DNA of 64,000 nt from Thiorhodospira sibirica ATCC 700588 (GTDB lineage Bacteria; Pseudomonadota; Gammaproteobacteria; Ectothiorhodospirales; Ectothiorhodospiraceae): assembly GCF_000227725.2 (NCBI RefSeq), contig NZ_MU255056.1:306088-370087 (forward strand), read 5' to 3'. Of the stretch, positions 1 through 64,000 are shown piece by piece. Each line of letters starts with the position of its first letter. The stretch's first letter is position 1. The position numbers were made by a program, and so were the translations under genes. Under the pieces are notes generated by a model, which was given only the letters and a program-made list of their open reading frames with translations, made no database searches and was not told the origin of the DNA.

Positions 1-27
1 CATGCGTGCCCCTCCCGCTTAAATATA

Positions 28-62
28 AAGGGGACATTTTAGAATTGGACGAAGGGGACATT
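28..62. repeat. Direct repeat AAGGGGACATT, possible mobile-element debris
   Basis: The 11-base word AAGGGGACATT occurs at 28-38 and again at 52-62, separated by 13 bases. Words of this kind recur next to insertion sequences in many proteobacteria, so this is probably the edge of an old element, but no transposase remnant is visible in the first 350 bases. No gene is called in 1-363; the reading frames there have no recognisable product. Confidence 0.35.
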
Positions 63-188
63 ACTGCTTTGGGCTAACATTGCCCTGGATCTGCTTGACA
101 AATGGCTTGGTATATTAGATTCTAATGAAGTGCCTATATGGTGATTTACTAATGGGCACGCTCCTCCATCCTCCTTTGGTGGTTCTTG

Positions 189-212
189 GCGCGGCTTGTC
201 CGCGCTTTTTTT
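189..212 (+). terminator. Rho-independent terminator
   Basis: GCGCGG at 189-194 pairs with CCGCGC at 200-205 around a five-base loop and is followed at once by seven T residues (206-212). This is a textbook intrinsic terminator on the + strand. No + strand gene precedes it inside the window, so it ends either a gene lying before base 1 or a short untranslated transcript starting near base 115 (see findings). Confidence 0.7.
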
Positions 213-363
213 CTGCCAATACACTGCCTGCAAAGTCAAGCACTAAGGGCTTTGATGCAAGAAACCGCGAAGAATCTTGAAAAAATTGCCCCCAAGGCTT
301 GTTTTATGCGTCGAGTTGTTGATAATTAGCGGCTTGTTTTAGCAACCCCAGATAGCAAGGTAT

Positions 364-582
364 ATGCCCAAAGAAGATCATATTGAAATGGAAGGTACGG
401 TGTTGGAGACCTTACCGAATACGATGTTTCGCGTCGAGCTGGAGAACGGCCATGTCGTGGTTGCCCACATCTCCGGGCGTATGCGCAAGCATTATATTCG
501 TATCCTGACCGGGGATAAGGTCACGGTGCAGATGACGCCTTATGATTTAAGCAAGGGGCGCATTGTGTATCGCAGCAAATAA
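364..582 (+). CDS. infA: Translation initiation factor IF-1
   Basis: The 72-residue product is the full normal length of bacterial IF-1, a single S1-like OB-fold protein that binds the 30S A site and works with IF-2 and IF-3 at initiation. The family core is clear: [13 protein letters not shown] at the start, [20 protein letters not shown] in the middle, and [21 protein letters not shown] at residues 50-70. The start is fixed by family length. It faces clpA tail to tail; infA close to clpA is a common gammaproteobacterial neighbourhood, which supports the assignment. The preceding 150 bases hold no gene and presumably carry the promoter. Confidence 0.97.
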
Positions 583-583
583 A

Positions 584-610
584 ACGCGCCTTCGCAAGCA
601 AAAGGCGCGT
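584..610 (-). terminator. Intrinsic terminator between infA and clpA
   Basis: ACGCGCCTT (584-592) pairs with AAGGCGCGT (602-610). Read on the minus strand the stem is followed by TTTTATTT, so it can end clpA transcription. It begins two bases after the infA stop codon and could act in both directions. The 140 bases between it and the clpA stop hold no gene. Confidence 0.6.
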
Positions 611-753
611 CAGGCTTGACGGCGCACACCCGCTACGCGGTTTTCAATATCCGCCTGCCAGGTTGCGCAGGGGCGCATGGTTTGGCCACAGGGTCATGCG
701 CCGGGATAGGGCGATTGATCATCAATCGCGGCTGTTGATCGGCGTTTGTGTGG

Positions 754-3015
754 TTAGTGTACGGCTTCTTTGGCGAATTCCAGATCCAATGTCCCTTCCT
801 TGACGCAGATCTGCACCTCTCCTCCGGATACCAGACGTCCAAACAAAATCTCTTCTGCCAATGGCTTTTTGACATGTTCTTGTAACACGCGGGCCATCGG
901 GCGTGCGCCCATTTTCCGGTCATAGCCCTGCTCGGCCAGCCAGGCGCGAGCCTCGTCATTGACATGCAAGGTTACTTTTTTATCATCCAGCTGGGCTTGC
1001 AGCTGGGCGATGAATTTGTCTACGACACTGGCAATGGTCAGGGGATCAAGCGGCTTGAACTGGATGATGGCATCCAGGCGATTGCGAAATTCCGGACTGA
1101 AGGCTCGCTTGAGGACTTCCATCGCATCGGAGGAATGATCCTGTTCGGTAAAGCCTACGGAGGGACGGCTGCCGGCTTCTGCGCCAATGTTGCTGGTCAT
1201 CACCAGGATGACGCTGCGAAAATCCACCTTGCGCCCGTTTGTATCGGTCAAGGTGCCGTGATCCATCACTTGCAGGAGCAGATTGAACACGTCGGGATGG
1301 GCTTTTTCGACCTCATCAAGCAGCAAGACGGCATGTGGATGTTTAAGCACTGCATCTGTCAGCAGCCCCCCTTCATCGTAACCCACATAGCCTGGCGGTG
1401 CGCCGATCAGGCGTGAGACGGTGTGGCGTTCCATGTATTCCGACATGTCAAAGCGCAACAGCTCAATCCCGAGAATGCGCGCGAGCTGGCGGGTCACCTC
1501 GGTTTTGCCAACGCCGGTGGGGCCGGAGAATAAAAACGAGCCAATGGGTTTTTGCCCGTCAGATAGCCCTGAGCGCGACATTTTGATCGCCGTGGTTAAG
1601 GTTTGAATCGGCTCGTCCTGGCCAAACACCACCATTTTCAGATTGCGCTCCAGGTTTTTAAGCACATCCATGTCCGAGGCGGAAACGCTTTTCGGCGGGA
1701 TGCGCGCAATTTTGGCAACAATGGCCTCGACGTCCTGTACAGAAATGGTTTTTCTGCGCTGACTGGCGGGTTGCAGGCAGCGGCTGGCCCCGGCCTCGTC
1801 AATGACGTCAATGGCCTTGTCGGGTAAATGGCGGTCGGTGATATAGCGGCTGGAAAGATCCACGGCGGCGCGCAGGGCGCGGTTGGTATAGCGCACCTGG
1901 TGATGCGATTCAAAGCGTGATTTAAGCCCTTTGAGAATTTCATAGGTTTCATCGACGCTGGGTTCATTGATGTCGATTTTTTGAAAGCGCCGTGCCAGGG
2001 CACGATCTTTTTCAAAGACGCCGCGATATTCCTGGTAAGTGGTTGAACCGATGCATTTCAGTTCGCCAGAGGCCAGCATCGGTTTGATCAGGTTGGAGGC
2101 ATCCATGACCCCGCCCGAGGCAGCACCGGCGCCGATGATAGTATGAATTTCGTCGATAAACAGCACACTGTTGGGCTGGCGCTTGAGTTGGGCGAGTACG
2201 CTTTTCAGGCGCTTTTCAAAATCGCCCCGGTATTTGGTTCCGGCTACCAACGCGCCCAGATCCAGCGCATAAATCGTGCTTTGGGCCAGGATTTCCGGCA
2301 CCTCACCATCGACAATCTTTTTGGCCAGGCCCTCGGCGATGGCGGTTTTGCCAACTCCGGCCTCGCCGACGAGCAGGGGGTTGTTTTTGCGCCGCCGACA
2401 GAGAATCTGAATGGTACGCTCGACTTCATAGCCGCGTCCAATCAGCGGATCAATCTTACCCTTGCGGGCCTGCTCGTTGAGGTTAGTGGCAAAGGCATCC
2501 AGCGGGCTGCGCCGCGTTTGCTCATCGGTCTCGGCAGGTTCACCGCTGGGGCTTTGCTCTTCTTCCTGCGGCCGGTCTTCATGGATTTTGGAGATGCCGT
2601 GCGAGATGTAATTGACGATATCCAGACGGGCGACATCGTGCTGGCTGAGTAGATACACCGCGTGGGATTCCTGTTCGCCAAAAATCGCCACCAACACGTT
2701 GGCGCCTGTAACCTCTTTGCGTCCGGAGGATTGCACATGAAACACCGCCCGCTGCAACACGCGCTGAAAGCTCAGCGTGGGCTGTGTATCGCGGGGGTCT
2801 TTGGGAGACAGGCGGGGGGTATTGGCCTGAATGAAGTCCGCAAGCTGCTTGCGCAACAATTCCATGTTCACGCCACAGGATTTGAGCACATTCATTGCGG
2901 TGGGGTTGTCCGTTAACGCCAGCAGCAAATGCTCAACCGTCATGAATTCATGACGCTTTTCCCGGGCGGCTTTGAAAGCCATGTTCAGGGTAAACTCTAA
3001 CTCTTTGTTCAGCAT
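754..3015 (-). CDS. clpA: ATP-dependent Clp protease ATP-binding subunit ClpA
   Basis: ClpA is the AAA+ unfoldase that feeds substrates, including N-degron proteins delivered by ClpS, into ClpP. The 753-residue product has the usual order: N-domain repeat ([14 protein letters not shown] start), first AAA module with Walker A GEAGVGKT near residue 215, and second AAA module with GPTGVGKTE near 490 followed by the ClpB-type D2-small domain. The ATG at 3015 is chosen over an in-frame upstream ATG at 3042 because family members begin MLNKELE. It lies 5 bases downstream of clpS, so the two are one operon. The product lacks nothing obvious and ends in VH. Confidence 0.97.
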
Positions 3016-3020
3016 CGTTA

Positions 3021-3341
3021 TTAGGCCTCTTCCATCGCACACAGCAACGGATGTTGATGCTCGCGTGCATACTCATTGACCTGCGCGACCTTGGTTTCTG
3101 CAATTTCACGGGTATAGATACCGCAGATGCCCTTGCCACGGGTATGCACATGCAGCATGACGCGGGTCGCTTTTTCCCGATCCATGGCAAAAAACAGCTC
3201 CAACACCTCTACCACAAATTCCATTGGGGTGTAATCATCATTCAGCAGCACCACTTTATACATCGGTGGTGGTTTTAGCTGAGGTTTGGCCTCCACCACG
3301 GTCAGCTCGGTTTCGCTATGGGGTTTTTGTACATCACCCAT
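3021..3341 (-). CDS. clpS: ATP-dependent Clp protease adaptor ClpS
   Basis: ClpS binds the ClpA N-domain and hands over proteins with bulky N-terminal residues. The product from the ATG at 3341 has 106 residues, normal for the family. Seen in the sequence are the [16 protein letters not shown] segment that forms the N-degron pocket, and the [23 protein letters not shown] core. The reading frame stays open further upstream to 3461, but that extension is unlike any ClpS and is not used. It is first in the clpS-clpA operon. Confidence 0.95.
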
Positions 3342-3518
3342 AATTATGCTCACCTCGGGTGTGGTGGATGATGCCCAGACGCACACACCCATCCAGGGCT
3401 GTGCAGCCGCTACGACGACATGGCTGCGCAATAAAAGCAAACGGAATCGCTGCGGGATCAAGGGACTTTAGTTTACCTGCACACATAGCGAAATGCGAAC
3501 ACTCAACAGCGGTTGATT

Positions 3519-4193
3519 TTACCACGTCCCGGTATAGCGCTTGCGGCGTATTGATACGCGACTTAACAATAGACCCAATAATAAGCTGCCCATCGCCACG
3601 CCGCCACCGGCCAAAAACCAGTCACGGATGGTTTTATCCCGCAAAGCGTCATTTTCCTCGCTCAGGCGGTTCACAATCGCTCGCTCGCGCTCCAGGGCCT
3701 CCTGTAAGGCTTGATTTTCGCGGGTAAGTTCCAGCGGTCGGGCGGCGGTTTGGCGCAGGGAGGCAAGCTCTGCTTCCAGGGTTTGAACGCGCTGGGCCAA
3801 GGCCTGGGCGGTTTGTGCCTCCTGTTCACGCTCAGTCCGTGCCTCACGCAAGGCACGTTCAACATCGCCACGCTGTTCGGTCAATTGTTCCAAGCGGCGT
3901 TGCGTTTGTTCCAGACGAACCCTGGCGTGGGGGGTATTGACCAGATGTTGAGCCTCTGTCCAGCCCTCGATGCCATCAGGAATGCGGATCCGCACATAGT
4001 CTCCGTCTGTTTCCAAAATGGTCACAGGGGTTCCTGAGCGGACAAAACGCAAGATGCGATGTTGCAAGGTCGTGCCAGAGCGAATGGCAATCGTCAATTC
4101 ATCACTGACATAGGCATTGCGTTCGGCCAAGGCCACGCTTGGCCAGCCTCCTACCAAAACTAGCCCCAAGAAAACCCAAATAACCCGTTTCAC
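3519..4193 (-). CDS. Exported SH3-domain membrane protein (TIGR04211/YgiM-like)
   Basis: The 224-residue product has a signal peptide (residues 1-23, ending ALAERNAYVSDEL), a bacterial SH3 domain (about 25-90, with VRIRIPDGIEGWTEAQHLV), a long coiled coil (about 95-185, rich in Q, E, R) and a single C-terminal membrane helix (about 192-212, LAGGGVAMGSLLLGLLLSRV) ending in a basic tail. This order matches the TIGR04211/YgiM family of inner-membrane-anchored periplasmic proteins. Their molecular role is poorly defined, so no gene symbol is given. It reads away from clpS across a gap of about 175 bases. Confidence 0.85.
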   Translation of the reverse strand: MKRVIWVFLGLVLVGGWPSVALAERNAYVSDELTIAIRSGTTLQHRILRFVRSGTPVTILETDGDYVRIRIPDGIEGWTEAQHLVNTPHARVRLEQTQRRLEQLTEQRGDVERALREARTEREQEAQTAQALAQRVQTLEAELASLRQTAARPLELTRENQALQEALERERAIVNRLSEENDALRDKTIRDWFLAGGGVAMGSLLLGLLLSRVSIRRKRYTGTW

Positions 4194-4716
4194 AAGTACT
4201 CCTTAAAAAAATGCACATTTAAATATGGCCATACGGCATACGCCGACCACCGTTGCAATGACTGTCTGCTCTGGCATCCGCCAGGCAAACAAATTCCGGC
4301 AGCTCAACACAAACTTGCAATGCTGGATGGGCATCCGCAAAGCCCAAAGGAGGGGCCTTGCCTCCAAAAGCATCACAGGCGATGAGCACACACCATAAAC
4401 GCCATTAAGGCGAATGGCTAAGCATAGCTAAGATTAGCCCAAGCTGCACCTTCACCGCATTCCCGGCGATGCGAACCGGCAAAAAATTTTTGCCACAATT
4501 TTGACGCAACACTGAGAAAAAGTGTCAATAATATGATCTAATATGCGGGATAAGCTCAGGAATTTATTTTAAACGCTATGTGCCTGCAGCCGCGCCGGTC
4601 TAGTCTGCCCGCTTGGCGATGGCCCTGTTTGCACCGACCGCCGCCGTGATCTTGTTGAGTATGTTGATGGATTCCCGGCTGCCGGTTTCCCTTGATTCTT
4701 TAAAAATGATTAATGC
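4194..4716. other. Intergenic region with palindromes, no gene seen
   Basis: No convincing gene lies here; the short minus-strand frame at 4203-4391 has no family features. The stretch is AT-rich in its second half. It contains the near-perfect palindrome GGCAAAAAATTTTTGCC at 4478-4494 and a small ACACT/AGTGT inverted repeat near 4509-4526. It must hold the divergent promoters of the SH3 protein and the rhodanese gene. Confidence 0.5.
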
Positions 4717-5148
4717 GTGATGAACACTACGGACCCTCAAGAACTCAGCCCGATACAGGCCCACGAGCTGTTGCAGAGTAACCCCAAGGCTTTGCTGATC
4801 GATATCCGCTCCAGCATGGAGTATCTGTTTGTCGGTCATCCCGTAGGGGCGATTCATGTTCCCTGGCTGGATGAGCCTGACTGGGTGGAAAATCCGCATT
4901 TTATCACCGAGATTCGCAAGCTGCTGTTGGGCGGGGTCGTGTGTGAAAACCAGCAGGATTGCTCCCCGATTATTCTCATTTGTCGCAGCGGCAAGCGCTC
5001 CAAGGAAGCCGGACGCGCCCTGCTGGCGGCGGGCTTGAGTCAGATATTTCATATCAATGAAGGCTTTGAAGGCAATCTCGACGCGCATCACCACCGCTCC
5101 AGCGTCGGTGGGTGGCGTTTCCGGGGGCTGCCGTGGGAACAGTGCTAA
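4717..5148 (+). CDS. Rhodanese-like domain protein
   Basis: A single cytoplasmic rhodanese domain of 143 residues. Rhodaneses move sulfane sulfur on an active-site cysteine persulfide. The loop ICRSGKRSKEAG places the catalytic cysteine at about residue 89, and the early LLIDIRSSMEYLFVGHPVGA segment is the typical first beta-alpha unit. The start is either GTG at 4717 or ATG at 4720, which follow one another directly; the ATG is equally likely. The substrate cannot be told from sequence. The next gene begins about 100 bases later on the same strand. Confidence 0.85.
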   Translation: MMNTTDPQELSPIQAHELLQSNPKALLIDIRSSMEYLFVGHPVGAIHVPWLDEPDWVENPHFITEIRKLLLGGVVCENQQDCSPIILICRSGKRSKEAGRALLAAGLSQIFHINEGFEGNLDAHHHRSSVGGWRFRGLPWEQC

Positions 5149-5245
5149 ATCCAAGCGATGGCGCACGATTAAAGTTTTGCCAATAACTGCCGCCAAGTGA
5201 GTCAAAGGCACTCGACTAAATTGTCACATGCGGAGAAGCGTAGCC

Positions 5246-5566
5246 ATGAATAAATCAATGAACCATGAACCGGCCCTGTTTACCCATCCATATCGGGAAA
5301 TCCCGGAGGCCAGCGCGGGAGCTGCCATTGTCGGCTTTTTGCCGGCCTTTATGGATCTGCACACCCAGGAGACCCACTTATCCATCCATGAAAACGGCGC
5401 GCTCGCCAGTGTGCATCTGCTGGACGCCCTGCCGGATCATTGGGTGATTGAACGCGATGATCGCGGGCGGATTACCGCGCTCAAGGAAGGCATCGTTGCC
5501 GGTTTTGTGCGCATGGGACGCTTTTATAGCCGTTCTGATCTGGCGCGCCTGCCTTGGGATGATTAA
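5246..5566 (+). CDS. Conserved hypothetical protein, about 106 residues
   Basis: Not recognised. The reading frame opens at 5228, but the ATG at 5246 is preferred because GGAG lies about ten bases upstream. The product is soluble and acidic, without signal peptide or membrane segment, and ends in an aromatic/acidic stretch (MGRFYSRSDLARLPWDD). Codon use looks like that of its neighbours, so it is probably a real gene. It sits between the rhodanese gene and fabA on the same strand; no function follows from that. Confidence 0.6.
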   Translation: MNKSMNHEPALFTHPYREIPEASAGAAIVGFLPAFMDLHTQETHLSIHENGALASVHLLDALPDHWVIERDDRGRITALKEGIVAGFVRMGRFYSRSDLARLPWDD

Positions 5567-5678
5567 GCCATCCGGCCCGGTGTGTAGGTTTTTCCGCCAA
5601 TGTTCTTGCGTCTTAGGTGATAATCCGTTCCAATAGCGGGCTTTTATCGGACCACTATTTCAAAAGAGCCGCTTTGCA

Positions 5679-6191
5679 ATGCAAAAAAATCACTATGAAC
5701 GCGATGAGCTGTTGGCCTGTGGCCAGGGTGAGATGTTTGGCCCCGGCAATGCCCAGCTTCCCACCCCCAATATGCTGATGATGGATCGCATCACCCACAT
5801 CAGCGATGAAGGCGGGCGCTATGGCAAGGGGGAAATGCGCGCTGAACTGGATATTCACCCCGGATTGTGGTTTTTCGACTGTCACTTTCCGGGTGATCCG
5901 GTGATGCCGGGTTGCCTGGGTCTGGACGCCATGTGGCAATTAGTCGGCTTTTTTCTGGCCTGGAAAGGCAACCCCGGACACGGGCGTGCCTTGGGCGTTG
6001 GCGAGGTCAAATTCACCGGGCAGGTCTTACCCAAAGCCCGGCGTGTGACCTACCACATTGATATGAAACGCGTGATCACCCGCAAACTGGTACTGGGTAT
6101 TGGCGATGGTACGATGAGCGTCGATGGCCGCCAGATTTACACGGCAACCGATTTGCGCGTTGGGCTGTTCACCTCGACCGATAATTTCTGA
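5679..6191 (+). CDS. fabA: 3-hydroxydecanoyl-ACP dehydratase/isomerase FabA
   Basis: FabA dehydrates 3-hydroxydecanoyl-ACP and isomerises trans-2 to cis-3-decenoyl-ACP, the branch point for unsaturated fatty acids in anaerobic synthesis. The 170-residue length is normal. The hot-dog active site is intact: His69 in [12 protein letters not shown] and Asp83 in LGLDAMWQ, and the C-terminal [12 protein letters not shown] is typical. FabB, its usual partner, is not in this window. A strong terminator follows the gene. Confidence 0.97.
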
Positions 6192-6245
6192 ACCCCCGGC
6201 GCTGATTGATAAAGCTCAAGGCGTGGTTTATGCGCCAGCACCTGC

Positions 6246-6283
6246 AAACGGCGGCATCCCTCAGATGCCGCCGTTTTGTTTTG
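6246..6283 (+). terminator. Intrinsic terminator of fabA
   Basis: Thirteen-base arms, 6246-6258 and 6264-6276, pair perfectly around the loop CCTCA and run into TTTTGTTTTG. The stem core GGCGGCATC/GATGCCGCC is the same word found in dispersed palindromes elsewhere in the window, so a repeat copy may have been adopted as a terminator. It stands between convergent fabA and ppc. Confidence 0.85.
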
Positions 6284-6288
6284 TGCGC

Positions 6289-9162
6289 TTAGCCGGTGTT
6301 GCGCATCCCGGCGGCAATGGCGTTGATGGAGCGCAATAAAGGCGATAACCACGGTTGCTCCGTATCATGCTCATTGCCTGCCGCTGGGGGCTGCGATGCG
6401 CGATGGCGGCGCAGTAAGGTCATCTGGATGTGGTTGAGGGCATCCAGATAGGGGTCGCGGCGTTTAAGCGACAAGGCCAGAACGGGATGCTCCTCCAGCA
6501 GGGTGTTGCTGTTGGCAATGCGCAAGACCTCCTGTACGGTGAGCGCGTATTCGCCACGAATGGTTTCAATCAGCGACTGTGCCAGCGCCGGTTCTGAACA
6601 CAGCTGCGCATAGGCCTCGGCGATGCGCATATCCGCTTTGCTCAAAGACATCTGACAGTTGGCCAGCAGGGAATGAAAGAACGGCCACTCTCGATACATG
6701 CGCTGTAGCACCGCGATTTTTTTGGGATGGTTGGCATGCCAACATGCCAAGGCAGAGCCAATGCCATACCAGGCCGGCAGGGTGTGACGTGATTGGGCCC
6801 AGCCAAATACCCAGGGAATGGCGCGAATCGAGCTTTTGGAGCGATCCGCCCGGCGGCGATGTGAAGGGCGTGAGCCGATATTGAGCAGGCCGATTTCCTG
6901 CACCGGCGTGACTTCGTAAAAATAATCAAAAAAGCCTGGGGTGCGATCCACCAACTCCCGGTAGGCCATTTCGCCAAACTGTGCCAGCGCCTGCATGATG
7001 GTGATAAATTCCTCCGGCACCGCAGGCTGTGCCAGGCGCTCGCTGACCGAGGCTTTGAGCAGGCCGCTGGCACCCATGGTCAATTCATAGACCGCCGTTT
7101 CGGCGTTGCTGTATTTGTATGAAAGCACCTCACCTTGTTCGGTGAATTTGATCTGGCCGTGTACCGTGCCGGAGGGCTGGGCCAGGATGGCCTCATGCGT
7201 CGGACCGCCGCCGCGTCCCAGCGTGCCTCCGCGACCGTGGAATAAACGGCATTCAATCCCGTGATCTTTAGCCAGTGCCGTAATCTGTTGCTGGGCCTGA
7301 TACAGATTCCAGGTCGAGGCGAGAATCCCGCCATCTTTACAGGAATCAGAATAGCCCAGCATCACCTCTTGCACATTGCCGCTGACCCTGAGCAGGGCAC
7401 GATAGGCGGGAAGCCCCAAGACCTCCGGCAACACCTCGTTGACCCGGCACAGATCGTCGATGGTTTCAAACAGCGGGGATATGTGCAGATGACAGAACAA
7501 AGCCCCGTCGCTATCGCGTCCCAACAAGCCGGTCAAGCGGGCCAGCAGGGCCACTTCCAGCAGGTGGGCGGCATGATGGGTCATGGAAATCACATAATGG
7601 CCGATGCCCGGCGCGCCGACTTCCTGACGCATCCGCCCCATGACCCGGAACACCTCCAGGGTCTCCAGGGTTTGCTCGCTTAAATCCAGGTGCTTGAGCT
7701 GCACCCCATCCAGCGGATCTTGTGTGGGGGATACAGCCTGCGGATCGGGCAATAAACCGGCCAGCAGGGCGGTTTGCTGCGGTGGGCTTAAGGTGCTGTA
7801 ATCGGTGACCAGCCCGGCCCGCTGCAAGATCTCCGCGACGGCGGCGCTGTGTACCAGGGATTCCTGGCGCACGTCCAGTTGTAACAGATGAAAGCCGCAG
7901 GTCTCGGCCAGACGGATCAAATCGGTCAGCGTGCCATTGGCAATCTGCGCGTCATCGTGCTGGCACAGGGATTCGTGCAGGATTTTCAGATCGCGGATGA
8001 AGTCCTCGGCACTGGCATAGGCGGCGGTTTGCGGCAAGACAGCCGCCTCGCCGTGGATGCGCCGGCAAACGGTTTGCAGGGTTTCATTGAGGCGATGACG
8101 CATAAAATACAATTTGCGCCGGTACGGCTCTGTGGCGGCCTGCTCCGGGTCTTCACGAAACACCGCGCCCGCAATCGTTTCATCCTGGGCCAGATTGTCC
8201 CAAAACGCCTGGGTCGGGGTACACATCCGCTGCGAGTGGGTCAGGACATGGCGCAAATAAGACACGCGGCGGATGTATTCGCCCAAGACCTTGGCCATTG
8301 CCAAACGAAAGGCCTGCTCGGTGACTGCCGGGGTGACATAGGGATTGCCGTCACGATCCCCGCCAATCCATGAGCCGAAGCGTAAAAAGCTGGGCACCGC
8401 CAGCACCGGCAAACCGGCCTCGGTGCTGCCATAGACGCGCTTGATGGCCTTTTCCAGATTGCGATAGACCGTCGGGATCGCCTGAAACAGGCTTTCCTCA
8501 AAATAAAACAGGCCGTATTTGATCTCGTCCTGCACCTGGGGTTTTTTCACGCGCACCTCGTTGGTGCGCCACATCACCTGGATTTCCGCCTCCAGGGTCT
8601 GAATCACTTCGGCGCGCTCCTCCTCGCCCAGACGCGGATCATACAGCCGGTCGGCGATCAAAAAGATGCGCCGCTGGATCTCCATCAGGGTGCGCCGCCG
8701 TGCCTCGGTCGGATGGGCGGTAAATACCGGCATGTATACCATGCGTCCAAGTTCGGCTTGCAACGCCGACGCACTCAGCCCCTGTTGATGCAGGCTGCGC
8801 AAGGAGAGATCAAACGATCCTTCCCACAAGGGGCCGCCTTCGCTGGCCTGACGCCGCCTTGCGCGGTGCAGGGCATCCTCCTCGGCAATATTGGCCAGGG
8901 TAAAATACGCGGTGTAGGCGCGAATCACCTGCTCCAGGGTGTGCGGATCCAGCTGCTCAATCAGGCGCATCAGGCGCTTGCGTTTGGCGGGGGTGTCGGC
9001 CTTGCGCAGGCTCAGATAGCCCCTACGCAGAGATTCAACCGTATCGTAGACGGCCTCCCCTTCGAGGCGTTTGATCACCTGCCCCAGCAAATCACCAAAC
9101 AGCCGTACCCTGGCCCGCAATTCCCGATCTTTGCCTGTATTCAGACTCAACCACTGTTTCAC
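6289..9162 (-). CDS. ppc: Phosphoenolpyruvate carboxylase
   Basis: PEP carboxylase makes oxaloacetate from PEP and bicarbonate, refilling the TCA cycle. The product is 957 residues, at the long end for bacteria. The catalytic-histidine motif AHPTEA is near residue 150, the glycine-rich FHGRGGTLGRGGG loop is near 640, and the C terminus ends in MRNTG, matching the family's invariant terminal NTG. The start is the GTG at 9162: AGAGGAG lies ten bases upstream, and this GTG overlaps the glgA stop as GTGA, implying translational coupling. An in-frame ATG further upstream, inside glgA, is not needed. Co-transcription with glgA links anaplerosis and glycogen storage. Confidence 0.96.
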   Translation of the reverse strand: MKQWLSLNTGKDRELRARVRLFGDLLGQVIKRLEGEAVYDTVESLRRGYLSLRKADTPAKRKRLMRLIEQLDPHTLEQVIRAYTAYFTLANIAEEDALHRARRRQASEGGPLWEGSFDLSLRSLHQQGLSASALQAELGRMVYMPVFTAHPTEARRRTLMEIQRRIFLIADRLYDPRLGEEERAEVIQTLEAEIQVMWRTNEVRVKKPQVQDEIKYGLFYFEESLFQAIPTVYRNLEKAIKRVYGSTEAGLPVLAVPSFLRFGSWIGGDRDGNPYVTPAVTEQAFRLAMAKVLGEYIRRVSYLRHVLTHSQRMCTPTQAFWDNLAQDETIAGAVFREDPEQAATEPYRRKLYFMRHRLNETLQTVCRRIHGEAAVLPQTAAYASAEDFIRDLKILHESLCQHDDAQIANGTLTDLIRLAETCGFHLLQLDVRQESLVHSAAVAEILQRAGLVTDYSTLSPPQQTALLAGLLPDPQAVSPTQDPLDGVQLKHLDLSEQTLETLEVFRVMGRMRQEVGAPGIGHYVISMTHHAAHLLEVALLARLTGLLGRDSDGALFCHLHISPLFETIDDLCRVNEVLPEVLGLPAYRALLRVSGNVQEVMLGYSDSCKDGGILASTWNLYQAQQQITALAKDHGIECRLFHGRGGTLGRGGGPTHEAILAQPSGTVHGQIKFTEQGEVLSYKYSNAETAVYELTMGASGLLKASVSERLAQPAVPEEFITIMQALAQFGEMAYRELVDRTPGFFDYFYEVTPVQEIGLLNIGSRPSHRRRADRSKSSIRAIPWVFGWAQSRHTLPAWYGIGSALACWHANHPKKIAVLQRMYREWPFFHSLLANCQMSLSKADMRIAEAYAQLCSEPALAQSLIETIRGEYALTVQEVLRIANSNTLLEEHPVLALSLKRRDPYLDALNHIQMTLLRRHRASQPPAAGNEHDTEQPWLSPLLRSINAIAAGMRNTG

Positions 9163-10661
9163 AAAAATTCGCTCCTCTGTTTGCCCGGTTCCCAGCGCGT
9201 GGCCGGCCAATGTGCCCGTTCGCCCAACAGACCTTCATATAATTCCAGATAATGTTGTGCGCTGTGCGCCCAGCTAAAATCCTGGCTCATGGCCTGACGC
9301 ATCAGTTGCGTCCAGACCGGCTTATCCTGATACAGACTCAAGGCGCGCTCAATGGCGGCGGCCAGCGCCGGGGCTGTAGCCGGTTCAAACACAATGCCGG
9401 TGGCGCTCTGATCGGCCAAGGTATCGGCGTGCGCATCCACGACCGTATCCGCCAGCCCGCCGGTGCGCCGGACAATGGGAATGGTGCCATAGCGCAGACT
9501 ATACATCTGATTCAATCCGCAGGGTTCAAAGCGCGAGGGCATCAGAAAGATGTCGCATCCGGCTTCCAATTGATGCGCCAGGGCCTCGTTATAGCCCAGA
9601 CACACGCCCATATCCTCCGGAAAGCGCGCCGCCAATGCACGGGCCGCGTCTTCCAGCGCTTTGTCGCCACTGCCGAGCAGGACCATCTGGGCGCGTTTCT
9701 CTGCCAGCAGGGGTTCCACGGCCTTGAGGATCAAATCCACGCCTTTTTGTGGCACCATGCGCCCAATATGCCCCAGCAGCGGCACCTCGGGGCGAACCTC
9801 AATCCCGAAGCATTCCTGCAAGGCCTGTTTGCACTGGCCTTTGCCCTGCAAATCCTCGGGGCTATAGTGGGCCTTAATATAGTTATCCCAGCGCGGATCC
9901 CAGTGGCGATAATCCACGCCATTGAGAATGCCGCTCAAGGTCTGGGCGCGATAATTGAGCAAGCCTTCAAGGCCATAGCCAAACTGGCCGCTGCGAATCT
10001 CGCGGGCATAGCTGGGACTGACGGTGGTAACATGGTCTGCATAACTCAGACCACCTTTGATCAATGAAAGCTGGTTGTGAAACTCCAGCCCGTGATAGGA
10101 CCAAAACGATTCGGAAAGCCCCAGCTCGGCAAAGCGATAGGCGGGAAACAAGCCTTGATAGGCCAGGTTGTGAATGGTAAACACCATGGCGGGCCGTTCC
10201 GCATGTTGACTTAACAGGGCCGGCACCAGGCCGGTCTGCCAGTCATTGCAATGCACAATCTGCGGTTGCCAGTTTAGGTTCGCCTCATTGAGCGCCATGG
10301 CAACCACAACTCGCGCAAACAGCGCAAAGCGCAGATGATTATCCTGCCAGTCGCGCCGATCCAAGGCACAATATGGATGTCCCTCGCGGGCAAAATATGC
10401 GGGGGCATCCACCAGATACGTAGGCACATTGGTTGCAGGCAAAATGCCTTGCAGCAATTCGACCGTCACGCCATCAATCACCAGGGTCGTCACCGTTTGC
10501 AAGGCATCAATGTCCGCCTTGGCCCGGGGATAGGCGGGTAATACCATGCGAATATCTTCGTGCGCCTCACGAATGGCCGATGACAAACTGGTACTGACAT
10601 CCGCCAGGCCACCGGTTTTGACCAGTGGATAGGCTTCACTGCTTGCAAACAGGATACGCAT
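9159..10661 (-). CDS. glgA: Glycogen synthase (ADP-glucose type, GT5)
   Basis: GlgA transfers glucose from ADP-glucose to growing alpha-1,4-glucan. The 500-residue product has the GT5 hallmark KTGGLADV at residues 15-22, binding ADP-glucose, and the acceptor/nucleotide region GLNQMYSLRYGTIPIVRRTG at about 380-400. The start ATG at 10661 gives the usual MRILFASSEAYPLVKTGG opening, with AGGGGG about 15 bases upstream. Its stop overlaps the ppc start. No glgB or glgC is present here, so the rest of the pathway is elsewhere. Confidence 0.96.
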   Translation of the reverse strand: MRILFASSEAYPLVKTGGLADVSTSLSSAIREAHEDIRMVLPAYPRAKADIDALQTVTTLVIDGVTVELLQGILPATNVPTYLVDAPAYFAREGHPYCALDRRDWQDNHLRFALFARVVVAMALNEANLNWQPQIVHCNDWQTGLVPALLSQHAERPAMVFTIHNLAYQGLFPAYRFAELGLSESFWSYHGLEFHNQLSLIKGGLSYADHVTTVSPSYAREIRSGQFGYGLEGLLNYRAQTLSGILNGVDYRHWDPRWDNYIKAHYSPEDLQGKGQCKQALQECFGIEVRPEVPLLGHIGRMVPQKGVDLILKAVEPLLAEKRAQMVLLGSGDKALEDAARALAARFPEDMGVCLGYNEALAHQLEAGCDIFLMPSRFEPCGLNQMYSLRYGTIPIVRRTGGLADTVVDAHADTLADQSATGIVFEPATAPALAAAIERALSLYQDKPVWTQLMRQAMSQDFSWAHSAQHYLELYEGLLGERAHWPATRWEPGKQRSEFL

Positions 10662-10692
10662 GATGAAAAAAGGCCCCCTGGATTAAAGGTGA

Positions 10693-10941
10693 TCAATTAT
10701 TTTTTAAATAAATGTGATTAGACTCCGCTAAGGATAGCGCAATGTGCAGGCTAAGATCAGCTTTTGCCCATCGGCCTTTGACGCAAGCCCGGAATGCAAA
10801 GGATGCGCCAAAGGCACTATACGCAAAACCTGCGTCGGTGCTATGCCCTGTGTGTGCAACGACGCTGCCGGGTATTGGCTGACCGTCGGGAAAGACCGGC
10901 ACCTTAAGATAACACTCACCGCTGTGGCTTTGCTGCGGCAT
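10693..10941 (-). CDS. Possible small protein upstream of glgA
   Basis: An 82-residue reading frame ends 31 bases before glgA on the same strand. GGGG stands about ten bases before its ATG. The first two thirds are glycine/alanine/serine-rich (for example [19 protein letters not shown]) with no signal peptide or known motif. Third-position GC is lower than in neighbouring genes. It could be a small leader gene, a decayed gene, or chance. The same DNA is upstream of the chemoreceptor on the other strand, so the region may simply be a divergent control region. Confidence 0.25.
10814..10841 (+). other. Stem-loop in the glgA/chemoreceptor intergenic region
   Basis: GCAC at 10814-10817 pairs with GTGC at 10838-10841, and ACGCA at 10821-10825 pairs with TGCGT at 10831-10835. 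The two helices form one hairpin in the 330-base gap between divergent glgA and the chemoreceptor gene. It could be a leader structure for the chemoreceptor. A second small repeat, CGCTA/TAGCG, lies near 10726-10739. Confidence 0.35.
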
Positions 10942-10996
10942 GGGATTCCCCGCCGGTCAGGCTGTCGGCAGATCGGTTTTTTTGCGGAGACTTTTT

Positions 10997-12640
10997 ATGA
11001 AAAATTTTTTATGGATGCATACGCTGAGTATCCGAAGCAAGCTCATGATCACCATGATCCTGCCATTGGCGGCCCTGCTGCTGATCACCTCCTTATCGAT
11101 CACATTTATGCGTCAACTGGAAAATACGGCAGAGCGTATCTATGAAGATCGGGTGGTGCCCTTGTTGCAGTTGGCGAAGGTGGGTGATGCCTATGCGGTA
11201 TTGATTATTGATGCAGTGAATAAGGCAGAGCAGGGCGTCATCTCTGCACCCGAGGCACTGCGCTCTGTCCGCGAGGCGCGTGTGCAGATTGAACGCGAAT
11301 GGGGTCAATTCATGCAGACCCGCCTGACACCCGAGGAGGCGGCCTTGGCGCGTGAGGCCAATGCCTTGTTTCAGCGCGCCAATGCCCAGATTGAGCAACT
11401 GGAACGGGCGCTGTCTGCCTTGCCCAACCGCGCTGCCGGACAATTATCCGCCTACAATGGCCCGCTGTATCAACTCATTGACCCGATTTCGCGCAAGCTG
11501 GATGAGTTGGTGATTTTGCAACGCGATGTGGCCGCGCTTGAACATCATGAAATGCAAAGATTGTATGCTCGCGCCATCTGGATCTTTGTCACGCTGTCAA
11601 CACTGGCTTTATTGCTGGTCGGGCTGATGGGCTGGCAAACCTATCACTCCATTTCCAACCCAATGTCGTATATGCAGACACAGCTGCGCGAAATTGCCCG
11701 CGAGCATAATCTGGCACAACGGCTGGAGATCAAAAACCAGGACGAGATTGGCGCCACCGCCGAGGCCTTTAACTCAATCCTTGCGACCTTCAAAGATGCC
11801 GTCGATGAGATGACCCGCATGGCCGGGGAGTTGACCGAGGCCTCGGGGGCGCTGTCGCAGATCAGCAGCGCCACCAATCAGGATCTGGAGCATCAGCAGA
11901 CCCAGACCGAACAAGTCGCCACCGCGATGAACCAGATGACCAGTACGGTGCAGGAGGTCTCGCGCAGTGCCAATGAGGCCGCCCAGGCCAGTCAGGAGGC
12001 AGATCGTGAGGCCCGCAGCGGCGGTCAGGTGGTACAATCCGTGGTTACGGCCATCAGCGGTTTGTCCAATGAAGTCCGGCGGGTGGCCGAGGCGGTACAG
12101 GCGCTGGATCATCAAAGCCAGGAAATCGGCACAGTGCTGGATGTGATTCGCGGCATTGCCGAACAAACGAACCTGCTGGCGCTCAATGCCGCCATTGAGG
12201 CCGCTCGCGCTGGCGAACAGGGGCGCGGCTTTGCGGTGGTGGCCGATGAGGTTCGCACTCTGGCCTCGCGCACCCAGCAATCTACCGCCAATATTCAGTC
12301 CATGATTGAGCGTTTGCAGGCCGGAACCCGTGATGCAGTGTCGGCGATGGATCATGGCCGCGAAATGGCCGAAACCACGGCCGCCGAGGCCGCCCGTGCC
12401 GGGCAGGGGCTGGAAAGCATCATGGAAGCGGTATCGCGGATTCGCGACATGACCGCGCAAATTGCCAGTGCCGCCGAGGAACAACATCTGGTGGCCGAGG
12501 AAATCAACCGCAACGTCACCGCCATCAATGACATTGCCGGCAAGACTTTAGACGGGGCAGGCCAAACGGCCACCTCCAGCGGGCAGGTGCTGAAAATTGC
12601 CAATCGGGTGCATGAACTGGTTTCCAAATTCCGCACCTAA
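10997..12640 (+). CDS. Methyl-accepting chemotaxis protein
   Basis: A 547-residue transmembrane chemoreceptor. There is a short cytoplasmic N terminus, membrane helix 1 (about 16-37), a periplasmic four-helix-type sensor region of about 155 residues rich in Q, E and A, membrane helix 2 (about 192-213), a HAMP segment ([19 protein letters not shown] onward) and a long signalling coiled coil. The CheA/CheW-binding tip, near 375-425, includes [18 protein letters not shown] and [12 protein letters not shown]. The ATG at 10997 is chosen over an upstream frame opening because GGAGA precedes it and the protein then starts just before membrane helix 1. No other che genes are nearby. The ligand is unknown. 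Confidence 0.93.
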
Positions 12641-12671
12641 TACACCGACTTCACTTGCCGACATCCTCTCG

Positions 12672-12726
12672 GGAATGCGCAGCCTGCGCTGCGCATTCCG
12701 CCTATGTGCGGCGCAGTGACTGCGCC
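12672..12726 (+). terminator. Tandem hairpins after the chemoreceptor gene
   Basis: A 12-bp perfect stem (GGAATGCGCAGC at 12672-12683 with GCTGCGCATTCC at 12688-12699) is followed by a 7-bp stem (GGCGCAG at 12710-12716 with CTGCGCC at 12720-12726). Neither has a T-run, so termination may be weak or Rho-assisted. They separate the chemoreceptor from the P-type ATPase. Confidence 0.5.
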
Positions 12727-12768
12727 CTTCAATGATTTATCGACATCTCACACCCAGGAGTTGAACGC

Positions 12769-15504
12769 ATGACGACGGAGACCCCCGATACACGCCCTGA
12801 TACTGGGGCACGCTGGCATCACCTGGATGCACAGAAGGTATTGGCACAACTGGACACTCAGGACGAGCAAGGCCTCAGTGAGGCCGAGGCCCAGCAGCGA
12901 CTGTCGCAGTATGGCCCCAATGCCATCACCGGACAAAAGCCGGTGTCCTGGGTTAAGCGCCTCTTGCTGCAATTTCACAACCCGCTGATCTACATCCTGC
13001 TGCTAGCCACGGCAGTGACCCTGGCGCTGGGTGAATACATTGATGCCACGGTGATTTTTGCAGTGGTCTTGATCAATGCCATCATCGGCTTTGTGCAGGA
13101 ATCCAAGGCCGAGGATGCCATCGCCTCATTGCGTGGCATGTTGTCTTCAACCGCAACAGTGATGCGCGAGGGTAAGCGTCTCACCCTCCCGGCCACCGAG
13201 CTGGTGCCGGGCGATGTGGTGATGGTGGCCTCGGGCGACAAAGTGCCCGCTGATATGCGCATTCTCTATTCGCGCGATCTGCAGATTGATGAATCGGCCC
13301 TGACCGGTGAATCGGTGCCGGTGGAAAAGCAATGCCCCGCGCTGCCCGAGGATACCGTGCTGGCGGATCGGCATAATATGGCCTTCGCCGGGACGCTGGT
13401 TACCTACGGCTCCGGGCGTGGCGTGATCACGGAAACCGGCGATCACACCGAAACCGGCAAGATTGCCGGCATGATCAGCCAGGCGGTCAATCTGGAAACA
13501 CCGCTGACGCGCAAGATCAACGCCTTTAGCCGCGTACTGTTGTGGGTGATTTTGGTGCTGGCGGGCATCACCTTTATCGTCGGTCTGTTATACGGCCAGG
13601 CGTGGGTAGATACCTTTATCGCCGCCGTCGCCCTGGCGGTCGCCGCGATTCCGGAGGGCTTGCCGGCAGTCGTGACCATCACCCTGGCCATCGGAGTGCG
13701 CCGTATGGCCTTGCGTCATGCCATCATCCGCAAATTACCAGCGGTGGAAACCCTAGGTTCAACCACCGTCATCTGCTCGGATAAAACCGGCACCCTGACG
13801 GAAAATCAGATGACCGTGCAGCGCATCATGGCGGCGGATCATGAATTTGAACTCACCGGCAGTGGCTATGATCCACAGGGCGAAATCCGCCTTGATGGAC
13901 AACGGGCCGAAGGCGTGATGGCCACCCATCAAGCCCTGCGTCACTGCATCCTCGCGGGTTTGCTGAGTAACGACAGCGAACTGGTGGAAAAAGAAGGCCG
14001 CTGGACCGTGCAGGGTGATCCCACCGAAGGCGCCTTGCTCACCAGTGCGCTTAAAGCGGGCTTTGACCGTCACGATATGCAGCAACGCCTGCATCGGGTA
14101 GATGCCATCCCCTTTGAATCAGATCGCCAATATATGGCCACCCTGCATCGCCACGAGGAAGGCCATCGCATCTACATGAAAGGCTCCGCTGAACGGGTGG
14201 TGGCGCATTGCGACCGGGCGATGGATGCCGACGGTGCGCTACAGCCCATTGATCCGGAAAAAATCCGGCAGCAGGTAGACTATCTGGCCAGCCAAGGTCT
14301 GCGTGTGTTGGCCTTTGCCATGCGCGAAACCGACAATACCACGCTGGACATTCCCCATCCGGATCACGCCACAGAGCCGCTGATCTTTCTGGGTTTACAG
14401 GCCATGATTGATCCGCCGCGCCAAGAGGTCATTCACTCGGTCAAGATGTGCCATCAGGCCGGTATCGGGGTCAAGATGATTACCGGCGACCATGCGCTGA
14501 CCGCCCGCGCCATCGCCGAGCGCATCGGCATCATCAAGCCCACCGCCAACAACCCCGCCAAGGTGCTCACCGGGCAGGAACTGGAACGCATTGAACCCAA
14601 GGACTTGGCGGCGACCGCCACCGAGGTCTCGGTCTTTGCCCGCGTCGCGCCGGAACAAAAACTGCGCCTGGTCGAAGCCTTGCAAAGCCGGGGGCAGGTC
14701 GTCGCCATGACCGGCGATGGGGTCAACGATGCCCCGGCGCTCAAGCGCGCAGACATCGGCATCGCGATGGGCATCAATGGCACCGAGGTCTCGCGGGATG
14801 CCTCCGATATGGTGCTGGCTGACGATAATTTCAGCTCCATCGAAGCCGCCGTCGAGGAAGGCCGCAACGTCTTTGATAACCTGACCAAGTTCATCACCTG
14901 GATTTTGCCCACCAACCTGGGCCAGGGACTGGTGATCATGGTGGCGATTTTGCTGGGACTAACCCTGCCGGTCTTACCCGTACAAGCCCTGTGGCTGAAC
15001 ATGACCACGGCCGTCTTCCTGGGATTGATGCTCGCCTTTGAACCCCGCGAAAAAGGCATCATGACCCGCCCACCGCGCAATCCCGATGCCCCGATTCTCA
15101 ATGCCGAGGTCATCGTGCGCATCTTCTCGGTCAGTGCGCTGCTATTGATCGGGGCCTTTGGCTTGTTCCAATGGTCGCTGACCCACGGCGCCAGCCTTGA
15201 AGAAGCCCGCACCCTCGCCGTCACCCTGTTTGTGGTCGTGCAAAGCTTCTTCTTGCTCAACTGCCGTTCGCTCACGCGCAGCATCTTTGCCACCCACCCC
15301 TTATCCAATCCCTGGATCTGGCGCGGCGTGGCCGGAATGCTCATCGCCCAGCTTTTATTTGTGTACAATCCGCTCATGAACACCCTGTTCCAGAGCGCGC
15401 CCTTGTCACTGGCCCAATGGGGTCTGATCATCGCCTACGGCGTCGTGGTTTTACTGCTGGTTGAACTGGAAAAAAGCCTCTGGCGCCGCAAAAAAGCGGC
15501 TTAG
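12769..15504 (+). CDS. P-type cation-transporting ATPase (P2-like)
   Basis: A 911-residue E1-E2 ATPase of the inner membrane. Domains in order: cation-ATPase N domain, helices 1-2, actuator domain with LTGES, helices 3-4 with the PEGLPA motif of P2 pumps, phosphorylation site CSDKTGTLT with Asp338, nucleotide-binding domain with KGSAERV, hinge TGDGVNDAPALKRADIG, and six C-terminal helices. In helix 6 the SERCA-type N..TD element is replaced by LWLNMTTAVFLGLMLAFEP, without the calcium-binding aspartate, so the ion cannot be assumed to be calcium. No metal-responsive regulator is adjacent. Confidence 0.92.
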   Translation: MTTETPDTRPDTGARWHHLDAQKVLAQLDTQDEQGLSEAEAQQRLSQYGPNAITGQKPVSWVKRLLLQFHNPLIYILLLATAVTLALGEYIDATVIFAVVLINAIIGFVQESKAEDAIASLRGMLSSTATVMREGKRLTLPATELVPGDVVMVASGDKVPADMRILYSRDLQIDESALTGESVPVEKQCPALPEDTVLADRHNMAFAGTLVTYGSGRGVITETGDHTETGKIAGMISQAVNLETPLTRKINAFSRVLLWVILVLAGITFIVGLLYGQAWVDTFIAAVALAVAAIPEGLPAVVTITLAIGVRRMALRHAIIRKLPAVETLGSTTVICSDKTGTLTENQMTVQRIMAADHEFELTGSGYDPQGEIRLDGQRAEGVMATHQALRHCILAGLLSNDSELVEKEGRWTVQGDPTEGALLTSALKAGFDRHDMQQRLHRVDAIPFESDRQYMATLHRHEEGHRIYMKGSAERVVAHCDRAMDADGALQPIDPEKIRQQVDYLASQGLRVLAFAMRETDNTTLDIPHPDHATEPLIFLGLQAMIDPPRQEVIHSVKMCHQAGIGVKMITGDHALTARAIAERIGIIKPTANNPAKVLTGQELERIEPKDLAATATEVSVFARVAPEQKLRLVEALQSRGQVVAMTGDGVNDAPALKRADIGIAMGINGTEVSRDASDMVLADDNFSSIEAAVEEGRNVFDNLTKFITWILPTNLGQGLVIMVAILLGLTLPVLPVQALWLNMTTAVFLGLMLAFEPREKGIMTRPPRNPDAPILNAEVIVRIFSVSALLLIGAFGLFQWSLTHGASLEEARTLAVTLFVVVQSFFLLNCRSLTRSIFATHPLSNPWIWRGVAGMLIAQLLFVYNPLMNTLFQSAPLSLAQWGLIIAYGVVVLLLVELEKSLWRRKKAA

Positions 15505-15540
15505 GCCAAGACCTTGATCTGGGTGCTCTCGGTATGCTGT

Positions 15541-16818
15541 TTAGCGAACGAGGCGCTGCAGGAGTAATTCCGCCGGGCTTAGCACGGGGATGGCGAGGCC
15601 CGCTTTACGCAGCCCTGTTTTAAACTGCAGGGCGCAGCCCAGGTTAGTGGTAACCAGTACATCCACCGGCAAGGTCTGCAAGGCTTCAAGCTTGGGGGCG
15701 AGCAAGGCATCTGCCATGTGTGCCTGGGTCAGCAGGTAGCTGCCCGCCCCCCCGCAGCAGCGCGCATTCTCCGGCAAAGGGAGCAGCGTCATACCGGGTA
15801 GTTTCTGCAAGAGCGTCTCGACCTGCTTCACTTCTCGCAATACATGACGCAGGCTGCACGGGGTATGCAGGGCCACACGCAAGGGATCATGGCGCAGGTC
15901 CAGCCCAGTCCAGTCGCCCGCCAAGGCGCATTCGCAAAAGCCCTGCAATTTGGCAGCAACGGCCTGCGCCTGGGGGTCTGGGCTGTGAGCAATCACCCCG
16001 TTAAAGTGCGCCCGACACCCGCTATTGAGCATGACCATCCGCATCATCTCCGGGGCCGCAAAGCGGCTGAGGGTTTCTTGCGCCAGGCGTGCGGCGGTTT
16101 TGGTCTCGCCGCTGTGCTGGCTGAGCGCCCCGCAACATCCTTGTGCAGGCGGGATAATGACCCGATAGCCGAGTTGTTCCAACACCGTGCAGGCGGCCTC
16201 AAGCATGGATCCTTCAAAGGTTTCTGCCATGCAGCCGCTAAACAGGCCCACAGTAATGGGCATTTTGGCGCTGGCCGGTGCAGATGCACGCCGGGCCGGG
16301 GTGCTAACGAAGGGTAATAACGACAGACTGCGTGTTACGGGGTGCGCTGGGGTCTGCCGCACCATGCGTTCAAATAAGGGCGTCAAACGCAGCGCCTGCA
16401 CCGTGCGCAAGCCCGCCGCCGTGAAACGCCGTATCTGCGAGTGCTCAAGCCAGCCGTGTATCAGGCGCTGTGACAGTCGGTAGCGCCATGTACGCTGATG
16501 TTGCACGGCGATAAACTGGTGATATTGATCCAGCAGTTGCCCATACGCCACCCCAGAGGGACACACCGCCTCGCAGGCGCGACAGCCCAGACAGCGATCC
16601 AGATGCCCCTGAGTCTTGGCATCCAGTGCCAAACGCCCTTGACCAATGGCCTGTAACAGGCTGATCCGCCCGCGCGGTGAATCCGCTTCGTGGCGTTGCA
16701 AGCCATAGGTGGGGCAATGCGGCAAACACAGACCACACAGCACACACTGATCCGTTTGCGCAAAACGTGGAGGCTGGTCGGGCTGGGCTTTAGCCGGTTT
16801 TAACACGCGGTGTATCAT
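15541..16818 (-). CDS. Glycolate oxidase iron-sulfur subunit-like protein (GlcF family)
   Basis: The 425-residue product has two 4Fe-4S motifs near the N terminus (CVLCGLCLPHCPTYG and CLGCRACEAVCPSGV) and two cysteine-rich CCG domains (GCMAE...GCCGALSQHSGE, and HTPCSLRHVLREV...RCCGGAGSY). This is the layout of GlcF, which passes electrons from the flavin subunits of glycolate dehydrogenase to the quinone pool. No GlcD or GlcE gene is beside it, so it might partner with proteins encoded elsewhere or another dehydrogenase. It is divergent from lpd with a 174-base gap. Confidence 0.85.
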   Translation of the reverse strand: MIHRVLKPAKAQPDQPPRFAQTDQCVLCGLCLPHCPTYGLQRHEADSPRGRISLLQAIGQGRLALDAKTQGHLDRCLGCRACEAVCPSGVAYGQLLDQYHQFIAVQHQRTWRYRLSQRLIHGWLEHSQIRRFTAAGLRTVQALRLTPLFERMVRQTPAHPVTRSLSLLPFVSTPARRASAPASAKMPITVGLFSGCMAETFEGSMLEAACTVLEQLGYRVIIPPAQGCCGALSQHSGETKTAARLAQETLSRFAAPEMMRMVMLNSGCRAHFNGVIAHSPDPQAQAVAAKLQGFCECALAGDWTGLDLRHDPLRVALHTPCSLRHVLREVKQVETLLQKLPGMTLLPLPENARCCGGAGSYLLTQAHMADALLAPKLEALQTLPVDVLVTTNLGCALQFKTGLRKAGLAIPVLSPAELLLQRLVR

Positions 16819-16898
16819 TAAAGGGGGCTGCCTATTTTATCGCTCAGGTCCTGCGGCAAAGCGGGAGTAAGATGCTATGATGATTTGATCCGGTCGGC

Positions 16899-16955
16899 AT
16901 GGGCGCTTTGGGCCTACGTCAAGACCTCTCTCGCCCCATCGGTGGGCGCTTTTTT
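16899..16955 (+). promoter_or_regulatory. Possible transcription attenuator upstream of lpd
   Basis: CGCCC (16932-16936) pairs with GGGCG (16944-16948) and is followed by CTTTTTTG, giving an intrinsic terminator about 40 bases before the lpd start. An upstream ATGGGCG (16899-16905) can instead pair with CGCCCCAT (16932-16939), removing the terminator arm. A further ACCCTGC/GCAGGGT hairpin follows at about 16958-16975. Mutually exclusive pairings plus a T-run are the classic signs of attenuation, but the terminator stem is only five pairs and the sensed signal is unknown. Confidence 0.4.
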
Positions 16956-16992
16956 GTACCCTGCACCCGCAGGGTCTTTGGCGGAGAAACTA

Positions 16993-18441
16993 ATGACCGC
17001 GCAATCGTATGACGTTATTGTAATCGGAGCAGGCCCGGCGGGCTATGCCGCCGCCATTCGCAGTGCCCAGCTTGGCAAAAAAACCGCCTGCATTGACCGC
17101 AAACTCAACGCCGCCAACGAACCCCGCTTAGGTGGCACCTGCTTTAGTGCGGGGTGTATTCCCTCCAAGACCTTGCTCGAATTATCCGAATTTTATGAAC
17201 ATGCCAGCCAGTTTCTTAGCCAGCATGGGCTGCGCTATGAGCATCTCAGCCTTGATCTGGAGGCGATGATGGCGCGCAAGGAGCAGGTGATTGACAATCT
17301 GGCCCAAGGGATTGCCACCCTGTTCAAGGCGCATGGCATCACCTGGCTTGCCGGGCATGGCCTGCTTTTGGGGGAGCGGCGCGTGGGCTTTACCCCACAC
17401 GGCGGCGTGCCACAAAGCCTTGAAGCCGAGCATATTGTGCTGGCGCCCGGTTCGGTGCCGGTGACGCTGCCCGGCATCGCCTTTGACGGCCTACGGATCA
17501 TTGATTCCGCCGATGCCTTAAGTCTGACCGCGCCGCCCAAACGTCTGGGCGTGGTTGGTGCCGGGGTGATTGGTCTGGAGCTGGCGAGCATCTGGCGACG
17601 GCTGGGCTCAGAGGTTGTGTTGCTGGATGCTCAGGAAAGCTTTCTCAGTCATTGCGATGAGCAAATCATGCGCGAGGCACAGCGCAACTTTGTGCGCCAA
17701 GGGCTGGATTTGCGCCTCAATGCGCGAGTAACCGGGGCGCAGGTCGATGATCAGGGGGTCAGCGTGCAGTATCAGCACGAAGGACACGCCCTTGAAGAGC
17801 GCGTGACCCACCTGTTAGTCGCGGTAGGTCGCCAACCGGCCACCGATGGCCTGATCAGCCCGCAAGCCGAGCTGGCTTTAGATGAGTATGGCCTGATCCA
17901 CGTCAATGAGGTCTGCGAGACCACGCTGCCGGGCGTTTACGCGGTTGGTGATTGTGTACGCGGGCCGATGCTGGCACACAAAGGCGCAGAAGAGGGCCGC
18001 GTGGTGGCCGAGCGCATCTGTGGTGAGGATATCCAGATTCATTACAGCACGATCCCGCAGGTGATTTACACCTTGCCGGAAATTGCCTGGCTGGGTAAGA
18101 CCGAACAAGCCTTGAAAGCTGAAGGCGTCCCCTATCGCAGCGGCGTCTTTCCCTTCAGCGTATCCGGTCGGGCGCGCGCCATGGATGCCACCAGTGGCAT
18201 GGTGAAATTACTCACGCATCAGGAAAATGACCGCCTGCTGGGCGCGCACATCATTGGCGCGCAAGCCTCGGAATTAATCGCCAGTCTGGTGGTAGCCATG
18301 GAGTTTGGAGCCTGTGGTGAAGATCTGGCGCGTATGGTTTTTCCGCATCCAACCCTGGCTCAAGCCATCCCCGAGGCCGCAGCCTTGGCCACTCAGGGAT
18401 ACTCCCTGCACATGGGACGGGCACCCACGCCTAGCCCATAA
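16993..18441 (+). CDS. lpd: Dihydrolipoamide dehydrogenase
   Basis: This FAD enzyme reoxidises dihydrolipoamide of the 2-oxo acid dehydrogenase complexes or glycine cleavage system. The 482-residue product has the N-terminal FAD motif GAGPAGYAAA (about 12-21), the redox disulfide in GGTCFSAGCIPSK, the NAD motif GAGVIGLELAS, the second FAD motif VYAVGDCVRGPMLAHKGAEEG and the C-terminal HPTLAQAIPEAA with the catalytic His-Glu pair. The ATG at 16993 is preferred over a frame opening at 16885 because GGAG lies eight bases before it and the FAD fold then starts normally. No E1 or E2 genes are adjacent. Hairpins follow the gene. Confidence 0.93.
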   Translation: MTAQSYDVIVIGAGPAGYAAAIRSAQLGKKTACIDRKLNAANEPRLGGTCFSAGCIPSKTLLELSEFYEHASQFLSQHGLRYEHLSLDLEAMMARKEQVIDNLAQGIATLFKAHGITWLAGHGLLLGERRVGFTPHGGVPQSLEAEHIVLAPGSVPVTLPGIAFDGLRIIDSADALSLTAPPKRLGVVGAGVIGLELASIWRRLGSEVVLLDAQESFLSHCDEQIMREAQRNFVRQGLDLRLNARVTGAQVDDQGVSVQYQHEGHALEERVTHLLVAVGRQPATDGLISPQAELALDEYGLIHVNEVCETTLPGVYAVGDCVRGPMLAHKGAEEGRVVAERICGEDIQIHYSTIPQVIYTLPEIAWLGKTEQALKAEGVPYRSGVFPFSVSGRARAMDATSGMVKLLTHQENDRLLGAHIIGAQASELIASLVVAMEFGACGEDLARMVFPHPTLAQAIPEAAALATQGYSLHMGRAPTPSP

Positions 18442-18455
18442 ACAGACAAAAAGAA

Positions 18456-18489
18456 GCCCCGGTGTCCTTGGGGAATGGACGGCCGGGGC
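18456..18489 (-). terminator. Intrinsic terminator, minus strand
   Basis: GCCCCGG (18456-18462) pairs with CCGGGGC (18483-18489), with a nested GTCC/GGAC pair. On the minus strand the stem is followed by TTCTTTTTGTCTGTTT, so it can end the HD-GYP transcript; it may also stop lpd. Two further hairpins lie between it and the HD-GYP stop: CCCGCT/AGCGGG at 18525-18546 and AAGCGTC/GACGCTT at 18547-18567. Confidence 0.65.
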
Positions 18490-18611
18490 AACCTAAAGGC
18501 TCAAATTGGGGGGATTCGAGCCACCCCGCTCAGGGAGTGAAGCGGGAAGCGTCGGGCTGTGACGCTTGCAGGGTATGACTCAAAGACTCCCCAAGAGTTC
18601 CATCCGGATAT

Positions 18612-19835
18612 CTAAGCGGCATCAAAGCACACGCTGTGCAAATCCCCAAGATTCCAGTCCTTGGGGTCTTCGCGCTGGCGGATGGCATCATCCGTTTCTG
18701 TACAAAGGTCAACAAGATAAGGGGAAATCGCTTTCTTGGATGTCGTGGAATAAAAGACTTTGACAATCGGTTTGAGCAAGGACTGCCCAGATTGCTCAGT
18801 GACTATGCCAAGTTTACCGGATTTGAGGCTGACGAGAGAGCCGATAGGGTAAATGCCAAGGGTTTTGACAAAAGCCTGGAAAATACGGGGATTAAAATGA
18901 CCGTCCCAGCTGGCCATTTTATGAATGGAAATAGCGGGGTCCCAACCCGCTTTATAAGGACGATTTGAGGTAATGGCATCATAGACATCACACACTGCGC
19001 ACATCTTTGCAAATACATTAATTTCATCATTTTTCAGTCCGGCAGGATACCCTGAACCATCAATTTTTTCATGATGATTTAGGCATACTTTCAAAACTTT
19101 TTCATCGACCTCGTTTTCCCTTAAAGTCAAGACCTCATAACCTGACATTGGATGGCTTTTGATAATATAAAACTCATCATCCGTCAGTCGGTCAGGTTTA
19201 TTGAGAATCTCCATGGGAATGAATACCTTACCCAAGTCATGTAACAGTCCTGCCATACCCGCTAAATGAATGTCCGTCTCACTCAATTGTAATTGTTTGG
19301 CCAATGCGGTCATCATTGCACACACTGCAACAGAGTGCATATAGGTGTATTCATCCAGTGATTTTAATCGCACCAAGCTAATCAATGCACCAGGATTTCG
19401 ATCAACCGAGCTTGAGATATGTTCTACAATATCGCCGGCAAGGTTTACATCAATGGCGTTGCCCATGCGTATTTCAGCAAACATACAGGCAACCGCATCT
19501 TTAGATTTATCGATGATTTTTCGTGCATTAACCAACTCTTGAGTAATGGGTACTGATTTTGCGCGATGCGCGGCGTGTGCAGCTTTGGCTAATTCCTTTT
19601 CAACAATAGCATCGTTCTCATCTTCTGAGATGGCCATCCTTGAATCTTTAATATCCAAGCCACGTTCAGTATCAATCCAGACTTCTTGTACTCCGCTATT
19701 GTGAATAATCTTCAGGTCTTTTGGATTCTCCAAAAGAAAACTGGTCCGCCAAAAGGGATGCTCCATCCATGAGGCACAAAATTCCTTGATATACATTCCC
19801 ATTATTAAATGTTTAACGCTGATTTTTTTTAGCAT
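18612..19835 (-). CDS. HD-GYP domain cyclic-di-GMP phosphodiesterase
   Basis: HD-GYP proteins hydrolyse cyclic di-GMP. The 407-residue product has an N-terminal DUF3391 domain (about 5-130) and an HD-GYP domain (about 145-330). The metal-binding HDLGK is at about residue 199, the second block is KSHPMSGYEV, and HHEKIDGSGYPAGL carries the GYP signature. All the key residues appear present, so it is probably active. It is visibly more AT-rich than its neighbours. It stands alone, divergent from an exported fibronectin-type protein. Confidence 0.92.
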   Translation of the reverse strand: MLKKISVKHLIMGMYIKEFCASWMEHPFWRTSFLLENPKDLKIIHNSGVQEVWIDTERGLDIKDSRMAISEDENDAIVEKELAKAAHAAHRAKSVPITQELVNARKIIDKSKDAVACMFAEIRMGNAIDVNLAGDIVEHISSSVDRNPGALISLVRLKSLDEYTYMHSVAVCAMMTALAKQLQLSETDIHLAGMAGLLHDLGKVFIPMEILNKPDRLTDDEFYIIKSHPMSGYEVLTLRENEVDEKVLKVCLNHHEKIDGSGYPAGLKNDEINVFAKMCAVCDVYDAITSNRPYKAGWDPAISIHKMASWDGHFNPRIFQAFVKTLGIYPIGSLVSLKSGKLGIVTEQSGQSLLKPIVKVFYSTTSKKAISPYLVDLCTETDDAIRQREDPKDWNLGDLHSVCFDAA

Positions 19836-20116
19836 TTTTAAAATCCGTGACTCGTTCTACAACGGCAGTAATCAAAAATCCATTATGCCGCCCCGCCAAA
19901 AAAGGACACTCAGCATCCTGCGCTGGCATTTTTTCAACAAATTTAGCTCCGTTAGAGATAAATGTATGCCTCAAGGTGCGCAATGTCAATTGAAGATGCT
20001 GGCGGTTTCCCTGGCCGTTTGCACGGCGCTGTGCTCTGCAAAAACCAGTCACACGCGCATTGCGCTCTCGGCTATGATACGGATTTTATTCACACCATCT
20101 CATGGAGAGCCGTCAC

Positions 20117-20809
20117 ATGCCTTTGCTATCCCCACGCCCGCTGGCGAGTCTGCTGATCCTGTTTACCCTGTTAAGCGTCGGCCAAGCCATGGCAGAAAGC
20201 CCCCGTCCAGCCACACCCACGGGGCTAAGCCTCACCCCCGGTAACCAATCCATCACCGTGCACTGGCAGCCAGTCCCCCAGGCCCAAGGCTATCTGCTGT
20301 ATTACGGCACCCAACCGCAGATCAACACCATCGTCTTTGACAGCTACACCCAGCGCATCGCCCTTAGCGCCGAGCAAACCGACTACACCATCCACGCCCT
20401 CGCCGACGACACCGACTATTATTTCATCATCACCAGCCTGCACGAAGGCCGCCCCAGCGCCCCCAGCGAACGGATCAGCGGGCGCGTTGATCCCAGTTGC
20501 AGTCTCTTGAATCAAGGCCAAGCCATGCACGCAGCGGGCGAAAGCGCACAGGCCCTGGCCCACTACCAGCACATCCGCAGCCTCGACCCAGACAGCCAGC
20601 AGCACTGTACTCCGCACATTTACGGCGCAATCGCCGCGCTCCATCAAGACGCCGCCGCCCAGGCCACCACCCCCGAACACGCCGCCCACCACTACCAAAC
20701 CGCCGCCCGCTATTACCAAGCCTTCGCCTACGGCCTGCTCTGCCAGCAAGGCGACTGCGCCCCCGCCCACACCCTTTGGCGCGAACTTGACGACCAGCCG
20801 CCCCAATGA
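20117..20809 (+). CDS. Exported fibronectin type III domain protein
   Basis: The product has about 230 residues. A signal peptide (ending GQAMAES, about residues 1-27) is followed by one fibronectin type III domain (about 30-120, GLSLTPGNQSITVHWQPV and GYLLYYGTQ) and an alanine/glutamine/histidine-rich helical tail of TPR character (about 125-225). The start ATG at 20117 has GGAGAG eight bases upstream; the frame opens 15 bases earlier at a less likely ATG. The 3' half is very GC-rich. Such proteins usually act in the periplasm or at the cell surface; the partner is unknown. Confidence 0.75.
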   Translation: MPLLSPRPLASLLILFTLLSVGQAMAESPRPATPTGLSLTPGNQSITVHWQPVPQAQGYLLYYGTQPQINTIVFDSYTQRIALSAEQTDYTIHALADDTDYYFIITSLHEGRPSAPSERISGRVDPSCSLLNQGQAMHAAGESAQALAHYQHIRSLDPDSQQHCTPHIYGAIAALHQDAAAQATTPEHAAHHYQTAARYYQAFAYGLLCQQGDCAPAHTLWRELDDQPPQ

Positions 20810-20887
20810 CGAATAAGTCCACCGGGCTACCTATAAAACCTGATTAAATTTAAGAATCTTTAATTCAGAAAATGAGGAGCACATCCC

Positions 20888-21229
20888 ATGAGTGACCCTA
20901 TCGAAAATCTCCGCCACCAGCTGGGTGAGGCATTTCAGGCCATCAGCAGCGGTGCAAAAAACACTTACCAATCCAGCTATTATCGTCCTGAATCCTCCGG
21001 CAGCCCGTGGGAGGCGACAAAGCTTGCCGAGGAGATTGCGTTCAGCATTCTGACCAGCGTAGAGGCGGAAACGGTTGAGGAATTTTTAAAAGAACTGGTC
21101 ACGCGCCTTGAAGAACGACGCACCGCCTTGCTGGAAAATGACATTGCCGATCCAGACGGTTACGGCTGCGCAGCCTTAAGGGAGCTGATCAGCGAGGTGC
21201 ATCTCATTGGCAAACAGTTTCAGGTCTGA
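20888..21229 (+). CDS. Hypothetical soluble protein, 113 residues
   Basis: Not recognised. The product is acidic and mostly helical, with no signal peptide or membrane helix. GAGGAG lies about eight bases before the ATG, so translation is likely. Its end is only about 20 bases before the LprI-like gene, so the two are probably co-transcribed. No function is proposed. Confidence 0.65.
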   Translation: MSDPIENLRHQLGEAFQAISSGAKNTYQSSYYRPESSGSPWEATKLAEEIAFSILTSVEAETVEEFLKELVTRLEERRTALLENDIADPDGYGCAALRELISEVHLIGKQFQV

Positions 21230-21248
21230 ACCGCACAGGACATCGCCC

Positions 21249-21908
21249 ATGCAATGGATCGTCGGTATCCTGTTACTCGGGTGCTGCAGCACCCCCTTTG
21301 CCGCCAGTTTTGACTGTGGCAAGGCGCAAACGCTGGTGGAAAAAGCCATCTGCCAGAATCCATCCCTGTCGGCACTGGATGTTGAGCTGGCGGCCGTGTA
21401 TCAAGCGGCCCTGCAAAGCATCCCCGACAAATCCGCGCTGCGCGAGCAGCAACGCCAATGGTTGCTCAGTACCCGCAACCCCTGTCAAAACGAGACCTGC
21501 CTGGAGCGAGCCTACCAACAGCGCATCGACACCTTGCGCACGCTGATGTATCCGCATCTGGAACGCAATAAAGAGAGCCTTAGCCTGCGCTATGAACGCT
21601 GTATGCAGCAAACTGAAGGCGTAGATCACGTCATGCGCGCCTGTGATTACGAAGAAACCGATTTTCAGGAATGGCGTATGCAGCGCGCCTATCAGCAATT
21701 GCGCAAGCATCTGGATCAAGCACAGACCGCAAGCCTGCAAGAAGTGCAAGAACTCTGGCAGCGCTACCGTGACACCCACTGCTATTTTCTTCTAGAAATA
21801 GATCACGGTACCTTGGCACAAGCCATGACCAGCAACTGCGTCATGAACTTAACCAAAGAACGCGCCGCCAAACTTGAGTATTATCTCGAGTTTTATTTCA
21901 ACGACTAA
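21249..21908 (+). CDS. Exported LprI-like (DUF1311) protein with two cysteine-paired repeats
   Basis: About 219 residues. The N terminus MQWIVGILLLGCCSTPFAA is a signal sequence, and the cysteine pair near its end might make it a lipoprotein. The first repeat (FDCGKAQTLVEKAICQNPSLS...) is the classic LprI/DUF1311 pattern with paired cysteines. A second, more diverged copy follows from about residue 115 (RCMQQ...VMRACDYEETDFQEW). Some family members inhibit lysozyme, but that function is not shown by sequence. The ATG at 21249 has AGGA upstream and gives a proper signal peptide. Confidence 0.75.
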   Translation: MQWIVGILLLGCCSTPFAASFDCGKAQTLVEKAICQNPSLSALDVELAAVYQAALQSIPDKSALREQQRQWLLSTRNPCQNETCLERAYQQRIDTLRTLMYPHLERNKESLSLRYERCMQQTEGVDHVMRACDYEETDFQEWRMQRAYQQLRKHLDQAQTASLQEVQELWQRYRDTHCYFLLEIDHGTLAQAMTSNCVMNLTKERAAKLEYYLEFYFND

Positions 21909-21966
21909 CCATGCGCCGGGAGTAGTTCGATCAGCGGGTAGTGCCCAAGGCGAGCGCGTCCGCTCC

Positions 21967-22055
21967 GTGGCGGCATCTTGCAGGTGTCGCTGGTGTTTAT
22001 GCGGCATCAAGATGATGCCGCCACGTTTTATGCGCAGCTGGTGCTGTGCGCTCCC
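21967..22055. repeat. Dispersed palindromic repeat, composite copy
   Basis: This stretch contains GGCATC AAGAT GATGCC (22003-22019) and the word GGTGCTGTGCGCTCCC (22040-22055). The latter is the reverse complement of the dispersed GGGAGCGCGGAGCACC word with two mismatches. The copy fills the gap between the LprI-like gene and the broken DUF2887 gene. Confidence 0.6.
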
Positions 22056-22073
22056 AAGGGATAAAATCTCCCC

Positions 22074-22937
22074 ATGCGCACGGATTCTCTGTTTTATCAG
22101 CTGTTTCTGCAAAACCCCGCCTTTGCCTTGCAGCTGTTGGGGCTGTCAGATTCAGGGGCGGGGTATCGCTTTACCTCGGTCGAGGTCAAGCAGACCAGTT
22201 CCTGGGAGCGCGTAGCACCAGCTACGCATATCTTTTAAACCCCGCGAGGCCTACGGCCTTGATGCGGAGCTGGTGCTCCGCGCTCCCAGGGCGTTGAATG
22301 CCTGCCCGGGGAAGACTTTGCCCCCTTTCTGCAAATGCCACAGGTGCGGCGGCTGTATCTGAGCGACTATCAAGACATTGACCCACACAGCGGCTTGGTC
22401 TGGCAACTGCTCAAACTCATCAGCGCCCGGGATGTCCAAGAAACCATCACTGTTGCACAACAGCTGCCCCAAACGTCGGAAAACCTAAGCGCAGACACCC
22501 TAAACCTTATTGAAACTGTATTAGCCTATCGCTTACCGCATCTCAGCCTTGAGGAGATACACGCCATGCTCAATCTTTATGAACTCAATGAAGTACGTTT
22601 GGAGGATACGCAGTTTTACAAGGACGTGGCCAGGATTGAAGGTGAGAAAGCGCGGCGGGAATGGCTGGCGCGGGGGATGGAGAAGGGGATGAAGAAAGGC
22701 GTGAAACAGGGAATGCAGCAGGGCTTGCAGAAAGGCGTGGAGCAAGGAATACAGAAAGGCGTGAAACAAGGCGTGCAAAAAGCCAAAGCGGAGGCATTGC
22801 TGACGTTGATCACGCAGAAATATGGGGCACCGGCGGAGGCTATAAAAACGCAAATAAACAGCGCCACGGTAGAGGAGCTGGATATATGGATACAGCGTAT
22901 TTTAACGGCGGAAAGTCTTGAGGCGTTGTTGGGGTAA
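22074..22937 (+). pseudogene. DUF2887/Rpn-like nuclease gene, interrupted and deleted
   Basis: The N-terminal part (22074-22199) encodes MRTDSLFYQLF and YRFTSVEVKQT, the start and catalytic VEVKQT block of DUF2887, a PD-(D/E)XK-type relative of Rpn recombination-promoting nucleases. It is then broken by a 90-bp palindromic repeat (22201-22290). Reading resumes in PGEDFAPFLQMPQVRRLYL and continues to a C terminus with GMKKGVKQGMQQGLQKGV-type repeats. About 100 residues between the two parts are missing, including most of the nuclease core. The downstream ATG at 22335 could still yield a 200-residue protein without the catalytic site. Confidence 0.75.
22201..22290. repeat. 90-bp palindromic repeat inserted in DUF2887 gene
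   Basis: The left arm 22201-22229 begins CCTGGGAGCGCGTAGCACCA, and the right arm 22261-22290 is its reverse complement with few mismatches. About 30 bases of spacer separate them. The element lies inside the DUF2887 reading frame, so it is a mobile or once-mobile REP/MITE-like unit. Related half-units occur at several other places in the window. Confidence 0.8.
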
Positions 22938-22955
22938 TGGCAGGGAGCGCCACCC

Positions 22956-23013
22956 GGGAGCGCGGAGCACCCGCTCGGCACCGGGGCAAAAAAAGCGGCA
23001 CCTGGAAGGTGCC
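22956..23013. repeat. Dispersed repeat copy after DUF2887 pseudogene
   Basis: The word GGGAGCGCGGAGCACC occurs exactly at 22956-22971. It is followed by the hairpin GGCACC TGGAA GGTGCC at 22997-23013. The order, word then hairpin, is the same as in the copy near 49942. Confidence 0.6.
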
Positions 23014-23024
23014 ACCACAAAAAA

Positions 23025-23130
23025 CTCCCCTCCTTTTTAAGGAGGGGTGCCCCGTGAGGGGCGGGGTGGTTATTTAACAAAACCAACCCCTCCCCGCCTG
23101 CGGCGGGACTCCTCCTTGGCAGAGGGAGGG
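23025..23130. repeat. Imperfect 105-bp palindromic element
   Basis: CTCCCCTCC at 23025 and GAGGGAGGG ending at 23130 are the outer ends of a long imperfect inverted repeat. Inside are the nested units AAGGAGGGGTGCCCCG and CCTCCCCGCC. Similar CTCCCCTCCTT...AAGGAGGGG units are common intergenic palindromes in proteobacteria. It lies 38 bases beyond the livF-like stop and could act as a terminator for that gene or for the pseudogene. Confidence 0.6.
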
Positions 23131-23168
23131 TTTTTATGTGCTGCTGGCTGGAATGCGGTTGCCTTTGG

Positions 23169-24521
23169 CTATAGGCCGAGATAAGCGCTGCGGACTTGTT
23201 CGTTGTTGAGCAGGCTGCGGCCGCTGCCTTCCAGCACGATGCGCCCGACTTCCAGTACATAGCCGCGATCGGCCAGTGCCAAGGCTTGTGAGGCGTTTTG
23301 TTCGACTAAAAAGATGGTGATGCCTTCGTTTTTCAGTTCGCGGATGATGTGAAAGATTTCTTCGACGATCAATGGGGCCAGCCCCATGCTGGGCTCATCA
23401 AGCAAGAGCAGGCGGGGTTTGGCCATGAGGGCGCGGCCAATCGCGAGCATTTGCTGTTGCCCGCCGGAGAGCATCCCCGCCAGTTCGCGGTGTTTTTGTC
23501 TTAGAATCGGGAATTTGGCATAGACGCGCTCGATTTCGTAGTTGATTTCGCTGCGTTTTTTGGCGTGGGCATAGGCGCCCAGACACAGGTTGTCATACAC
23601 CGACATATCGCGAAACACTTGGCGGCCTTCCGGCACCTGGACAATGCCTTTGGCGACCCGCGTGTGTGAGGGCATCCGCCGCAGGTCTTCGCCTTCAAAG
23701 CGCAGTTCACCGTGATCCACCGGTTGCAAGCCCGATAGCGTCATTAACAGGGTGCTTTTCCCGGCGCCATTGGCCCCCACCAGCGAGACGATTTCGCCGG
23801 CGCGGATGTTCAGGTCGATTTCATGCAATACCTGAATGCGCCCATAGGAGCTGGTTAGTCCGCGCACCTGCAACATTTCCGCGCTGGCATGTGGGGCGCT
23901 CATGCGTTCACTGTGAATCATCCCAAAGCCGCCGAGGTGTTCCGGGGTGATCTGGATGATGCGGTGGCGCAATTCGCGAAATTCATCGCGCACCCGCTCG
24001 CCGAAGAGGGGGTCGTTGTATTGATCCTTGGCGTGCAGAATCTGATCCCAGTCCTCTGGCGTGAGCGCCGTGCGGGCGGCGGGGATGATGGTGTGTTCTT
24101 CCTGATGGATGTGCTGGCGCAAAACCTCAATGAAAGCCTTGAGCGCATTGGCAAAGCCGTCGCAGCCTTGCGGCCAGTATTCCATGCAATGTCGCAGCAA
24201 CACGCGCAGCCGCTGCAAGGACTCGTGGGCGCTGAGGTAATCGTGTTCCAGCTCGTCGAGTTCCGGCAGTGGCTGCGTCAGGCGTTGGCGCAGACGCTGA
24301 TAGAGCAGGATCTCACGCGGTTTGCTCTGCACCCGCTCGGAGAAATGCTCAAAATAGTCAAAAATCGTGTTGAGCAGGAGTTCATCAGGCAGGCTGGCAT
24401 GGGTCTCCATATCATGTTGCAGATGCCCAAGCAAGGCGGTAATCCGCCAAAGATTGACATGCTCTTGCAGGATGATGCGCGTGGCCTGTTCACACGGCGT
24501 GGGTAAGGGATGACTGCTAAT
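23169..24521 (-). CDS. Hemerythrin-like domain fused to LivF-type ABC ATPase
   Basis: The product has two parts. Residues about 15-165 resemble hemerythrin: IILQEHVNLWRITALL, LEHDYLSAHESL and RQHIHQEEHTIIPAA keep helix motifs and several ligands, but the usual HHPKE segment reads VQSKPREILL, so the diiron site may be incomplete. Residues about 215-450 are a branched-chain amino acid-type ATPase with Walker A GANGAGKS (near 249), LSGGQQQ and LLLLDEP. No permease or binding-protein gene is nearby. No ATG, GTG or TTG lies before the hemerythrin motif. The ATT at 24521, with AAAGGGG upstream, is the best start; a TTG at 24434 would cut off the first helix. Confidence 0.75.
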   Translation of the reverse strand: MSSHPLPTPCEQATRIILQEHVNLWRITALLGHLQHDMETHASLPDELLLNTIFDYFEHFSERVQSKPREILLYQRLRQRLTQPLPELDELEHDYLSAHESLQRLRVLLRHCMEYWPQGCDGFANALKAFIEVLRQHIHQEEHTIIPAARTALTPEDWDQILHAKDQYNDPLFGERVRDEFRELRHRIIQITPEHLGGFGMIHSERMSAPHASAEMLQVRGLTSSYGRIQVLHEIDLNIRAGEIVSLVGANGAGKSTLLMTLSGLQPVDHGELRFEGEDLRRMPSHTRVAKGIVQVPEGRQVFRDMSVYDNLCLGAYAHAKKRSEINYEIERVYAKFPILRQKHRELAGMLSGGQQQMLAIGRALMAKPRLLLLDEPSMGLAPLIVEEIFHIIRELKNEGITIFLVEQNASQALALADRGYVLEVGRIVLEGSGRSLLNNEQVRSAYLGL

Positions 24522-24605
24522 AACCTGGCCCCTTTAGGAAAAACCGCTCAGCAAAGCGGCATGATGGTTGGCAATAAAAGCACGGTGTGCCGGGCAGGTA
24601 TGCCC

Positions 24606-25499
24606 TTAAAAATAGGGCCGATATGCCCCGGCACCCACGGCCTTGGCGCGATACATGGCGGCATAGGCGCGGGAGAGCAGAATGTCGCGCTCACCGCCAT
24701 CGCGTGGATACAGGCTGCTGCCCATGCTCAGCGAGAGCTGAATCACCGTGCCCTCGAGGATAAATGGCTCGCTGACCGACTCCAGAATCTTTTCTACGAG
24801 AATATCCAGATCCGCCATGCGGCGCAAATCCGTGATCACCAGCGCAAATTCTCCCGAGCTGCAGCGCGACACCAGATCGCCTTTGCGCACCCGCTGACAC
24901 AGGCGCTTGGCCAGGTCACATAATACCAAGTCGCGCATGGCCTGTGGTTCCAGCCTCGGAATATGCGCCAGGGCATCGCTGAAATCATCGACCTCCAGAA
25001 ATAATACCGATACCAATGTGCCGCGCCGTTGCGCCTGGGCAATGCTGTGTTCGAGGAATTCATCCAGCAGCGGCTGTTGCGGGAGATCGGTGAGCGGGTC
25101 ACGCGGGCTTTGGGGATGGGAGATATCCTGTAGCGCAAACGCTGGGGCAGGATAGGCCTCCATCAAGACCCCTAAGGACTCGCCGATGTACACCCCTGAA
25201 CAGGCACACAGCATGTTGCGGGGCTGGCCATTGGGATAAAACAGCCAAGTGTCGGTGATGGCATCGCCCTGGGCCAGGATCGGCTGATAATGCTCCAGAC
25301 GTTGGCGCATGGCCTGCGACATGCCACTGAGCATGTCGTGTTCCTGCAAGGTGAGTTCATCGCTCACGCCCCAAAAATCCACGGCGGCGGTATTGCCCCA
25401 ATAGATACAGCGTTGTCCCAGATCAAAAATCCAGATCGGGGTTTGCAGTCGATTCAGGACATCCGCCCAAGATGAGTTGAATTGCGATAACGTGTTCAT
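24606..25499 (-). CDS. PAS-GGDEF protein with degenerate GGDEF motif
   Basis: The 297-residue product starts with a PAS-like sensor (about 10-120, WIFDLGQRCIYWGNTAAVDFW) followed by a GGDEF-type domain from DPLTDLPQQPLLDEFL (about 133). The active-site motif reads CSSGEF instead of GGDEF, so cyclic di-GMP synthesis is unlikely. Such proteins often serve as receptors or scaffolds. No signal peptide or membrane helix is seen. The upstream hemerythrin-LivF gene is on the same strand, about 85 bases downstream. Confidence 0.82.
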   Translation of the reverse strand: MNTLSQFNSSWADVLNRLQTPIWIFDLGQRCIYWGNTAAVDFWGVSDELTLQEHDMLSGMSQAMRQRLEHYQPILAQGDAITDTWLFYPNGQPRNMLCACSGVYIGESLGVLMEAYPAPAFALQDISHPQSPRDPLTDLPQQPLLDEFLEHSIAQAQRRGTLVSVLFLEVDDFSDALAHIPRLEPQAMRDLVLCDLAKRLCQRVRKGDLVSRCSSGEFALVITDLRRMADLDILVEKILESVSEPFILEGTVIQLSLSMGSSLYPRDGGERDILLSRAYAAMYRAKAVGAGAYRPYF

Positions 25500-25625
25500 A
25501 ACCCGTCGCCCCTCCGCTACGTTGATGCGTTAGTATTGCATCGAGAGAATTGCTAATACCCGGCCAGCTCCAGATGGTGTCCATCACGTCCCTGCTACAT
25601 TAAGCATAGACTAAAAAAAGCATAC

Positions 25626-25645
25626 AATGCACACCTGTGTGCATT
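25626..25645. promoter_or_regulatory. Perfect 20-bp palindrome upstream of metY
   Basis: AATGCACACCTGTGTGCATT is a perfect palindrome of 9-base arms around CT. It lies 100 bases before the metY start in a gene-free stretch of about 245 bases (25500-25745), which is the size and place of an operator for a dimeric regulator. No SAM-riboswitch core was recognised around it. The regulator is unknown. Confidence 0.45.
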
Positions 25646-25745
25646 ATGTGGCTACATCGCCTAAGCAGCGCTGGGTATGCAGCCTTTTTGCGGTCAGTAA
25701 CGCCTTTTCCATCAATCCCTTAGCCCCGACCCATGAGGTTTTTCC

Positions 25746-27017
25746 ATGAAATTTGAAACCCTGGCGATTCATGCCGGTTATACCCCCGACCCGACCACCA
25801 AGGCGGTGGCGGTGCCGATTTATCAAACCACCTCTTATGCCTTTGACAACACCCAGCATGGTGCTGATCTGTTTGATTTGAAGGTGGCGGGCAATATTTA
25901 CACGCGCATCATGAATCCCACCAGCGATGCCCTGGAAAAACGGCTGGCGGCGCTGGAAGGGGGCGTGGGGGCCTTGGCGCTGGCCTCGGGCATGGCCGCA
26001 GTGACCTATGCGATCATGACCCTGGCGGAGGCTGGCCATAATATCGTCACCGTCAGTACCCTCTATGGTGGCACCTACAACCTCTTTGCGCATACCCTGC
26101 CGCGCTACGGGATTGAAGTCCGTTTTGCCAAGCCCGGTGATCTGGCCGATATGGAGCGGATGATCGACGCCAATACCCGTGCGGTTTTTTGCGAATCCAT
26201 CGGCAACCCGGCGGGTAATGTCGCCGATCTTGAGGCGCTGGCGGCGCTGGCGCATCGTCACGGCGTCCCGTTGATTGTGGATAACACCGTGCCCACGCCG
26301 TATCTGTGCCGTCCTTTTGAATTTGGTGCCGATATTGTCGTCCATGCCCTGACCAAGTACATCGGCGGACAGGGCAGTACCATCGGCGGTGCAATTGTGG
26401 ATTCCGGGGCCTTCCCCTGGGATCAGCACCGCGAGCGCTTCCCGCGTTTCAATGAGCCGGATCGCTCCTATCATGGGGTGGTCTATACCGAGGCCTTTGG
26501 CGCAGCCGCCTACATCGGACGGGCGCGGGTGGTGCCGTTGCGCAATATGGGGGCAGCGATTTCCCCGTTTAACAGCTTCTTGCTGATTCAGGGTCTGGAA
26601 ACCCTGGCGGTGCGCATGGATCGTCATTGCACCAATGCCCAGGCCGTTGCCGAGTTTTTGCAGGGCCACCCCAAGGTCAGCTGGGTCAATTATGCCGGAC
26701 TGCCGAACCATCCTGATCATGCCAAGGTGCAAAAATACATGCAGGGCAAAGCAGCCAGCATCCTTAATTTCGGTATCCAGGGTGGGCTGGAAGGTGGTGC
26801 CCGTTTCATTGACGCGCTCAAGCTGGTCGTGCGACTGGTCAATATCGGTGATACTCGCACCCTGGCTTGTCATCCGGCCACCACCACCCACCGCCAGCTC
26901 TCGGATGCGGAACTGGCCAATGCCGGGGTCTCCAAAGACATGGTGCGCCTCTCCATCGGCCTGGAACACATTGACGATATTCTCGCCGATCTGGAGCAGG
27001 CGCTGGCAGCAGCTTGA
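25746..27017 (+). CDS. metY: O-acetylhomoserine sulfhydrylase-type PLP enzyme
   Basis: This Cys/Met-metabolism PLP enzyme makes homocysteine from O-acetylhomoserine and sulfide (or a related thiol). The 423-residue length and FETLAIHAGYTPDPTTKAVA opening fit O-acetylhomoserine sulfhydrylases rather than cystathionine enzymes. The PLP lysine is Lys204 in HALTKYIGG. SGMAAVTYAI and LYGGTYNLFAHTLP bind cofactor phosphate and substrate. Start ATG at 25746 fits the family. It is alone, with a palindrome upstream and a dispersed repeat downstream. Confidence 0.93.
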   Translation: MKFETLAIHAGYTPDPTTKAVAVPIYQTTSYAFDNTQHGADLFDLKVAGNIYTRIMNPTSDALEKRLAALEGGVGALALASGMAAVTYAIMTLAEAGHNIVTVSTLYGGTYNLFAHTLPRYGIEVRFAKPGDLADMERMIDANTRAVFCESIGNPAGNVADLEALAALAHRHGVPLIVDNTVPTPYLCRPFEFGADIVVHALTKYIGGQGSTIGGAIVDSGAFPWDQHRERFPRFNEPDRSYHGVVYTEAFGAAAYIGRARVVPLRNMGAAISPFNSFLLIQGLETLAVRMDRHCTNAQAVAEFLQGHPKVSWVNYAGLPNHPDHAKVQKYMQGKAASILNFGIQGGLEGGARFIDALKLVVRLVNIGDTRTLACHPATTTHRQLSDAELANAGVSKDMVRLSIGLEHIDDILADLEQALAAA

Positions 27018-27055
27018 TCAACACCGTGGCGGCAGGCAGGCGGCGCTTTTTGCAG

Positions 27056-27104
27056 CGGCATCTGGAAGATGCCGTCACGTTTTTATGCCGCTCTGGTGAG
27101 CGGC
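27056..27104. repeat. Dispersed palindromic repeat copy after metY
   Basis: CGGCATC TGGAA GATGCCG (27056-27074) is followed by GCCGCT CTGGTG AGCGGC (27087-27104). The second hairpin appears in reverse orientation at 43119-43136. The pair fills the metY-PA2779 gap and may also act as a terminator. Confidence 0.6.
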
Positions 27105-27133
27105 TTTCTTACTTATGATGCGGAGAATTTAAA

Positions 27134-27526
27134 ATGAAACCTTACCTGACCGGAATTTTGGCGGTACTGTGTTTTTTCCTGGCGGCTGTACCCGCGCAGG
27201 CGTATATGATCGGCACCCCTGAAGTGCTGGCAACCTCACCCGAACCACTGAGCCAGCAGCGCGCTGAGCTTGCCCACTGGATGCAGCGTGAAGAGGTGCA
27301 GGCGCAGTGGCTAGCCTTGGGCGTCAATCCTGAAGATATTACACACCGCCTGGAGGGTCTGACCGATGCTGAAATTACACTGCTGGCACAGCGGCTGGAT
27401 GAATTGCCTGCCGGTGCAGGCGCCGGGGCTGTGGTGGGCGCGGTGGTGGTGATTTTTGTGGTGTTCGTGATCACCGATGTCATCGGCGCTACGGATATCT
27501 TCCCCTTCATCCGTGCGGTGCAATAA
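27134..27526 (+). CDS. PA2779-family exported protein
   Basis: The 130-residue product has a signal peptide (about 1-23, ending VPAQA), a polar middle with GVNPEDITHRLEGLTDAEI, and a very hydrophobic C-terminal segment (GAGAGAVVGAVVVIFVVFVI). This matches the PA2779 family, which is regularly encoded just before a PA2778-type peptidase. The next gene begins four bases after this stop, which supports the pairing. The role of the pair is not established. Confidence 0.85.
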   Translation: MKPYLTGILAVLCFFLAAVPAQAYMIGTPEVLATSPEPLSQQRAELAHWMQREEVQAQWLALGVNPEDITHRLEGLTDAEITLLAQRLDELPAGAGAGAVVGAVVVIFVVFVITDVIGATDIFPFIRAVQ

Positions 27527-27529
27527 TCC

Positions 27530-28462
27530 TTGCGGCGTTACTGGCGAGGCATCGCTTTACTGCTGTGTTTGCTGTCTGTGTCGGCCTGTGCGCATGCCCC
27601 ACAAAGCCGCGCGCTGGCCGTGCATGGGGAACCTCCGGCGTCGATGACTCTGGATGCGGTGCCGTTTTTTCCCCAGACAGCATACGCCTGCGGCCCGGCA
27701 GCCTTGGCCAGTGTCTTGCAATATCGGGGGGTCATGCTCACGCCGGAAGATTTGCAGCCGCAGGTTTATCTGCCGGGAAAACAGGGTAGCCTGGCGGTTG
27801 AGCTGACAGCGGCGGTACGTCGTCAGGGGCTGGTGGCCTATCCGCTGGCCCCCCGTCTGGGTGATGTGTTTGAAGAAGTGGCGGCGGGTCATCCGGTTAT
27901 TGTGATGCAAAATCTGGGCTATGGCTGGTGGCCATTTTGGCATTATGCCGTGGTGGTTGGCGTGGATGCATCCACACGCCAGCTGATTCTGCGCTCCGGA
28001 CAACAGCCGCAGCGGCATACGCCCTGGGCCACCTTTGAGCGCACCTGGGCGCGGGCAGATTTTTGGGCATTGGTTATCGTTCCGCCAAGCGTATTGCCCG
28101 CCACCGCCACAGAGCGCCGCTGGCTGCAAAGTGCTTATGATCTGGAACAAATCGGCCAGACCCCGGCGGCATTAAGCGCCTACCACAGCGCGCTCACGCG
28201 CTGGCCCGATTCCGCCAGCAGCGCACTGGCCCTAAGTAACCTGCTGTATCAACAGGGGCAGTTGCAACACGCCGATGCAGTTTTGCAAACCGCCCGGATG
28301 CAACAGCCCGAAGATGCACGGCTATGGAACAACCACGCCCAGGTTTTGCTGGCTCTGGATCGTCTTGAGGAAGCGCAACACGCCGCCGCTCACGCCCGCC
28401 AGCTTGACCCCACCCATCCCGCTATTCAGGCCACCTGGAAGGCCATCCAAAACCGCCGCTGA
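27530..28462 (+). CDS. PA2778-family cysteine peptidase lipoprotein
   Basis: About 310 residues. The start is TTG at 27530, three bases after the upstream stop. A lipobox LSVSAC places the lipidated cysteine at residue 20. The papain-like C39-type domain follows with Cys54 in YACGPAALA and His138 in FWHYAVVVG, and the C terminus (about 195-305) is built of tetratricopeptide-like helices. The PA2779 neighbour makes the family call firm. No substrate or export partner is encoded nearby. Confidence 0.85.
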   Translation: MRRYWRGIALLLCLLSVSACAHAPQSRALAVHGEPPASMTLDAVPFFPQTAYACGPAALASVLQYRGVMLTPEDLQPQVYLPGKQGSLAVELTAAVRRQGLVAYPLAPRLGDVFEEVAAGHPVIVMQNLGYGWWPFWHYAVVVGVDASTRQLILRSGQQPQRHTPWATFERTWARADFWALVIVPPSVLPATATERRWLQSAYDLEQIGQTPAALSAYHSALTRWPDSASSALALSNLLYQQGQLQHADAVLQTARMQQPEDARLWNNHAQVLLALDRLEEAQHAAAHARQLDPTHPAIQATWKAIQNRR

Positions 28463-28536
28463 ACACAGCGGAGATGCGCATAAGCTGGAGCACGATGATT
28501 GGAAAAGTGGGCACGAAAATTCAGGATTGACAGCGT

Positions 28537-29218
28537 ATGAGTGACAACACGATGAAAAAAAAGACGAGTGGATTAGTGCCGAGGTTGCGCTTTCCCGAGT
28601 TTCGGGAGGCGGGGGAGTGGGAGGAGAAGCGACTTGGAACTGAAGGTAATTTTTTATCCACGCTTACCGGAAAGACTGCACAATACTTTGATACAGGGGA
28701 TGCCAAATTCATACCTTATATAAATGTTTTTTCAAACACCTTTACAGATGTAAAAGATCTCCGATAAGTTAATGTATTATAAGGGTAATCACAGAATGCT
28801 GTTGCGAAAGGTAATGTGTTCTTTACTGTCTAATCAGAAACACCAGAAGAAGCTGTAATGTCGAGCGTTCTGCTCGAAGACATAAGAAACTGCTACCTGA
28901 ATTCTTTTTGCACCTTGTTTAGATTTATGCTTATAAATCGCCTAATTTAATTTTTTAGGTTACCTTTTGCGTTCCAAGCTAGTTCGAGATCATCTGTCGC
29001 GCGGCGCACAGGGTGCGACACGCTACAACATTTCCAAGGCTGTATTCAGGAACGTGCCGATTTTGCTGCCGTCAATACCCGAGCAACAAAAAATCGCCGC
29101 CTGCCTCTCCTCCCTCGACGCCCTGATCGCCGCGCATACGGATAAACTCGACGCCCTTAAATTGCACAAAAAAGGGCTGATGCAACAACTCTTTCCCAGC
29201 CCGGAGGCGGATACATAA
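28537..29218 (+). pseudogene. hsdS: Decayed type I restriction specificity gene (hsdS)
   Basis: The first part encodes GLVPRLRFPEFREAGEWEEK and GDAKFIPYINVFSNTF, and the last part (from about 28967) encodes GATRYNISKAVFRNVPILLP and IPEQQKIAACLSSLDALIA, both typical of HsdS. Between them VFFTV, SETPEEAVMSSVLLEDI and NCYLNSFCTLF can still be read, with in-frame stops and a frame change. Only one target-recognition half remains. No hsdM or hsdR is in the window, so this is a relic. Confidence 0.85.
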
Positions 29219-29325
29219 CGGCACAGACCGCGCTGGACGCTCTAGCCTCGGCTTTTTCAGCGCGTATAAAAAACAGAAGTTACGCAGTTAAAGACGCGAA
29301 ACATATAAAAAATCATGTTTCATCC

Positions 29326-29432
29326 TTCGCGCCCTTCGCGGCTTCGCGTGACCCATTAAAGACTCAACACTGAAAACGGCGGCGCACCCGCCGCTGAAGG
29401 GCTGATCTCACGCGAAGCCGCGAAGACGCGAA
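29326..29432. repeat. Inverted repeat with 25-base arms
   Basis: TTCGCGCCCTTCGCGGCTTC (29326 onward, arm to 29351) and the reverse-oriented TCACGCGAAGCCGCGAAGAC (29408 onward, arm to 29432) pair over about 25 bases with a few mismatches. An extra AAGACGCGAA lies at 29291-29300. It fills the gap between the hsdS relic and crcB. This CGCGAAGCCGCGAAG type of repeat is widely scattered in bacteria. Confidence 0.6.
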
Positions 29433-29481
29433 AAAATACAAAATCGAATCTGGCAAAATCAATCCGCTAGACGCTAACTGC

Positions 29482-29889
29482 TTAACTTCTATAAAAAAGA
29501 CGTATTGCAAGGTACCAGCCGAGCCAGACGGCGAGCAGCCAGAGTATCAATGAGGCGATGATATTGAGGCCGGCAAGCCATACCATTCCCTGTTGGATCA
29601 GGTGCAGGGTTTCCAGGCTAAAGATGGAAAAGCTGGTAAAGCCGCCGCAAAAGCCGGTGATGACAAATTGGCGTTGGGCGTGGGAGGTTTTCAGGGGGCC
29701 GTCGGGGGCGCTCAGGGTTGCATATAGCCCGATCAGCAGGGAACCTAAGGTATTGACCAGCAGGCTGGCCCAGGGGAATGGATGTTGACCCGGCAGGGCG
29801 AGGATGAGCAGGCTTACTGCGTAGCGACTCATCGCCCCCAGTGCGCTGCCCAGACCCACTGCCAGAGATACGCGAAATTGAGTTGACAT
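29482..29889 (-). CDS. crcB: Fluoride ion channel CrcB/Fluc, copy 1
   Basis: The 135-residue product has four membrane helices. Family signatures are GLGSALGAMSRY near the N terminus, PWASLLVNTLGSLLIGL, and FCGGFTSFSIFSLETLHL with the conserved phenylalanines. Fluc channels export fluoride passively as antiparallel dimers. Start at 29889 because the next copy's stop lies five bases upstream; the longer open frame would run through that gene. Last of the mtnA-crcB-crcB run. Confidence 0.93.
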   Translation of the reverse strand: MSTQFRVSLAVGLGSALGAMSRYAVSLLILALPGQHPFPWASLLVNTLGSLLIGLYATLSAPDGPLKTSHAQRQFVITGFCGGFTSFSIFSLETLHLIQQGMVWLAGLNIIASLILWLLAVWLGWYLAIRLFYRS

Positions 29890-29894
29890 CGCGG

Positions 29895-30311
29895 TTAGCC
29901 GATGAACAGTAACTGCGTCAGCCAATACCCCAACCACACCGCGCCCAGCGTCAGGCCAACGGAGGCCAGGACGTTGATGCCCGCCAGCCATCCTTTTCCT
30001 TGACGTATCAGGACCAGTGTTTGCAGGCTGAATGAGGATACGGTGGTGTAGCTGCCGACCAGACCGATCATCAGCCCCAGCACCCGCATATCGCTTTGAT
30101 CCGGTGTGCTGATGCCGATGCTGGTATCGGCTACGAGCAGGCTGCTGAGCATCCCGATCAGCAGGGCACCACTGACATTGACGCTCAGGGTGCCCCACGG
30201 AAAGTTTTGGCCCAGGCGGCGCGCCATCCAGCCAGTAAGCCAGAAACGCGCCAGTCCGCCTATAAAACCGCCCAGACCGATGAATAGCCACAAGCCCAGG
30301 GTGTGCAACAT
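29895..30311 (-). CDS. crcB: Fluoride ion channel CrcB/Fluc, copy 2
   Basis: The 138-residue product, also with four helices, keeps GLGGFIGGLARFWL and FPWGTLSVNVSGALLIG. In the third helix GSYTTVSSFSLQTLVL replaces the usual GGFTTFSTFS, so a channel phenylalanine is changed. Two different adjacent Fluc genes in some bacteria form a heterodimeric channel, which is likely here. It is between mtnA and the other crcB, with 22 bases to mtnA. Confidence 0.93.
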   Translation of the reverse strand: MLHTLGLWLFIGLGGFIGGLARFWLTGWMARRLGQNFPWGTLSVNVSGALLIGMLSSLLVADTSIGISTPDQSDMRVLGLMIGLVGSYTTVSSFSLQTLVLIRQGKGWLAGINVLASVGLTLGAVWLGYWLTQLLFIG

Positions 30312-30333
30312 CGCTGGATTTGTCGCCGTCAGA

Positions 30334-31410
30334 CTACTGCCCGGCCATCAATTGCGCCATGGCTGCGGTTGTGGGTTTTTCCACCACGCCGCGCTCGGTG
30401 ACAATGACATCAATCAGTTCTGCCGGGGTGACATCAAAAGAGGGGTTCCACGCCTGCGCACCGTTGGCGGCAATGGTTTTGCCTCCCAGACCCAAGACCT
30501 CTGAGGCGTCCCGCTGTTCAATGGGAATCGCTCGGCCATCGGCGGCCTGCATGTCGATGGTGGCGGTGGGAGCAACCACCATAAAGCGCAGGCCATGATG
30601 CCGCGCCATGATTGCCAGGCCGTAGGTGCCGACTTTGTTGGCGGTGTCACCGTTGGCGGCAATGCGATCTGCACCGACAACCACCCAGCCGATACGTCCC
30701 TCACGCATCAGGCTGGCGGCGGCACCCTCACAGATGACACTGACCGGGATGCCTTCTTCCACCAATTCCCAGGCCGTCAAACGCGAGCCTTGCAGCCAGG
30801 GACGGGTTTCATCAGCAAACACATGGCGGATATAGCCTTTGGCATAGGCGCTGCGAATCACGCCCAGGCCCGTGCCATACCCACCGGTCGCCAGCGCGCC
30901 GCTGTTGCAATGCGTCAGGGCGCAGTCTTTACCGCCCTGCTGCAAAAAGGCCGCGCCCAGTTCTCCCATGCGTTGATTGGCGGCGATGTCTTCCTGATGC
31001 AGGCGCTGCGCCTCGGCCAGTAAAGCGTTCACCGGATCGGTGCCGGCGGGCAGTTGGGCGATGCAGCTTTGCATGTGTTTGAGTGCCCAGAACAGGTTGA
31101 CGGCGGTCGGGCGTGAGGCGGCCAGGGTCTCGATGTCGGCCTGCAGGCGGGTTTGCCAGTTTTGCGGGTCGTGTGTCAGAGCTTGACGCACCGCCAGCAC
31201 TACACCATAGGCGGCGGTGATGCCGATGGCCGGAGCACCGCGTACCACCATATCGCGAATCGCCGCAGCTGTGTCGCTGGCGCTGTCGATGTCTAAATAG
31301 CTGACCGTGTGAGGCAATACGCGCTGGTCCAGCAGGCGCAGTTTGGCATCAAGCCATTGCACGGCGCGCACGGAATCATAGCTGGGCTGTTTGGCATCAA
31401 GCGGGTTCAT
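30334..31410 (-). CDS. mtnA: Methylthioribose-1-phosphate isomerase
   Basis: MtnA converts 5-methylthioribose-1-phosphate to 5-methylthioribulose-1-phosphate in methionine salvage. The 358-residue product has the family catalytic blocks: [14 protein letters not shown], the cysteine in [15 protein letters not shown], and the aspartate in [11 protein letters not shown]. Other mtn genes are absent. It heads a tight operon with two fluoride-channel genes; that pairing is unusual. No fluoride-riboswitch core was recognised in the 200 bases upstream. Confidence 0.95.
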
Positions 31411-31608
31411 GGTTTTTGATGATCTCCAAAAGCGACCTTGGCAAGGCCGGGTTATTAAAATCGGGTTCTAAAAGACGGGGGTCCTGGCGCTGTGCCGGGA
31501 GCGCTCCGCGCCCGTCTGGCGGGAATTGGCGGATCGTGCCTCGACGGATACGGAGGGTGGTATTAGAATGCAACGCTTTATCATTCATTTTTCAGGAGGT
31601 ATGAAGAT

Positions 31609-32373
31609 ATGCCCAGAGGGATACGTTCTTTTTTTGTGGTATGCATGATGTTGCCTGCACTGGCTGTCGCCGAGGTACAGATCCGTGAATTACACCCCGG
31701 TGAGGGGCCGCCCGCCAAGCGCCATGATACCGTGACGGTGCATTATACGGGCTGGCTGGAAGATGGTACAAAGTTTGATTCCAGCCGGGATCGTAACAGC
31801 CCTTTCAGTCTGGTACTGGGGCAAGGGCAAGTGATTCCCGGCTGGGAGCGTGGGCTTTTGGGAATGCAAGCCGGGGGTCAACGTGAATTGATCATTCCGC
31901 CTGAATTGGGTTATGGCTCTCGGGGCGCTGGCGGAGTGATTCCGCCCAATGCAACCCTGCGTTTTGAGGTGGAGCTGCTATCCATTACCCCGCCGCCGTT
32001 CAGCAATCTGGACCGTGAGGCATTGTCAGCACGTTTGCAGGCGGGTGATATCAAAGTGATTGATATTCGCCGCGCCGATGAATGGCAGGCCACCGGCGTC
32101 ATTCCCGGCAGTCACTTGCTCACCGCCTTTGATGAGCGCGGTCATCTGGTGCCCAGTTTTCCGCAGGATATTCAGGCGCTGGTAAAACCCGATGAGCCTT
32201 TTGTCATTGTCTGCCGGGTTGGCAATCGTACCGGCGTATTATCCCGCGCTCTGGCCGAACAGGCGGGATATAGCAAGGTGCATAACCTGGAAGAGGGCAT
32301 TACCGACTGGATCAGCCAAGGGCAAGCCGTGCGCAAGAATTGCCCCTCCTTTGCGCATGGGGCGCAGTGTTAA
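31609..32373 (+). CDS. Periplasmic FKBP-type prolyl isomerase fused to rhodanese
   Basis: The 254-residue product has a signal peptide (about 1-21, ending ALAVA), an FKBP domain (about 25-125) with [30 protein letters not shown] and [14 protein letters not shown], and a rhodanese domain (about 135-245) with Cys202 in [11 protein letters not shown]. FKBPs catalyse proline isomerisation; the rhodanese part may carry sulfane sulfur or bind without catalysis. AGGAGGT lies eight bases before the ATG. The fusion and its location outside the cytoplasm are unusual. Confidence 0.88.
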
Positions 32374-32418
32374 GTGAATCACTGTGCGCCGGGATATTTA
32401 TACGCGCATGGATTTAAA

Positions 32419-32432
32419 TATAATACTATAAT
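32419..32432 (+). promoter_or_regulatory. AT-rich promoter region of the ParA operon
   Basis: Two TATAAT hexamers occur at 32419-32424 and 32427-32432 in an AT-rich stretch 40-50 bases before the parA start. No good -35 box lies at the usual distance, so the promoter may be activator-dependent or use an extended -10. Confidence 0.4.
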
Positions 32433-32471
32433 GATATTCTTAAATAATGATGTACTTAGGGGCTAGCAAAC

Positions 32472-33131
32472 TTGATTACGGTGGTAGGCAATCTCAAAGG
32501 AGGTACGGGAAAAAGCACCATTACCTTTAACCTGGCCATTTGGCTGGCGCATCAGGGTGTGCATGTGATCGCGCTGGATCTTGATCCACAGGCCACCTTG
32601 ACAGATGTCGCCGAGATTCGTGCCGAAGAAGCTTTGCAACCCCTGCTGCATGTGCAACAAAATCGCAGTTTGTTACACACCCTGGCCGGCAACAGTGAAG
32701 TGCTCGTGGATGTCGGAACGGCGGATATTGATGCGATGTGCCTGGCTTTGGGCTGTGCCGATCAGGTCTTGATCCCGGTCGCCCCGAGTCAGGCAGACAT
32801 TTGGTCAACCCAGCGCTTTGTGCGTATCATTCGGGAGATTGACGAATCCATTGGCCGACAACCCCGACTGATGGCCTTTATCAACCGGGCAGACACCAAT
32901 CCGGCCATTTCGGAAACGGCTGAGGCTGAAGCTGCCTTGGATTTGCTGCCGGGGATTGAGCGACTGGACACGCGCCTGTCACAGCGTACCGATTTTCGCC
33001 GCTCCCTGAGCGAGGGTATGGCCGTATTTGAAATGGAGCCTGGTTGCAAGGCGGCGGTTGAATTTGCACAGCTGGCGCACCGGGTATTTCCGGCAACGCC
33101 CGGCCTGCCCCCGGCAATGCGTCAGGGCTGA
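32472..33131 (+). CDS. ParA/MinD-family ATPase
   Basis: A 219-residue deviant Walker-A ATPase. The P-loop is KGGTGKST (residues 9-16) with the signature lysine, followed by ALDLDPQATLTDV and LVDVGTADIDAM. These proteins oscillate or form gradients on membranes or DNA to position cargo. The start is TTG at 32472, with AGGGG about ten bases upstream. No ParB follows; instead two membrane-protein genes are next on the same strand, so it is not a normal chromosome-partition pair. Confidence 0.88.
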   Translation: MITVVGNLKGGTGKSTITFNLAIWLAHQGVHVIALDLDPQATLTDVAEIRAEEALQPLLHVQQNRSLLHTLAGNSEVLVDVGTADIDAMCLALGCADQVLIPVAPSQADIWSTQRFVRIIREIDESIGRQPRLMAFINRADTNPAISETAEAEAALDLLPGIERLDTRLSQRTDFRRSLSEGMAVFEMEPGCKAAVEFAQLAHRVFPATPGLPPAMRQG

Positions 33132-33194
33132 GCGCCCCTTATCCTTTGCCTGAGCGCATCCAGGCGTCTTGCGCGCATGTACAGAGACTAGCAG

Positions 33195-33830
33195 ATGAAA
33201 TCAGATGATGGCAAAAAGCCGCACCTCAGTCGCGAAGAACGGCTGGGCAAGGTGGATGAACTGTACAAAAAATGGCAGTTTCTGGAAGGCCGGGAACGCA
33301 CCTTGGCGCATGAAATCAAGCAGGAAGAGCAGCGCTCCAAGCGCCTGGCCCTGCTGGTGTATCCCTCCTTGGTGGCCTTTTTCATCCTCTCGGCCTATGG
33401 CTTTTTTCTGATCGCCAGTCTGACCCGCGATGTCAACCGCCTGGCCGTAGAAGTCACCGCCATGACGGTTGCCATTGAACGGGATATTCCCTTGATTGCC
33501 AATAATATGGTGCAAATGAGTGAGCTGATGATGCACATGAACCGCTCGATGCACGCAATGAATCAAAGCATGGAAGCGATGAAAAACGATACCGGCAGCA
33601 TGGCGCAATCAACGCATTCCATGCAAAGCGATACCCGTCAAATGTCCAGAGTGACCGCCGCTATCCATCAAGACCTGTGGAGCCTGAATCAAAATGTCTC
33701 CAAACCCTTCAACATGATGAATACCATGATGCCCTGGGGCGGCGGTGTGAATCAGGGGCCCTTCCCCGGTTCGCCGGGACCGATGCCCCCGTTCACGCAG
33801 GGCTTTCCCTGGGGCGGCCCCATGCCGTAA
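33195..33830 (+). CDS. Single-pass membrane protein with Met-rich coiled coil (unknown)
   Basis: Not recognised. The 211-residue product has a charged cytoplasmic N terminus (1-50), one membrane helix (about 52-74, LALLVYPSLVAFFILSAYGF), then a helical segment (about 95-165) with methionine at heptad-like spacing, for example MNRSMHAMNQSMEAM. It ends in a proline/glycine-rich tail. It lies 63 bases behind the ParA gene and six before the next gene, so all three are likely one operon. A role as ParA partner or membrane anchor is an inference. Confidence 0.7.
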   Translation: MKSDDGKKPHLSREERLGKVDELYKKWQFLEGRERTLAHEIKQEEQRSKRLALLVYPSLVAFFILSAYGFFLIASLTRDVNRLAVEVTAMTVAIERDIPLIANNMVQMSELMMHMNRSMHAMNQSMEAMKNDTGSMAQSTHSMQSDTRQMSRVTAAIHQDLWSLNQNVSKPFNMMNTMMPWGGGVNQGPFPGSPGPMPPFTQGFPWGGPMP

Positions 33831-33836
33831 CCAGGC

Positions 33837-35009
33837 ATGGCCGTAACCAACATGCGCACATTGCTGATGCGTGTGATACTCAGCCTGCTCATTGCTGCGG
33901 CCTTACTGCTGGCTGGAACAGGCGCGTATTATTTTGCCGACCAACGCTATCTGCAACGCTTGAGCTTACAGTGGCCGATAGCCTCTGATGCCACCCGCGA
34001 GATCGTGCTCGGTCCGCTGGATGCCCAGGGTCAGTGGGTCCATGCCTTGCCGCTGCCATACCCGCTGCCTGCCCATCGCTATGCCTCTTTTCATGTGCAG
34101 CGCACCGATACGCATGTGCCGGTGCAGCTGTTTTTGCTGATTGATAGCGAACATCACGCCTCCCCTCACGCCTATCCGCTGCGGCAGCATGACTTAAACG
34201 AGTATCGGCAAGCACTGCATCCCCTGCTGGAAACAACGGAGCGGATCACGGGTCTGGCTTTAGCTATCCAGGGGCCGCCTGGGGCGCAGATCTCCGTGCA
34301 TGGGCTGCGTTTGGATGCCCAGCCGATGACATTATGGGCGCTGTATCGGGCCATCCTGGATGACTGGCGGCGTTTTGAGGGAATACAAAACTACACGATT
34401 AACCGCATTCACGGCGGTTATTACCCGCAAGCCGTCCTTTTGCCTCCGGTCCTTGCCGGGGCGCTCTGGCTGCTGTTAGGCGTGCTGATTTATCCATTAT
34501 TGCGCGGCAAGCAAAAGCACCAACGCCTAATAACCGCTTGGCTTGTCTTCGGTGTGATCATCTGGGTGCTTCTGGATCTGCGCTGGCAATGGGATTTATT
34601 CGGCCAACATACACACAGCGCACCGCGTTCTGCCGGAGTATCCTGGGAGCACAAGGCGCACTCCCCGGCAGATGTGCCGCTGCGCGAGCTGGCGCAAACA
34701 CTCAAAGCGGAAGGCATCCCCGAGACGCTAAAGCGCGTGTTTATTGTCGGCAGCCATTCTGAGGATTATCTGGCCCTGCGCTTACGCTGGCATTTATTGC
34801 CCCATCCTGTGGCATTGGTCTATCCGGAGCAGCCGCTACAGCAAGACGATGGGGTGATTTTGCTGCCAACGCAGCAGCATCTCCGCTATGAGGCCGGTGC
34901 CCAACCGGCTTACGGTCATTTATACCATCGTCATAGCAATCGCCGTATTCCGGTTCGTCTGATGATGACTCACCCTGCGGGGAGTGTCTTTAAAGTCCTT
35001 GATTCTTGA
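33837..35009 (+). CDS. Membrane protein of unknown function, 390 residues
   Basis: Not recognised. Membrane helices are predicted at about 11-30, 201-223 and 228-250. Between the first and second is an extracytoplasmic region of about 170 residues with no known motif. The C-terminal part (about 285-390) has alternating strand/helix character (VFIVGSHSEDYLALRLRWHL). It starts six bases after the Met-rich protein's stop, so it belongs to the ParA operon. The stop codon is part of the word TTGACATCCT, discussed in the findings. Confidence 0.65.
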   Translation: MAVTNMRTLLMRVILSLLIAAALLLAGTGAYYFADQRYLQRLSLQWPIASDATREIVLGPLDAQGQWVHALPLPYPLPAHRYASFHVQRTDTHVPVQLFLLIDSEHHASPHAYPLRQHDLNEYRQALHPLLETTERITGLALAIQGPPGAQISVHGLRLDAQPMTLWALYRAILDDWRRFEGIQNYTINRIHGGYYPQAVLLPPVLAGALWLLLGVLIYPLLRGKQKHQRLITAWLVFGVIIWVLLDLRWQWDLFGQHTHSAPRSAGVSWEHKAHSPADVPLRELAQTLKAEGIPETLKRVFIVGSHSEDYLALRLRWHLLPHPVALVYPEQPLQQDDGVILLPTQQHLRYEAGAQPAYGHLYHRHSNRRIPVRLMMTHPAGSVFKVLDS

Positions 35010-35026
35010 CATCCTACCCGCCCTAA

Positions 35027-35915
35027 GAAGCTGTTTGGAAACTACCGCCTCAAACCAAGCGGTTAGCCATCAGTCGACTCATTGCGAGATAAATCCAGGC
35101 TTCGCTGCTCGACATCAAGCGCTCGTAGTCCTTGCTCAGACGGCGTGAGTGGTTCAGCCAGCCAAAGGTCCGCTCAACAACCCAGCGTCGCGGCAACAAA
35201 ACAAACCCTCGGCGCTCCTTGGGACGCAAGACCCCCGTCAAGACGAAACGAAAGCGCTGGGCAACCCAGTCAACCAGGCGTCCACTGTAGCCGCCGTCAA
35301 CCCAGATTTTGCGCAGCTTTTTGCAATGACCGGGGAGATGGCGCAGGAGTTGGCGCGCCCCATCACGGTCTTGCACGCTGGCGGCGGTGACAACGACGGC
35401 CAGCACCAGCCCCAGGGTATCGACCAGAAGATGGCGTTTGCGGCCCTTGATCTTCTTGCCGGCGTCATAGCCGCGCTCACCAGGGATCGCCGTGGTCTTG
35501 ACGCTTTGGCTGTCCAGACACCCGGCGCTTGGATGCTTGTGACGCCCGTGGCGTTGCCGTAGCCGAGCGCGTAGCCTGTCATGAAGACGCTGCCAGGTTC
35601 CATCGCGCCGCCAGCGATTGAAGTCATAGTACACTGCCGACCAGGCAGGAAAGTCGCGCGGCAGCTGACGCCACTGGCAGCCCGTCTGCAGGACATAGAA
35701 GATCGCATTGATGACTTGGCGCATGCTGAGCTTACGAGGGCGCCCGACCGGGGCGCTCGGCAACAGCGGCTTGATCGCCTTCCAGGCGCCGTCGCTGAGG
35801 TGACTCGGGTAGCGTTTTTTTGCGAATCTTCTTGCTGCATTTCTGGGGCATGTGGGCCACTTCCTAGAAAAAATCGTAGGTTAAGCCATTACGCGATTAA
35901 TTTCCAAACAGCCTC
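35027..35915 (-). mobile_element. IS5-family insertion sequence
   Basis: About 890 bp. The ends are imperfect inverted repeats: GAAGCTGTTTGGAAACTA at 35027-35044 and, reversed, GAGGCTGTTTGGAAATTA at 35915-35898. The transposase gene fills the element on the minus strand. Flanks read TAA on the left and TGA on the right, so no exact target duplication is seen. Length and structure fit the short single-transposase IS5 groups. Confidence 0.85.
35050..35851 (-). CDS. IS5-family transposase, split by a frame change
   Basis: The main frame (to 35763) has [46 protein letters not shown] and the catalytic DDE-type blocks [19 protein letters not shown] and [20 protein letters not shown] complete protein would begin at the ATG at 35851 ([12 protein letters not shown]), followed by a one-base frame change in a run of seven A (minus strand, 35815-35821). 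Six A would restore one continuous frame through [19 protein letters not shown]. So either the copy is mutated, transcripts slip on the A-run, or the base is an assembly error. Confidence 0.85.
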
Positions 35916-36056
35916 TGAGGCTTTTGAACCGTGAATCCTTTGGAAAATGATGACTGAGTGGTGTTTTCACACTGCGCTTTTATCCATTGATCACGGATGC
36001 TGGTCAAGCCTGGGTTTTAAAACGCAGACATGGCGGATGGTTTTGCAGACATCGTT

Positions 36057-38927
36057 TCAGCTATGCGCGATAGGTGCTGCGTAATCGCCCGTCCTTCGGC
36101 GTGGTTTTTTCAGCAGTGGCTTGAGGAAGCGGCCGGTGTGGGAGCGGCGGTTGCGGGTCAGTTGTTCGGGGGTGCCTTGGGCGATGATTTCACCGCCGCC
36201 GGCGCCGCCTTCCGGGCCTAGGTCAATGATCCAGTCGGCGGTTTTGATGACATCCAGATTATGCTCGATGACGACCAGGGTGTTGCCATGATCGCGCAGG
36301 CGGTGCAGGACGTTGAGCAATTGCTCAACATCATGAAAATGCAGGCCGGTGGTGGGTTCGTCGAGGATGTACAGGGTGCGGCCGGTGTCGCGTTTGGAGA
36401 GTTCCCGCGCCAGTTTGACCCGCTGGGCCTCACCGCCGGAGAGGGTGGTGGCATTTTGTCCCAGCTGGATGTAGGCCAGCCCGACCTCCATGAGGGTGTC
36501 GAGTTTGCGCCGGACGATGGGGATGGCCTGGAAAAACTCGCGGGCATCTTCCACCGTCATGGACAGCACATCGTGGATGCTTTTGCCCTTGTAGCGAATC
36601 TCCAGGGTTTCGCGGTTGTAGCGTTTGCCTTTGCAGATATCGCAGGGGACGTAGACATCGGGCAAAAAGTGCATTTCTACCCGGATCACGCCATCACCCT
36701 GACAGGCCTCACAGCGGCCGCCGCGTACATTGAAAGAAAAGCGTCCCGGCGCATAGCCGCGTGAGCGCGCTTCGGGGGTGGCGGCGAATAATTCACGGAT
36801 CGGGGTGAACACGCCGGTATAGGTGGCCGGATTAGAGCGCGGGGTGCGTCCAATCGGGCTTTGATCAATCTCGACCACTTTGTCGAGTTGCTCAAGTCCG
36901 CTGATTTCATGATAGGCCGCCGGCATCTCACCGCTTTTGTTGATGTGCAAGGCGACGATGCGATAGAGGGTGTCGTTGACCAGGGTAGATTTGCCCGAGC
37001 CTGAGACCCCAGTGACGCAGACAAACAGCCCCAACGGCAAAACCAGATCCACGGCTTTGAGGTTGTTGCCGCTGGCCCCTGACAGGCATAGCTGACGCGC
37101 CGGGTCGGGGGGGTAACGGCGGGTGGGAACGGCAATGGCCCGCCGTCCGCTGAGATACTGGCCGGTGAGGGAGTCGGGGTGTTGCATGATGGCCTGCGGG
37201 CTGCCTTGGGCCACCACGCGCCCGCCATGGCGTCCGGCACCAGGGCCGATGTCGAGCACATAATCGGCACGGCGAATGGCTTCTTCATCGTGTTCCACCA
37301 CCATCACGGTATTGCCCAGATCGCGCAGATCGCTCAGGGTGTTGAGCAGGCGCTCATTATCGCGTTGATGCAGCCCGATGGAGGGTTCATCCAGGATATA
37401 CATCACGCCCACCAGCCCGGCGCCGATTTGTGAGGCGAGTCGAATGCGCTGCGCCTCGCCGCCGGAGAGGGTTTCGGCACTGCGCGCCAGGCTCAGGTAA
37501 TCCAGCCCCACGTTGATGAGAAAATCCAGGCGGGCACTGATTTCTTTGACGATGCGCTCCGCCACCTGTCCGCGTGCCCCGGGTAAACTCAGGGTTGCAA
37601 ACACCTCCCGCGCCTCGCGAATGGCTAAGGCGGTGATCTGCGGCAGGGTGTAATCCCCAACAAAAACATGCCGCGCCCCACGGTTGAGCCGCGTGCCTTC
37701 ACAGTGCGGGCAGGGATGGGTGGCCAGATATTTGGCCAGTTCCTCGCGCACACTGGTGGAGTCGGTCTCCCGATAGCGTCGCTGAAAATTGGGCAAAATC
37801 CCTTCAAAGGGGTGGCGCCGGGTGACCTGATCGCCGCGCTCGTTGGTGTAGGAAAAATCAATCACCGTCTCGCCGCTGCCATTGAGAACCACTTCACGCA
37901 CAGGCTCTGGCAAGTCCGCAAAGGGGGTTTGCAGATCAAAGCCATAATGGCGGGCCAGGGAGGACAGCATCTGAAAATAGTAGTTGTTGCGCTGATCCCA
38001 GCCGCGAATGGCGCCTTCAGCCAGACTCAACTGCGGGCGACTGACCACCCGCCGGGGATCAAAAAACTGCTCCACCCCCAGGCCATCACAGGCGCTGCAG
38101 GCCCCGGCGGGATTATTAAAAGAAAACAGGCGCGGTTCGAGTTCATTGAGGGCATAGCCGCACACCGGGCAGGCATAATTGGCGGAAAAAATCAGCGGTT
38201 TGGCCAGCGGTTCATCCATCGGCAGCACCCAGGCAATGCCCTCGCTCAGACCCAAAGCGGTTTCCAGTGATTCAGCCAGGCGCACCGCCACCGAGCTGCG
38301 CACCTTGAAACGATCCACCACCACCTCGATGTCATGCTTGCGCCGGGCAGGCAGGGCGGCCAGCTCATCCAGCGCATGTACCGTACCATTGACCCGCACC
38401 CGCAGATACCCCTGAGCCCGCAGCTGCGCCAACAGCGGGCTGTGCTCGCCTTTGCGGCCCTGCACCAGCGGGGCCAGCAGTAACAGCGGGGTATCCTCCG
38501 GCAGACTTAAGATCTGATCCACCATCTGGCTGATGGTTTGCGCCTCCAGTGACAGATCATGTTCCGGGCAGCGCGGCTGACCGGCACGCGCAAACAGTAA
38601 GCGCAGATAGTCATAAATCTCGGTGATGGTGCCCACCGTCGAGCGCGGATTATGCGAGGTGGTCTTTTGCTCGATGGAAATCGCCGGGGAAAGGCCCTCG
38701 ATATGATCCACATCGGGCTTGTCCATCATCGCCAAAAACTGGCGGGCATAGGCCGACAGGGACTCTACATAACGGCGCTGTCCTTCGGCAAAAAGGGTAT
38801 CAAAGGCCAGCGAGGACTTGCCCGAACCCGATACCCCGGTAATCACAATCAGCTGATCACGCGGTAATTCAAGGTCAAGGTTTTGCAGATTATGGGTGCG
38901 GGCACCGCGAATCAAGATACTGTGCAT
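36057..38927 (-). CDS. uvrA: Excinuclease ABC subunit A
   Basis: UvrA recognises bulky DNA damage with UvrB in nucleotide-excision repair. The product is about 956 residues. Walker A GVSGSGKS is at 31-38, a zinc-binding module CPVCGY...CSACDG at about 253-284, a second Walker [10 protein letters not shown] at about 640, and CEACQGDG...CDICKG at about 735-765. Both ABC signatures ([18 protein letters not shown]) are intact. The ATG at 38927 gives the normal [14 protein letters not shown] start; a TTG four codons earlier is less likely. Confidence 0.97.
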
Positions 38928-38959
38928 GCAGGGGCTCAATCAAAAGGTCGATGATTTTA

Positions 38960-39088
38960 TCAAACGGTGCTGCGAAATTCCTGCGCCGGGTCGGCCAGCA
39001 GGATAGATCCCTCTTGGCCCAGCCGCTCGCGTTTGAGCGGGCTGAGCACCTTGATGGGATGACGCTCATCAATAATCCGTGCTGACAT
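38960..39088 (-). CDS. Possible 42-residue protein upstream of uvrA
   Basis: A short frame starting at ATG 39088 encodes MSARIIDERHPIKVLSPLKR and continues to QEFRSTV. Codon choice looks like the surrounding genome rather than random DNA. It ends 32 bases before uvrA on the same strand. No strong ribosome-binding site is visible. It may be a small protein or the surviving end of a gene removed by the IS481-like element next to it. Confidence 0.35.
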   Translation of the reverse strand: MSARIIDERHPIKVLSPLKRERLGQEGSILLADPAQEFRSTV

Positions 39089-39399
39089 GGCGTTAAACCG
39101 GTTACACGGTGAATGGTATGCTCATGGTGAAGCTTACAATAGAACAGGCAAAATATGAGCAAACCTCGATAAAACAGGCCAAAGGCCATGCTCATGCTGA
39201 CGCTGATGGATGACGAAGGCAAGCCAGCACCACCGCCCTAGGCCACGGCGATTGGTACCGACACCCGCCTGCAACCGCATAAATCCAGAGGCTTTGTGTA
39301 CAAACTCCCTGCTAAAAATGTCGCGGTAGTGTGGGCTGAGCTGCATTAGGACCTGTTGCTGCAACCGGCCCTGGACTGACTAGGAGGTGCGGGCGCAAC

Positions 39400-39740
39400 C
39401 AAGCGCTTTTGAAGCGTTTAATCAACGCCGCTCCATTTCGCATTACTAAACTACTGACGGATAACGGCAAGGAATTCGCCGACTGCTTCTGCCCCACCGG
39501 ACAACGTTCACTAACCGGTAATCATTAATGGCCGCATTGCCGAGGTGCTTCAAACCACGCGATTTCAGTCGGGCGAACACTTATCAGAAACTATTCGGCG
39601 TTATGTCAGGCTGTATCATCAGCATATCCCGCAACGGGCGCATGGCAATGTTGCCCCGATCCAATCTCTGAAACAATGGCATCCAATGAAGCCTGGGTTG
39701 TTTGTTAAAAACCCCTATAATCTTACGGGACTTGTTATGT
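39400..39740 (+). pseudogene. IS481-like transposase remnant
   Basis: Fragments of an integrase-type transposase are readable: LLKRLINAAPFRITKLLTDN, GKEFADCFCPTG, NGRIAEVLQTTRFQSGE, RYVRLYHQHIPQRAHGN and LFVKNPYNLTGL. Frames change between them and the N-terminal two thirds are missing. IS481 elements have this C-terminal order. The gap 39089-39400 before it has further disrupted frames and no intact gene. Confidence 0.75.
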
Positions 39741-39780
39741 TTCCTATACGCGGGGTTTCCATGGAGCATGCGATGAGGCA

Positions 39781-40641
39781 ATGGCGCAGCTCGCCCGCAG
39801 CAAGCGGCGGGCGTACCTGACGCTGCTGGTGGGCAGCGTGCTGGTGCTCGTCCTCGCGCTGGTTACCCGCGCAGCAAACGACGCCTTCGTGGTGGTCGTT
39901 TACCCGATCCTGATCGGGGTGTACGTGGTGGTGCTGTTCGCCACCCACCGGCTGTCGGAGTTCTGGACCAAGATCGCGATCATAATGGTCACGGGCGGCG
40001 GGGTGATGCTGCGGCTCGTTGAGCTGCTGGTCTGGCGCCCCGATCCGCTCGCTGACCGGCTGCTCCCAATCGTCGGCGGGCACTACTGGGCCTTCGCCGT
40101 GACGCTCCTGGTCTGCTTCCTGCTGTTCGACCGGCAGATCGCACTGCGTGTGGGTATCGGGCTGCTGCTGACCTCCGCCGGTCTGGTACTCTTCGCCATT
40201 CTGCGGGATGCGGCCGCTGATCAGCTGACCACCACGGTCGTCGTGTATTTCCTTCGGCTTCATCTCTTGCTCGCCATCCTGCTCGCGATCGTCGCGGGGG
40301 CGGCGGCGCTGCAATCGCAGCTCTTGCAGGTCATTAAGCTCGCGGAGGTGTTCGCCGAGCGGTCTCGGACCGACCCGCTGACCGGGGTCGCCAACCGCAT
40401 CGCCGGCAACGAACGGCTCGTAACCGAGAGTGAGGATGCCCAACGGCGGGCACCACTCGCGCTGGCCGCCGCGAGGCCGCACGGGCTGCCGGTGACTGCG
40501 ACGTTCGGGGTGGCCGAGCACCTCGGGCACGAGGGGATCAAGGACCTGCTCGCACGCGCCGATGCCGCGCTGTACGAAGGTAAGAACGGTAGGCGCGACC
40601 AGGTGGTGCTGGCCGGCGGACAGCGGCGTGACATGGCGTGA
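39781..40641 (+). CDS. Membrane diguanylate-cyclase-like protein with GGDEF core deleted
   Basis: The 286-residue product starts with about six membrane helices (residues 10-180) followed by RSRTDPLTGVANR, the usual opening of a GGDEF domain. About 75 residues that would hold the GG(D/E)EF motif are then missing; the sequence jumps to LPVTATFGVAEH and ALYEGKNGRRDQVV, the domain's end. The reading frame is unbroken, but enzyme activity is not expected. GC content and codon use are far higher than in neighbours. It directly follows the IS481-like relic, so horizontal transfer is likely. Confidence 0.75.
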   Translation: MAQLARSKRRAYLTLLVGSVLVLVLALVTRAANDAFVVVVYPILIGVYVVVLFATHRLSEFWTKIAIIMVTGGGVMLRLVELLVWRPDPLADRLLPIVGGHYWAFAVTLLVCFLLFDRQIALRVGIGLLLTSAGLVLFAILRDAAADQLTTTVVVYFLRLHLLLAILLAIVAGAAALQSQLLQVIKLAEVFAERSRTDPLTGVANRIAGNERLVTESEDAQRRAPLALAAARPHGLPVTATFGVAEHLGHEGIKDLLARADAALYEGKNGRRDQVVLAGGQRRDMA

Positions 40642-40683
40642 ATCGGCACCTGGCACTGGCCATGTTGGAAAGCCGCCGCCATA

Positions 40684-41454
40684 TCACGTCTCAGGGGTGG
40701 ATCGGGCGGTGGGGATACGTGGCTGCTCGCTAAAGCTCAGGGATTGAGCCTGTAACCCGGCGCGCAGCTGTTCACAGGCGGGTAGCAGGGTCGGCTCCGG
40801 GCCTTTGAGGCCAATCTCCAGAAAGCGGCCCCGCTCGCCAGACGGCAGTGACGACAGGCGAAGCTGCGGAAAATGTGCTGTCAGCGCCTCCATCAGGGGA
40901 ATCAGATCGCTTTCCGCCGCACCCTGAACGGTAAACAGCATCTCGGTATCAGGCGATGTGTACAGATGCATATAATGTGTATCCAGCACCCACTCCACCA
41001 TCGGCCATGCCATATTGGGAAAGCCGGGGACACAGTGATGTTGCTGCAGGCTAAAGCCAGGCACCTGATTCACCGGATTAGGAATCAGTGTCGCTCCGAC
41101 CGGCAAGTGTGCCATGCGGATGCGGTGCGGATAGGCGGCCTCACCAAAGCGCGCCTCCAGCAGTGCCTGTGCTTCGGGATGTCGCTGCAATGGAAGTCCT
41201 GCTGCTTGCGCCAGCGTGCTGCGGGTCAGATCATCCGGGGTTGCGCCAATACCGCCAAAGCAAAAGACGACGGCCTCAGTGGCCAGGGTCTGGCGAAAGG
41301 TTTCCAGCAGATGCTGTGGGTGATCCCCCACCATACGCACCCAGCGAAGCTCCAGCCCACGCGGGGTGAGTGTGTCGATCAAAAAGCCCAGATGTTTGTC
41401 CTGACGCTTGCCTGATAAAAGCTCATCGCCAATGATAACGGCGCCGATATCCAT
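40684..41454 (-). CDS. Molybdopterin-binding (CinA N-domain/MoaB-like) protein
   Basis: The 256-residue product has the MoCF-binding fold: GAVIIGDELLSGKRQDKH at the start, then FGGIGATPDDLTRSTLAQA and LPVGATLIPNPVNQVPGF. It resembles the N-terminal domain of CinA/PncC-type proteins (YfaY group) without the deamidase half. Members may have nucleotide-pyrophosphatase activity. It is 23 bases downstream of ccoG on the same strand, but no functional link is obvious. Confidence 0.85.
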   Translation of the reverse strand: MDIGAVIIGDELLSGKRQDKHLGFLIDTLTPRGLELRWVRMVGDHPQHLLETFRQTLATEAVVFCFGGIGATPDDLTRSTLAQAAGLPLQRHPEAQALLEARFGEAAYPHRIRMAHLPVGATLIPNPVNQVPGFSLQQHHCVPGFPNMAWPMVEWVLDTHYMHLYTSPDTEMLFTVQGAAESDLIPLMEALTAHFPQLRLSSLPSGERGRFLEIGLKGPEPTLLPACEQLRAGLQAQSLSFSEQPRIPTARSTPET

Positions 41455-41477
41455 ACACTTCCCCTCGTCTATGTCGC

Positions 41478-42896
41478 TTAACGCAGTGTTCCCATCACAA
41501 AACGGCTTTCCCGCTGGCGCAGGATGTGCGGATCATCCACAGACTGCACCTGAAATATCAGCAGCGCCGTTGCGCTATCCAGCCGTGCCGGATCGGCCTG
41601 CACCCGTACCAGCGTTTGCATCACCCCGCCCGGCGGCAGGGTCAGCAGGCCCGCGTGGTCAGCCACCAGCGTTGCACCGGGCACGCCTGCAATGCTCAGC
41701 TGATAGACTGCCGGTTGATTGCGGCGGTTGCTTAGTTTCAGGGTATAACTGTTTTCGATGCGTCCATCGACCAGCTCACGATACAAGACATTGCGATCTC
41801 GGATCACATCCAGACTCACCGGATCGCGGGCGCCAATTCCATAAATCAGCCCGGCAAACAACATTCCCAGCACCAGCAGATACAAAAAAATACGCGGGCG
41901 GGCAATGCGGGTGGGCTTGCCCAGCCGGGCATTTTCTGTGGTATAGCCAATCAGGTTACGCGCATACCCCATTTTGTCCATGATCTCGTTGCATTGGTCA
42001 ATACAGGCCGCACAGGCCAGACATTGATATTGCAGGCCATCGCGAATATCAATTGCGGTGGGACAGACCTGCACACACAAGCCGCAATCCACACAATCGC
42101 CCAGGCCGGCGTGATCCGCCCCTTTGCCCCGCGCCCCGCGAGGCTCACCGCGTGTCTCATCATAGGAGATGATCAGGGTATCTTTATCAAACATGGCACT
42201 TTGAAAGCGCGCATAGGGGCACATATACACGCACACCTGTTCACGCATAAAACCGGCATTGCCCCAGGTCGCCACGCTATAAAACACAATCCAGAAGGTC
42301 TCCCAGCCGGAGGTTTGCGCTGTGAAAAAGCGCGGGAATAATTCTGCAATCGGGGAAAAATAGCCCACAAAGGTCAGGCCGGTGAACAGGGCAAAGAGCA
42401 GCCAGACGCTGTGCTTGCCACCCTTGACCCAGAGCTTGCGTCCACGCCACGGGGCTTTAGCCAGTTTAAGCTGCTCGGCACGACTGCCCTCAAAACGGCG
42501 CTCAATCCACAAAAACATCTCGGTCCACACCGATTGCGGACAGGCATAACCACACCACAGCCGCCCGGCCAAGGCGGTAAAGAAAAACAGCGATAAGGCT
42601 GCCGTAATCAGCAGCAAGGCCAATAAAAAGAAATCCTGCGGCCAGAAGGTCAGACTGAAAAGATGAAACTGCCGCCCCGGCAGATCAAACCACACGGCCT
42701 GACGGCCATCGTAAGACAGCCACGGCAGCACATAATAAAGCCCAAGCAAGATCAGCACACTCGCCGTGCGCAAGCGGGTAAACCGCCCATGCGCCTGGCG
42801 CGGGTAGATCTTGGCATGTTTGGCATAGGCCTCAACCCACGGTGTTTCAGGGTTATCCGGTGAGTCTGACTTGGAAGCGTCTGGCGGGTGGGGCAT
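41478..42896 (-). CDS. ccoG: Cytochrome c oxidase accessory protein CcoG
   Basis: CcoG/FixG is a membrane ferredoxin-like protein that helps copper delivery for cbb3-type oxidase assembly. The product has about 472 residues. Membrane helices lie at about 40-60, 80-110 and further on; motifs include LWCGYACPQSVWTEMFLWIE, the 4Fe-4S clusters CVDCGLCVQVCPTAIDIR and CLACAACIDQCNEIM, and a C-terminal immunoglobulin-like FixG domain (about 345-470). The ATG at 42896 has GGACG upstream; the in-frame extension to 42926 is not needed. The oxidase genes are not in this window. Confidence 0.93.
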   Translation of the reverse strand: MPHPPDASKSDSPDNPETPWVEAYAKHAKIYPRQAHGRFTRLRTASVLILLGLYYVLPWLSYDGRQAVWFDLPGRQFHLFSLTFWPQDFFLLALLLITAALSLFFFTALAGRLWCGYACPQSVWTEMFLWIERRFEGSRAEQLKLAKAPWRGRKLWVKGGKHSVWLLFALFTGLTFVGYFSPIAELFPRFFTAQTSGWETFWIVFYSVATWGNAGFMREQVCVYMCPYARFQSAMFDKDTLIISYDETRGEPRGARGKGADHAGLGDCVDCGLCVQVCPTAIDIRDGLQYQCLACAACIDQCNEIMDKMGYARNLIGYTTENARLGKPTRIARPRIFLYLLVLGMLFAGLIYGIGARDPVSLDVIRDRNVLYRELVDGRIENSYTLKLSNRRNQPAVYQLSIAGVPGATLVADHAGLLTLPPGGVMQTLVRVQADPARLDSATALLIFQVQSVDDPHILRQRESRFVMGTLR

Positions 42897-43118
42897 CGTC
42901 ACGTCCTGAGTAGCAAGCGTATGCAAAGGCCAATTTTAGCCTAAAAGCCACCGCCTCGCAGCAGCCTCGCCAACACCGCCACACATCCACACCTGCCCTT
43001 GCCTTGAGATTGAGGGAGGGTTTCCGGCATCAAACCGCCTTGCAATCTCAGCAATTCCAAATTTGAACGTTAACAATCAGGCCGCCAAACGATGGCCGAG
43101 AAGTCACATACCGGGCGT

Positions 43119-43156
43119 GCCGCTCACCAGAGCGGCACTTAGAAGATGCCGCCACG
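43119..43156. repeat. Dispersed palindromic repeat copy before chemoreceptor 2
   Basis: GCCGCT CACCAG AGCGGC at 43119-43136 is the reverse complement of the hairpin at 27087-27104. It is followed by AAGATGCCGCCACG, the other word of the same family. This marks the opposite orientation of the composite repeat. Next to it lies the AT palindrome TGATTTTTTATAAAATCA at 43177-43194, close to the gene start. Confidence 0.6.
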
Positions 43157-43208
43157 CTATACAATAAGGATATAATTGATTTTTTATAAAATCATAAGGT
43201 ATGTGCTG

Positions 43209-45134
43209 ATGTCTTTAACACGTCGTTTGCTTTGGGTTGTTTTGCTCACCGGAATGGCCTGTTTGCTGCTGGGATTTGTGTATGTGCAATGGCTGCGCGC
43301 CTCGCTGGTTCATGACGTGATTGAAGATAATAGCCAGTATCTGGCCACGATTCTTGAGGAACGCATCAAAAGCAAAAAAGAGTTTGGCATCGGCGTCAGT
43401 GTGATGCTGGCGCAGCATCCCGGCATTCGTGAGGCATTTTTGCAAAATGACCGCCCCGCAGCTATTGGGGCCTTGAATGCGATTCTTGAGACGTATACGA
43501 CAACGACGAATTATCGCGGTTTGCGCGTACAGATACATAGCCACGATGGCTTTTCCTGGTTGCGCAGCTGGGCGGTGGATGAGTATGGTGATGATCTGCG
43601 TTTTCGCCCGAGTATCCAGCGCATCATGCGTGAACAGCGCCCGTGTGCGGAATGTGACGAGATGGGACGCGCAGGCTTTGCGATTCGGGCCTTGGCGCCG
43701 ATCATGGAGCAGGGGCGTTATCGCGGCAGTTTGGAGCTGTTGCAAGGGGTGGGCAGCATCAGCCGCGATTTTGAGCGGGATGGTGCGGCCTATATCCTGT
43801 TGTTATCGCAAAACGCCTTACAGGACAGTCCGGGAGTGAGCAGTAATCGCCGCGTCGGGGAATATATTGTTGCCCACGATGGCTGGTTTAATGATCATGC
43901 CTTGAATTTTGCGCGCAGTCTGGATCTGGCGACACTGACACAAGACGGCGTGTATCTGGGGGCGCAATGGTTTGGGGTTATGGTGCCCTTGCTCAATGAG
44001 CGCGGCGAAAAAATCGGTATGCATGTCATAGGTAAACCGGCACACGGTGTACGTGCCGAGGTGGCGGCGGCAACCCGGTCTGCGTGGATGTTTCTGGGGT
44101 TAATCGCGGTATTGGTGATCAGCATGGGCATTCTCATTGCCTGGATGGTGCAAAAGCGTATGGTCACGCCCATCAGGGACAATGTGGTGCGCATTCAGCA
44201 GATGGAACATGCCCCTGACATGCGCTTGCAGGCAGAAGGGCGCGATGAGTTAGCCGTTTTATTCCAGGCATTTAATCACTATGCGGATAATTTGCAGCAT
44301 ATTTTGCAGCAAATCACCGAGACATCACTGGATTTGGCCGCCGCCGCAGAACAATTGCTCAGCCATGCGCATACTGGCCTGAATCTGGTGACTCAGCAGC
44401 AAAATGAAAGCGAGCAGGTGGCCTCCGCGAGTGTGCAGATGGCGGCCTCGGCCGGTGAGATGTCCGGCCATGCCCAGCATACGCAGCATTCTGCAGAGCA
44501 GGCGCTTGAATCAGCGGATAAGGGAATTGATGTGGTGGGCGAAACCCGCCGGGCGATAGAATCCCTGGCGGCCAATATGCACGGTATGCTGGAAAGCATC
44601 AAGCGGCTGGATCAAGACAGCCAAAGCATCGGCACCGTCTTGCAAACCATTACCGAAATTTCTGAGCAGACCAATCTGTTGGCGCTCAACGCCGCGATTG
44701 AGGCCGCCCGGGCCGGTGAGCATGGGCGCGGCTTCGCGGTGGTGGCCGATGAGGTGCGCCGCCTGGCCAGCAAAACCCAAAACTCAACCGATGAGATTTA
44801 TCGCATCATTACGCAGTTACAAACCTCGGTCGGTGAGGTGACCGTTGCGATTGAAAAAGGACAAGACGAAACCCAGCGCTGCGTAACCCATGCCCAGCAG
44901 GCCAGCGAAGGGCTGGATTTTATCAAGCAGACGGTCAGCGATGTCTATCAACAAGGGCTCTCCATCAGCCAATCTGCCCATGAGCAAAATCACGTTGCCG
45001 ATGAAGTCAGTCAAAATATCTTGCGCATCAATAATTTGGCAGAAAAAAATGCCCAGTCTGCCCAACAGATTCTGGCGATTGCCACAAACCTCTCCAAACG
45101 CGCCGAGGCCCTGGAAGCCTTGCTAAAAAGCTGA
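43209..45134 (+). CDS. Methyl-accepting chemotaxis protein with periplasmic Cache-like sensor
   Basis: About 641 residues. Membrane helix 1 is at 6-28, followed by a large periplasmic region (about 30-290) of Cache-like character, with [18 protein letters not shown] and a Cys pair [10 protein letters not shown]. Membrane helix 2 is at about 291-313, then HAMP and the signalling coiled coil with the tip [20 protein letters not shown] and [14 protein letters not shown] at about 476-518. The ATG at 43209 is preferred over an in-frame ATG at 43176 because it has AAGG upstream and precedes the membrane helix directly. The paired cysteines may bind a ligand or metal. Confidence 0.9.
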
Positions 45135-45143
45135 TTTGTATAA

Positions 45144-45473
45144 ACCGTTGAGGAAATTGCCCAGCGTCTGCGCCAGATTGTGCGGCGTGAAGACACCTTG
45201 GCCCGCGTCGGTGGCGATGAATTTGTGATCCTGCTGTCCGACATTCCGGCAGACGATCAGGCGAAAAGCATCGCCGAGCGTGTTGCCGAGCAATGTTTAA
45301 GCGTTTTCCAGGAACCGTTGATCTTGCAAGGTGAGTCCTGCCGCTTGGGGGTATCCATCGGGATTGCACAAAGTCAGGGCGAACATACACTTGATGATCT
45401 GACCACCCACGCCGATCAGGCGATGTATCGTGCCAAACAGGCCGGGCGTGGATGTTTTGTGTGGGCGCATTGA
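45144..45473 (+). pseudogene. 5'-truncated GGDEF domain fragment
   Basis: An open frame with no normal start encodes TVEEIAQRLRQIVRREDTLA, then RVGGDEFVILLSDIP with an intact GGDEF motif, and runs to the domain's natural end (ADQAMYRAKQAGRGCF). The first half of the domain and any sensor are missing; a stop codon lies just before the fragment. It begins ten bases after the chemoreceptor stop, so a deletion joined the two. A GTG at 45180 might still start a short protein. Confidence 0.75.
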
Positions 45474-45514
45474 GCGGTGATACGCAGCACTTCCAGCCAC
45501 GGCGAACGCACGAG

Positions 45515-45540
45515 TAACGGCATCCGGGAAGATGCCGTTA
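45515..45540. repeat. Palindromic repeat between GGDEF fragment and acs-like gene
   Basis: TAACGGCATC (45515-45524) pairs perfectly with GATGCCGTTA (45531-45540) around CGGGAA. The core GGCATC/GATGCC is the family word. It sits between two converging genes and may stop transcription, although no T-run follows. Confidence 0.55.
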
Positions 45541-45557
45541 CCTTTCAGGATATCCGC

Positions 45558-48239
45558 CTAGAGGCGTTTACTGGCCATGATGATGCTATCGTCTTCGGGG
45601 GAGACGTGGGTTGAGAATTTCAGGCGTTTGACCAGGGCGAGCATATTGCTGTTTTGCGACAAGATCTCACCTTCCATCACATCAATCCCTTTTTTCTTGG
45701 CCACATCCATTAAATAGTGCATCAGGTGTGAGCCGATACCTTTGCCTTTCCATTCATCCGCAACAGCCAGGGCAAACTCGCAACTGCGCTGGTCAGGGTT
45801 GGCGGTATAACGGGCTACGGCGACCTGCAGTTCGCTACCATCCGGGCGTTCATGGACGGCAATCAGCGCCATTTCGCGGTCATAGTCAATCTGGGTAAAG
45901 CGCACCAGCATCTGCGGCGTGAGTTCGTGGACGGCCTGCATGAAGCGGAAATAGCGCGATTCAGCCGAGAGTTTGCGCACGAATTCCTGTTCAATCTTGG
46001 CATCTTCGGGGCGAATCGGGCGAATCACCAAGGTGGTGCCGTCCGATAATTGCCATTGCGTGACCCAGTGATTCGGATAGGGATGAATCGCCATGTGGGC
46101 ATAGCGATCTGACATCGGCGCCGGATAATCCACCGAGATGCGGGCATCTACGGCAGCCAGGCCACGTTCATCGACAATCAGGGGGTTGATGTCGAGCTCC
46201 TGAATCTCGGGCAGTTCGCAGGCCATTTCAGAAACGCGCAGCAAGACCATTTCCAGGGCCTCGGTATCGACCGGCGGCATATTGCGAAATTGCTTGAGCA
46301 TCCGCGCCACTTTGGTGCGTTCGATCATGTTCTGAATGATGAACTCATTGAGCGGTGGCAGAGCGACGGCGCGGTCTTTCATGACCTCTACCGAGGTGCC
46401 GCCCGAGCCAAAGCTGACCACAGGGCCAAAGGCCGGATCGCGGATAACGCCGATCATCAGCTCACGCCCGTAGGTACTTTTATACATGCGCTCCACGGTG
46501 ACGCCCTGAATACGCGCCTGCGGAGCGACCCGGCGGGCTTCTTCCACCATCGCCTGATAGGCGCTGCGCACTGCCTCGGCACTGACAATATTAAGCTTGA
46601 CCCCGCCCACATCCGATTTATGCGTAATATCGGGGGAGTCGATTTTCATCGCCACCGGATAACCCACAGTACCTGCAGCCACGAGCGCCTCATTGGCACT
46701 GCGCGCCTGCACGGTTTGGGTCACCGGAATGCGGAAAGCCGACAAGACCGCCTTGGATTCCATGGTGCTCAGGGTCTTGCGGCCTTCGGACAGAGCACCT
46801 TCAATGATCATGCGCGCCCCGGAAACATCGGTTTTAATCCGGTCAGACAGCGGGCCAGGGACCTGCAAGAGCATCTTCTGGTTGCGCTGATGCGCCGCCA
46901 GATAGGCAAAGGCTTCCACCGAGGCCTCGGGGGTGGAAAAATGCGGCAGATGATGTTTGGTGAATAATTCACGCCCGGCACGCACCTGCTCACCGCCCAT
47001 CCATGAAGCCATCACCGGTTTTTCGGTTTTTTTAGCCGCATCAATGACTGCCTGCGCGACCTCCGTGGGTTGGGTCATGGCCTGCGGGGTCAGCATGACC
47101 AGAGCGCCGTCAATATTGGGATCACTTAGGCAGATGGAAATGGCTTTTTCGTAGCGCGGTGCATCGGCATCGCCGAGAATATCAATGGGGTTGCCATGTG
47201 ACCAGTGATCTGGCAGAACCTCATTGAGTGCTTTGATGCTTTCCGGGGTGAGCTGTGCCAGCTCAATATCCACCTCTACCGCGCGGTCAGTCGCCATGAC
47301 GCCAGGACCCCCGGCGTTACTGATGATGGCTAAACGGTTACTTTCAACACGATAGCGACTCGACAGAATCCGGGCGGCGGAAAATAACTGACTGATGGTC
47401 AGGGCGCGCACCGCACCGGCACGTTCCAGCGAGGCATCAAAGACATCATCAGCCCCCACAATCGCGCCGGTATGCGACATCGCCGCCCGCGAACCTTCTT
47501 CCTTGCGCCCGGATTTGATCACAATCACCGGCTTAATGCGTGCCGCTGCGCGCAGGCCGCTCATAAAGCGCCGGGCATTCCGCACCCCTTCCACATACAC
47601 TAAAATGCTGTGAGTTTCGCGATCCAGCGCCAGATAATCCAGCACATCGCCAAAATCCACATCGGCGGTATCGCCCATTGAGGCCACCGCCGAAAAGCCG
47701 ATCTGCTGCGTTTCAGCCCAGTCCAGAATGGCGGTACAGATGGCGCCAGATTGCGACACCAGCGCCAGATCGCCTTTCAGCGCGCTGTTTTTACTGAAGG
47801 TGGCATTCAGGCCCTGCGACGGGCGCATGATCCCCAGGCAGTTGGGGCCGATGATGCGCACGTCATATTCCCGTGCGGCATCAATCATGGCCTCTTGCAG
47901 GCGCCGTCCAACCGAGCCAGCCTCGCCAAATCCGGCAGATAACACCACCGCCGAACGGATACCAAAAGCACCGCATTGGCGGATCAAGGGCGGGACGGTA
48001 CGTGCCGGGGTGGCAATCACCACCAGATCAACCGGGCGGCCAATGGCCTCGACATCCGGATACGCCTTGTAGCCCTGGATGGTGTCACGCTTGAGGTTAA
48101 TCGGGTATAAATCGCCCTGATAACCGGCACTGATTAAATTAGCAAACACCAGCGAACCGACGGCATCTGCGCGTTCGCTCGCACCGATGACCGCGATACT
48201 CTTGGCGGAGAAAAAACGGTTCAGGTAATGGGGGCCCAT
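45558..48239 (-). CDS. Acyl-CoA synthetase (NDP-forming)-like protein with C-terminal GNAT domain
   Basis: The product has about 893 residues. Order: CoA-binding domain (SIAVIGASERADAVGSLVF), succinyl-CoA-ligase-like domains (NCLGIMRPSQGLNATF, SQSGAICTAILDWA), an ATP-grasp domain (KSDVGGVKLNI, SFGSGGTSVEV) and a GNAT acetyltransferase domain from about residue 745 (EDDSIIM end). This is the Pat-type layout: such proteins acetylate and silence acetyl-CoA synthetase. The ATG at 48239 has GAGG eight bases upstream; an open frame continues back to 48494 but lacks family similarity. It is convergent with the GGDEF fragment and divergent from the kinase pseudogene. Confidence 0.88.
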   Translation of the reverse strand: MGPHYLNRFFSAKSIAVIGASERADAVGSLVFANLISAGYQGDLYPINLKRDTIQGYKAYPDVEAIGRPVDLVVIATPARTVPPLIRQCGAFGIRSAVVLSAGFGEAGSVGRRLQEAMIDAAREYDVRIIGPNCLGIMRPSQGLNATFSKNSALKGDLALVSQSGAICTAILDWAETQQIGFSAVASMGDTADVDFGDVLDYLALDRETHSILVYVEGVRNARRFMSGLRAAARIKPVIVIKSGRKEEGSRAAMSHTGAIVGADDVFDASLERAGAVRALTISQLFSAARILSSRYRVESNRLAIISNAGGPGVMATDRAVEVDIELAQLTPESIKALNEVLPDHWSHGNPIDILGDADAPRYEKAISICLSDPNIDGALVMLTPQAMTQPTEVAQAVIDAAKKTEKPVMASWMGGEQVRAGRELFTKHHLPHFSTPEASVEAFAYLAAHQRNQKMLLQVPGPLSDRIKTDVSGARMIIEGALSEGRKTLSTMESKAVLSAFRIPVTQTVQARSANEALVAAGTVGYPVAMKIDSPDITHKSDVGGVKLNIVSAEAVRSAYQAMVEEARRVAPQARIQGVTVERMYKSTYGRELMIGVIRDPAFGPVVSFGSGGTSVEVMKDRAVALPPLNEFIIQNMIERTKVARMLKQFRNMPPVDTEALEMVLLRVSEMACELPEIQELDINPLIVDERGLAAVDARISVDYPAPMSDRYAHMAIHPYPNHWVTQWQLSDGTTLVIRPIRPEDAKIEQEFVRKLSAESRYFRFMQAVHELTPQMLVRFTQIDYDREMALIAVHERPDGSELQVAVARYTANPDQRSCEFALAVADEWKGKGIGSHLMHYLMDVAKKKGIDVMEGEILSQNSNMLALVKRLKFSTHVSPEDDSIIMASKRL

Positions 48240-48432
48240 AAGCATATCCTCGGACAGGTTCCGGGTTAAAATATATTGCACTGCAGCATAGTATGGAATA
48301 GATGCGCCTGAAGGTCTAGCAGGGATTTTGCGAAACAGATCACGCCGCCTGAGTCCGGCCCATGATCCAAGCCCTTTGCGGGCAAGCGTATAGGCTCTGC
48401 GCCAGCGTCTTAAAAAATAGGAAACCGATCCC

Positions 48433-49926
48433 ATGTCATTCTCCTGCGTAATCGGCGTTGATCTGGGCACCTCCGGGTGCCGTGCCATCGCCATCGACCT
48501 TCAGGCCCGCATCATCGCCAGCGCTGTGCAAGCACTGCCTGCGCCGTTAAGCCCCGAGACGGATCATTATGAACAAGATCCGCAGCTTTGGTGGCAGGCG
48601 CTGATTGAGGTATTGCGTACTCTGTCTGCACAACTAACAGACTATCGCGTCACCCGCCTGGCCATTGACGCTACCTCAGCCAGTGTTTTATTGACCGATG
48701 CCCAGGCTCAGCCCCTGGGGCCGGCCTTGATGTATCGTGATCAACGCGCCAAATCCGAGGCCGCTTATATTGCGCGATACGCACCTTCCGCCAGTCCAGC
48801 CCGCGGAGCCAGCGCCAGCCTGGCAAAGCTTTTATCAGTTTGCGCGGGAAACCCCGGCCGCAAGGCCAAGGAGGGATAGCGCAGCACGCAAAGCGTGCGC
48901 CTGTTCCCGAGGCCTCCTCTTTGGTAGCTCGCTCTCTTTAATACATAGATGCTATCTTCATTTTAACCGCCGGGCTGGCGGGGTTAGTCTGTGGAGAAAC
49001 TGTAAGTCCGGTGTCTCTTTGAGGCATTTGGCAGGTCTCGGCGCAGGCAGGAAGGACGGGGAGGATGTCAACCAGGCATCCCTTGCTGGGTGATGCACCA
49101 GGCCGATTGGCTCAGCGCCCGTCTTAGCGGACAGATCGGCTATAGCGATTGGAATAATGCCCTAAAACTGGGCTTTGATGTGCAGCAACAACAGTGGCCA
49201 TCCTGGGTCAAGGCACTGATTCCTCCCGAAGTACACTTGCCACAGGTACTGGCACCTGGCACCCCGCTGGGCACACTAAGCGCAACCAGCGCGGCATTAA
49301 CGGGTCTGTCGGCGGACACGCAAGTGGTCGCTGGCACCACCGACAGCACTGCCGCCTTTATCGCCACCGGAGCCTGTGCGCTGGGGGATGCCGTCACCTC
49401 GCTGGGCAGCACCCTGGTTTTGAAAATCCTAAGCCCGGTTGCGGTCAATGACGCCAGTATTGGGGTTTACAGTCATCGCTTGGGGGAGTATTGGCTGGTC
49501 GGCGGAGCCTCCAACAGCGGTGGCTCGGTCTTGCGCCAGTTTTTCAGCGATGCACAGATCCAGACATTAAGCGCCCACATCGACCCCACCCGCCCCAGCG
49601 GCCTGAACTACTACCCATTGCCAGCCATCGGCGAACGGTTTCCGCTGGCCAACCCCGCAATGGTCCCGCGTTTAAGCCCCCGTCCACCCGATCCCGCCCT
49701 CTTCCTGCAAGGACTGCTGGAAGGCATTGCCCAGATTGAGGCCCAAGGCTACGCCCATTTGGCCGCCTGTGGCGCCCCCTACCCGCAACGCATCCTCACC
49801 GTGGGCGGCGGCAGTCAAAATCCGGCCTGGACACACCTTCGCCAGCGCATCCTCGGCGTCCCCATTGAGCCCTTGCCCGACCGCCCCGCCGCCTTGGGCG
49901 CCGCGATGCTTTGCTTATCAAAATGA
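48433..49926 (+). pseudogene. FGGY-family carbohydrate kinase, frameshifted and interrupted
   Basis: The N-terminal part (48433-48850) encodes VIGVDLGTSGCRAIAIDLQ and LAIDATSASVLLTD, both typical of xylulokinase-like FGGY kinases. One extra T in a run of four T near 48830 seems to shift the frame: with three T, the text continues KLYQFARETPAAR. The gene is then cut by about 220 bases of non-coding DNA. It resumes at HQADWLSARLSGQIGYSDWN (from 49093) and reaches its normal end with the GGGSQNP motif. The substrate was probably a pentulose or related sugar. Confidence 0.85.
48868..49092. mobile_element. About 220-bp insertion inside the sugar-kinase gene
   Basis: The insert interrupts the kinase between its ETPAAR and HQADW parts. 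It has no reading frame of its own that looks real. Its ends carry a loose inverted repeat (CCAAGGAGGGAT and, reversed, CCAGCAAGGGAT). Internally there are hairpins, GCACGC/GCGTGC near 48892-48906 and CCGCC/GGCGG near 48967-48981. Near its right end the reverse strand reads TTGACATCCTCCCCGT (49071-49056), a word seen at the 3' edges of many IS200/IS605 elements. It may be a non-autonomous relative. Confidence 0.5.
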
Positions 49927-49941
49927 CCGCGCTTTGCCTCT

Positions 49942-50000
49942 GGGAGCGCGGAGCACCCAAGCGCTATAAAAACGTGGCAGCATCTTCCAGATGCCGCTGC
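49942..50000. repeat. Dispersed palindromic repeat, two-part copy
   Basis: GGGAGCGCGGAGCACC (49942-49957) is followed by the imperfect hairpin GCAGCATC TTCCA GATGCCGCTGC (49977-50000). A smaller CGGC TAGAA GCCG hairpin follows at about 50010-50023. This is the clearest copy of the word-plus-hairpin unit. It lies between the kinase pseudogene and aroQ. Confidence 0.6.
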
Positions 50001-50070
50001 AAAAAAGCGACGGCTAGAAGCCGACGCCACTTTGTGATGAACAAACATTATTTAAACCCATCACACACAT

Positions 50071-50106
50071 CACCATCCACGCTGGACAGTGACGCCGTGG
50101 ATGGTG
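50071..50106 (+). promoter_or_regulatory. Long hairpin in the aroQ leader
   Basis: CACCATCCACG (50071-50081) pairs perfectly with CGTGGATGGTG (50096-50106), an 11-bp stem with a 14-base loop. It stands 90 bases before aroQ, followed by AT-rich DNA. It could be a leader structure controlling the aroQ-accB-accC operon or an operator. Confidence 0.4.
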
Positions 50107-50194
50107 CAAAATCCGTGCGTTTATCTCCCCTTGGGTGCGATATCCGCAGAATAAGCGCATTAACCCAGATTTTAGATACCTTTTCACGCCTTGT

Positions 50195-50638
50195 ATGAAA
50201 AAAATTTTACTCTTGAACGGGCCTAATCTGAACCTGCTGGGCCGACGCGAGCCGACGATGTATGGGCGCGAAGGGCTGGCCGAGATTGAGGCCCGGCTGA
50301 TCCAGCAGGCCGCCATGGCCGGCGTGGAACTGGTGTGTTTTCAAAGCAACGCGGAGCATCATCTGATTGAACGTGTTCATCAGGCGGCGCTTGATGATGT
50401 GTGTTTTATCTTGATCAATCCCGGTGCCTTTACCCATACCAGCATTGCCTTGCGCGATGCTTTACTGGGGGTGGCGATTCCTTTTATCGAGATTCATTTA
50501 TCCAATGTGCATGCCCGCGAGCCTTTCCGGCACCATTCGTATTTTTCCGATGTGGCCGCAGGTGTGATCATTGGCCTGGGCACCAAGGGCTACGCGCTGG
50601 CTCTTGAGGCTGCCATTCATCTGACCCATAACCATTGA
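50195..50638 (+). CDS. aroQ: Type II 3-dehydroquinate dehydratase
   Basis: AroQ converts 3-dehydroquinate to 3-dehydroshikimate in aromatic amino acid synthesis. The 147-residue product has [19 protein letters not shown] with the catalytic tyrosine, and [16 protein letters not shown] and [20 protein letters not shown] with the active-site histidine and arginine. The ATG at 50195 is chosen over an upstream frame opening at 50135 by comparison with the family. It is first of the aroQ-accB-accC run; this order is common in Gammaproteobacteria. Confidence 0.97.
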
Positions 50639-50644
50639 GCTAAC

Positions 50645-51115
50645 ATGGATATCCGTAAAATAAAAAAACTGATTGAATTACTTGAAGAATCCGGTATCAA
50701 CGAGATTGAGATCAAAGAAGGGGAGGAGTCGGTGCGGATTACCCGTGCGGCGCATTCCAATGCCCCCACCATGATGATGCCGCAGATGTACGGGATGGTC
50801 CCGCCAGCTCCGGCACACGCCACCGCTGCAGTATCCGCGCCTGCGGTGACCACGGAGGACGCCGCCCCCGCTGCCCATCTGGGGCATGCCGTCACGGCTC
50901 CCATGGTGGGCACCTTTTACCGCGCCCCGACACCGGGCTCCAAGCCCTTTGCCGAAATCGGGCAGACCGTGTCCTCCGGCGATACGCTGTGCATCATTGA
51001 GGCCATGAAGATGCTCAATCAGATCGAAGCGGATAAAAACGGGGTGATCAAGGCGTGTCTGGTGGAAAATGGCCAGCCGGTTGAATATGGCCAGCCCCTG
51101 TTCATCATTGAGTAA
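50645..51115 (+). CDS. accB: Biotin carboxyl carrier protein of acetyl-CoA carboxylase
   Basis: BCCP carries biotin between the carboxylase and transferase of acetyl-CoA carboxylase, first step of fatty acid synthesis. The 156-residue product has the N-terminal dimerisation segment ([16 protein letters not shown]), a proline/alanine linker (about 55-85) and the biotinyl domain with [12 protein letters not shown]; the biotinylated residue is Lys122. It starts six bases after aroQ and ends 13 bases before accC, so all three are one operon. Confidence 0.97.
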
Positions 51116-51128
51116 TCAGGGGTATAGC

Positions 51129-52475
51129 ATGTTTGATAAGATACTCATCGCCAATCGCGGCGAGATTGCCTTGCGGGTTTTACGCGCCTGCCGCGAGCTG
51201 GGCATTAAAACCGTGGCGGTTCACTCCGAGGCCGACCGCGATCTCAAGCACGTTCGCCTAGCCGATGAATCGGTGTGCATCGGCCCGGCCAACTCCACGG
51301 AAAGCTACCTCAACATCCCGGCCATTATCAGCGCGGCGGAGGTCACCGATGCCGAGGCGATTCATCCCGGCTATGGCTTTTTATCGGAAAATGCCGATTT
51401 TGCCGAGCGGGTGGAATCCAGCGGCTTTGTCTTTATCGGCCCGCGTGCCGAAAATATCCGTCAGATGGGCGATAAGGTGGCCGCCAAAGATGCCATGAAA
51501 AAAGCCGGGGTGCCCTGTGTGCCGGGTTCTGATGGCGCCTTGAATCAGGTATTGGAAGATAATCTCGAGCTGGCACGGGAGATCGGCTATCCGGTCATTA
51601 TCAAGGCGGCGGGCGGTGGCGGCGGGCGCGGGATGCGGGTGGTACATGCCGAGGGTGCCTTGATCAATGCCATTACCCTCACCCGTGGCGAGGCGCAGGC
51701 GGCTTTTGGTAACCCGACCCTCTATATGGAAAAATATCTGGAACGGCCCCGCCATATCGAGTTTCAGGTGCTGGCTGACCAACAGGGTAATGTCGTCAGT
51801 CTGGGGGAGCGGGATTGTTCCATGCAGCGGCGTCATCAGAAGGTGATCGAAGAGGCGCCTGCGCCGGGAATTACCGAAGAAGAACGCCGCCGTATGGGCG
51901 AATGCGTGACGCGGGCCTGTCGCGACATGAACTACCGGGGCGCGGGCACCTTCGAGTTTTTATACGAAAACGGGGAGTTTTTCTTTATCGAGATGAACAC
52001 TCGGGTGCAGGTCGAACATCCGGTCACCGAAATGATCACTGGCATTGATATCGTCTGCGAACAGATCCGCATCGCTGCGGGCCTGCCTTTATCCTTTACG
52101 CAAGATGACATCGTGCTGCGCGGTCATGCCATCGAATGCCGCATCAATGCCGAAGATCCGCACAAGTTCACGCCATCCCCCGGTCTGATCAAACAATTCC
52201 ATGCCCCCGGCGGGATTGGGGTGCGCGTCGATACGCATATCTACAATAATTATTTTGTGCCGCCTTATTATGATTCTATGATTGGCAAGCTGATCATCCA
52301 CGGCCCAGACCGTGAGACCGCCATCGCCCGCATGCGCGGCGCGCTTTCAGAAATCGTCATTGAAGGTATCAAGCACAATATCCCCTTGCACAAGGAACTG
52401 ATCAACGACGCCGCCTTTCAGGCGGGCGGTACGGATATTCACTACCTTGAGAAAAAACTCAAGCAAGAGTTTTGA
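51129..52475 (+). CDS. accC: Biotin carboxylase subunit of acetyl-CoA carboxylase
   Basis: AccC carboxylates the biotin of AccB using ATP and bicarbonate. The product has the standard 448 residues, with the N-terminal [18 protein letters not shown], glycine-rich ATP loop [14 protein letters not shown], and the catalytic [15 protein letters not shown]. The ATG at 51129 is the family start; an in-frame ATG inside accB is not used. Its TGA stop lies within the word TTGACATCCTCC. The carboxyltransferase genes accA and accD are not in the window. Confidence 0.97.
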
Positions 52476-52830
52476 CATCCTCCTTTTCCCGTAAGGCTGG
52501 CGATGACGCACACCTAACCTTGCCGTCACCCGTTGAGCGGCACACTCGCCGCCTACAGGCCAAAGAGTGTACACACACCGGGCATTTGATTGCATTGGCG
52601 ATTCAGATGCCCGCCCAAGCGTCCGGCTCATGCGTACATGATGATGACCTCCATGCCGTCTTGCATAGACCGGCTCATGCCGTTTCGCCGCCAGCGCCCG
52701 CTTCACCGGCCTTAGCGCCCGGACGCTTTACTTGAAGACAGGATACATCCTGCATGTAAACAACCCCTCGATCCGCCTCCGGGCGCGCTGGATACATTTT
52801 CATTTATGAAGGGCATAACAGGTTTAAGCG
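52476..52830. other. Gene-free stretch after accC, possible mobile-element remnant
   Basis: In many Gammaproteobacteria prmA follows accC; it is absent here. The minus strand has a broken frame with LWPVGGECA and GVRHRQPYGKRR, which loosely resembles the C-terminal tail of IS605-type TnpB proteins. The left edge carries TTGACATCC. A small TACAT/ATGTA hairpin is near 52744-52759. The promoter of mnmG must lie near the right end. No gene is called. Confidence 0.3.
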
Positions 52831-54714
52831 ATGGTATTTTCTGCACAGTATGATGTGATTGTGGTCGGTGGGGGTCATGCGGGCGTGGAAGCGGCAGCGG
52901 TGGCAGCGCGGATGGGCTGTCAAACCCTGCTGCTGACGCACAACATCGAAACCATTGGCCAGATGAGCTGCAATCCGGCCATCGGTGGTATTGGCAAGGG
53001 CCATCTGGTCAAAGAGATTGACGCGCTGGGCGGTATCATGGCCCAGGCGGCGGATCGTGCCGGGATTCATTTTCGCCGCCTCAACAGCAGCAAAGGGCCG
53101 GCGGTGCGGGCCACCCGGGCGCAGGCGGATCGTCGTCTGTATAAAACGGCGGTACGCACCATGCTGGAAAATCAGCCGAATCTGTGGCTGTTTCAGCAGG
53201 GCGTAGACGATCTGATTGTCCACGGCGAGCGGGTGGCCGGGGTGGTGACGCAGGCCGGGCTGCGCTTTTATGCCCCCTCGGTGGTGCTAACCGTGGGCAC
53301 CTTTCTCGCGGGTCTGATTCATATCGGTGAGGCGCGCTATCCGGCGGGCCGGGCCGGTGATCCACCGTCGGTGCATCTGGCGCATCGGCTGGCGGAGCTA
53401 TTACCCGGTCAGACACGCCTGAAAACCGGCACCCCGCCGCGCCTGGATGCCCGCAGCCTGGATTACTCACAATTGCAGGAACAGCCCGGCGATACCCCGC
53501 GCCCGGTGTTTTCCTTTCTGGGTTCGCTGGCTGATCATCCGCCGCAAGTCAGTTGTCACATGACCCGCACCACCGCGCAAACACATGCCATTATCCGCGA
53601 AAATCTGCACCGTTCGCCGCTATATACCGGCGTGATTGAGTCCATCGGGCCACGGTATTGTCCCTCGATTGAAGACAAAATCGTGCGCTTTGCCGACAAA
53701 GACAGCCATCAGATTTTTATCGAACCGGAAGGGCTGGATACCTATGAGCTGTATCCCAATGGCATTTCCACCAGCCTGCCCTTTGATGTGCAAATGGCTC
53801 TGGTGCGCTCGATCATCGGCTTTGAAAATGCGCATATCCTGCGTCCCGGCTATGCGATTGAATATGACTGCTTTGATCCCAGAGGACTCTATCCCAGCCT
53901 GGAAACCCGCACCTTGGCAGGGCTGTTTCTGGCCGGACAGATCAACGGCACCACCGGCTATGAAGAGGCCGGGGCACAGGGCCTGCTTGCCGGGATCAAT
54001 GCCGCCCGGCGGGTACAGGCACAACCGGCCTGGTATCCGCGCCGCGATGAAGCCTATATCGGCGTGATGGTGGATGATCTGATCACCCGAGGCACCAACG
54101 AGCCCTATCGCATGTTCACCAGCCGCGCTGAATACCGCCTGCTGCTGCGCGAAGATAACGCCGATCTGCGCCTGACGCCCATCGGTCGCGAACTGGGCAC
54201 GGTGGATGACAGCCGCTGGCACGCCTTCAGCAAGAAGCGCGAGGCCATCGAGCGCGAAACGCAGCGCCTGGCCAGCACCTTCGTGCAACCCAACAGCCCC
54301 GCCGCCCACGCCTTGATACCGCTAACCGGCGAGCTGGCCCGGGAACACAGCCTGCTGGAGCTGTTGCGCCGTCCGGAGTTGAGCTATGCCGCATTGGCGC
54401 AGCTGGACGGACTCACCCCCGGCCTGGCCACCGGCGATACCGCCGAGCAGGTGGAGATTCAGATTAAATATGCTGGCTACATCAAACGCCAGCAGGAAGA
54501 AGTCGAGCGGCTGAGTCGCTATGAGGCCACGATCCTGCCCAATGACATTGATTATCAAGACATTGCGGGCCTGTCTCATGAGGTGCGCCAGAAACTGGCC
54601 AGTCACCGACCTCACACCGTCGGCCAGGCTTCACGTATTCCCGGTATTACCCCGGCGGCGGTGTCTTTGCTGCTGGTACACCTCAAACGACTGCGCAAAT
54701 CCGCAGCGGGATAA
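52831..54714 (+). CDS. mnmG: tRNA uridine-5-carboxymethylaminomethyl modification enzyme MnmG
   Basis: MnmG (GidA) works with MnmE to modify U34 of several tRNAs. The 627-residue product has the FAD motif [12 protein letters not shown] (about 11-22), [33 protein letters not shown] and ATLPNDIDY-like C-terminal features ([15 protein letters not shown]). It normally precedes rsmG-parAB and the F-type atp operon; here a V/A-type ATPase operon follows after about 190 bases. ACAGG stands before the ATG. Confidence 0.97.
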
Positions 54715-54900
54715 CGCATTTAACGGCACTCCCAGCTTGAGTATGGAATAATCCGCCGGGCTGTGTCAGGATACAGGCGCTATTTTTGGCCTTGGCTTGG
54801 GCCGGTCTGCTGTCAGTGTGCTGGGCATACGCAGGCCGGTTTGGGGCTGATGGCGATTGTTTAACGCAATTTTTGCAGATTTTTGGGGAGATTTGAGCGT

Positions 54901-55353
54901 ATGTATTGGGTCTTGGCGTTAATGACGGTGGCTTTGGTGGGGATGATCGCGGCGGGGATTTATTATGATATGAATCCGCCCAAGCCGGATAACACCCGTG
55001 TGGTGCGGCGCATGAAAGGGATTTTGGGGGCAAATTTGCTGACCTTTGTCAGTGCGCAAGCCTTGCTGGTGTTCGTGGCCTTTCAGCAGGTCATGGCCAG
55101 TGACGCAGTATCACAGGGGGTCAATGAGATCTCCATCGGCATGGGTCTGGCCATGATTGGCGCCGGCATTCCAACGGCGTTTGCCACGGTGGGCGCGGGG
55201 ATTGCCGTGGGGCCGGTGGGCAGCGCCGCCATTGCCGCGATCAGCGAAAAACCCGAGATCTTTGGGCGCAGTCTGGTGTATCTGGGGCTGGCAGAAGGGA
55301 TTGCGATTTATGGCCTGGTGGTCACCATCCTGATGCTGGGCGCGATTGGTTAG
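54901..55353 (+). CDS. V/A-type ATPase proteolipid subunit K
   Basis: Subunit K forms the ion-carrying ring in the membrane. The 150-residue product has four membrane helices at about 3-20, 43-62, 80-110 and 122-148. The GIGAGIAVG-like hairpin (GAGIAVGPVGSAAIAAI) is followed by LAEGIAIYGLVV, placing the ion-binding glutamate at residue 132. Only one such glutamate is seen, as expected for the single-hairpin ancestry plus an extra N-terminal hairpin. Whether protons or sodium ions are moved cannot be told. GGGGAG lies about ten bases before the ATG at 54901. It is first of the operon K-F-E-A-B-D. Confidence 0.88.
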   Translation: MYWVLALMTVALVGMIAAGIYYDMNPPKPDNTRVVRRMKGILGANLLTFVSAQALLVFVAFQQVMASDAVSQGVNEISIGMGLAMIGAGIPTAFATVGAGIAVGPVGSAAIAAISEKPEIFGRSLVYLGLAEGIAIYGLVVTILMLGAIG

Positions 55354-55368
55354 GCCTGAGAATCGCTC

Positions 55369-55725
55369 ATGTATGCAGCATCCCCTGTACAAGACACTGC
55401 CCCCACGCGCTTTATCGCCATTGGCTCGGCGCCGCTGGTGGAAGGGTTTGGGCTGATTGGCTTTGAAACCTATCCGGATGTGCAGTGTGAGGCACTGGCC
55501 ACCTTACTGGAGACGGTGGTGCGCAGTCGTGTGCCCACGCTGTTATTGCTGGAAAACCGCCTGGCGCGTTGTCCCTGTCCGATTCTGGAGCATATCCGCA
55601 ATCAGCAGGCGCAGATCGTGGTGGTGGAGATTCCCGAACTGCATAATCCAACGGATTTTCACCCGGAAGTGGAGCATCTGGTGCAAAGCGTCTTGGGTCC
55701 TTCTGCTCTGGAGCAAAAAACGTGA
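55369..55725 (+). CDS. V/A-type ATPase subunit F
   Basis: Subunit F is part of the central rotor stalk and helps regulate catalysis. The 118-residue product has the expected alternating strand/helix pattern: FIAIGSAPLVEGFGLIGFET, TLLLLENRLA and QIVVVEIPEL. It starts 15 bases after subunit K. Its stop overlaps the next start as GTGA, implying coupled translation. Confidence 0.82.
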   Translation: MYAASPVQDTAPTRFIAIGSAPLVEGFGLIGFETYPDVQCEALATLLETVVRSRVPTLLLLENRLARCPCPILEHIRNQQAQIVVVEIPELHNPTDFHPEVEHLVQSVLGPSALEQKT

Positions 55726-56372
55726 TCAGCGAAAATCATATCGCGGAACTGGAACATGCCTTGCTGGCGCGGGCGCGCAACCTTGCCCAGGAATATCTGG
55801 GGCGGGCGGATACTGGGCGCGAGCAGATCATCCGTGATACCAACTATCATCTGCGTCTGCGCGAAGAGCGCGAGATGCTGGCGGCCAAAAGTTTAGGCGA
55901 TCGTACCTATCGCCAGTTGACCCAGGCCGGTGAGTTGCAGCTACAGGCCGATATGGACCGGCTACGCTTTGCCCTGATTCAGGGGGTGATGCTCTCGGCA
56001 CTTGAGGAAATCAAGCAATTTACCCGTGATGAACAGCGCTATCTACCGGTACTTGGCCAGTTTTTGGCACGCAGCGCCCAGGCCATTGAGGATAAACCGC
56101 TGATTGTGCGGGTGAATGCAGCGGATCATAAACGCCTGAACAAGCGTTGGGAGAGCTGGAGCGCCGAATATGTGCCACACCGTCAGGTAACGCTGGATGA
56201 AGAGACGCTGGATTGCATCGGCGGGCTGGTGGTGCAGGATGAGGCCGGGCGTGAGCGCATTGATCAAACCTTTGAAGGTCGTCTGGAGCGTCTGGAAATG
56301 GCAGTACAGCAAGTGGCAGTGCAGCGATTATTTGCGACGCTGCCGGAGGCCGGAGGGCTTTTGAATGGCTAA
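55722..56372 (+). CDS. V/A-type ATPase subunit E
   Basis: Subunit E forms the peripheral stalk. The 216-residue product is a long charged helix in its first half (about 1-100), then a globular part with LIVRVNAADHKRLNKRW, GGLVVQDEAGRERIDQTFEG and RLERLEMAVQQ, the usual E-subunit signature. The start is GTG at 55722, overlapping the F stop. It overlaps subunit A by eight bases. Confidence 0.85.
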   Translation: MISENHIAELEHALLARARNLAQEYLGRADTGREQIIRDTNYHLRLREEREMLAAKSLGDRTYRQLTQAGELQLQADMDRLRFALIQGVMLSALEEIKQFTRDEQRYLPVLGQFLARSAQAIEDKPLIVRVNAADHKRLNKRWESWSAEYVPHRQVTLDEETLDCIGGLVVQDEAGRERIDQTFEGRLERLEMAVQQVAVQRLFATLPEAGGLLNG

Positions 56373-58155
56373 GGTGGTAGATATCAATGGCCCGATTGTG
56401 ATTGTGCATCTGCCGGAGGTCTTGATCGGTGAGCAGGTGCGCCTCGGCGAGCTGGGCCTGTTGGGCGAAGTGATCGGACGCGAGCAGGAATGCGCAGTGG
56501 TGCAGGTCTATGAATCCACCGAAGCGCTGCGCCCCGGTGAATCGGTGGAGGCGCTGGGACATCCCTTGTCGGTGGAATTGGGCCCCGGCTTACTGGGGCA
56601 GATTCTGGACGGAATTCAGCGCCCGCTGACCGCCATTGCCGCCCAAAGTGGCGATTTTATCGGGCGTGGCGTACATCCCCCGGCGCTGGATCGGGAGAAG
56701 CGCTGGCCATTTGTCCCCAATCCGCTGCTCAAGACCGGCCAACGCATTCAGGGCGGGCAAGCGCTGGGCACGGTGCGCGAAACCCAAAGTATTGAGCATC
56801 GCATTCTGGTTCCGCCGGACATTGACGGCGAACTGCTGGAACTGGCACCGCAAGGCGACTATACCATTGAGGAAATCGCGGCACGGGTACAGGATAGCAA
56901 AGGCCAGATCCACTCCTTGCGCTTTTACCAGCGCTGGCCGGTGCGCAAACCGCGCCCCTATCTGCGCCGCAGTGCTGTGGGCAAGCCTCTGCTCACCGGG
57001 CAGCGCGTACTGGATACTTTCTTCCCGCTGATCAAAGGCGGGAAAGCCGCCGTACCGGGCCCCTTCGGAGCGGGCAAAACCATGGTGCAGCAGCAGATTG
57101 CCCGCTGGTCTAATGCCGATATCGTGATCTATGTCGGCTGCGGCGAACGCGGCAACGAACTGGTGGACATTCTCGAAACCTTCCCCGAACTGATTGATCC
57201 GCATACGGGTCGCTCGCTGATGGAGCGCACCCTGCTGGTGGCCAATACCTCGAATATGCCGGTGGTGGCGCGGGAGGCCTCGATTTATGTGGGCGTAACG
57301 ATGGCCGAATACTACCGCGACCAGGGCTATGATGTGGTGATGGTGGCGGATTCCACCTCCCGCTGGGCAGAGGCTTTGCGCGAGGTCAGCGGGCGGCTGG
57401 GACAAATGCCAGTGGAGGAAGGCTATCCGGCCTATCTGGCCTCACGGCTGGCGGCGTTTTATGAGCGGGCCGGGTGCGTGGATCTGCTCGGCGGCGAGGG
57501 CAGTGGTTCTGTCACGCTGATTGGCGCGGTTTCCCCGCCCGGCGGTGATTTTTCCGAACCCGTGACCAGCCACACCAAAGAGATCATTCAAACCTTCTGG
57601 GCCTTGTCCAAAGAACTGGCCGATGCCCGTCACTATCCCTCCGTGGACTGGGCTGACAGCTTTTCGGGCTATATTCAGGATGCCGCCGCGTGGTGGTCGG
57701 AATCCGTGGATACTCGCTGGGAACGCCTGCGCGCCGAAGCCTTGGGGATTTTGTCGCGGGCTGATGAACTGGCGCGCATTGTCAATCTGGTTGGCCCCGA
57801 GGCGCTGTCTTCACAGCAACGCTGGGAACTGGCCGGGGCGCAGGTGATTCGCGAGGGCTTTTTGCAGCAAAGCGCCCTGGATGAGATCGACAGCTACTGC
57901 TCGCCGCAAAAGCAATTTCGCCTGCTGGAGCTATTGCTCAATCTTTATCAGCGCGGCCAGCGTCTGTTGGCCCAAGGGGCTTCCGTGCAGCGCCTGCTGG
58001 AATTGCCCCTGCTGGCCACGGCCAAGCGCCTCAAGAGTCAATACAGCAGCGAGCAGCTTGATGAGATGAATGCCTTTGCGCAAGAGATTGACGACATCTT
58101 CAGCGCACTGGATCAGGAATATCTCGCTGTCCCGGTGAAACAGCCCGCCGCATAG
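56365..58155 (+). CDS. V/A-type ATPase catalytic subunit A
   Basis: Subunit A binds and hydrolyses (or makes) ATP. The 596-residue length and the non-homologous insert after the N-terminal barrel (about 95-190) are typical of V/A-type A subunits and not of F-type beta. The P-loop GPFGAGKT is at 232-239, with [17 protein letters not shown] and [20 protein letters not shown] following. All catalytic motifs are intact. GGAGG lies eight bases before its ATG, inside the end of subunit E. Confidence 0.94.
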
Positions 58156-58166
58156 AGGTTTTTTTC

Positions 58167-59585
58167 ATGAGAGAAAAAGAATACCGTTACGCCAGCGCCG
58201 CCCGTGGTGGCCTGCTGTTTATGAAAGGCTTGAGCGGGGTGCGCAATGGGGATCGCGTGCAGGTGCGCGATCATCAGGGACAGGTGCGCAATGGGCAGGT
58301 GATCCGCACCACCACCGAGATGGTGCTGATCCAGGTCTTTGAGGGTACTGACGGACTGGACTTGGAGCGCACTTGGGTGCGTTTTCTCGAAGAACCCTTC
58401 GAGGTCACGCTCTCACCGGCCATTCTTGGGCGCATCTTTAATGGCGTGGGCAAGCCGCGTGATGGCCGCCCGGCCTTGATCAGCCAGACCAAACGCAATG
58501 TCAACGGCTCGGCGGTCAATCCGGCGGCGCGGGCCTATCCCAAGGAATTCATCCAGACCGGACTTTCCGGCATTGACGGCCTCAATTCCCTGGTACGCGG
58601 GCAAAAGCTGCCGGTGTTTTCCGGCTCAGGTCTGCCGCATAACCGCCTGGTCGCGCAACTGGTGCGCCAGGCCAAGCTCCCCGGCGAGGAAAGCAATTTT
58701 GCCGTGGTTTTCGCTGCGATGGGCATCTCCCATGCCGATGAGCGCTTTTTCCGCCAAAGCTTTGAATCCAGCGGCGTCTTGCGCAACGTGGTGATGTTCA
58801 CCAATCTGGCCGATGATCCGCCGATTGAACGCCTGATCCTGCCGCGCACCGCGCTGACCGTGGCTGAATATCTGGCCTTTGATCTGGATTTGCATGTGCT
58901 GGTGGTGATCACCGACATGACCCATTATGCCGAGGCGCTGCGCGAAGTCGCTACCGCCAAGGGCGATGTCCCCTCACGCAAAGGCTATCCGGGGTATCTG
59001 TATTCCGATCTGGCCGAAATCTACGAACGCGCCGGACGGATTCGCGACCGCCACGGCTCCATCACCATGGTGCCGGTGTTATCCATGCCCTCAGACGACA
59101 TCACCCATCCCATCCCCGATTTGACCGGCTACATCACCGAGGGGCAAATCGTGCTCTCGCGTGAATTACACGGCCAGGGCATCTACCCACCGATCCATGT
59201 GCCGCCCTCTTTATCGCGCCTGATGAAAGACGGCATCGGCGCACAATACACCCGCGACGACCACGCCCGCGTCGCCAGCCAGCTCTACGCCTCCTACGCC
59301 CGGGCGCTGGAAGTGCGCAATCTGGCCTCCATTGTCGGCGCCGAAGAACTGTCCCAGCGCGACCGCCAATACATGGACTTCGCCAAACTGTTTGAACGCC
59401 GCTTCATCGGCCAGGGCGAAGAGCAAGACCGCTCCATCATCGAAACCCTGGAAATTGCCTGGGAGGTCTTATCCTTGTTGCCCCCCAGCGAACTCACCCG
59501 CGTCAGCGAGGCCGATCTGGCCCGTTCGCATAACTGGAGCGAAGACCGCAGCCCGGCAAGCGATAGCGAGGCCCTGGTCGCATGA
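58167..59585 (+). CDS. V/A-type ATPase subunit B
   Basis: Subunit B is the non-catalytic partner of subunit A in the hexamer. The 472-residue product has YASAARGGLLFMKGLSGVR, SGIDGLNSLVRGQKLPVFSG without a functional P-loop, and the ADLAEIYERAGRI-type stretch RAGRIRDRHGSITMVPVLSM. AGAGG lies six bases before the ATG. Its stop overlaps the subunit D start as ATGA. Confidence 0.93.
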   Translation: MREKEYRYASAARGGLLFMKGLSGVRNGDRVQVRDHQGQVRNGQVIRTTTEMVLIQVFEGTDGLDLERTWVRFLEEPFEVTLSPAILGRIFNGVGKPRDGRPALISQTKRNVNGSAVNPAARAYPKEFIQTGLSGIDGLNSLVRGQKLPVFSGSGLPHNRLVAQLVRQAKLPGEESNFAVVFAAMGISHADERFFRQSFESSGVLRNVVMFTNLADDPPIERLILPRTALTVAEYLAFDLDLHVLVVITDMTHYAEALREVATAKGDVPSRKGYPGYLYSDLAEIYERAGRIRDRHGSITMVPVLSMPSDDITHPIPDLTGYITEGQIVLSRELHGQGIYPPIHVPPSLSRLMKDGIGAQYTRDDHARVASQLYASYARALEVRNLASIVGAEELSQRDRQYMDFAKLFERRFIGQGEEQDRSIIETLEIAWEVLSLLPPSELTRVSEADLARSHNWSEDRSPASDSEALVA

Positions 59586-60217
59586 GCCGCCGCCTGAAAA
59601 TCTCCCCGACCAAAAGCGCCCTGCTGCAAACCAAACGCCAACTGGTATTTTTACAGCAGGGACATGATCTGCTGGAACGCAAGCGTGAACTGCTCACCCG
59701 CCTGGTCTATGAACATCTGGCCGAATACCGCCGCCTGCGCAACGAAACCCGCGAAAAGCTGGCCGAAGCCTATCACTGGCTGGCCATCTGTCAAATGCGC
59801 ATGGGCGGTCGTCGCCTGCGCCAGGCTGCCACGGGCTTGCAACCCGCCTTAAAGGTACGCATCCTGCCGCGCAGCAATCTGGGCGTGGAATACCCCTCGG
59901 TGCAGGTCGAAACCTGCCCACTCAAACCCGTGGGCCTCATGTGGACCGACTCAAGCTTTGACGAAACCCGCCTCAAACTGCAAGAAGCCGCCGTCATGCT
60001 CGCCCGCCTGGCCGAGTCGGAAACCTCACTGTGGCGCCTGTTAAAAGAACAGCGCAAAACTCAAAAGCGGGTCAACGCCCTCAAATACAACATCATCCCG
60101 CGCTATCAGGCCACCGTGCGCTTCATTCAGGGCAGCCTGGAAGAAGATGAACGCAACACCCTGTTTCAGATCAAACAACTCCACGCCCAACGCGAAGACG
60201 CCAACCACACCGTTTGA
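59582..60217 (+). CDS. V/A-type ATPase subunit D
   Basis: Subunit D is the central shaft of the rotor, similar in role to F-type gamma. The 211-residue product has the characteristic start ISPTKSALLQTKRQLVFLQQ and long N- and C-terminal helices (NALKYNIIPRYQATVRFIQ). It closes the operon; no subunit C or I gene follows. A repeat copy lies beyond it. Confidence 0.9.
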   Translation: MSRRLKISPTKSALLQTKRQLVFLQQGHDLLERKRELLTRLVYEHLAEYRRLRNETREKLAEAYHWLAICQMRMGGRRLRQAATGLQPALKVRILPRSNLGVEYPSVQVETCPLKPVGLMWTDSSFDETRLKLQEAAVMLARLAESETSLWRLLKEQRKTQKRVNALKYNIIPRYQATVRFIQGSLEEDERNTLFQIKQLHAQREDANHTV

Positions 60218-60251
60218 GCCGATAAAAATCCCGGCCGCCGCGCCAGCCTAT

Positions 60252-60310
60252 GGGAGTGCGGAGCAGCCTTTCGAGCAAGGCCATAAAAACGCCACACAGC
60301 AGCTGCTGTG
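60252..60310. repeat. Dispersed repeat copy and palindrome before dnaA
   Basis: GGGAGTGCGGAGCAGC (60252-60267) is a copy of the family word with two changes. It is followed by the 16-bp perfect palindrome CACAGCAGCTGCTGTG at 60295-60310. The palindrome could stop transcription from the ATPase operon. Confidence 0.5.
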
Positions 60311-60512
60311 AGCGGTCAGGAATGGATGCCGATCTGTCAGGCCGGGCGCGATGTGCTAGAATTATCCCCTGCAATATACCTGCAGAACCTGTAAGTTTTT
60401 TGCTTCCCAAAGGCTTTGGGATTGCTCATAAATATCAAGATCTTTGCCGTCACCCGCTTTCTTTTAGTCTGCAAATGCATGTTTTTAAAGTAAAAATTGA
60501 AATATCTCAGGC

Positions 60513-60521
60513 TGTAGATAA
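60513..60521 (-). promoter_or_regulatory. DnaA-box-like site upstream of dnaA
   Basis: TGTAGATAA at 60513-60521 is the reverse complement of TTATCTACA, one base from the DnaA box TTATCCACA. A weaker TTATCCCCT is at 60362-60370. The surrounding 60370-60540 is AT-rich. DnaA autoregulation of its own gene would explain a single good site; there are too few boxes to call this an origin. Confidence 0.4.
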
Positions 60522-60631
60522 GTACACGCCTAAGTATTAGACTTCCTACCTTCCCAAAACCGCCCAAACTGTTTGGCTTGTCTGACCCTCGCGTTGACAG
60601 GTCCTGGGATATTATTCTCCGGAGTCGCACC

Positions 60632-62002
60632 GTGCCTGGTAATTCGCTGTGGCAGCAATGCATTGCTCGGTTGGAGCGTGAACTGTCCGACCAGCAATTG
60701 AATACCTGGATTCGTCCGCTGCATGCGATTGACGAGGAGGATACTGTGCGCTTGCTGGCGCCCAATCGCTTTGTGCTGGACTGGGTGCGCAAACATTTTT
60801 TTGCCCGCATTGAGACCTTGATCAACGAGTGTGCAGATGGCCGGACGCTGCGGGTACAGCTGGAAGTCGGCAGCCAGCGGGCGGGGGCTGGCAAAAATGG
60901 CGCTGAGCGCACCACGCCGCTCAAAAAAGCCAACGGCAAGCGCCATAGCATCACCCAGCTCAGCACGCCAGCCAGCCAATTTACCAATAATCTCAACCCG
61001 AACTATACCTTTGATAATTTTGTGGAAGGGAAGTCCAACCAGCTGGCGCGGGCGGCGAGTCAGCAAGTCGCTGATGCGCATGGCAAGGCCTATAACCCGA
61101 TGTTTATTTACGGGGGCGTGGGTCTGGGCAAAACCCACCTGATGCACGCGATTGGCAATGATATTTTGCAGCGCAATACCACGGCCCGCGTGGTCTATCT
61201 GCATTCGGAACGCTTTGTCGCGGATATGATCAAGGCCCTGCAACATAATCTGATGAACGATTTTAAGCGCTATTATCGTTCGGCGGATGCCTTATTGATT
61301 GATGATATTCAGTTTTTTGCCGGCAAGGAGCGTTCGCAGGAAGAGTTTTTTCATACCTTCAATGCGCTGATGGAAGGCCATCATCAGGTGATTATTGCCT
61401 GTGATCGTTTCCCCAATGAGGTCAACGGCCTGGAGGAACGACTCAAGTCGCGCTTTGGCTGGGGGTTGACGGTGGCGATTACTCCGCCGGAACTTGACAC
61501 CCGTATCGCCATTTTGCAAAACAAGGCCCAGCAGGCCGGGCTCAAATTGCCCAACGAGGTCGCTTATTTCATGGCCAAGCGCATTCGTGCCAATATTCGT
61601 GAGCTGGAAGGGGCATTACGGCGTATTCTGGCCAGTGCGCAGTTTAGCGGAAAACCCGTCGATCTGGCCTTTGCCAAGGAAGCCCTGCGCGACATGCTCA
61701 GCGCCCAGGAACATCTGGTTTCGATTGAAAACATTCAAAAAATCGTATCGGATTATTACAAGGTATCCATCGCTGACATGGTTTCCAGCAAGCGCACACG
61801 GGCCATCAGCCGCCCCCGGCAGATGTGCATGGCTCTGGCCAAGGAGCTGACCACCAACAGCCTGCCGCAGATTGGCCGCTCCTTTGGCGGACGCGATCAC
61901 ACCACGGTGTTATATGCCTGTCGCAAGGTTAATGAGCTGCGCAAGGCTGATCAGGAAGTCGATGAGGCATTCAATACCCTGTTGCAGAGACTGTCGGGCT
62001 AG
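60632..62002 (+). CDS. dnaA: Chromosomal replication initiator DnaA
   Basis: DnaA opens the chromosomal origin. The product is 456 residues from GTG 60632, with GGAG nine bases upstream and the normal family opening SLWQQCIARLERELSDQQLN. An in-frame TTG at 60578 is less likely. Domain III has Walker A GGVGLGKTHLMHAIGN at about 160-175 and LLIDDIQFF; domain IV has RDHTTVLYACRKV near 420. dnaN and recF do not follow; hpnD does, which is unusual. Confidence 0.96.
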   Translation: MPGNSLWQQCIARLERELSDQQLNTWIRPLHAIDEEDTVRLLAPNRFVLDWVRKHFFARIETLINECADGRTLRVQLEVGSQRAGAGKNGAERTTPLKKANGKRHSITQLSTPASQFTNNLNPNYTFDNFVEGKSNQLARAASQQVADAHGKAYNPMFIYGGVGLGKTHLMHAIGNDILQRNTTARVVYLHSERFVADMIKALQHNLMNDFKRYYRSADALLIDDIQFFAGKERSQEEFFHTFNALMEGHHQVIIACDRFPNEVNGLEERLKSRFGWGLTVAITPPELDTRIAILQNKAQQAGLKLPNEVAYFMAKRIRANIRELEGALRRILASAQFSGKPVDLAFAKEALRDMLSAQEHLVSIENIQKIVSDYYKVSIADMVSSKRTRAISRPRQMCMALAKELTTNSLPQIGRSFGGRDHTTVLYACRKVNELRKADQEVDEAFNTLLQRLSG

Positions 62003-62262
62003 CGGGCGCGGATGGAATCAGATAGGCAGGGCTTCTGATAGCGCTACGCGTGATGCTGGATGTCCGATCATGCCCATGCCTGCTAAAATGCCCTGCAAAC
62101 CATTTAGAACGCATATAGTGAGGATATTTGTGCGTCAAGCACTGGCCCGGTTTATCTCCAGGCCTATGCAGGACGTATCACCCGCCCCCATGCCGATCCG
62201 CCCGGAATGTTTTCCAGCGGACGGTTTCTTGTTGATCAACGTGTGGAATGCGCGAGATGCCG

Positions 62263-63138
62263 ATGACCCCAGAGCGCTATTGTCAGGAAAAAGCAGCACG
62301 CAGCGGTTCCAGTTTTTATTACAGCTTTTTGTTTTTGCCAGAGCCGCAGCGTTTGGCAATTACGGCCCTGTATGCCTTCTGCCGTGAAGTCGATGATGTG
62401 GTGGATGAAGCCAGCGAGGCCGAGGTGGCCAAATTAAAACTGGCCTGGTGGCGCCATGAAATTGCCAGGGCCTTTTCCGGGGAGCCGTCGCATCCGGTGA
62501 CGCGGGCCTTGCAGACGCCGATCCAGCGCTACCATTTGCCGCTGGAATATTTTCAGGAGATCATCGACGGGATGCAGATGGATCTGGATTATCAGGTCTA
62601 TCCGAGTTTCAAGGAGTTATCTTTATATTGTTACCGGGTGGCCAGTGTGGTCGGCTTGTTGTCGGCAGAAATTTTTGGCTATCAGGACCGCAACACTCAA
62701 GCCTATGCCCGCGATCTGGGCATGGCGATGCAGTTGACCAATATCTTGCGGGATGTGCGCGAGGATGCCCATCGTGGCCGTATCTATATTCCCCTGGATG
62801 AGTTGCAGCGCTATCAACTGAGTATCAGCGACCTGCATCAGGGCAAAACCACCGATAATCTCAGGGCCTTGTTTACCGCACAGGCGGAGCGGGCGCGAGC
62901 GTATTATGCGCAAGCTATGGCGCACCTGCCACGCCAGGACCGCTATGCCCAGCGGAGCGGCTTGATCATGGCCTCGGTGTATCAAAGCCTGCTGGCCGAG
63001 ATTGAAGCGGATGGCTATCGGGTTTTGGAGCAGCGCATCAAACTCACACCCTTGCGCAAATTGTGGATTGCCTGGCGGACCGCCCGTCAGGAATCGCGTC
63101 TCCATCGGCAATTACTCAAAACAGGTCAGCATACATGA
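62263..63138 (+). CDS. hpnD: Presqualene diphosphate synthase HpnD
   Basis: HpnD joins two farnesyl diphosphates to presqualene diphosphate in the HpnCDE squalene route used for hopanoids. The product has about 291 residues. YCQEKAARSGSSFYYSFLFL and CREVDDVVDEASEAEV carry the first aspartate-rich motif, and AMQLTNILRDVREDAHRGRI the second. The ATG at 62263 gives the family start MTPERYC; ATGs at 62248 and 62257 are possible. It overlaps hpnE as ATGA. hpnC is not seen upstream; the 260 bases after dnaA hold no clear gene. Confidence 0.92.
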   Translation: MTPERYCQEKAARSGSSFYYSFLFLPEPQRLAITALYAFCREVDDVVDEASEAEVAKLKLAWWRHEIARAFSGEPSHPVTRALQTPIQRYHLPLEYFQEIIDGMQMDLDYQVYPSFKELSLYCYRVASVVGLLSAEIFGYQDRNTQAYARDLGMAMQLTNILRDVREDAHRGRIYIPLDELQRYQLSISDLHQGKTTDNLRALFTAQAERARAYYAQAMAHLPRQDRYAQRSGLIMASVYQSLLAEIEADGYRVLEQRIKLTPLRKLWIAWRTARQESRLHRQLLKTGQHT

Positions 63139-64000
63139 CACCATGCCACGACAGCCCCTCCTCGGTGCTGATTATCGGTGCTGGCTGGGCTGGCTTAAGT
63201 GCTGCGGTTACACTGGCCCAGCAAAAGATTCCGGTCACCGTGCTGGAGGCGGCGTTACACCCGGGCGGGCGGGCGCGCGGGCTGGAGATGAACGGTGTGC
63301 GGGTGGATAACGGCCAGCATCTGCTGATCGGGGCTTATGAGGCCACCCTGGCGATGCTGCACACCCTGGGCATGGATGAGCGTAAAGCGCTCTTGCGCAT
63401 GCCGCTGGATCTGACCATGCGCTCCCCGCGCCAGGAAGGGATCAATCTGGCCAGCCTGTACCTGCCAGCACCGCTCAATCTTGCCTTTGGTTTACTGCGC
63501 ACCTCGGGCATCCCGTGGCCGGAGCGTTTTGCCGCCTTGGTTGGCCTGGCGCGCCTGATGCGTTGGCACAGCCCCCAGGATTTACCGGTCACGACCTTAT
63601 TGCGGCATCACAAAATCCCCACGCGACTGATTGAGGGCATTTTCAATCCCTTATGTCTGGCCGCGCTGAACACCCACCCCGATATGGCCTCCGGGCAATT
63701 ATTTGCAACCGTTCTGCAGGCCAGTTTCAGCCAGCGGCGGCGCCATTCCGATCTGCTGATTCCACGGCTTGATTTAAGCGCGATGTTTGTAGATCCGGCA
63801 CGGCGCTTTATTGAGCAGCAGGGCGGCCGCTTGCTGACCCGCGCCCGCGTGCGCGCTCTGGATTATCAGGCGGAGCGCGGCTATAGAGTAGTGCTTGATG
63901 ACGGCGAATTTAGCGCCCCACAGGTGATTTTGGCAACGCCTGCGCATATTACCCAGAGCCTGTGTGCGGGCCTGCCTGCCCTGCAAACCTGGGCCACCAA
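63135..64000 (+). CDS. hpnE: Squalene-associated FAD-dependent desaturase HpnE (cut by window end)
   Basis: HpnE converts hydroxysqualene to squalene in the same route. Only the first 288 residues are in the window, with no stop. The FAD motif VLIIGAGWAGLSAAVTLAQQ (about 11-30) is followed by LEAALHPGGRARG and VDNGQHLLIGAYEATL, typical of phytoene-desaturase-like HpnE. Its ATG overlaps the hpnD stop, so both are translated together. Confidence 0.92.
   Translation, partial: MTPCHDSPSSVLIIGAGWAGLSAAVTLAQQKIPVTVLEAALHPGGRARGLEMNGVRVDNGQHLLIGAYEATLAMLHTLGMDERKALLRMPLDLTMRSPRQEGINLASLYLPAPLNLAFGLLRTSGIPWPERFAALVGLARLMRWHSPQDLPVTTLLRHHKIPTRLIEGIFNPLCLAALNTHPDMASGQLFATVLQASFSQRRRHSDLLIPRLDLSAMFVDPARRFIEQQGGRLLTRARVRALDYQAERGYRVVLDDGEFSAPQVILATPAHITQSLCAGLPALQTWAT

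Follow-up and report, generated by a model that had tools for sequence, protein, structure and literature searches.

Which cargo, if any, is served by a ParA-type ATPase whose gene has no ParB gene beside it and is followed by genes for two membrane proteins? Such an arrangement occurs at positions 32472-35009 of a stretch of 64,000 nucleotides from Thiorhodospira sibirica ATCC 700588, which as a whole is called the window here. A first-pass annotation had described an orphan ParA gene followed, with spacings of 63 and 6 bases, by a gene for a single-pass protein with regularly spaced methionines in its coiled coil and by a gene for a three-helix membrane protein, and had proposed that the three form one operon for an undescribed positioning or envelope system. 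On checking the sequence and its open reading frames we find all three frames and both gaps as described. Comparison with related loci indicates that the first two genes are very probably a genuine pair linked to sulfur globules, and the third gene falls outside it.

An orphan ATPase and a methionine-rich membrane rod

The features of the locus, and those immediately flanking it, are as follows.

32397..32424, + strand: promoter-like site 5′ of parA (TTTATA-16-TATAAT, 10/12; consensus match alone)
32472..33131, + strand: parA, ParA-type ATPase of a distinct sulfur-globule-linked clade (219 aa, TTG start)
32496..32519, + strand: deviant Walker A motif KGGTGKST of parA, residues 9-16 (from sequence)
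33195..33830, + strand: gene 2, one-pass membrane rod with a Met-rich heptad coil, conserved neighbour of parA (211 aa)
33195..33368, + strand: N-terminal tail of gene 2, predicted cytoplasmic (positive-inside rule)
33369..33425, + strand: transmembrane segment of gene 2 (single hydrophobic maximum in 87/87 homologues)
33426..33695, + strand: Met-rich heptad coil of gene 2, predicted periplasmic (Met period 3.5, p=0.0002)
33696..33827, + strand: Pro/Gly-rich tail of gene 2 (from sequence; low confidence in the model)
33837..35009, + strand: gene 3, membrane protein (390 aa), probably a bystander that came from an exopolysaccharide locus
35022..35920, - strand: IS5-type insertion element, bystander (terminal inverted repeats; transposase PF01609/PF13340)

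The promoter-like site ends 47 bases before the parA start, and is weak because shuffled sequence holds about as many such sites (2.0 +/- 1.3) as the 3 observed in the stretch.

The parA product matches Pfam CbiA (56.8 bits, cut-off 25.4), and its KGGTGKST motif conforms to the signature-lysine form of Walker A that marks ParA/MinD proteins (KGGxGK[ST][ST]), with K9, G10, G11, G13, K14, S15 and T16 invariant in all 41 alignment rows. The start residue is common to homologues. An AlphaFold model (pLDDT 90.3), in which the last confident helix spans residues 193-205 and is followed by a low-confidence tail, confirms the ParA-type fold; the nearest solved structure is ParF (Z 24.3, rmsd 2.6, 198 aligned residues, 22% identity), followed by MipZ and Soj. 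The residue at the position that we take to align with the DNA-contacting Arg of Soj is basic in 41/41 rows. Among NCBIfam models the best is ParA_partition (NF041546), at 131.6 bits for the window protein and 139.1 bits for a relative (locus L042), which for the window protein lies under the curated cut-off of 180; matches to BcsQ are weak and far below cut-off. In a phylogenetic tree all 51 members of the group fall together (51/51, support 0.94). Many of the same genomes also encode a more distant ParA (~29-38% identity) that forms a separate group, and the four loci of that group examined here (L133-L136) have none of the module genes described below. A reading of the window genes found no ParB beside parA, and the ParB of the genome adjoins its own Soj-type ParA at another place in the chromosome. 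The description of parA as an orphan was therefore correct, and it survives the search for a distant ParB partner.

Gene 2 encodes a protein with a single hydrophobic segment and 13 Met in residues 78-170. The spacing of these residues fits a period of 3.5, that of a heptad, better than expected from 5000 random placements (p=0.0002), and all homologues having at least 6 Met (67/67) reach p<0.05 when tested likewise, so that the regularity noticed at first sight is a strict heptad. Methionine makes up 9.5% of the protein, the highest content among the 44 window ORFs of at least 150 aa. One transmembrane segment is found in 87/87 homologues, and its N-side flank is the more positive in 76/87; by the positive-inside rule the coil should therefore lie in the periplasm and the N-terminal tail in the cytoplasm, a topology predicted from sequence. 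AlphaFold gives one continuous helix from residue 13 to 167 (mean pLDDT 76.8, pTM 0.30), about 90 residues of which extend past the membrane.

The part of PMC10241942 available here describes partners of ParA/MinD ATPases as acting via a positively charged, disordered N-terminus. Most gene 2 proteins lack this feature of partners such as ParB and McdB: their first 30 residues carry a net negative charge in 63/86 homologues and a positive one in 7 (the window copy has +2), and it is just the stretch of ~12 residues leading into the membrane core that is positive, in 82/86. Since the N-terminus is mostly acidic, the direct contact with ParA may be made by the juxtamembrane part of gene 2 or by another module protein.

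Neighbors of parA and co-occurrence with globule proteins

When the ParA alignment was searched against genome contigs, 332 relatives were recovered, and the best 80 of these were taken as named loci. Among these best 80 of 332, gene 2 lies downstream of parA on the same strand in 66 and is absent downstream in 14; an RND exporter gene lies upstream in 61/80, an MFP gene in 49/80 and an SGP-like gene in 29/80. Of the same best-80 loci, 64 have 4 kb or more of sequence upstream, and RND is present in 59 of these (59/64). Further downstream genes on the parA strand in the best 80 of 332 encode a dynamin-like GTPase (38/80), a DUF302 protein (28/80) and a TPR protein (11/80); DsrE2 was found downstream in 0/80. 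At least one of gene 2, RND, SGP, dynamin and DUF302 is present in 74 of the best 80 of 332 loci, and the six loci with none of these five (L159, L202, L203, L204, L212 and L215) are all from Thiotrichales or Beggiatoa-type organisms by title.

The fullest arrangements illustrate this module. Genus g4, which belongs to the family of T. sibirica, has the order RND, sgp1, sgp2, sgp3, parA, DUF302, gene 2, dynamin-like GTPase and dsrE2, although some loci miss genes and two contigs (L054, L061) stop before parA. Within it, sgp3 of L042 exceeds the Pfam SGP (PF17228) cut-off (33.7 vs 26.7), sgp1 and sgp2 of the same locus match no Pfam family, and dsrE2 exceeds the NCBIfam SulfCarrDsrE2 (NF047629) cut-off (287.8 vs 210). 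The module GTPase matches Pfam Dynamin_N (53.8, cut-off 27), and the module membrane protein matches DUF302. In genus g5 (L053) the genes run MFP, RND, a small secreted protein, an SGP-like protein (23.4, under the Pfam SGP cut-off of 26.7), parA, a TPR protein, gene 2 and DUF302. By title, 41 of the best 80 of 332 loci come from groups known as intracellular globule formers according to the list in the available part of PMC10386293: 23 from bivalve and tubeworm symbionts, 11 from Thiotrichales (Beggiatoa-type, Thiomargarita, Thioploca and Thiothrix included) and 7 from Magnetococcales. The remaining titles in the best 80 are mostly just 'Gammaproteobacteria'. One of the Magnetococcales loci (L213) belongs to 'Ca. 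Magnetaquicoccus' UR-1, which carries the module.

In the genome of T. sibirica itself the module is scattered, and only parA and gene 2 have stayed together. Two SGP genes over the Pfam cut-off lie elsewhere in the chromosome (0/14 control genomes match), as do a dynamin homologue (53%), a DUF302 membrane protein ~37% identical to that of the module, and two tandem, distant paralogues of gene 2 near an RND gene, none of them in the window. This genome gave no DsrA match and therefore presumably oxidises sulfur by another route.

The distribution of the ParA group across genomes points in the same direction. Among 369 gammaproteobacterial genomes, the group is present in 65 from 32 families at scores of at least 208 bits (the next group reaches at most 113), Pfam SGP in 56 at E<=0.001 (55 over cut-off) and DsrA in 118. 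ParA and SGP occur together in 50 genomes, ParA only in 15, SGP only in 6 and neither in 298 (OR 166, Fisher p=2e-41; this and the tests that follow ignore tree structure and thus the non-independence of related genomes). The figures for ParA and DsrA are 54 both, 11 ParA only, 64 DsrA only and 240 neither (OR 18), and ParA tracks SGP even inside the 118 DsrA genomes (43/11/6/58 in the same order; OR 38). Counted by family, 25 have both ParA and SGP, 7 ParA only, 2 SGP only and 133 neither, the last figure assuming 167 families, a total taken from the highest family label.

A similar pattern is evident in the 47 genomes of the window's order, with 25 having ParA and SGP, 1 ParA only, 2 SGP only and 19 neither. 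The ParA-only genome (G017) has an 83% match to sgp3 by tblastn; of the two SGP-only genomes, one has a completeness of 67%, and the other (G038) has a contig that stops short of where parA would be expected. Close relatives of parA (E 1e-47 or better) are found in 26/47 of these genomes and relatives of gene 2 in 28/47; with gene 2 taken at E 2e-13 or better, 24 of the 47 genomes have both, 2 parA only and 1 gene 2 only. In four others (G016, G019, G025 and G040) the dynamin-like gene is kept, and parA, gene 2 and any Pfam SGP match are all missing; inspection of three of the four showed an sgp1-like gene and DsrE2 still present. This joint absence may reflect one loss event.

A third gene probably from another setting

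The operon proposal thus holds in part: parA and gene 2 are a conserved pair, and gene 3 stands outside it, being found near parA in 0 of the best 80 of 332 loci. Of the expected conservation of gene order, only the part concerning gene 3 fails. The three-helix description of its product agrees with the three hydrophobic stretches that we find by reading the sequence. At E<=1 Pfam gives no match to the protein and NCBIfam gives one below cut-off (E 0.2); matches to gene 3 occur in 6/47 genomes of the order, the window's own counted. In two genomes (G014 and G046), the gene 3 relative is followed by a gene for a polytopic membrane protein with no Pfam match and then by a WecG-type gene, the WecG model having been run on the G014 gene and the G046 gene assigned as its cluster mate; the G014 locus also has a sugar transferase. 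Both are exopolysaccharide settings.

In T. sibirica the polytopic partner is located at C4:2279223, 1.9 Mb away, with no copy of gene 3 at that place. A transposase-like ORF can be read 5′ of this partner gene. In the window, the IS5-type element of ~0.9 kb begins 13 bases after gene 3, and a 499-base stretch of it is 98.8% identical to DNA elsewhere in the genome. We read gene 3 as a bystander that has been moved out of an exopolysaccharide locus, possibly through insertion sequence activity, and with its absence from the best 80 of 332 parA loci we have rejected it as a member of the system.

Candidate cargoes and known relatives

The link of the pair to sulfur globules is strong; a role in positioning is what we would propose to explain it. 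We see about even chances that parA and gene 2 form the core of a conserved module in which the ATPase and the rod position or organise globules, or the export or coat machinery that serves them. The ParA fold, the basic residue at the position of the Soj Arg and the topology of gene 2 fit a nucleoid-bound ParA linked to the periplasm by a rod, and tentatively, at somewhat longer odds, we suggest a trans-envelope machine of this kind that places periplasmic globules. ATP-bound ParA dimers would sit on the nucleoid, and gene 2, fixed in the inner membrane, its tail in the cytoplasm and its methionine-cored rod of ~90 residues in the periplasm, would couple them to the globule coat or to a membrane pocket around the globule. 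Hydrolysis of ATP at these points of coupling would move or space the globules, or the export sites building them, so that globules would be neither heaped at one spot nor inherited by one daughter only. The dynamin-like GTPase might shape the membrane pocket, and RND and DUF302 might serve export or sensing. Several observations count against positioning of globules: the acidic N-terminus of most gene 2 proteins, the 14 of the best 80 of 332 loci with no gene 2 downstream and the six with none of the five neighbors, the minority share of SGP-like genes beside parA (29/80), the 15 ParA genomes without SGP and the 6 SGP genomes without ParA, and UR-1, for which the part of PMC6783814 available here reports no globules visible in the available micrographs.

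Because RND is steadier beside parA than SGP-like genes are in the best 80 of 332 loci, the cargo may be the exporter itself. ParA and gene 2 would then position or group an RND-MFP export complex through which sulfur or globule proteins reach the periplasm, and their connection with globules would be an indirect one. The distant paralogues of gene 2 found close to an RND gene in T. sibirica agree with this, as does Allochromatium vinosum, in which sgpD adjoins a gene for a hydrophobic/amphiphilic exporter of RND type (PMC10386293, in the part seen), much as SGP and RND genes adjoin in the module. However, RND is a broad family, and in the window's own genome parA and gene 2 remain paired with no RND gene adjoining, and we consider exporter placement possible but doubtful. 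Less likely still is a non-spatial role. ParA-like proteins other than partition ATPases occur in envelope operons, and the weak BcsQ matches and the lack of the usual partner charge in gene 2 would suit a regulator or assembly ATPase, a role suggested for BcsQ-type proteins of cellulose operons, with gene 2 and DUF302 as the means of turning on and off coat secretion or the mobilisation of globules, but the nearest folds are those of DNA-segregating ParF and Soj and of gradient-forming MipZ, and the residue aligned with the Soj Arg is basic throughout.

The first-pass annotation had named chemoreceptor arrays, pili and carboxysomes as possible cargoes, which other ParA/MinD ATPases do place (PMC10241942, available part). 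These seem highly improbable here, because the window genes adjoining parA, as read, include none of che, pil or carboxysome type, no McdB gene was noticed in the window, and the recurring neighbors in the best 80 of 332 loci are instead RND, dynamin, DUF302 and SGP; neighbors and co-occurrence together point to sulfur globules. Hardly more credible is a leftover plasmid partition gene with no present function, as ParA_partition and plasmid ParF being the best model and the nearest structure could suggest, since conservation already disfavors it: the gene is found in 65/369 genomes and 32 families, its motifs are invariant and its neighbor is conserved. A plasmid origin for the pair was also considered and set aside, a search of 72,556 plasmid records having matched nothing to gene 2, although that collection may omit records close to the window's genome.

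We would class the ATPase, itself a ParA, among ParA-type cargo systems and apart from McdA, ParABS and MinD; its module and suspected cargo appear to be new. What stands of the undescribed system first proposed is a widely conserved ParA system with a gene for a membrane coiled-coil partner, although without gene 3. By sequence and fold its nearest solved relative is ParF (ParA) of plasmid TP228, a type Ib partition protein whose partner is the DNA-binding ParG/ParB; no gene for a DNA-binding partner lies beside the window parA, and identity over the aligned fold is 22%. In the same way it differs from ParABS, with the ParB gene absent here and the Soj-ParB pair elsewhere. It resembles McdA-McdB in that a ParA-type ATPase is encoded beside genes of the suspected organelle, but the suspected cargo lies outside the inner membrane, the partner gene encodes a membrane-spanning rod, and the fold match to McdA is weaker (Z 20.0 vs 24.3 for ParF). 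The likeness to SgpA-SgpD of A. vinosum is that SGP genes recur beside parA of the window type; these are coat or periplasmic proteins, with no ATPase described alongside them in the available part of PMC10386293, where an SgpD-mCherry fusion serves as a marker of the globules. The module GTPase resembles bacterial dynamin-like proteins in its Dynamin_N match, and none of these was tied to sulfur globules in the papers found.

Among open-licence PMC papers, none was found linking ParA with sulfur globules, and no relevant one joining sulfur globules and dynamin. PMC7787665 has no 'ParA' in its text; the part of PMC10386293 available here contains no ParA link, the term looked for occurring only in a DsrN reference; and in the available part of PMC11267869 it occurs only in a DsrN reference and for A. 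vinosum Alvin_1738/1739. The latter, annotated as 'cobyrinic acid ac-diamide synthase', are down together with sgpD on pyrite (PMC11267869, same part). We dropped them as possible parA orthologues because they lie between dinitrogenase-cofactor-type genes, unlike the ParA module.

Purple sulfur bacteria, large sulfur bacteria and the symbionts of tubeworms and clams store energy in the form of sulfur globules. The conserved ATPase, the rod in the membrane, the dynamin-like GTPase and the exporter that are encoded with the coat genes offer concrete genes for the biology of these globules. If the positioning role is true, the range of ParA cargo would come to include a store of mineral that lies outside the cytoplasm, beyond the inner membrane.

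Neighbours of parA and other genes of the window

The gene immediately upstream of parA, the gene for the ParA-type ATPase, lies on the same strand (31609-32373) and encodes a fusion of an FKBP-type isomerase and a rhodanese domain. Farther away, a pair of adjacent CrcB-like membrane ORFs is carried on the minus strand at 29482-30311, and a gene set for a V-type-like ATPase occupies 54883-60217, both having been named by reading alone. An FGGY-family kinase gene is divided into two ORFs, one encoding FGGY_N (48433-48879) and the other the end of FGGY_N together with FGGY_C (49090-49926), and this split gene is perhaps broken.

The IS5-type element and globule-protein loci

The IS5-type element at 35022-35920 has a 499-base match (98.8%) elsewhere in the same genome, at L220:586-1084, which is situated approximately 6 kb away from one of the genes for sulfur globule proteins. 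Two globule-protein loci that lack both parA and gene 2, its conserved membrane-rod neighbour, encode a one-pass protein between globule-like genes and a dynamin-like gene (L127:5935-6648 and L128:5899-6612). When compared by eye, this protein is similar to the TPR protein of other loci.

Gene 2-like paralogues

Another locus of the window's own genome, L062, carries a tandem pair of genes (8387-11570 and 11733-14939) for Met-rich one-pass proteins resembling gene 2. Ahead of the pair lies a gene for a sensor protein whose C-terminus is cyclase-like, and an RND gene is found nearby. Perhaps these paralogues constitute a second system that is free of ParA.
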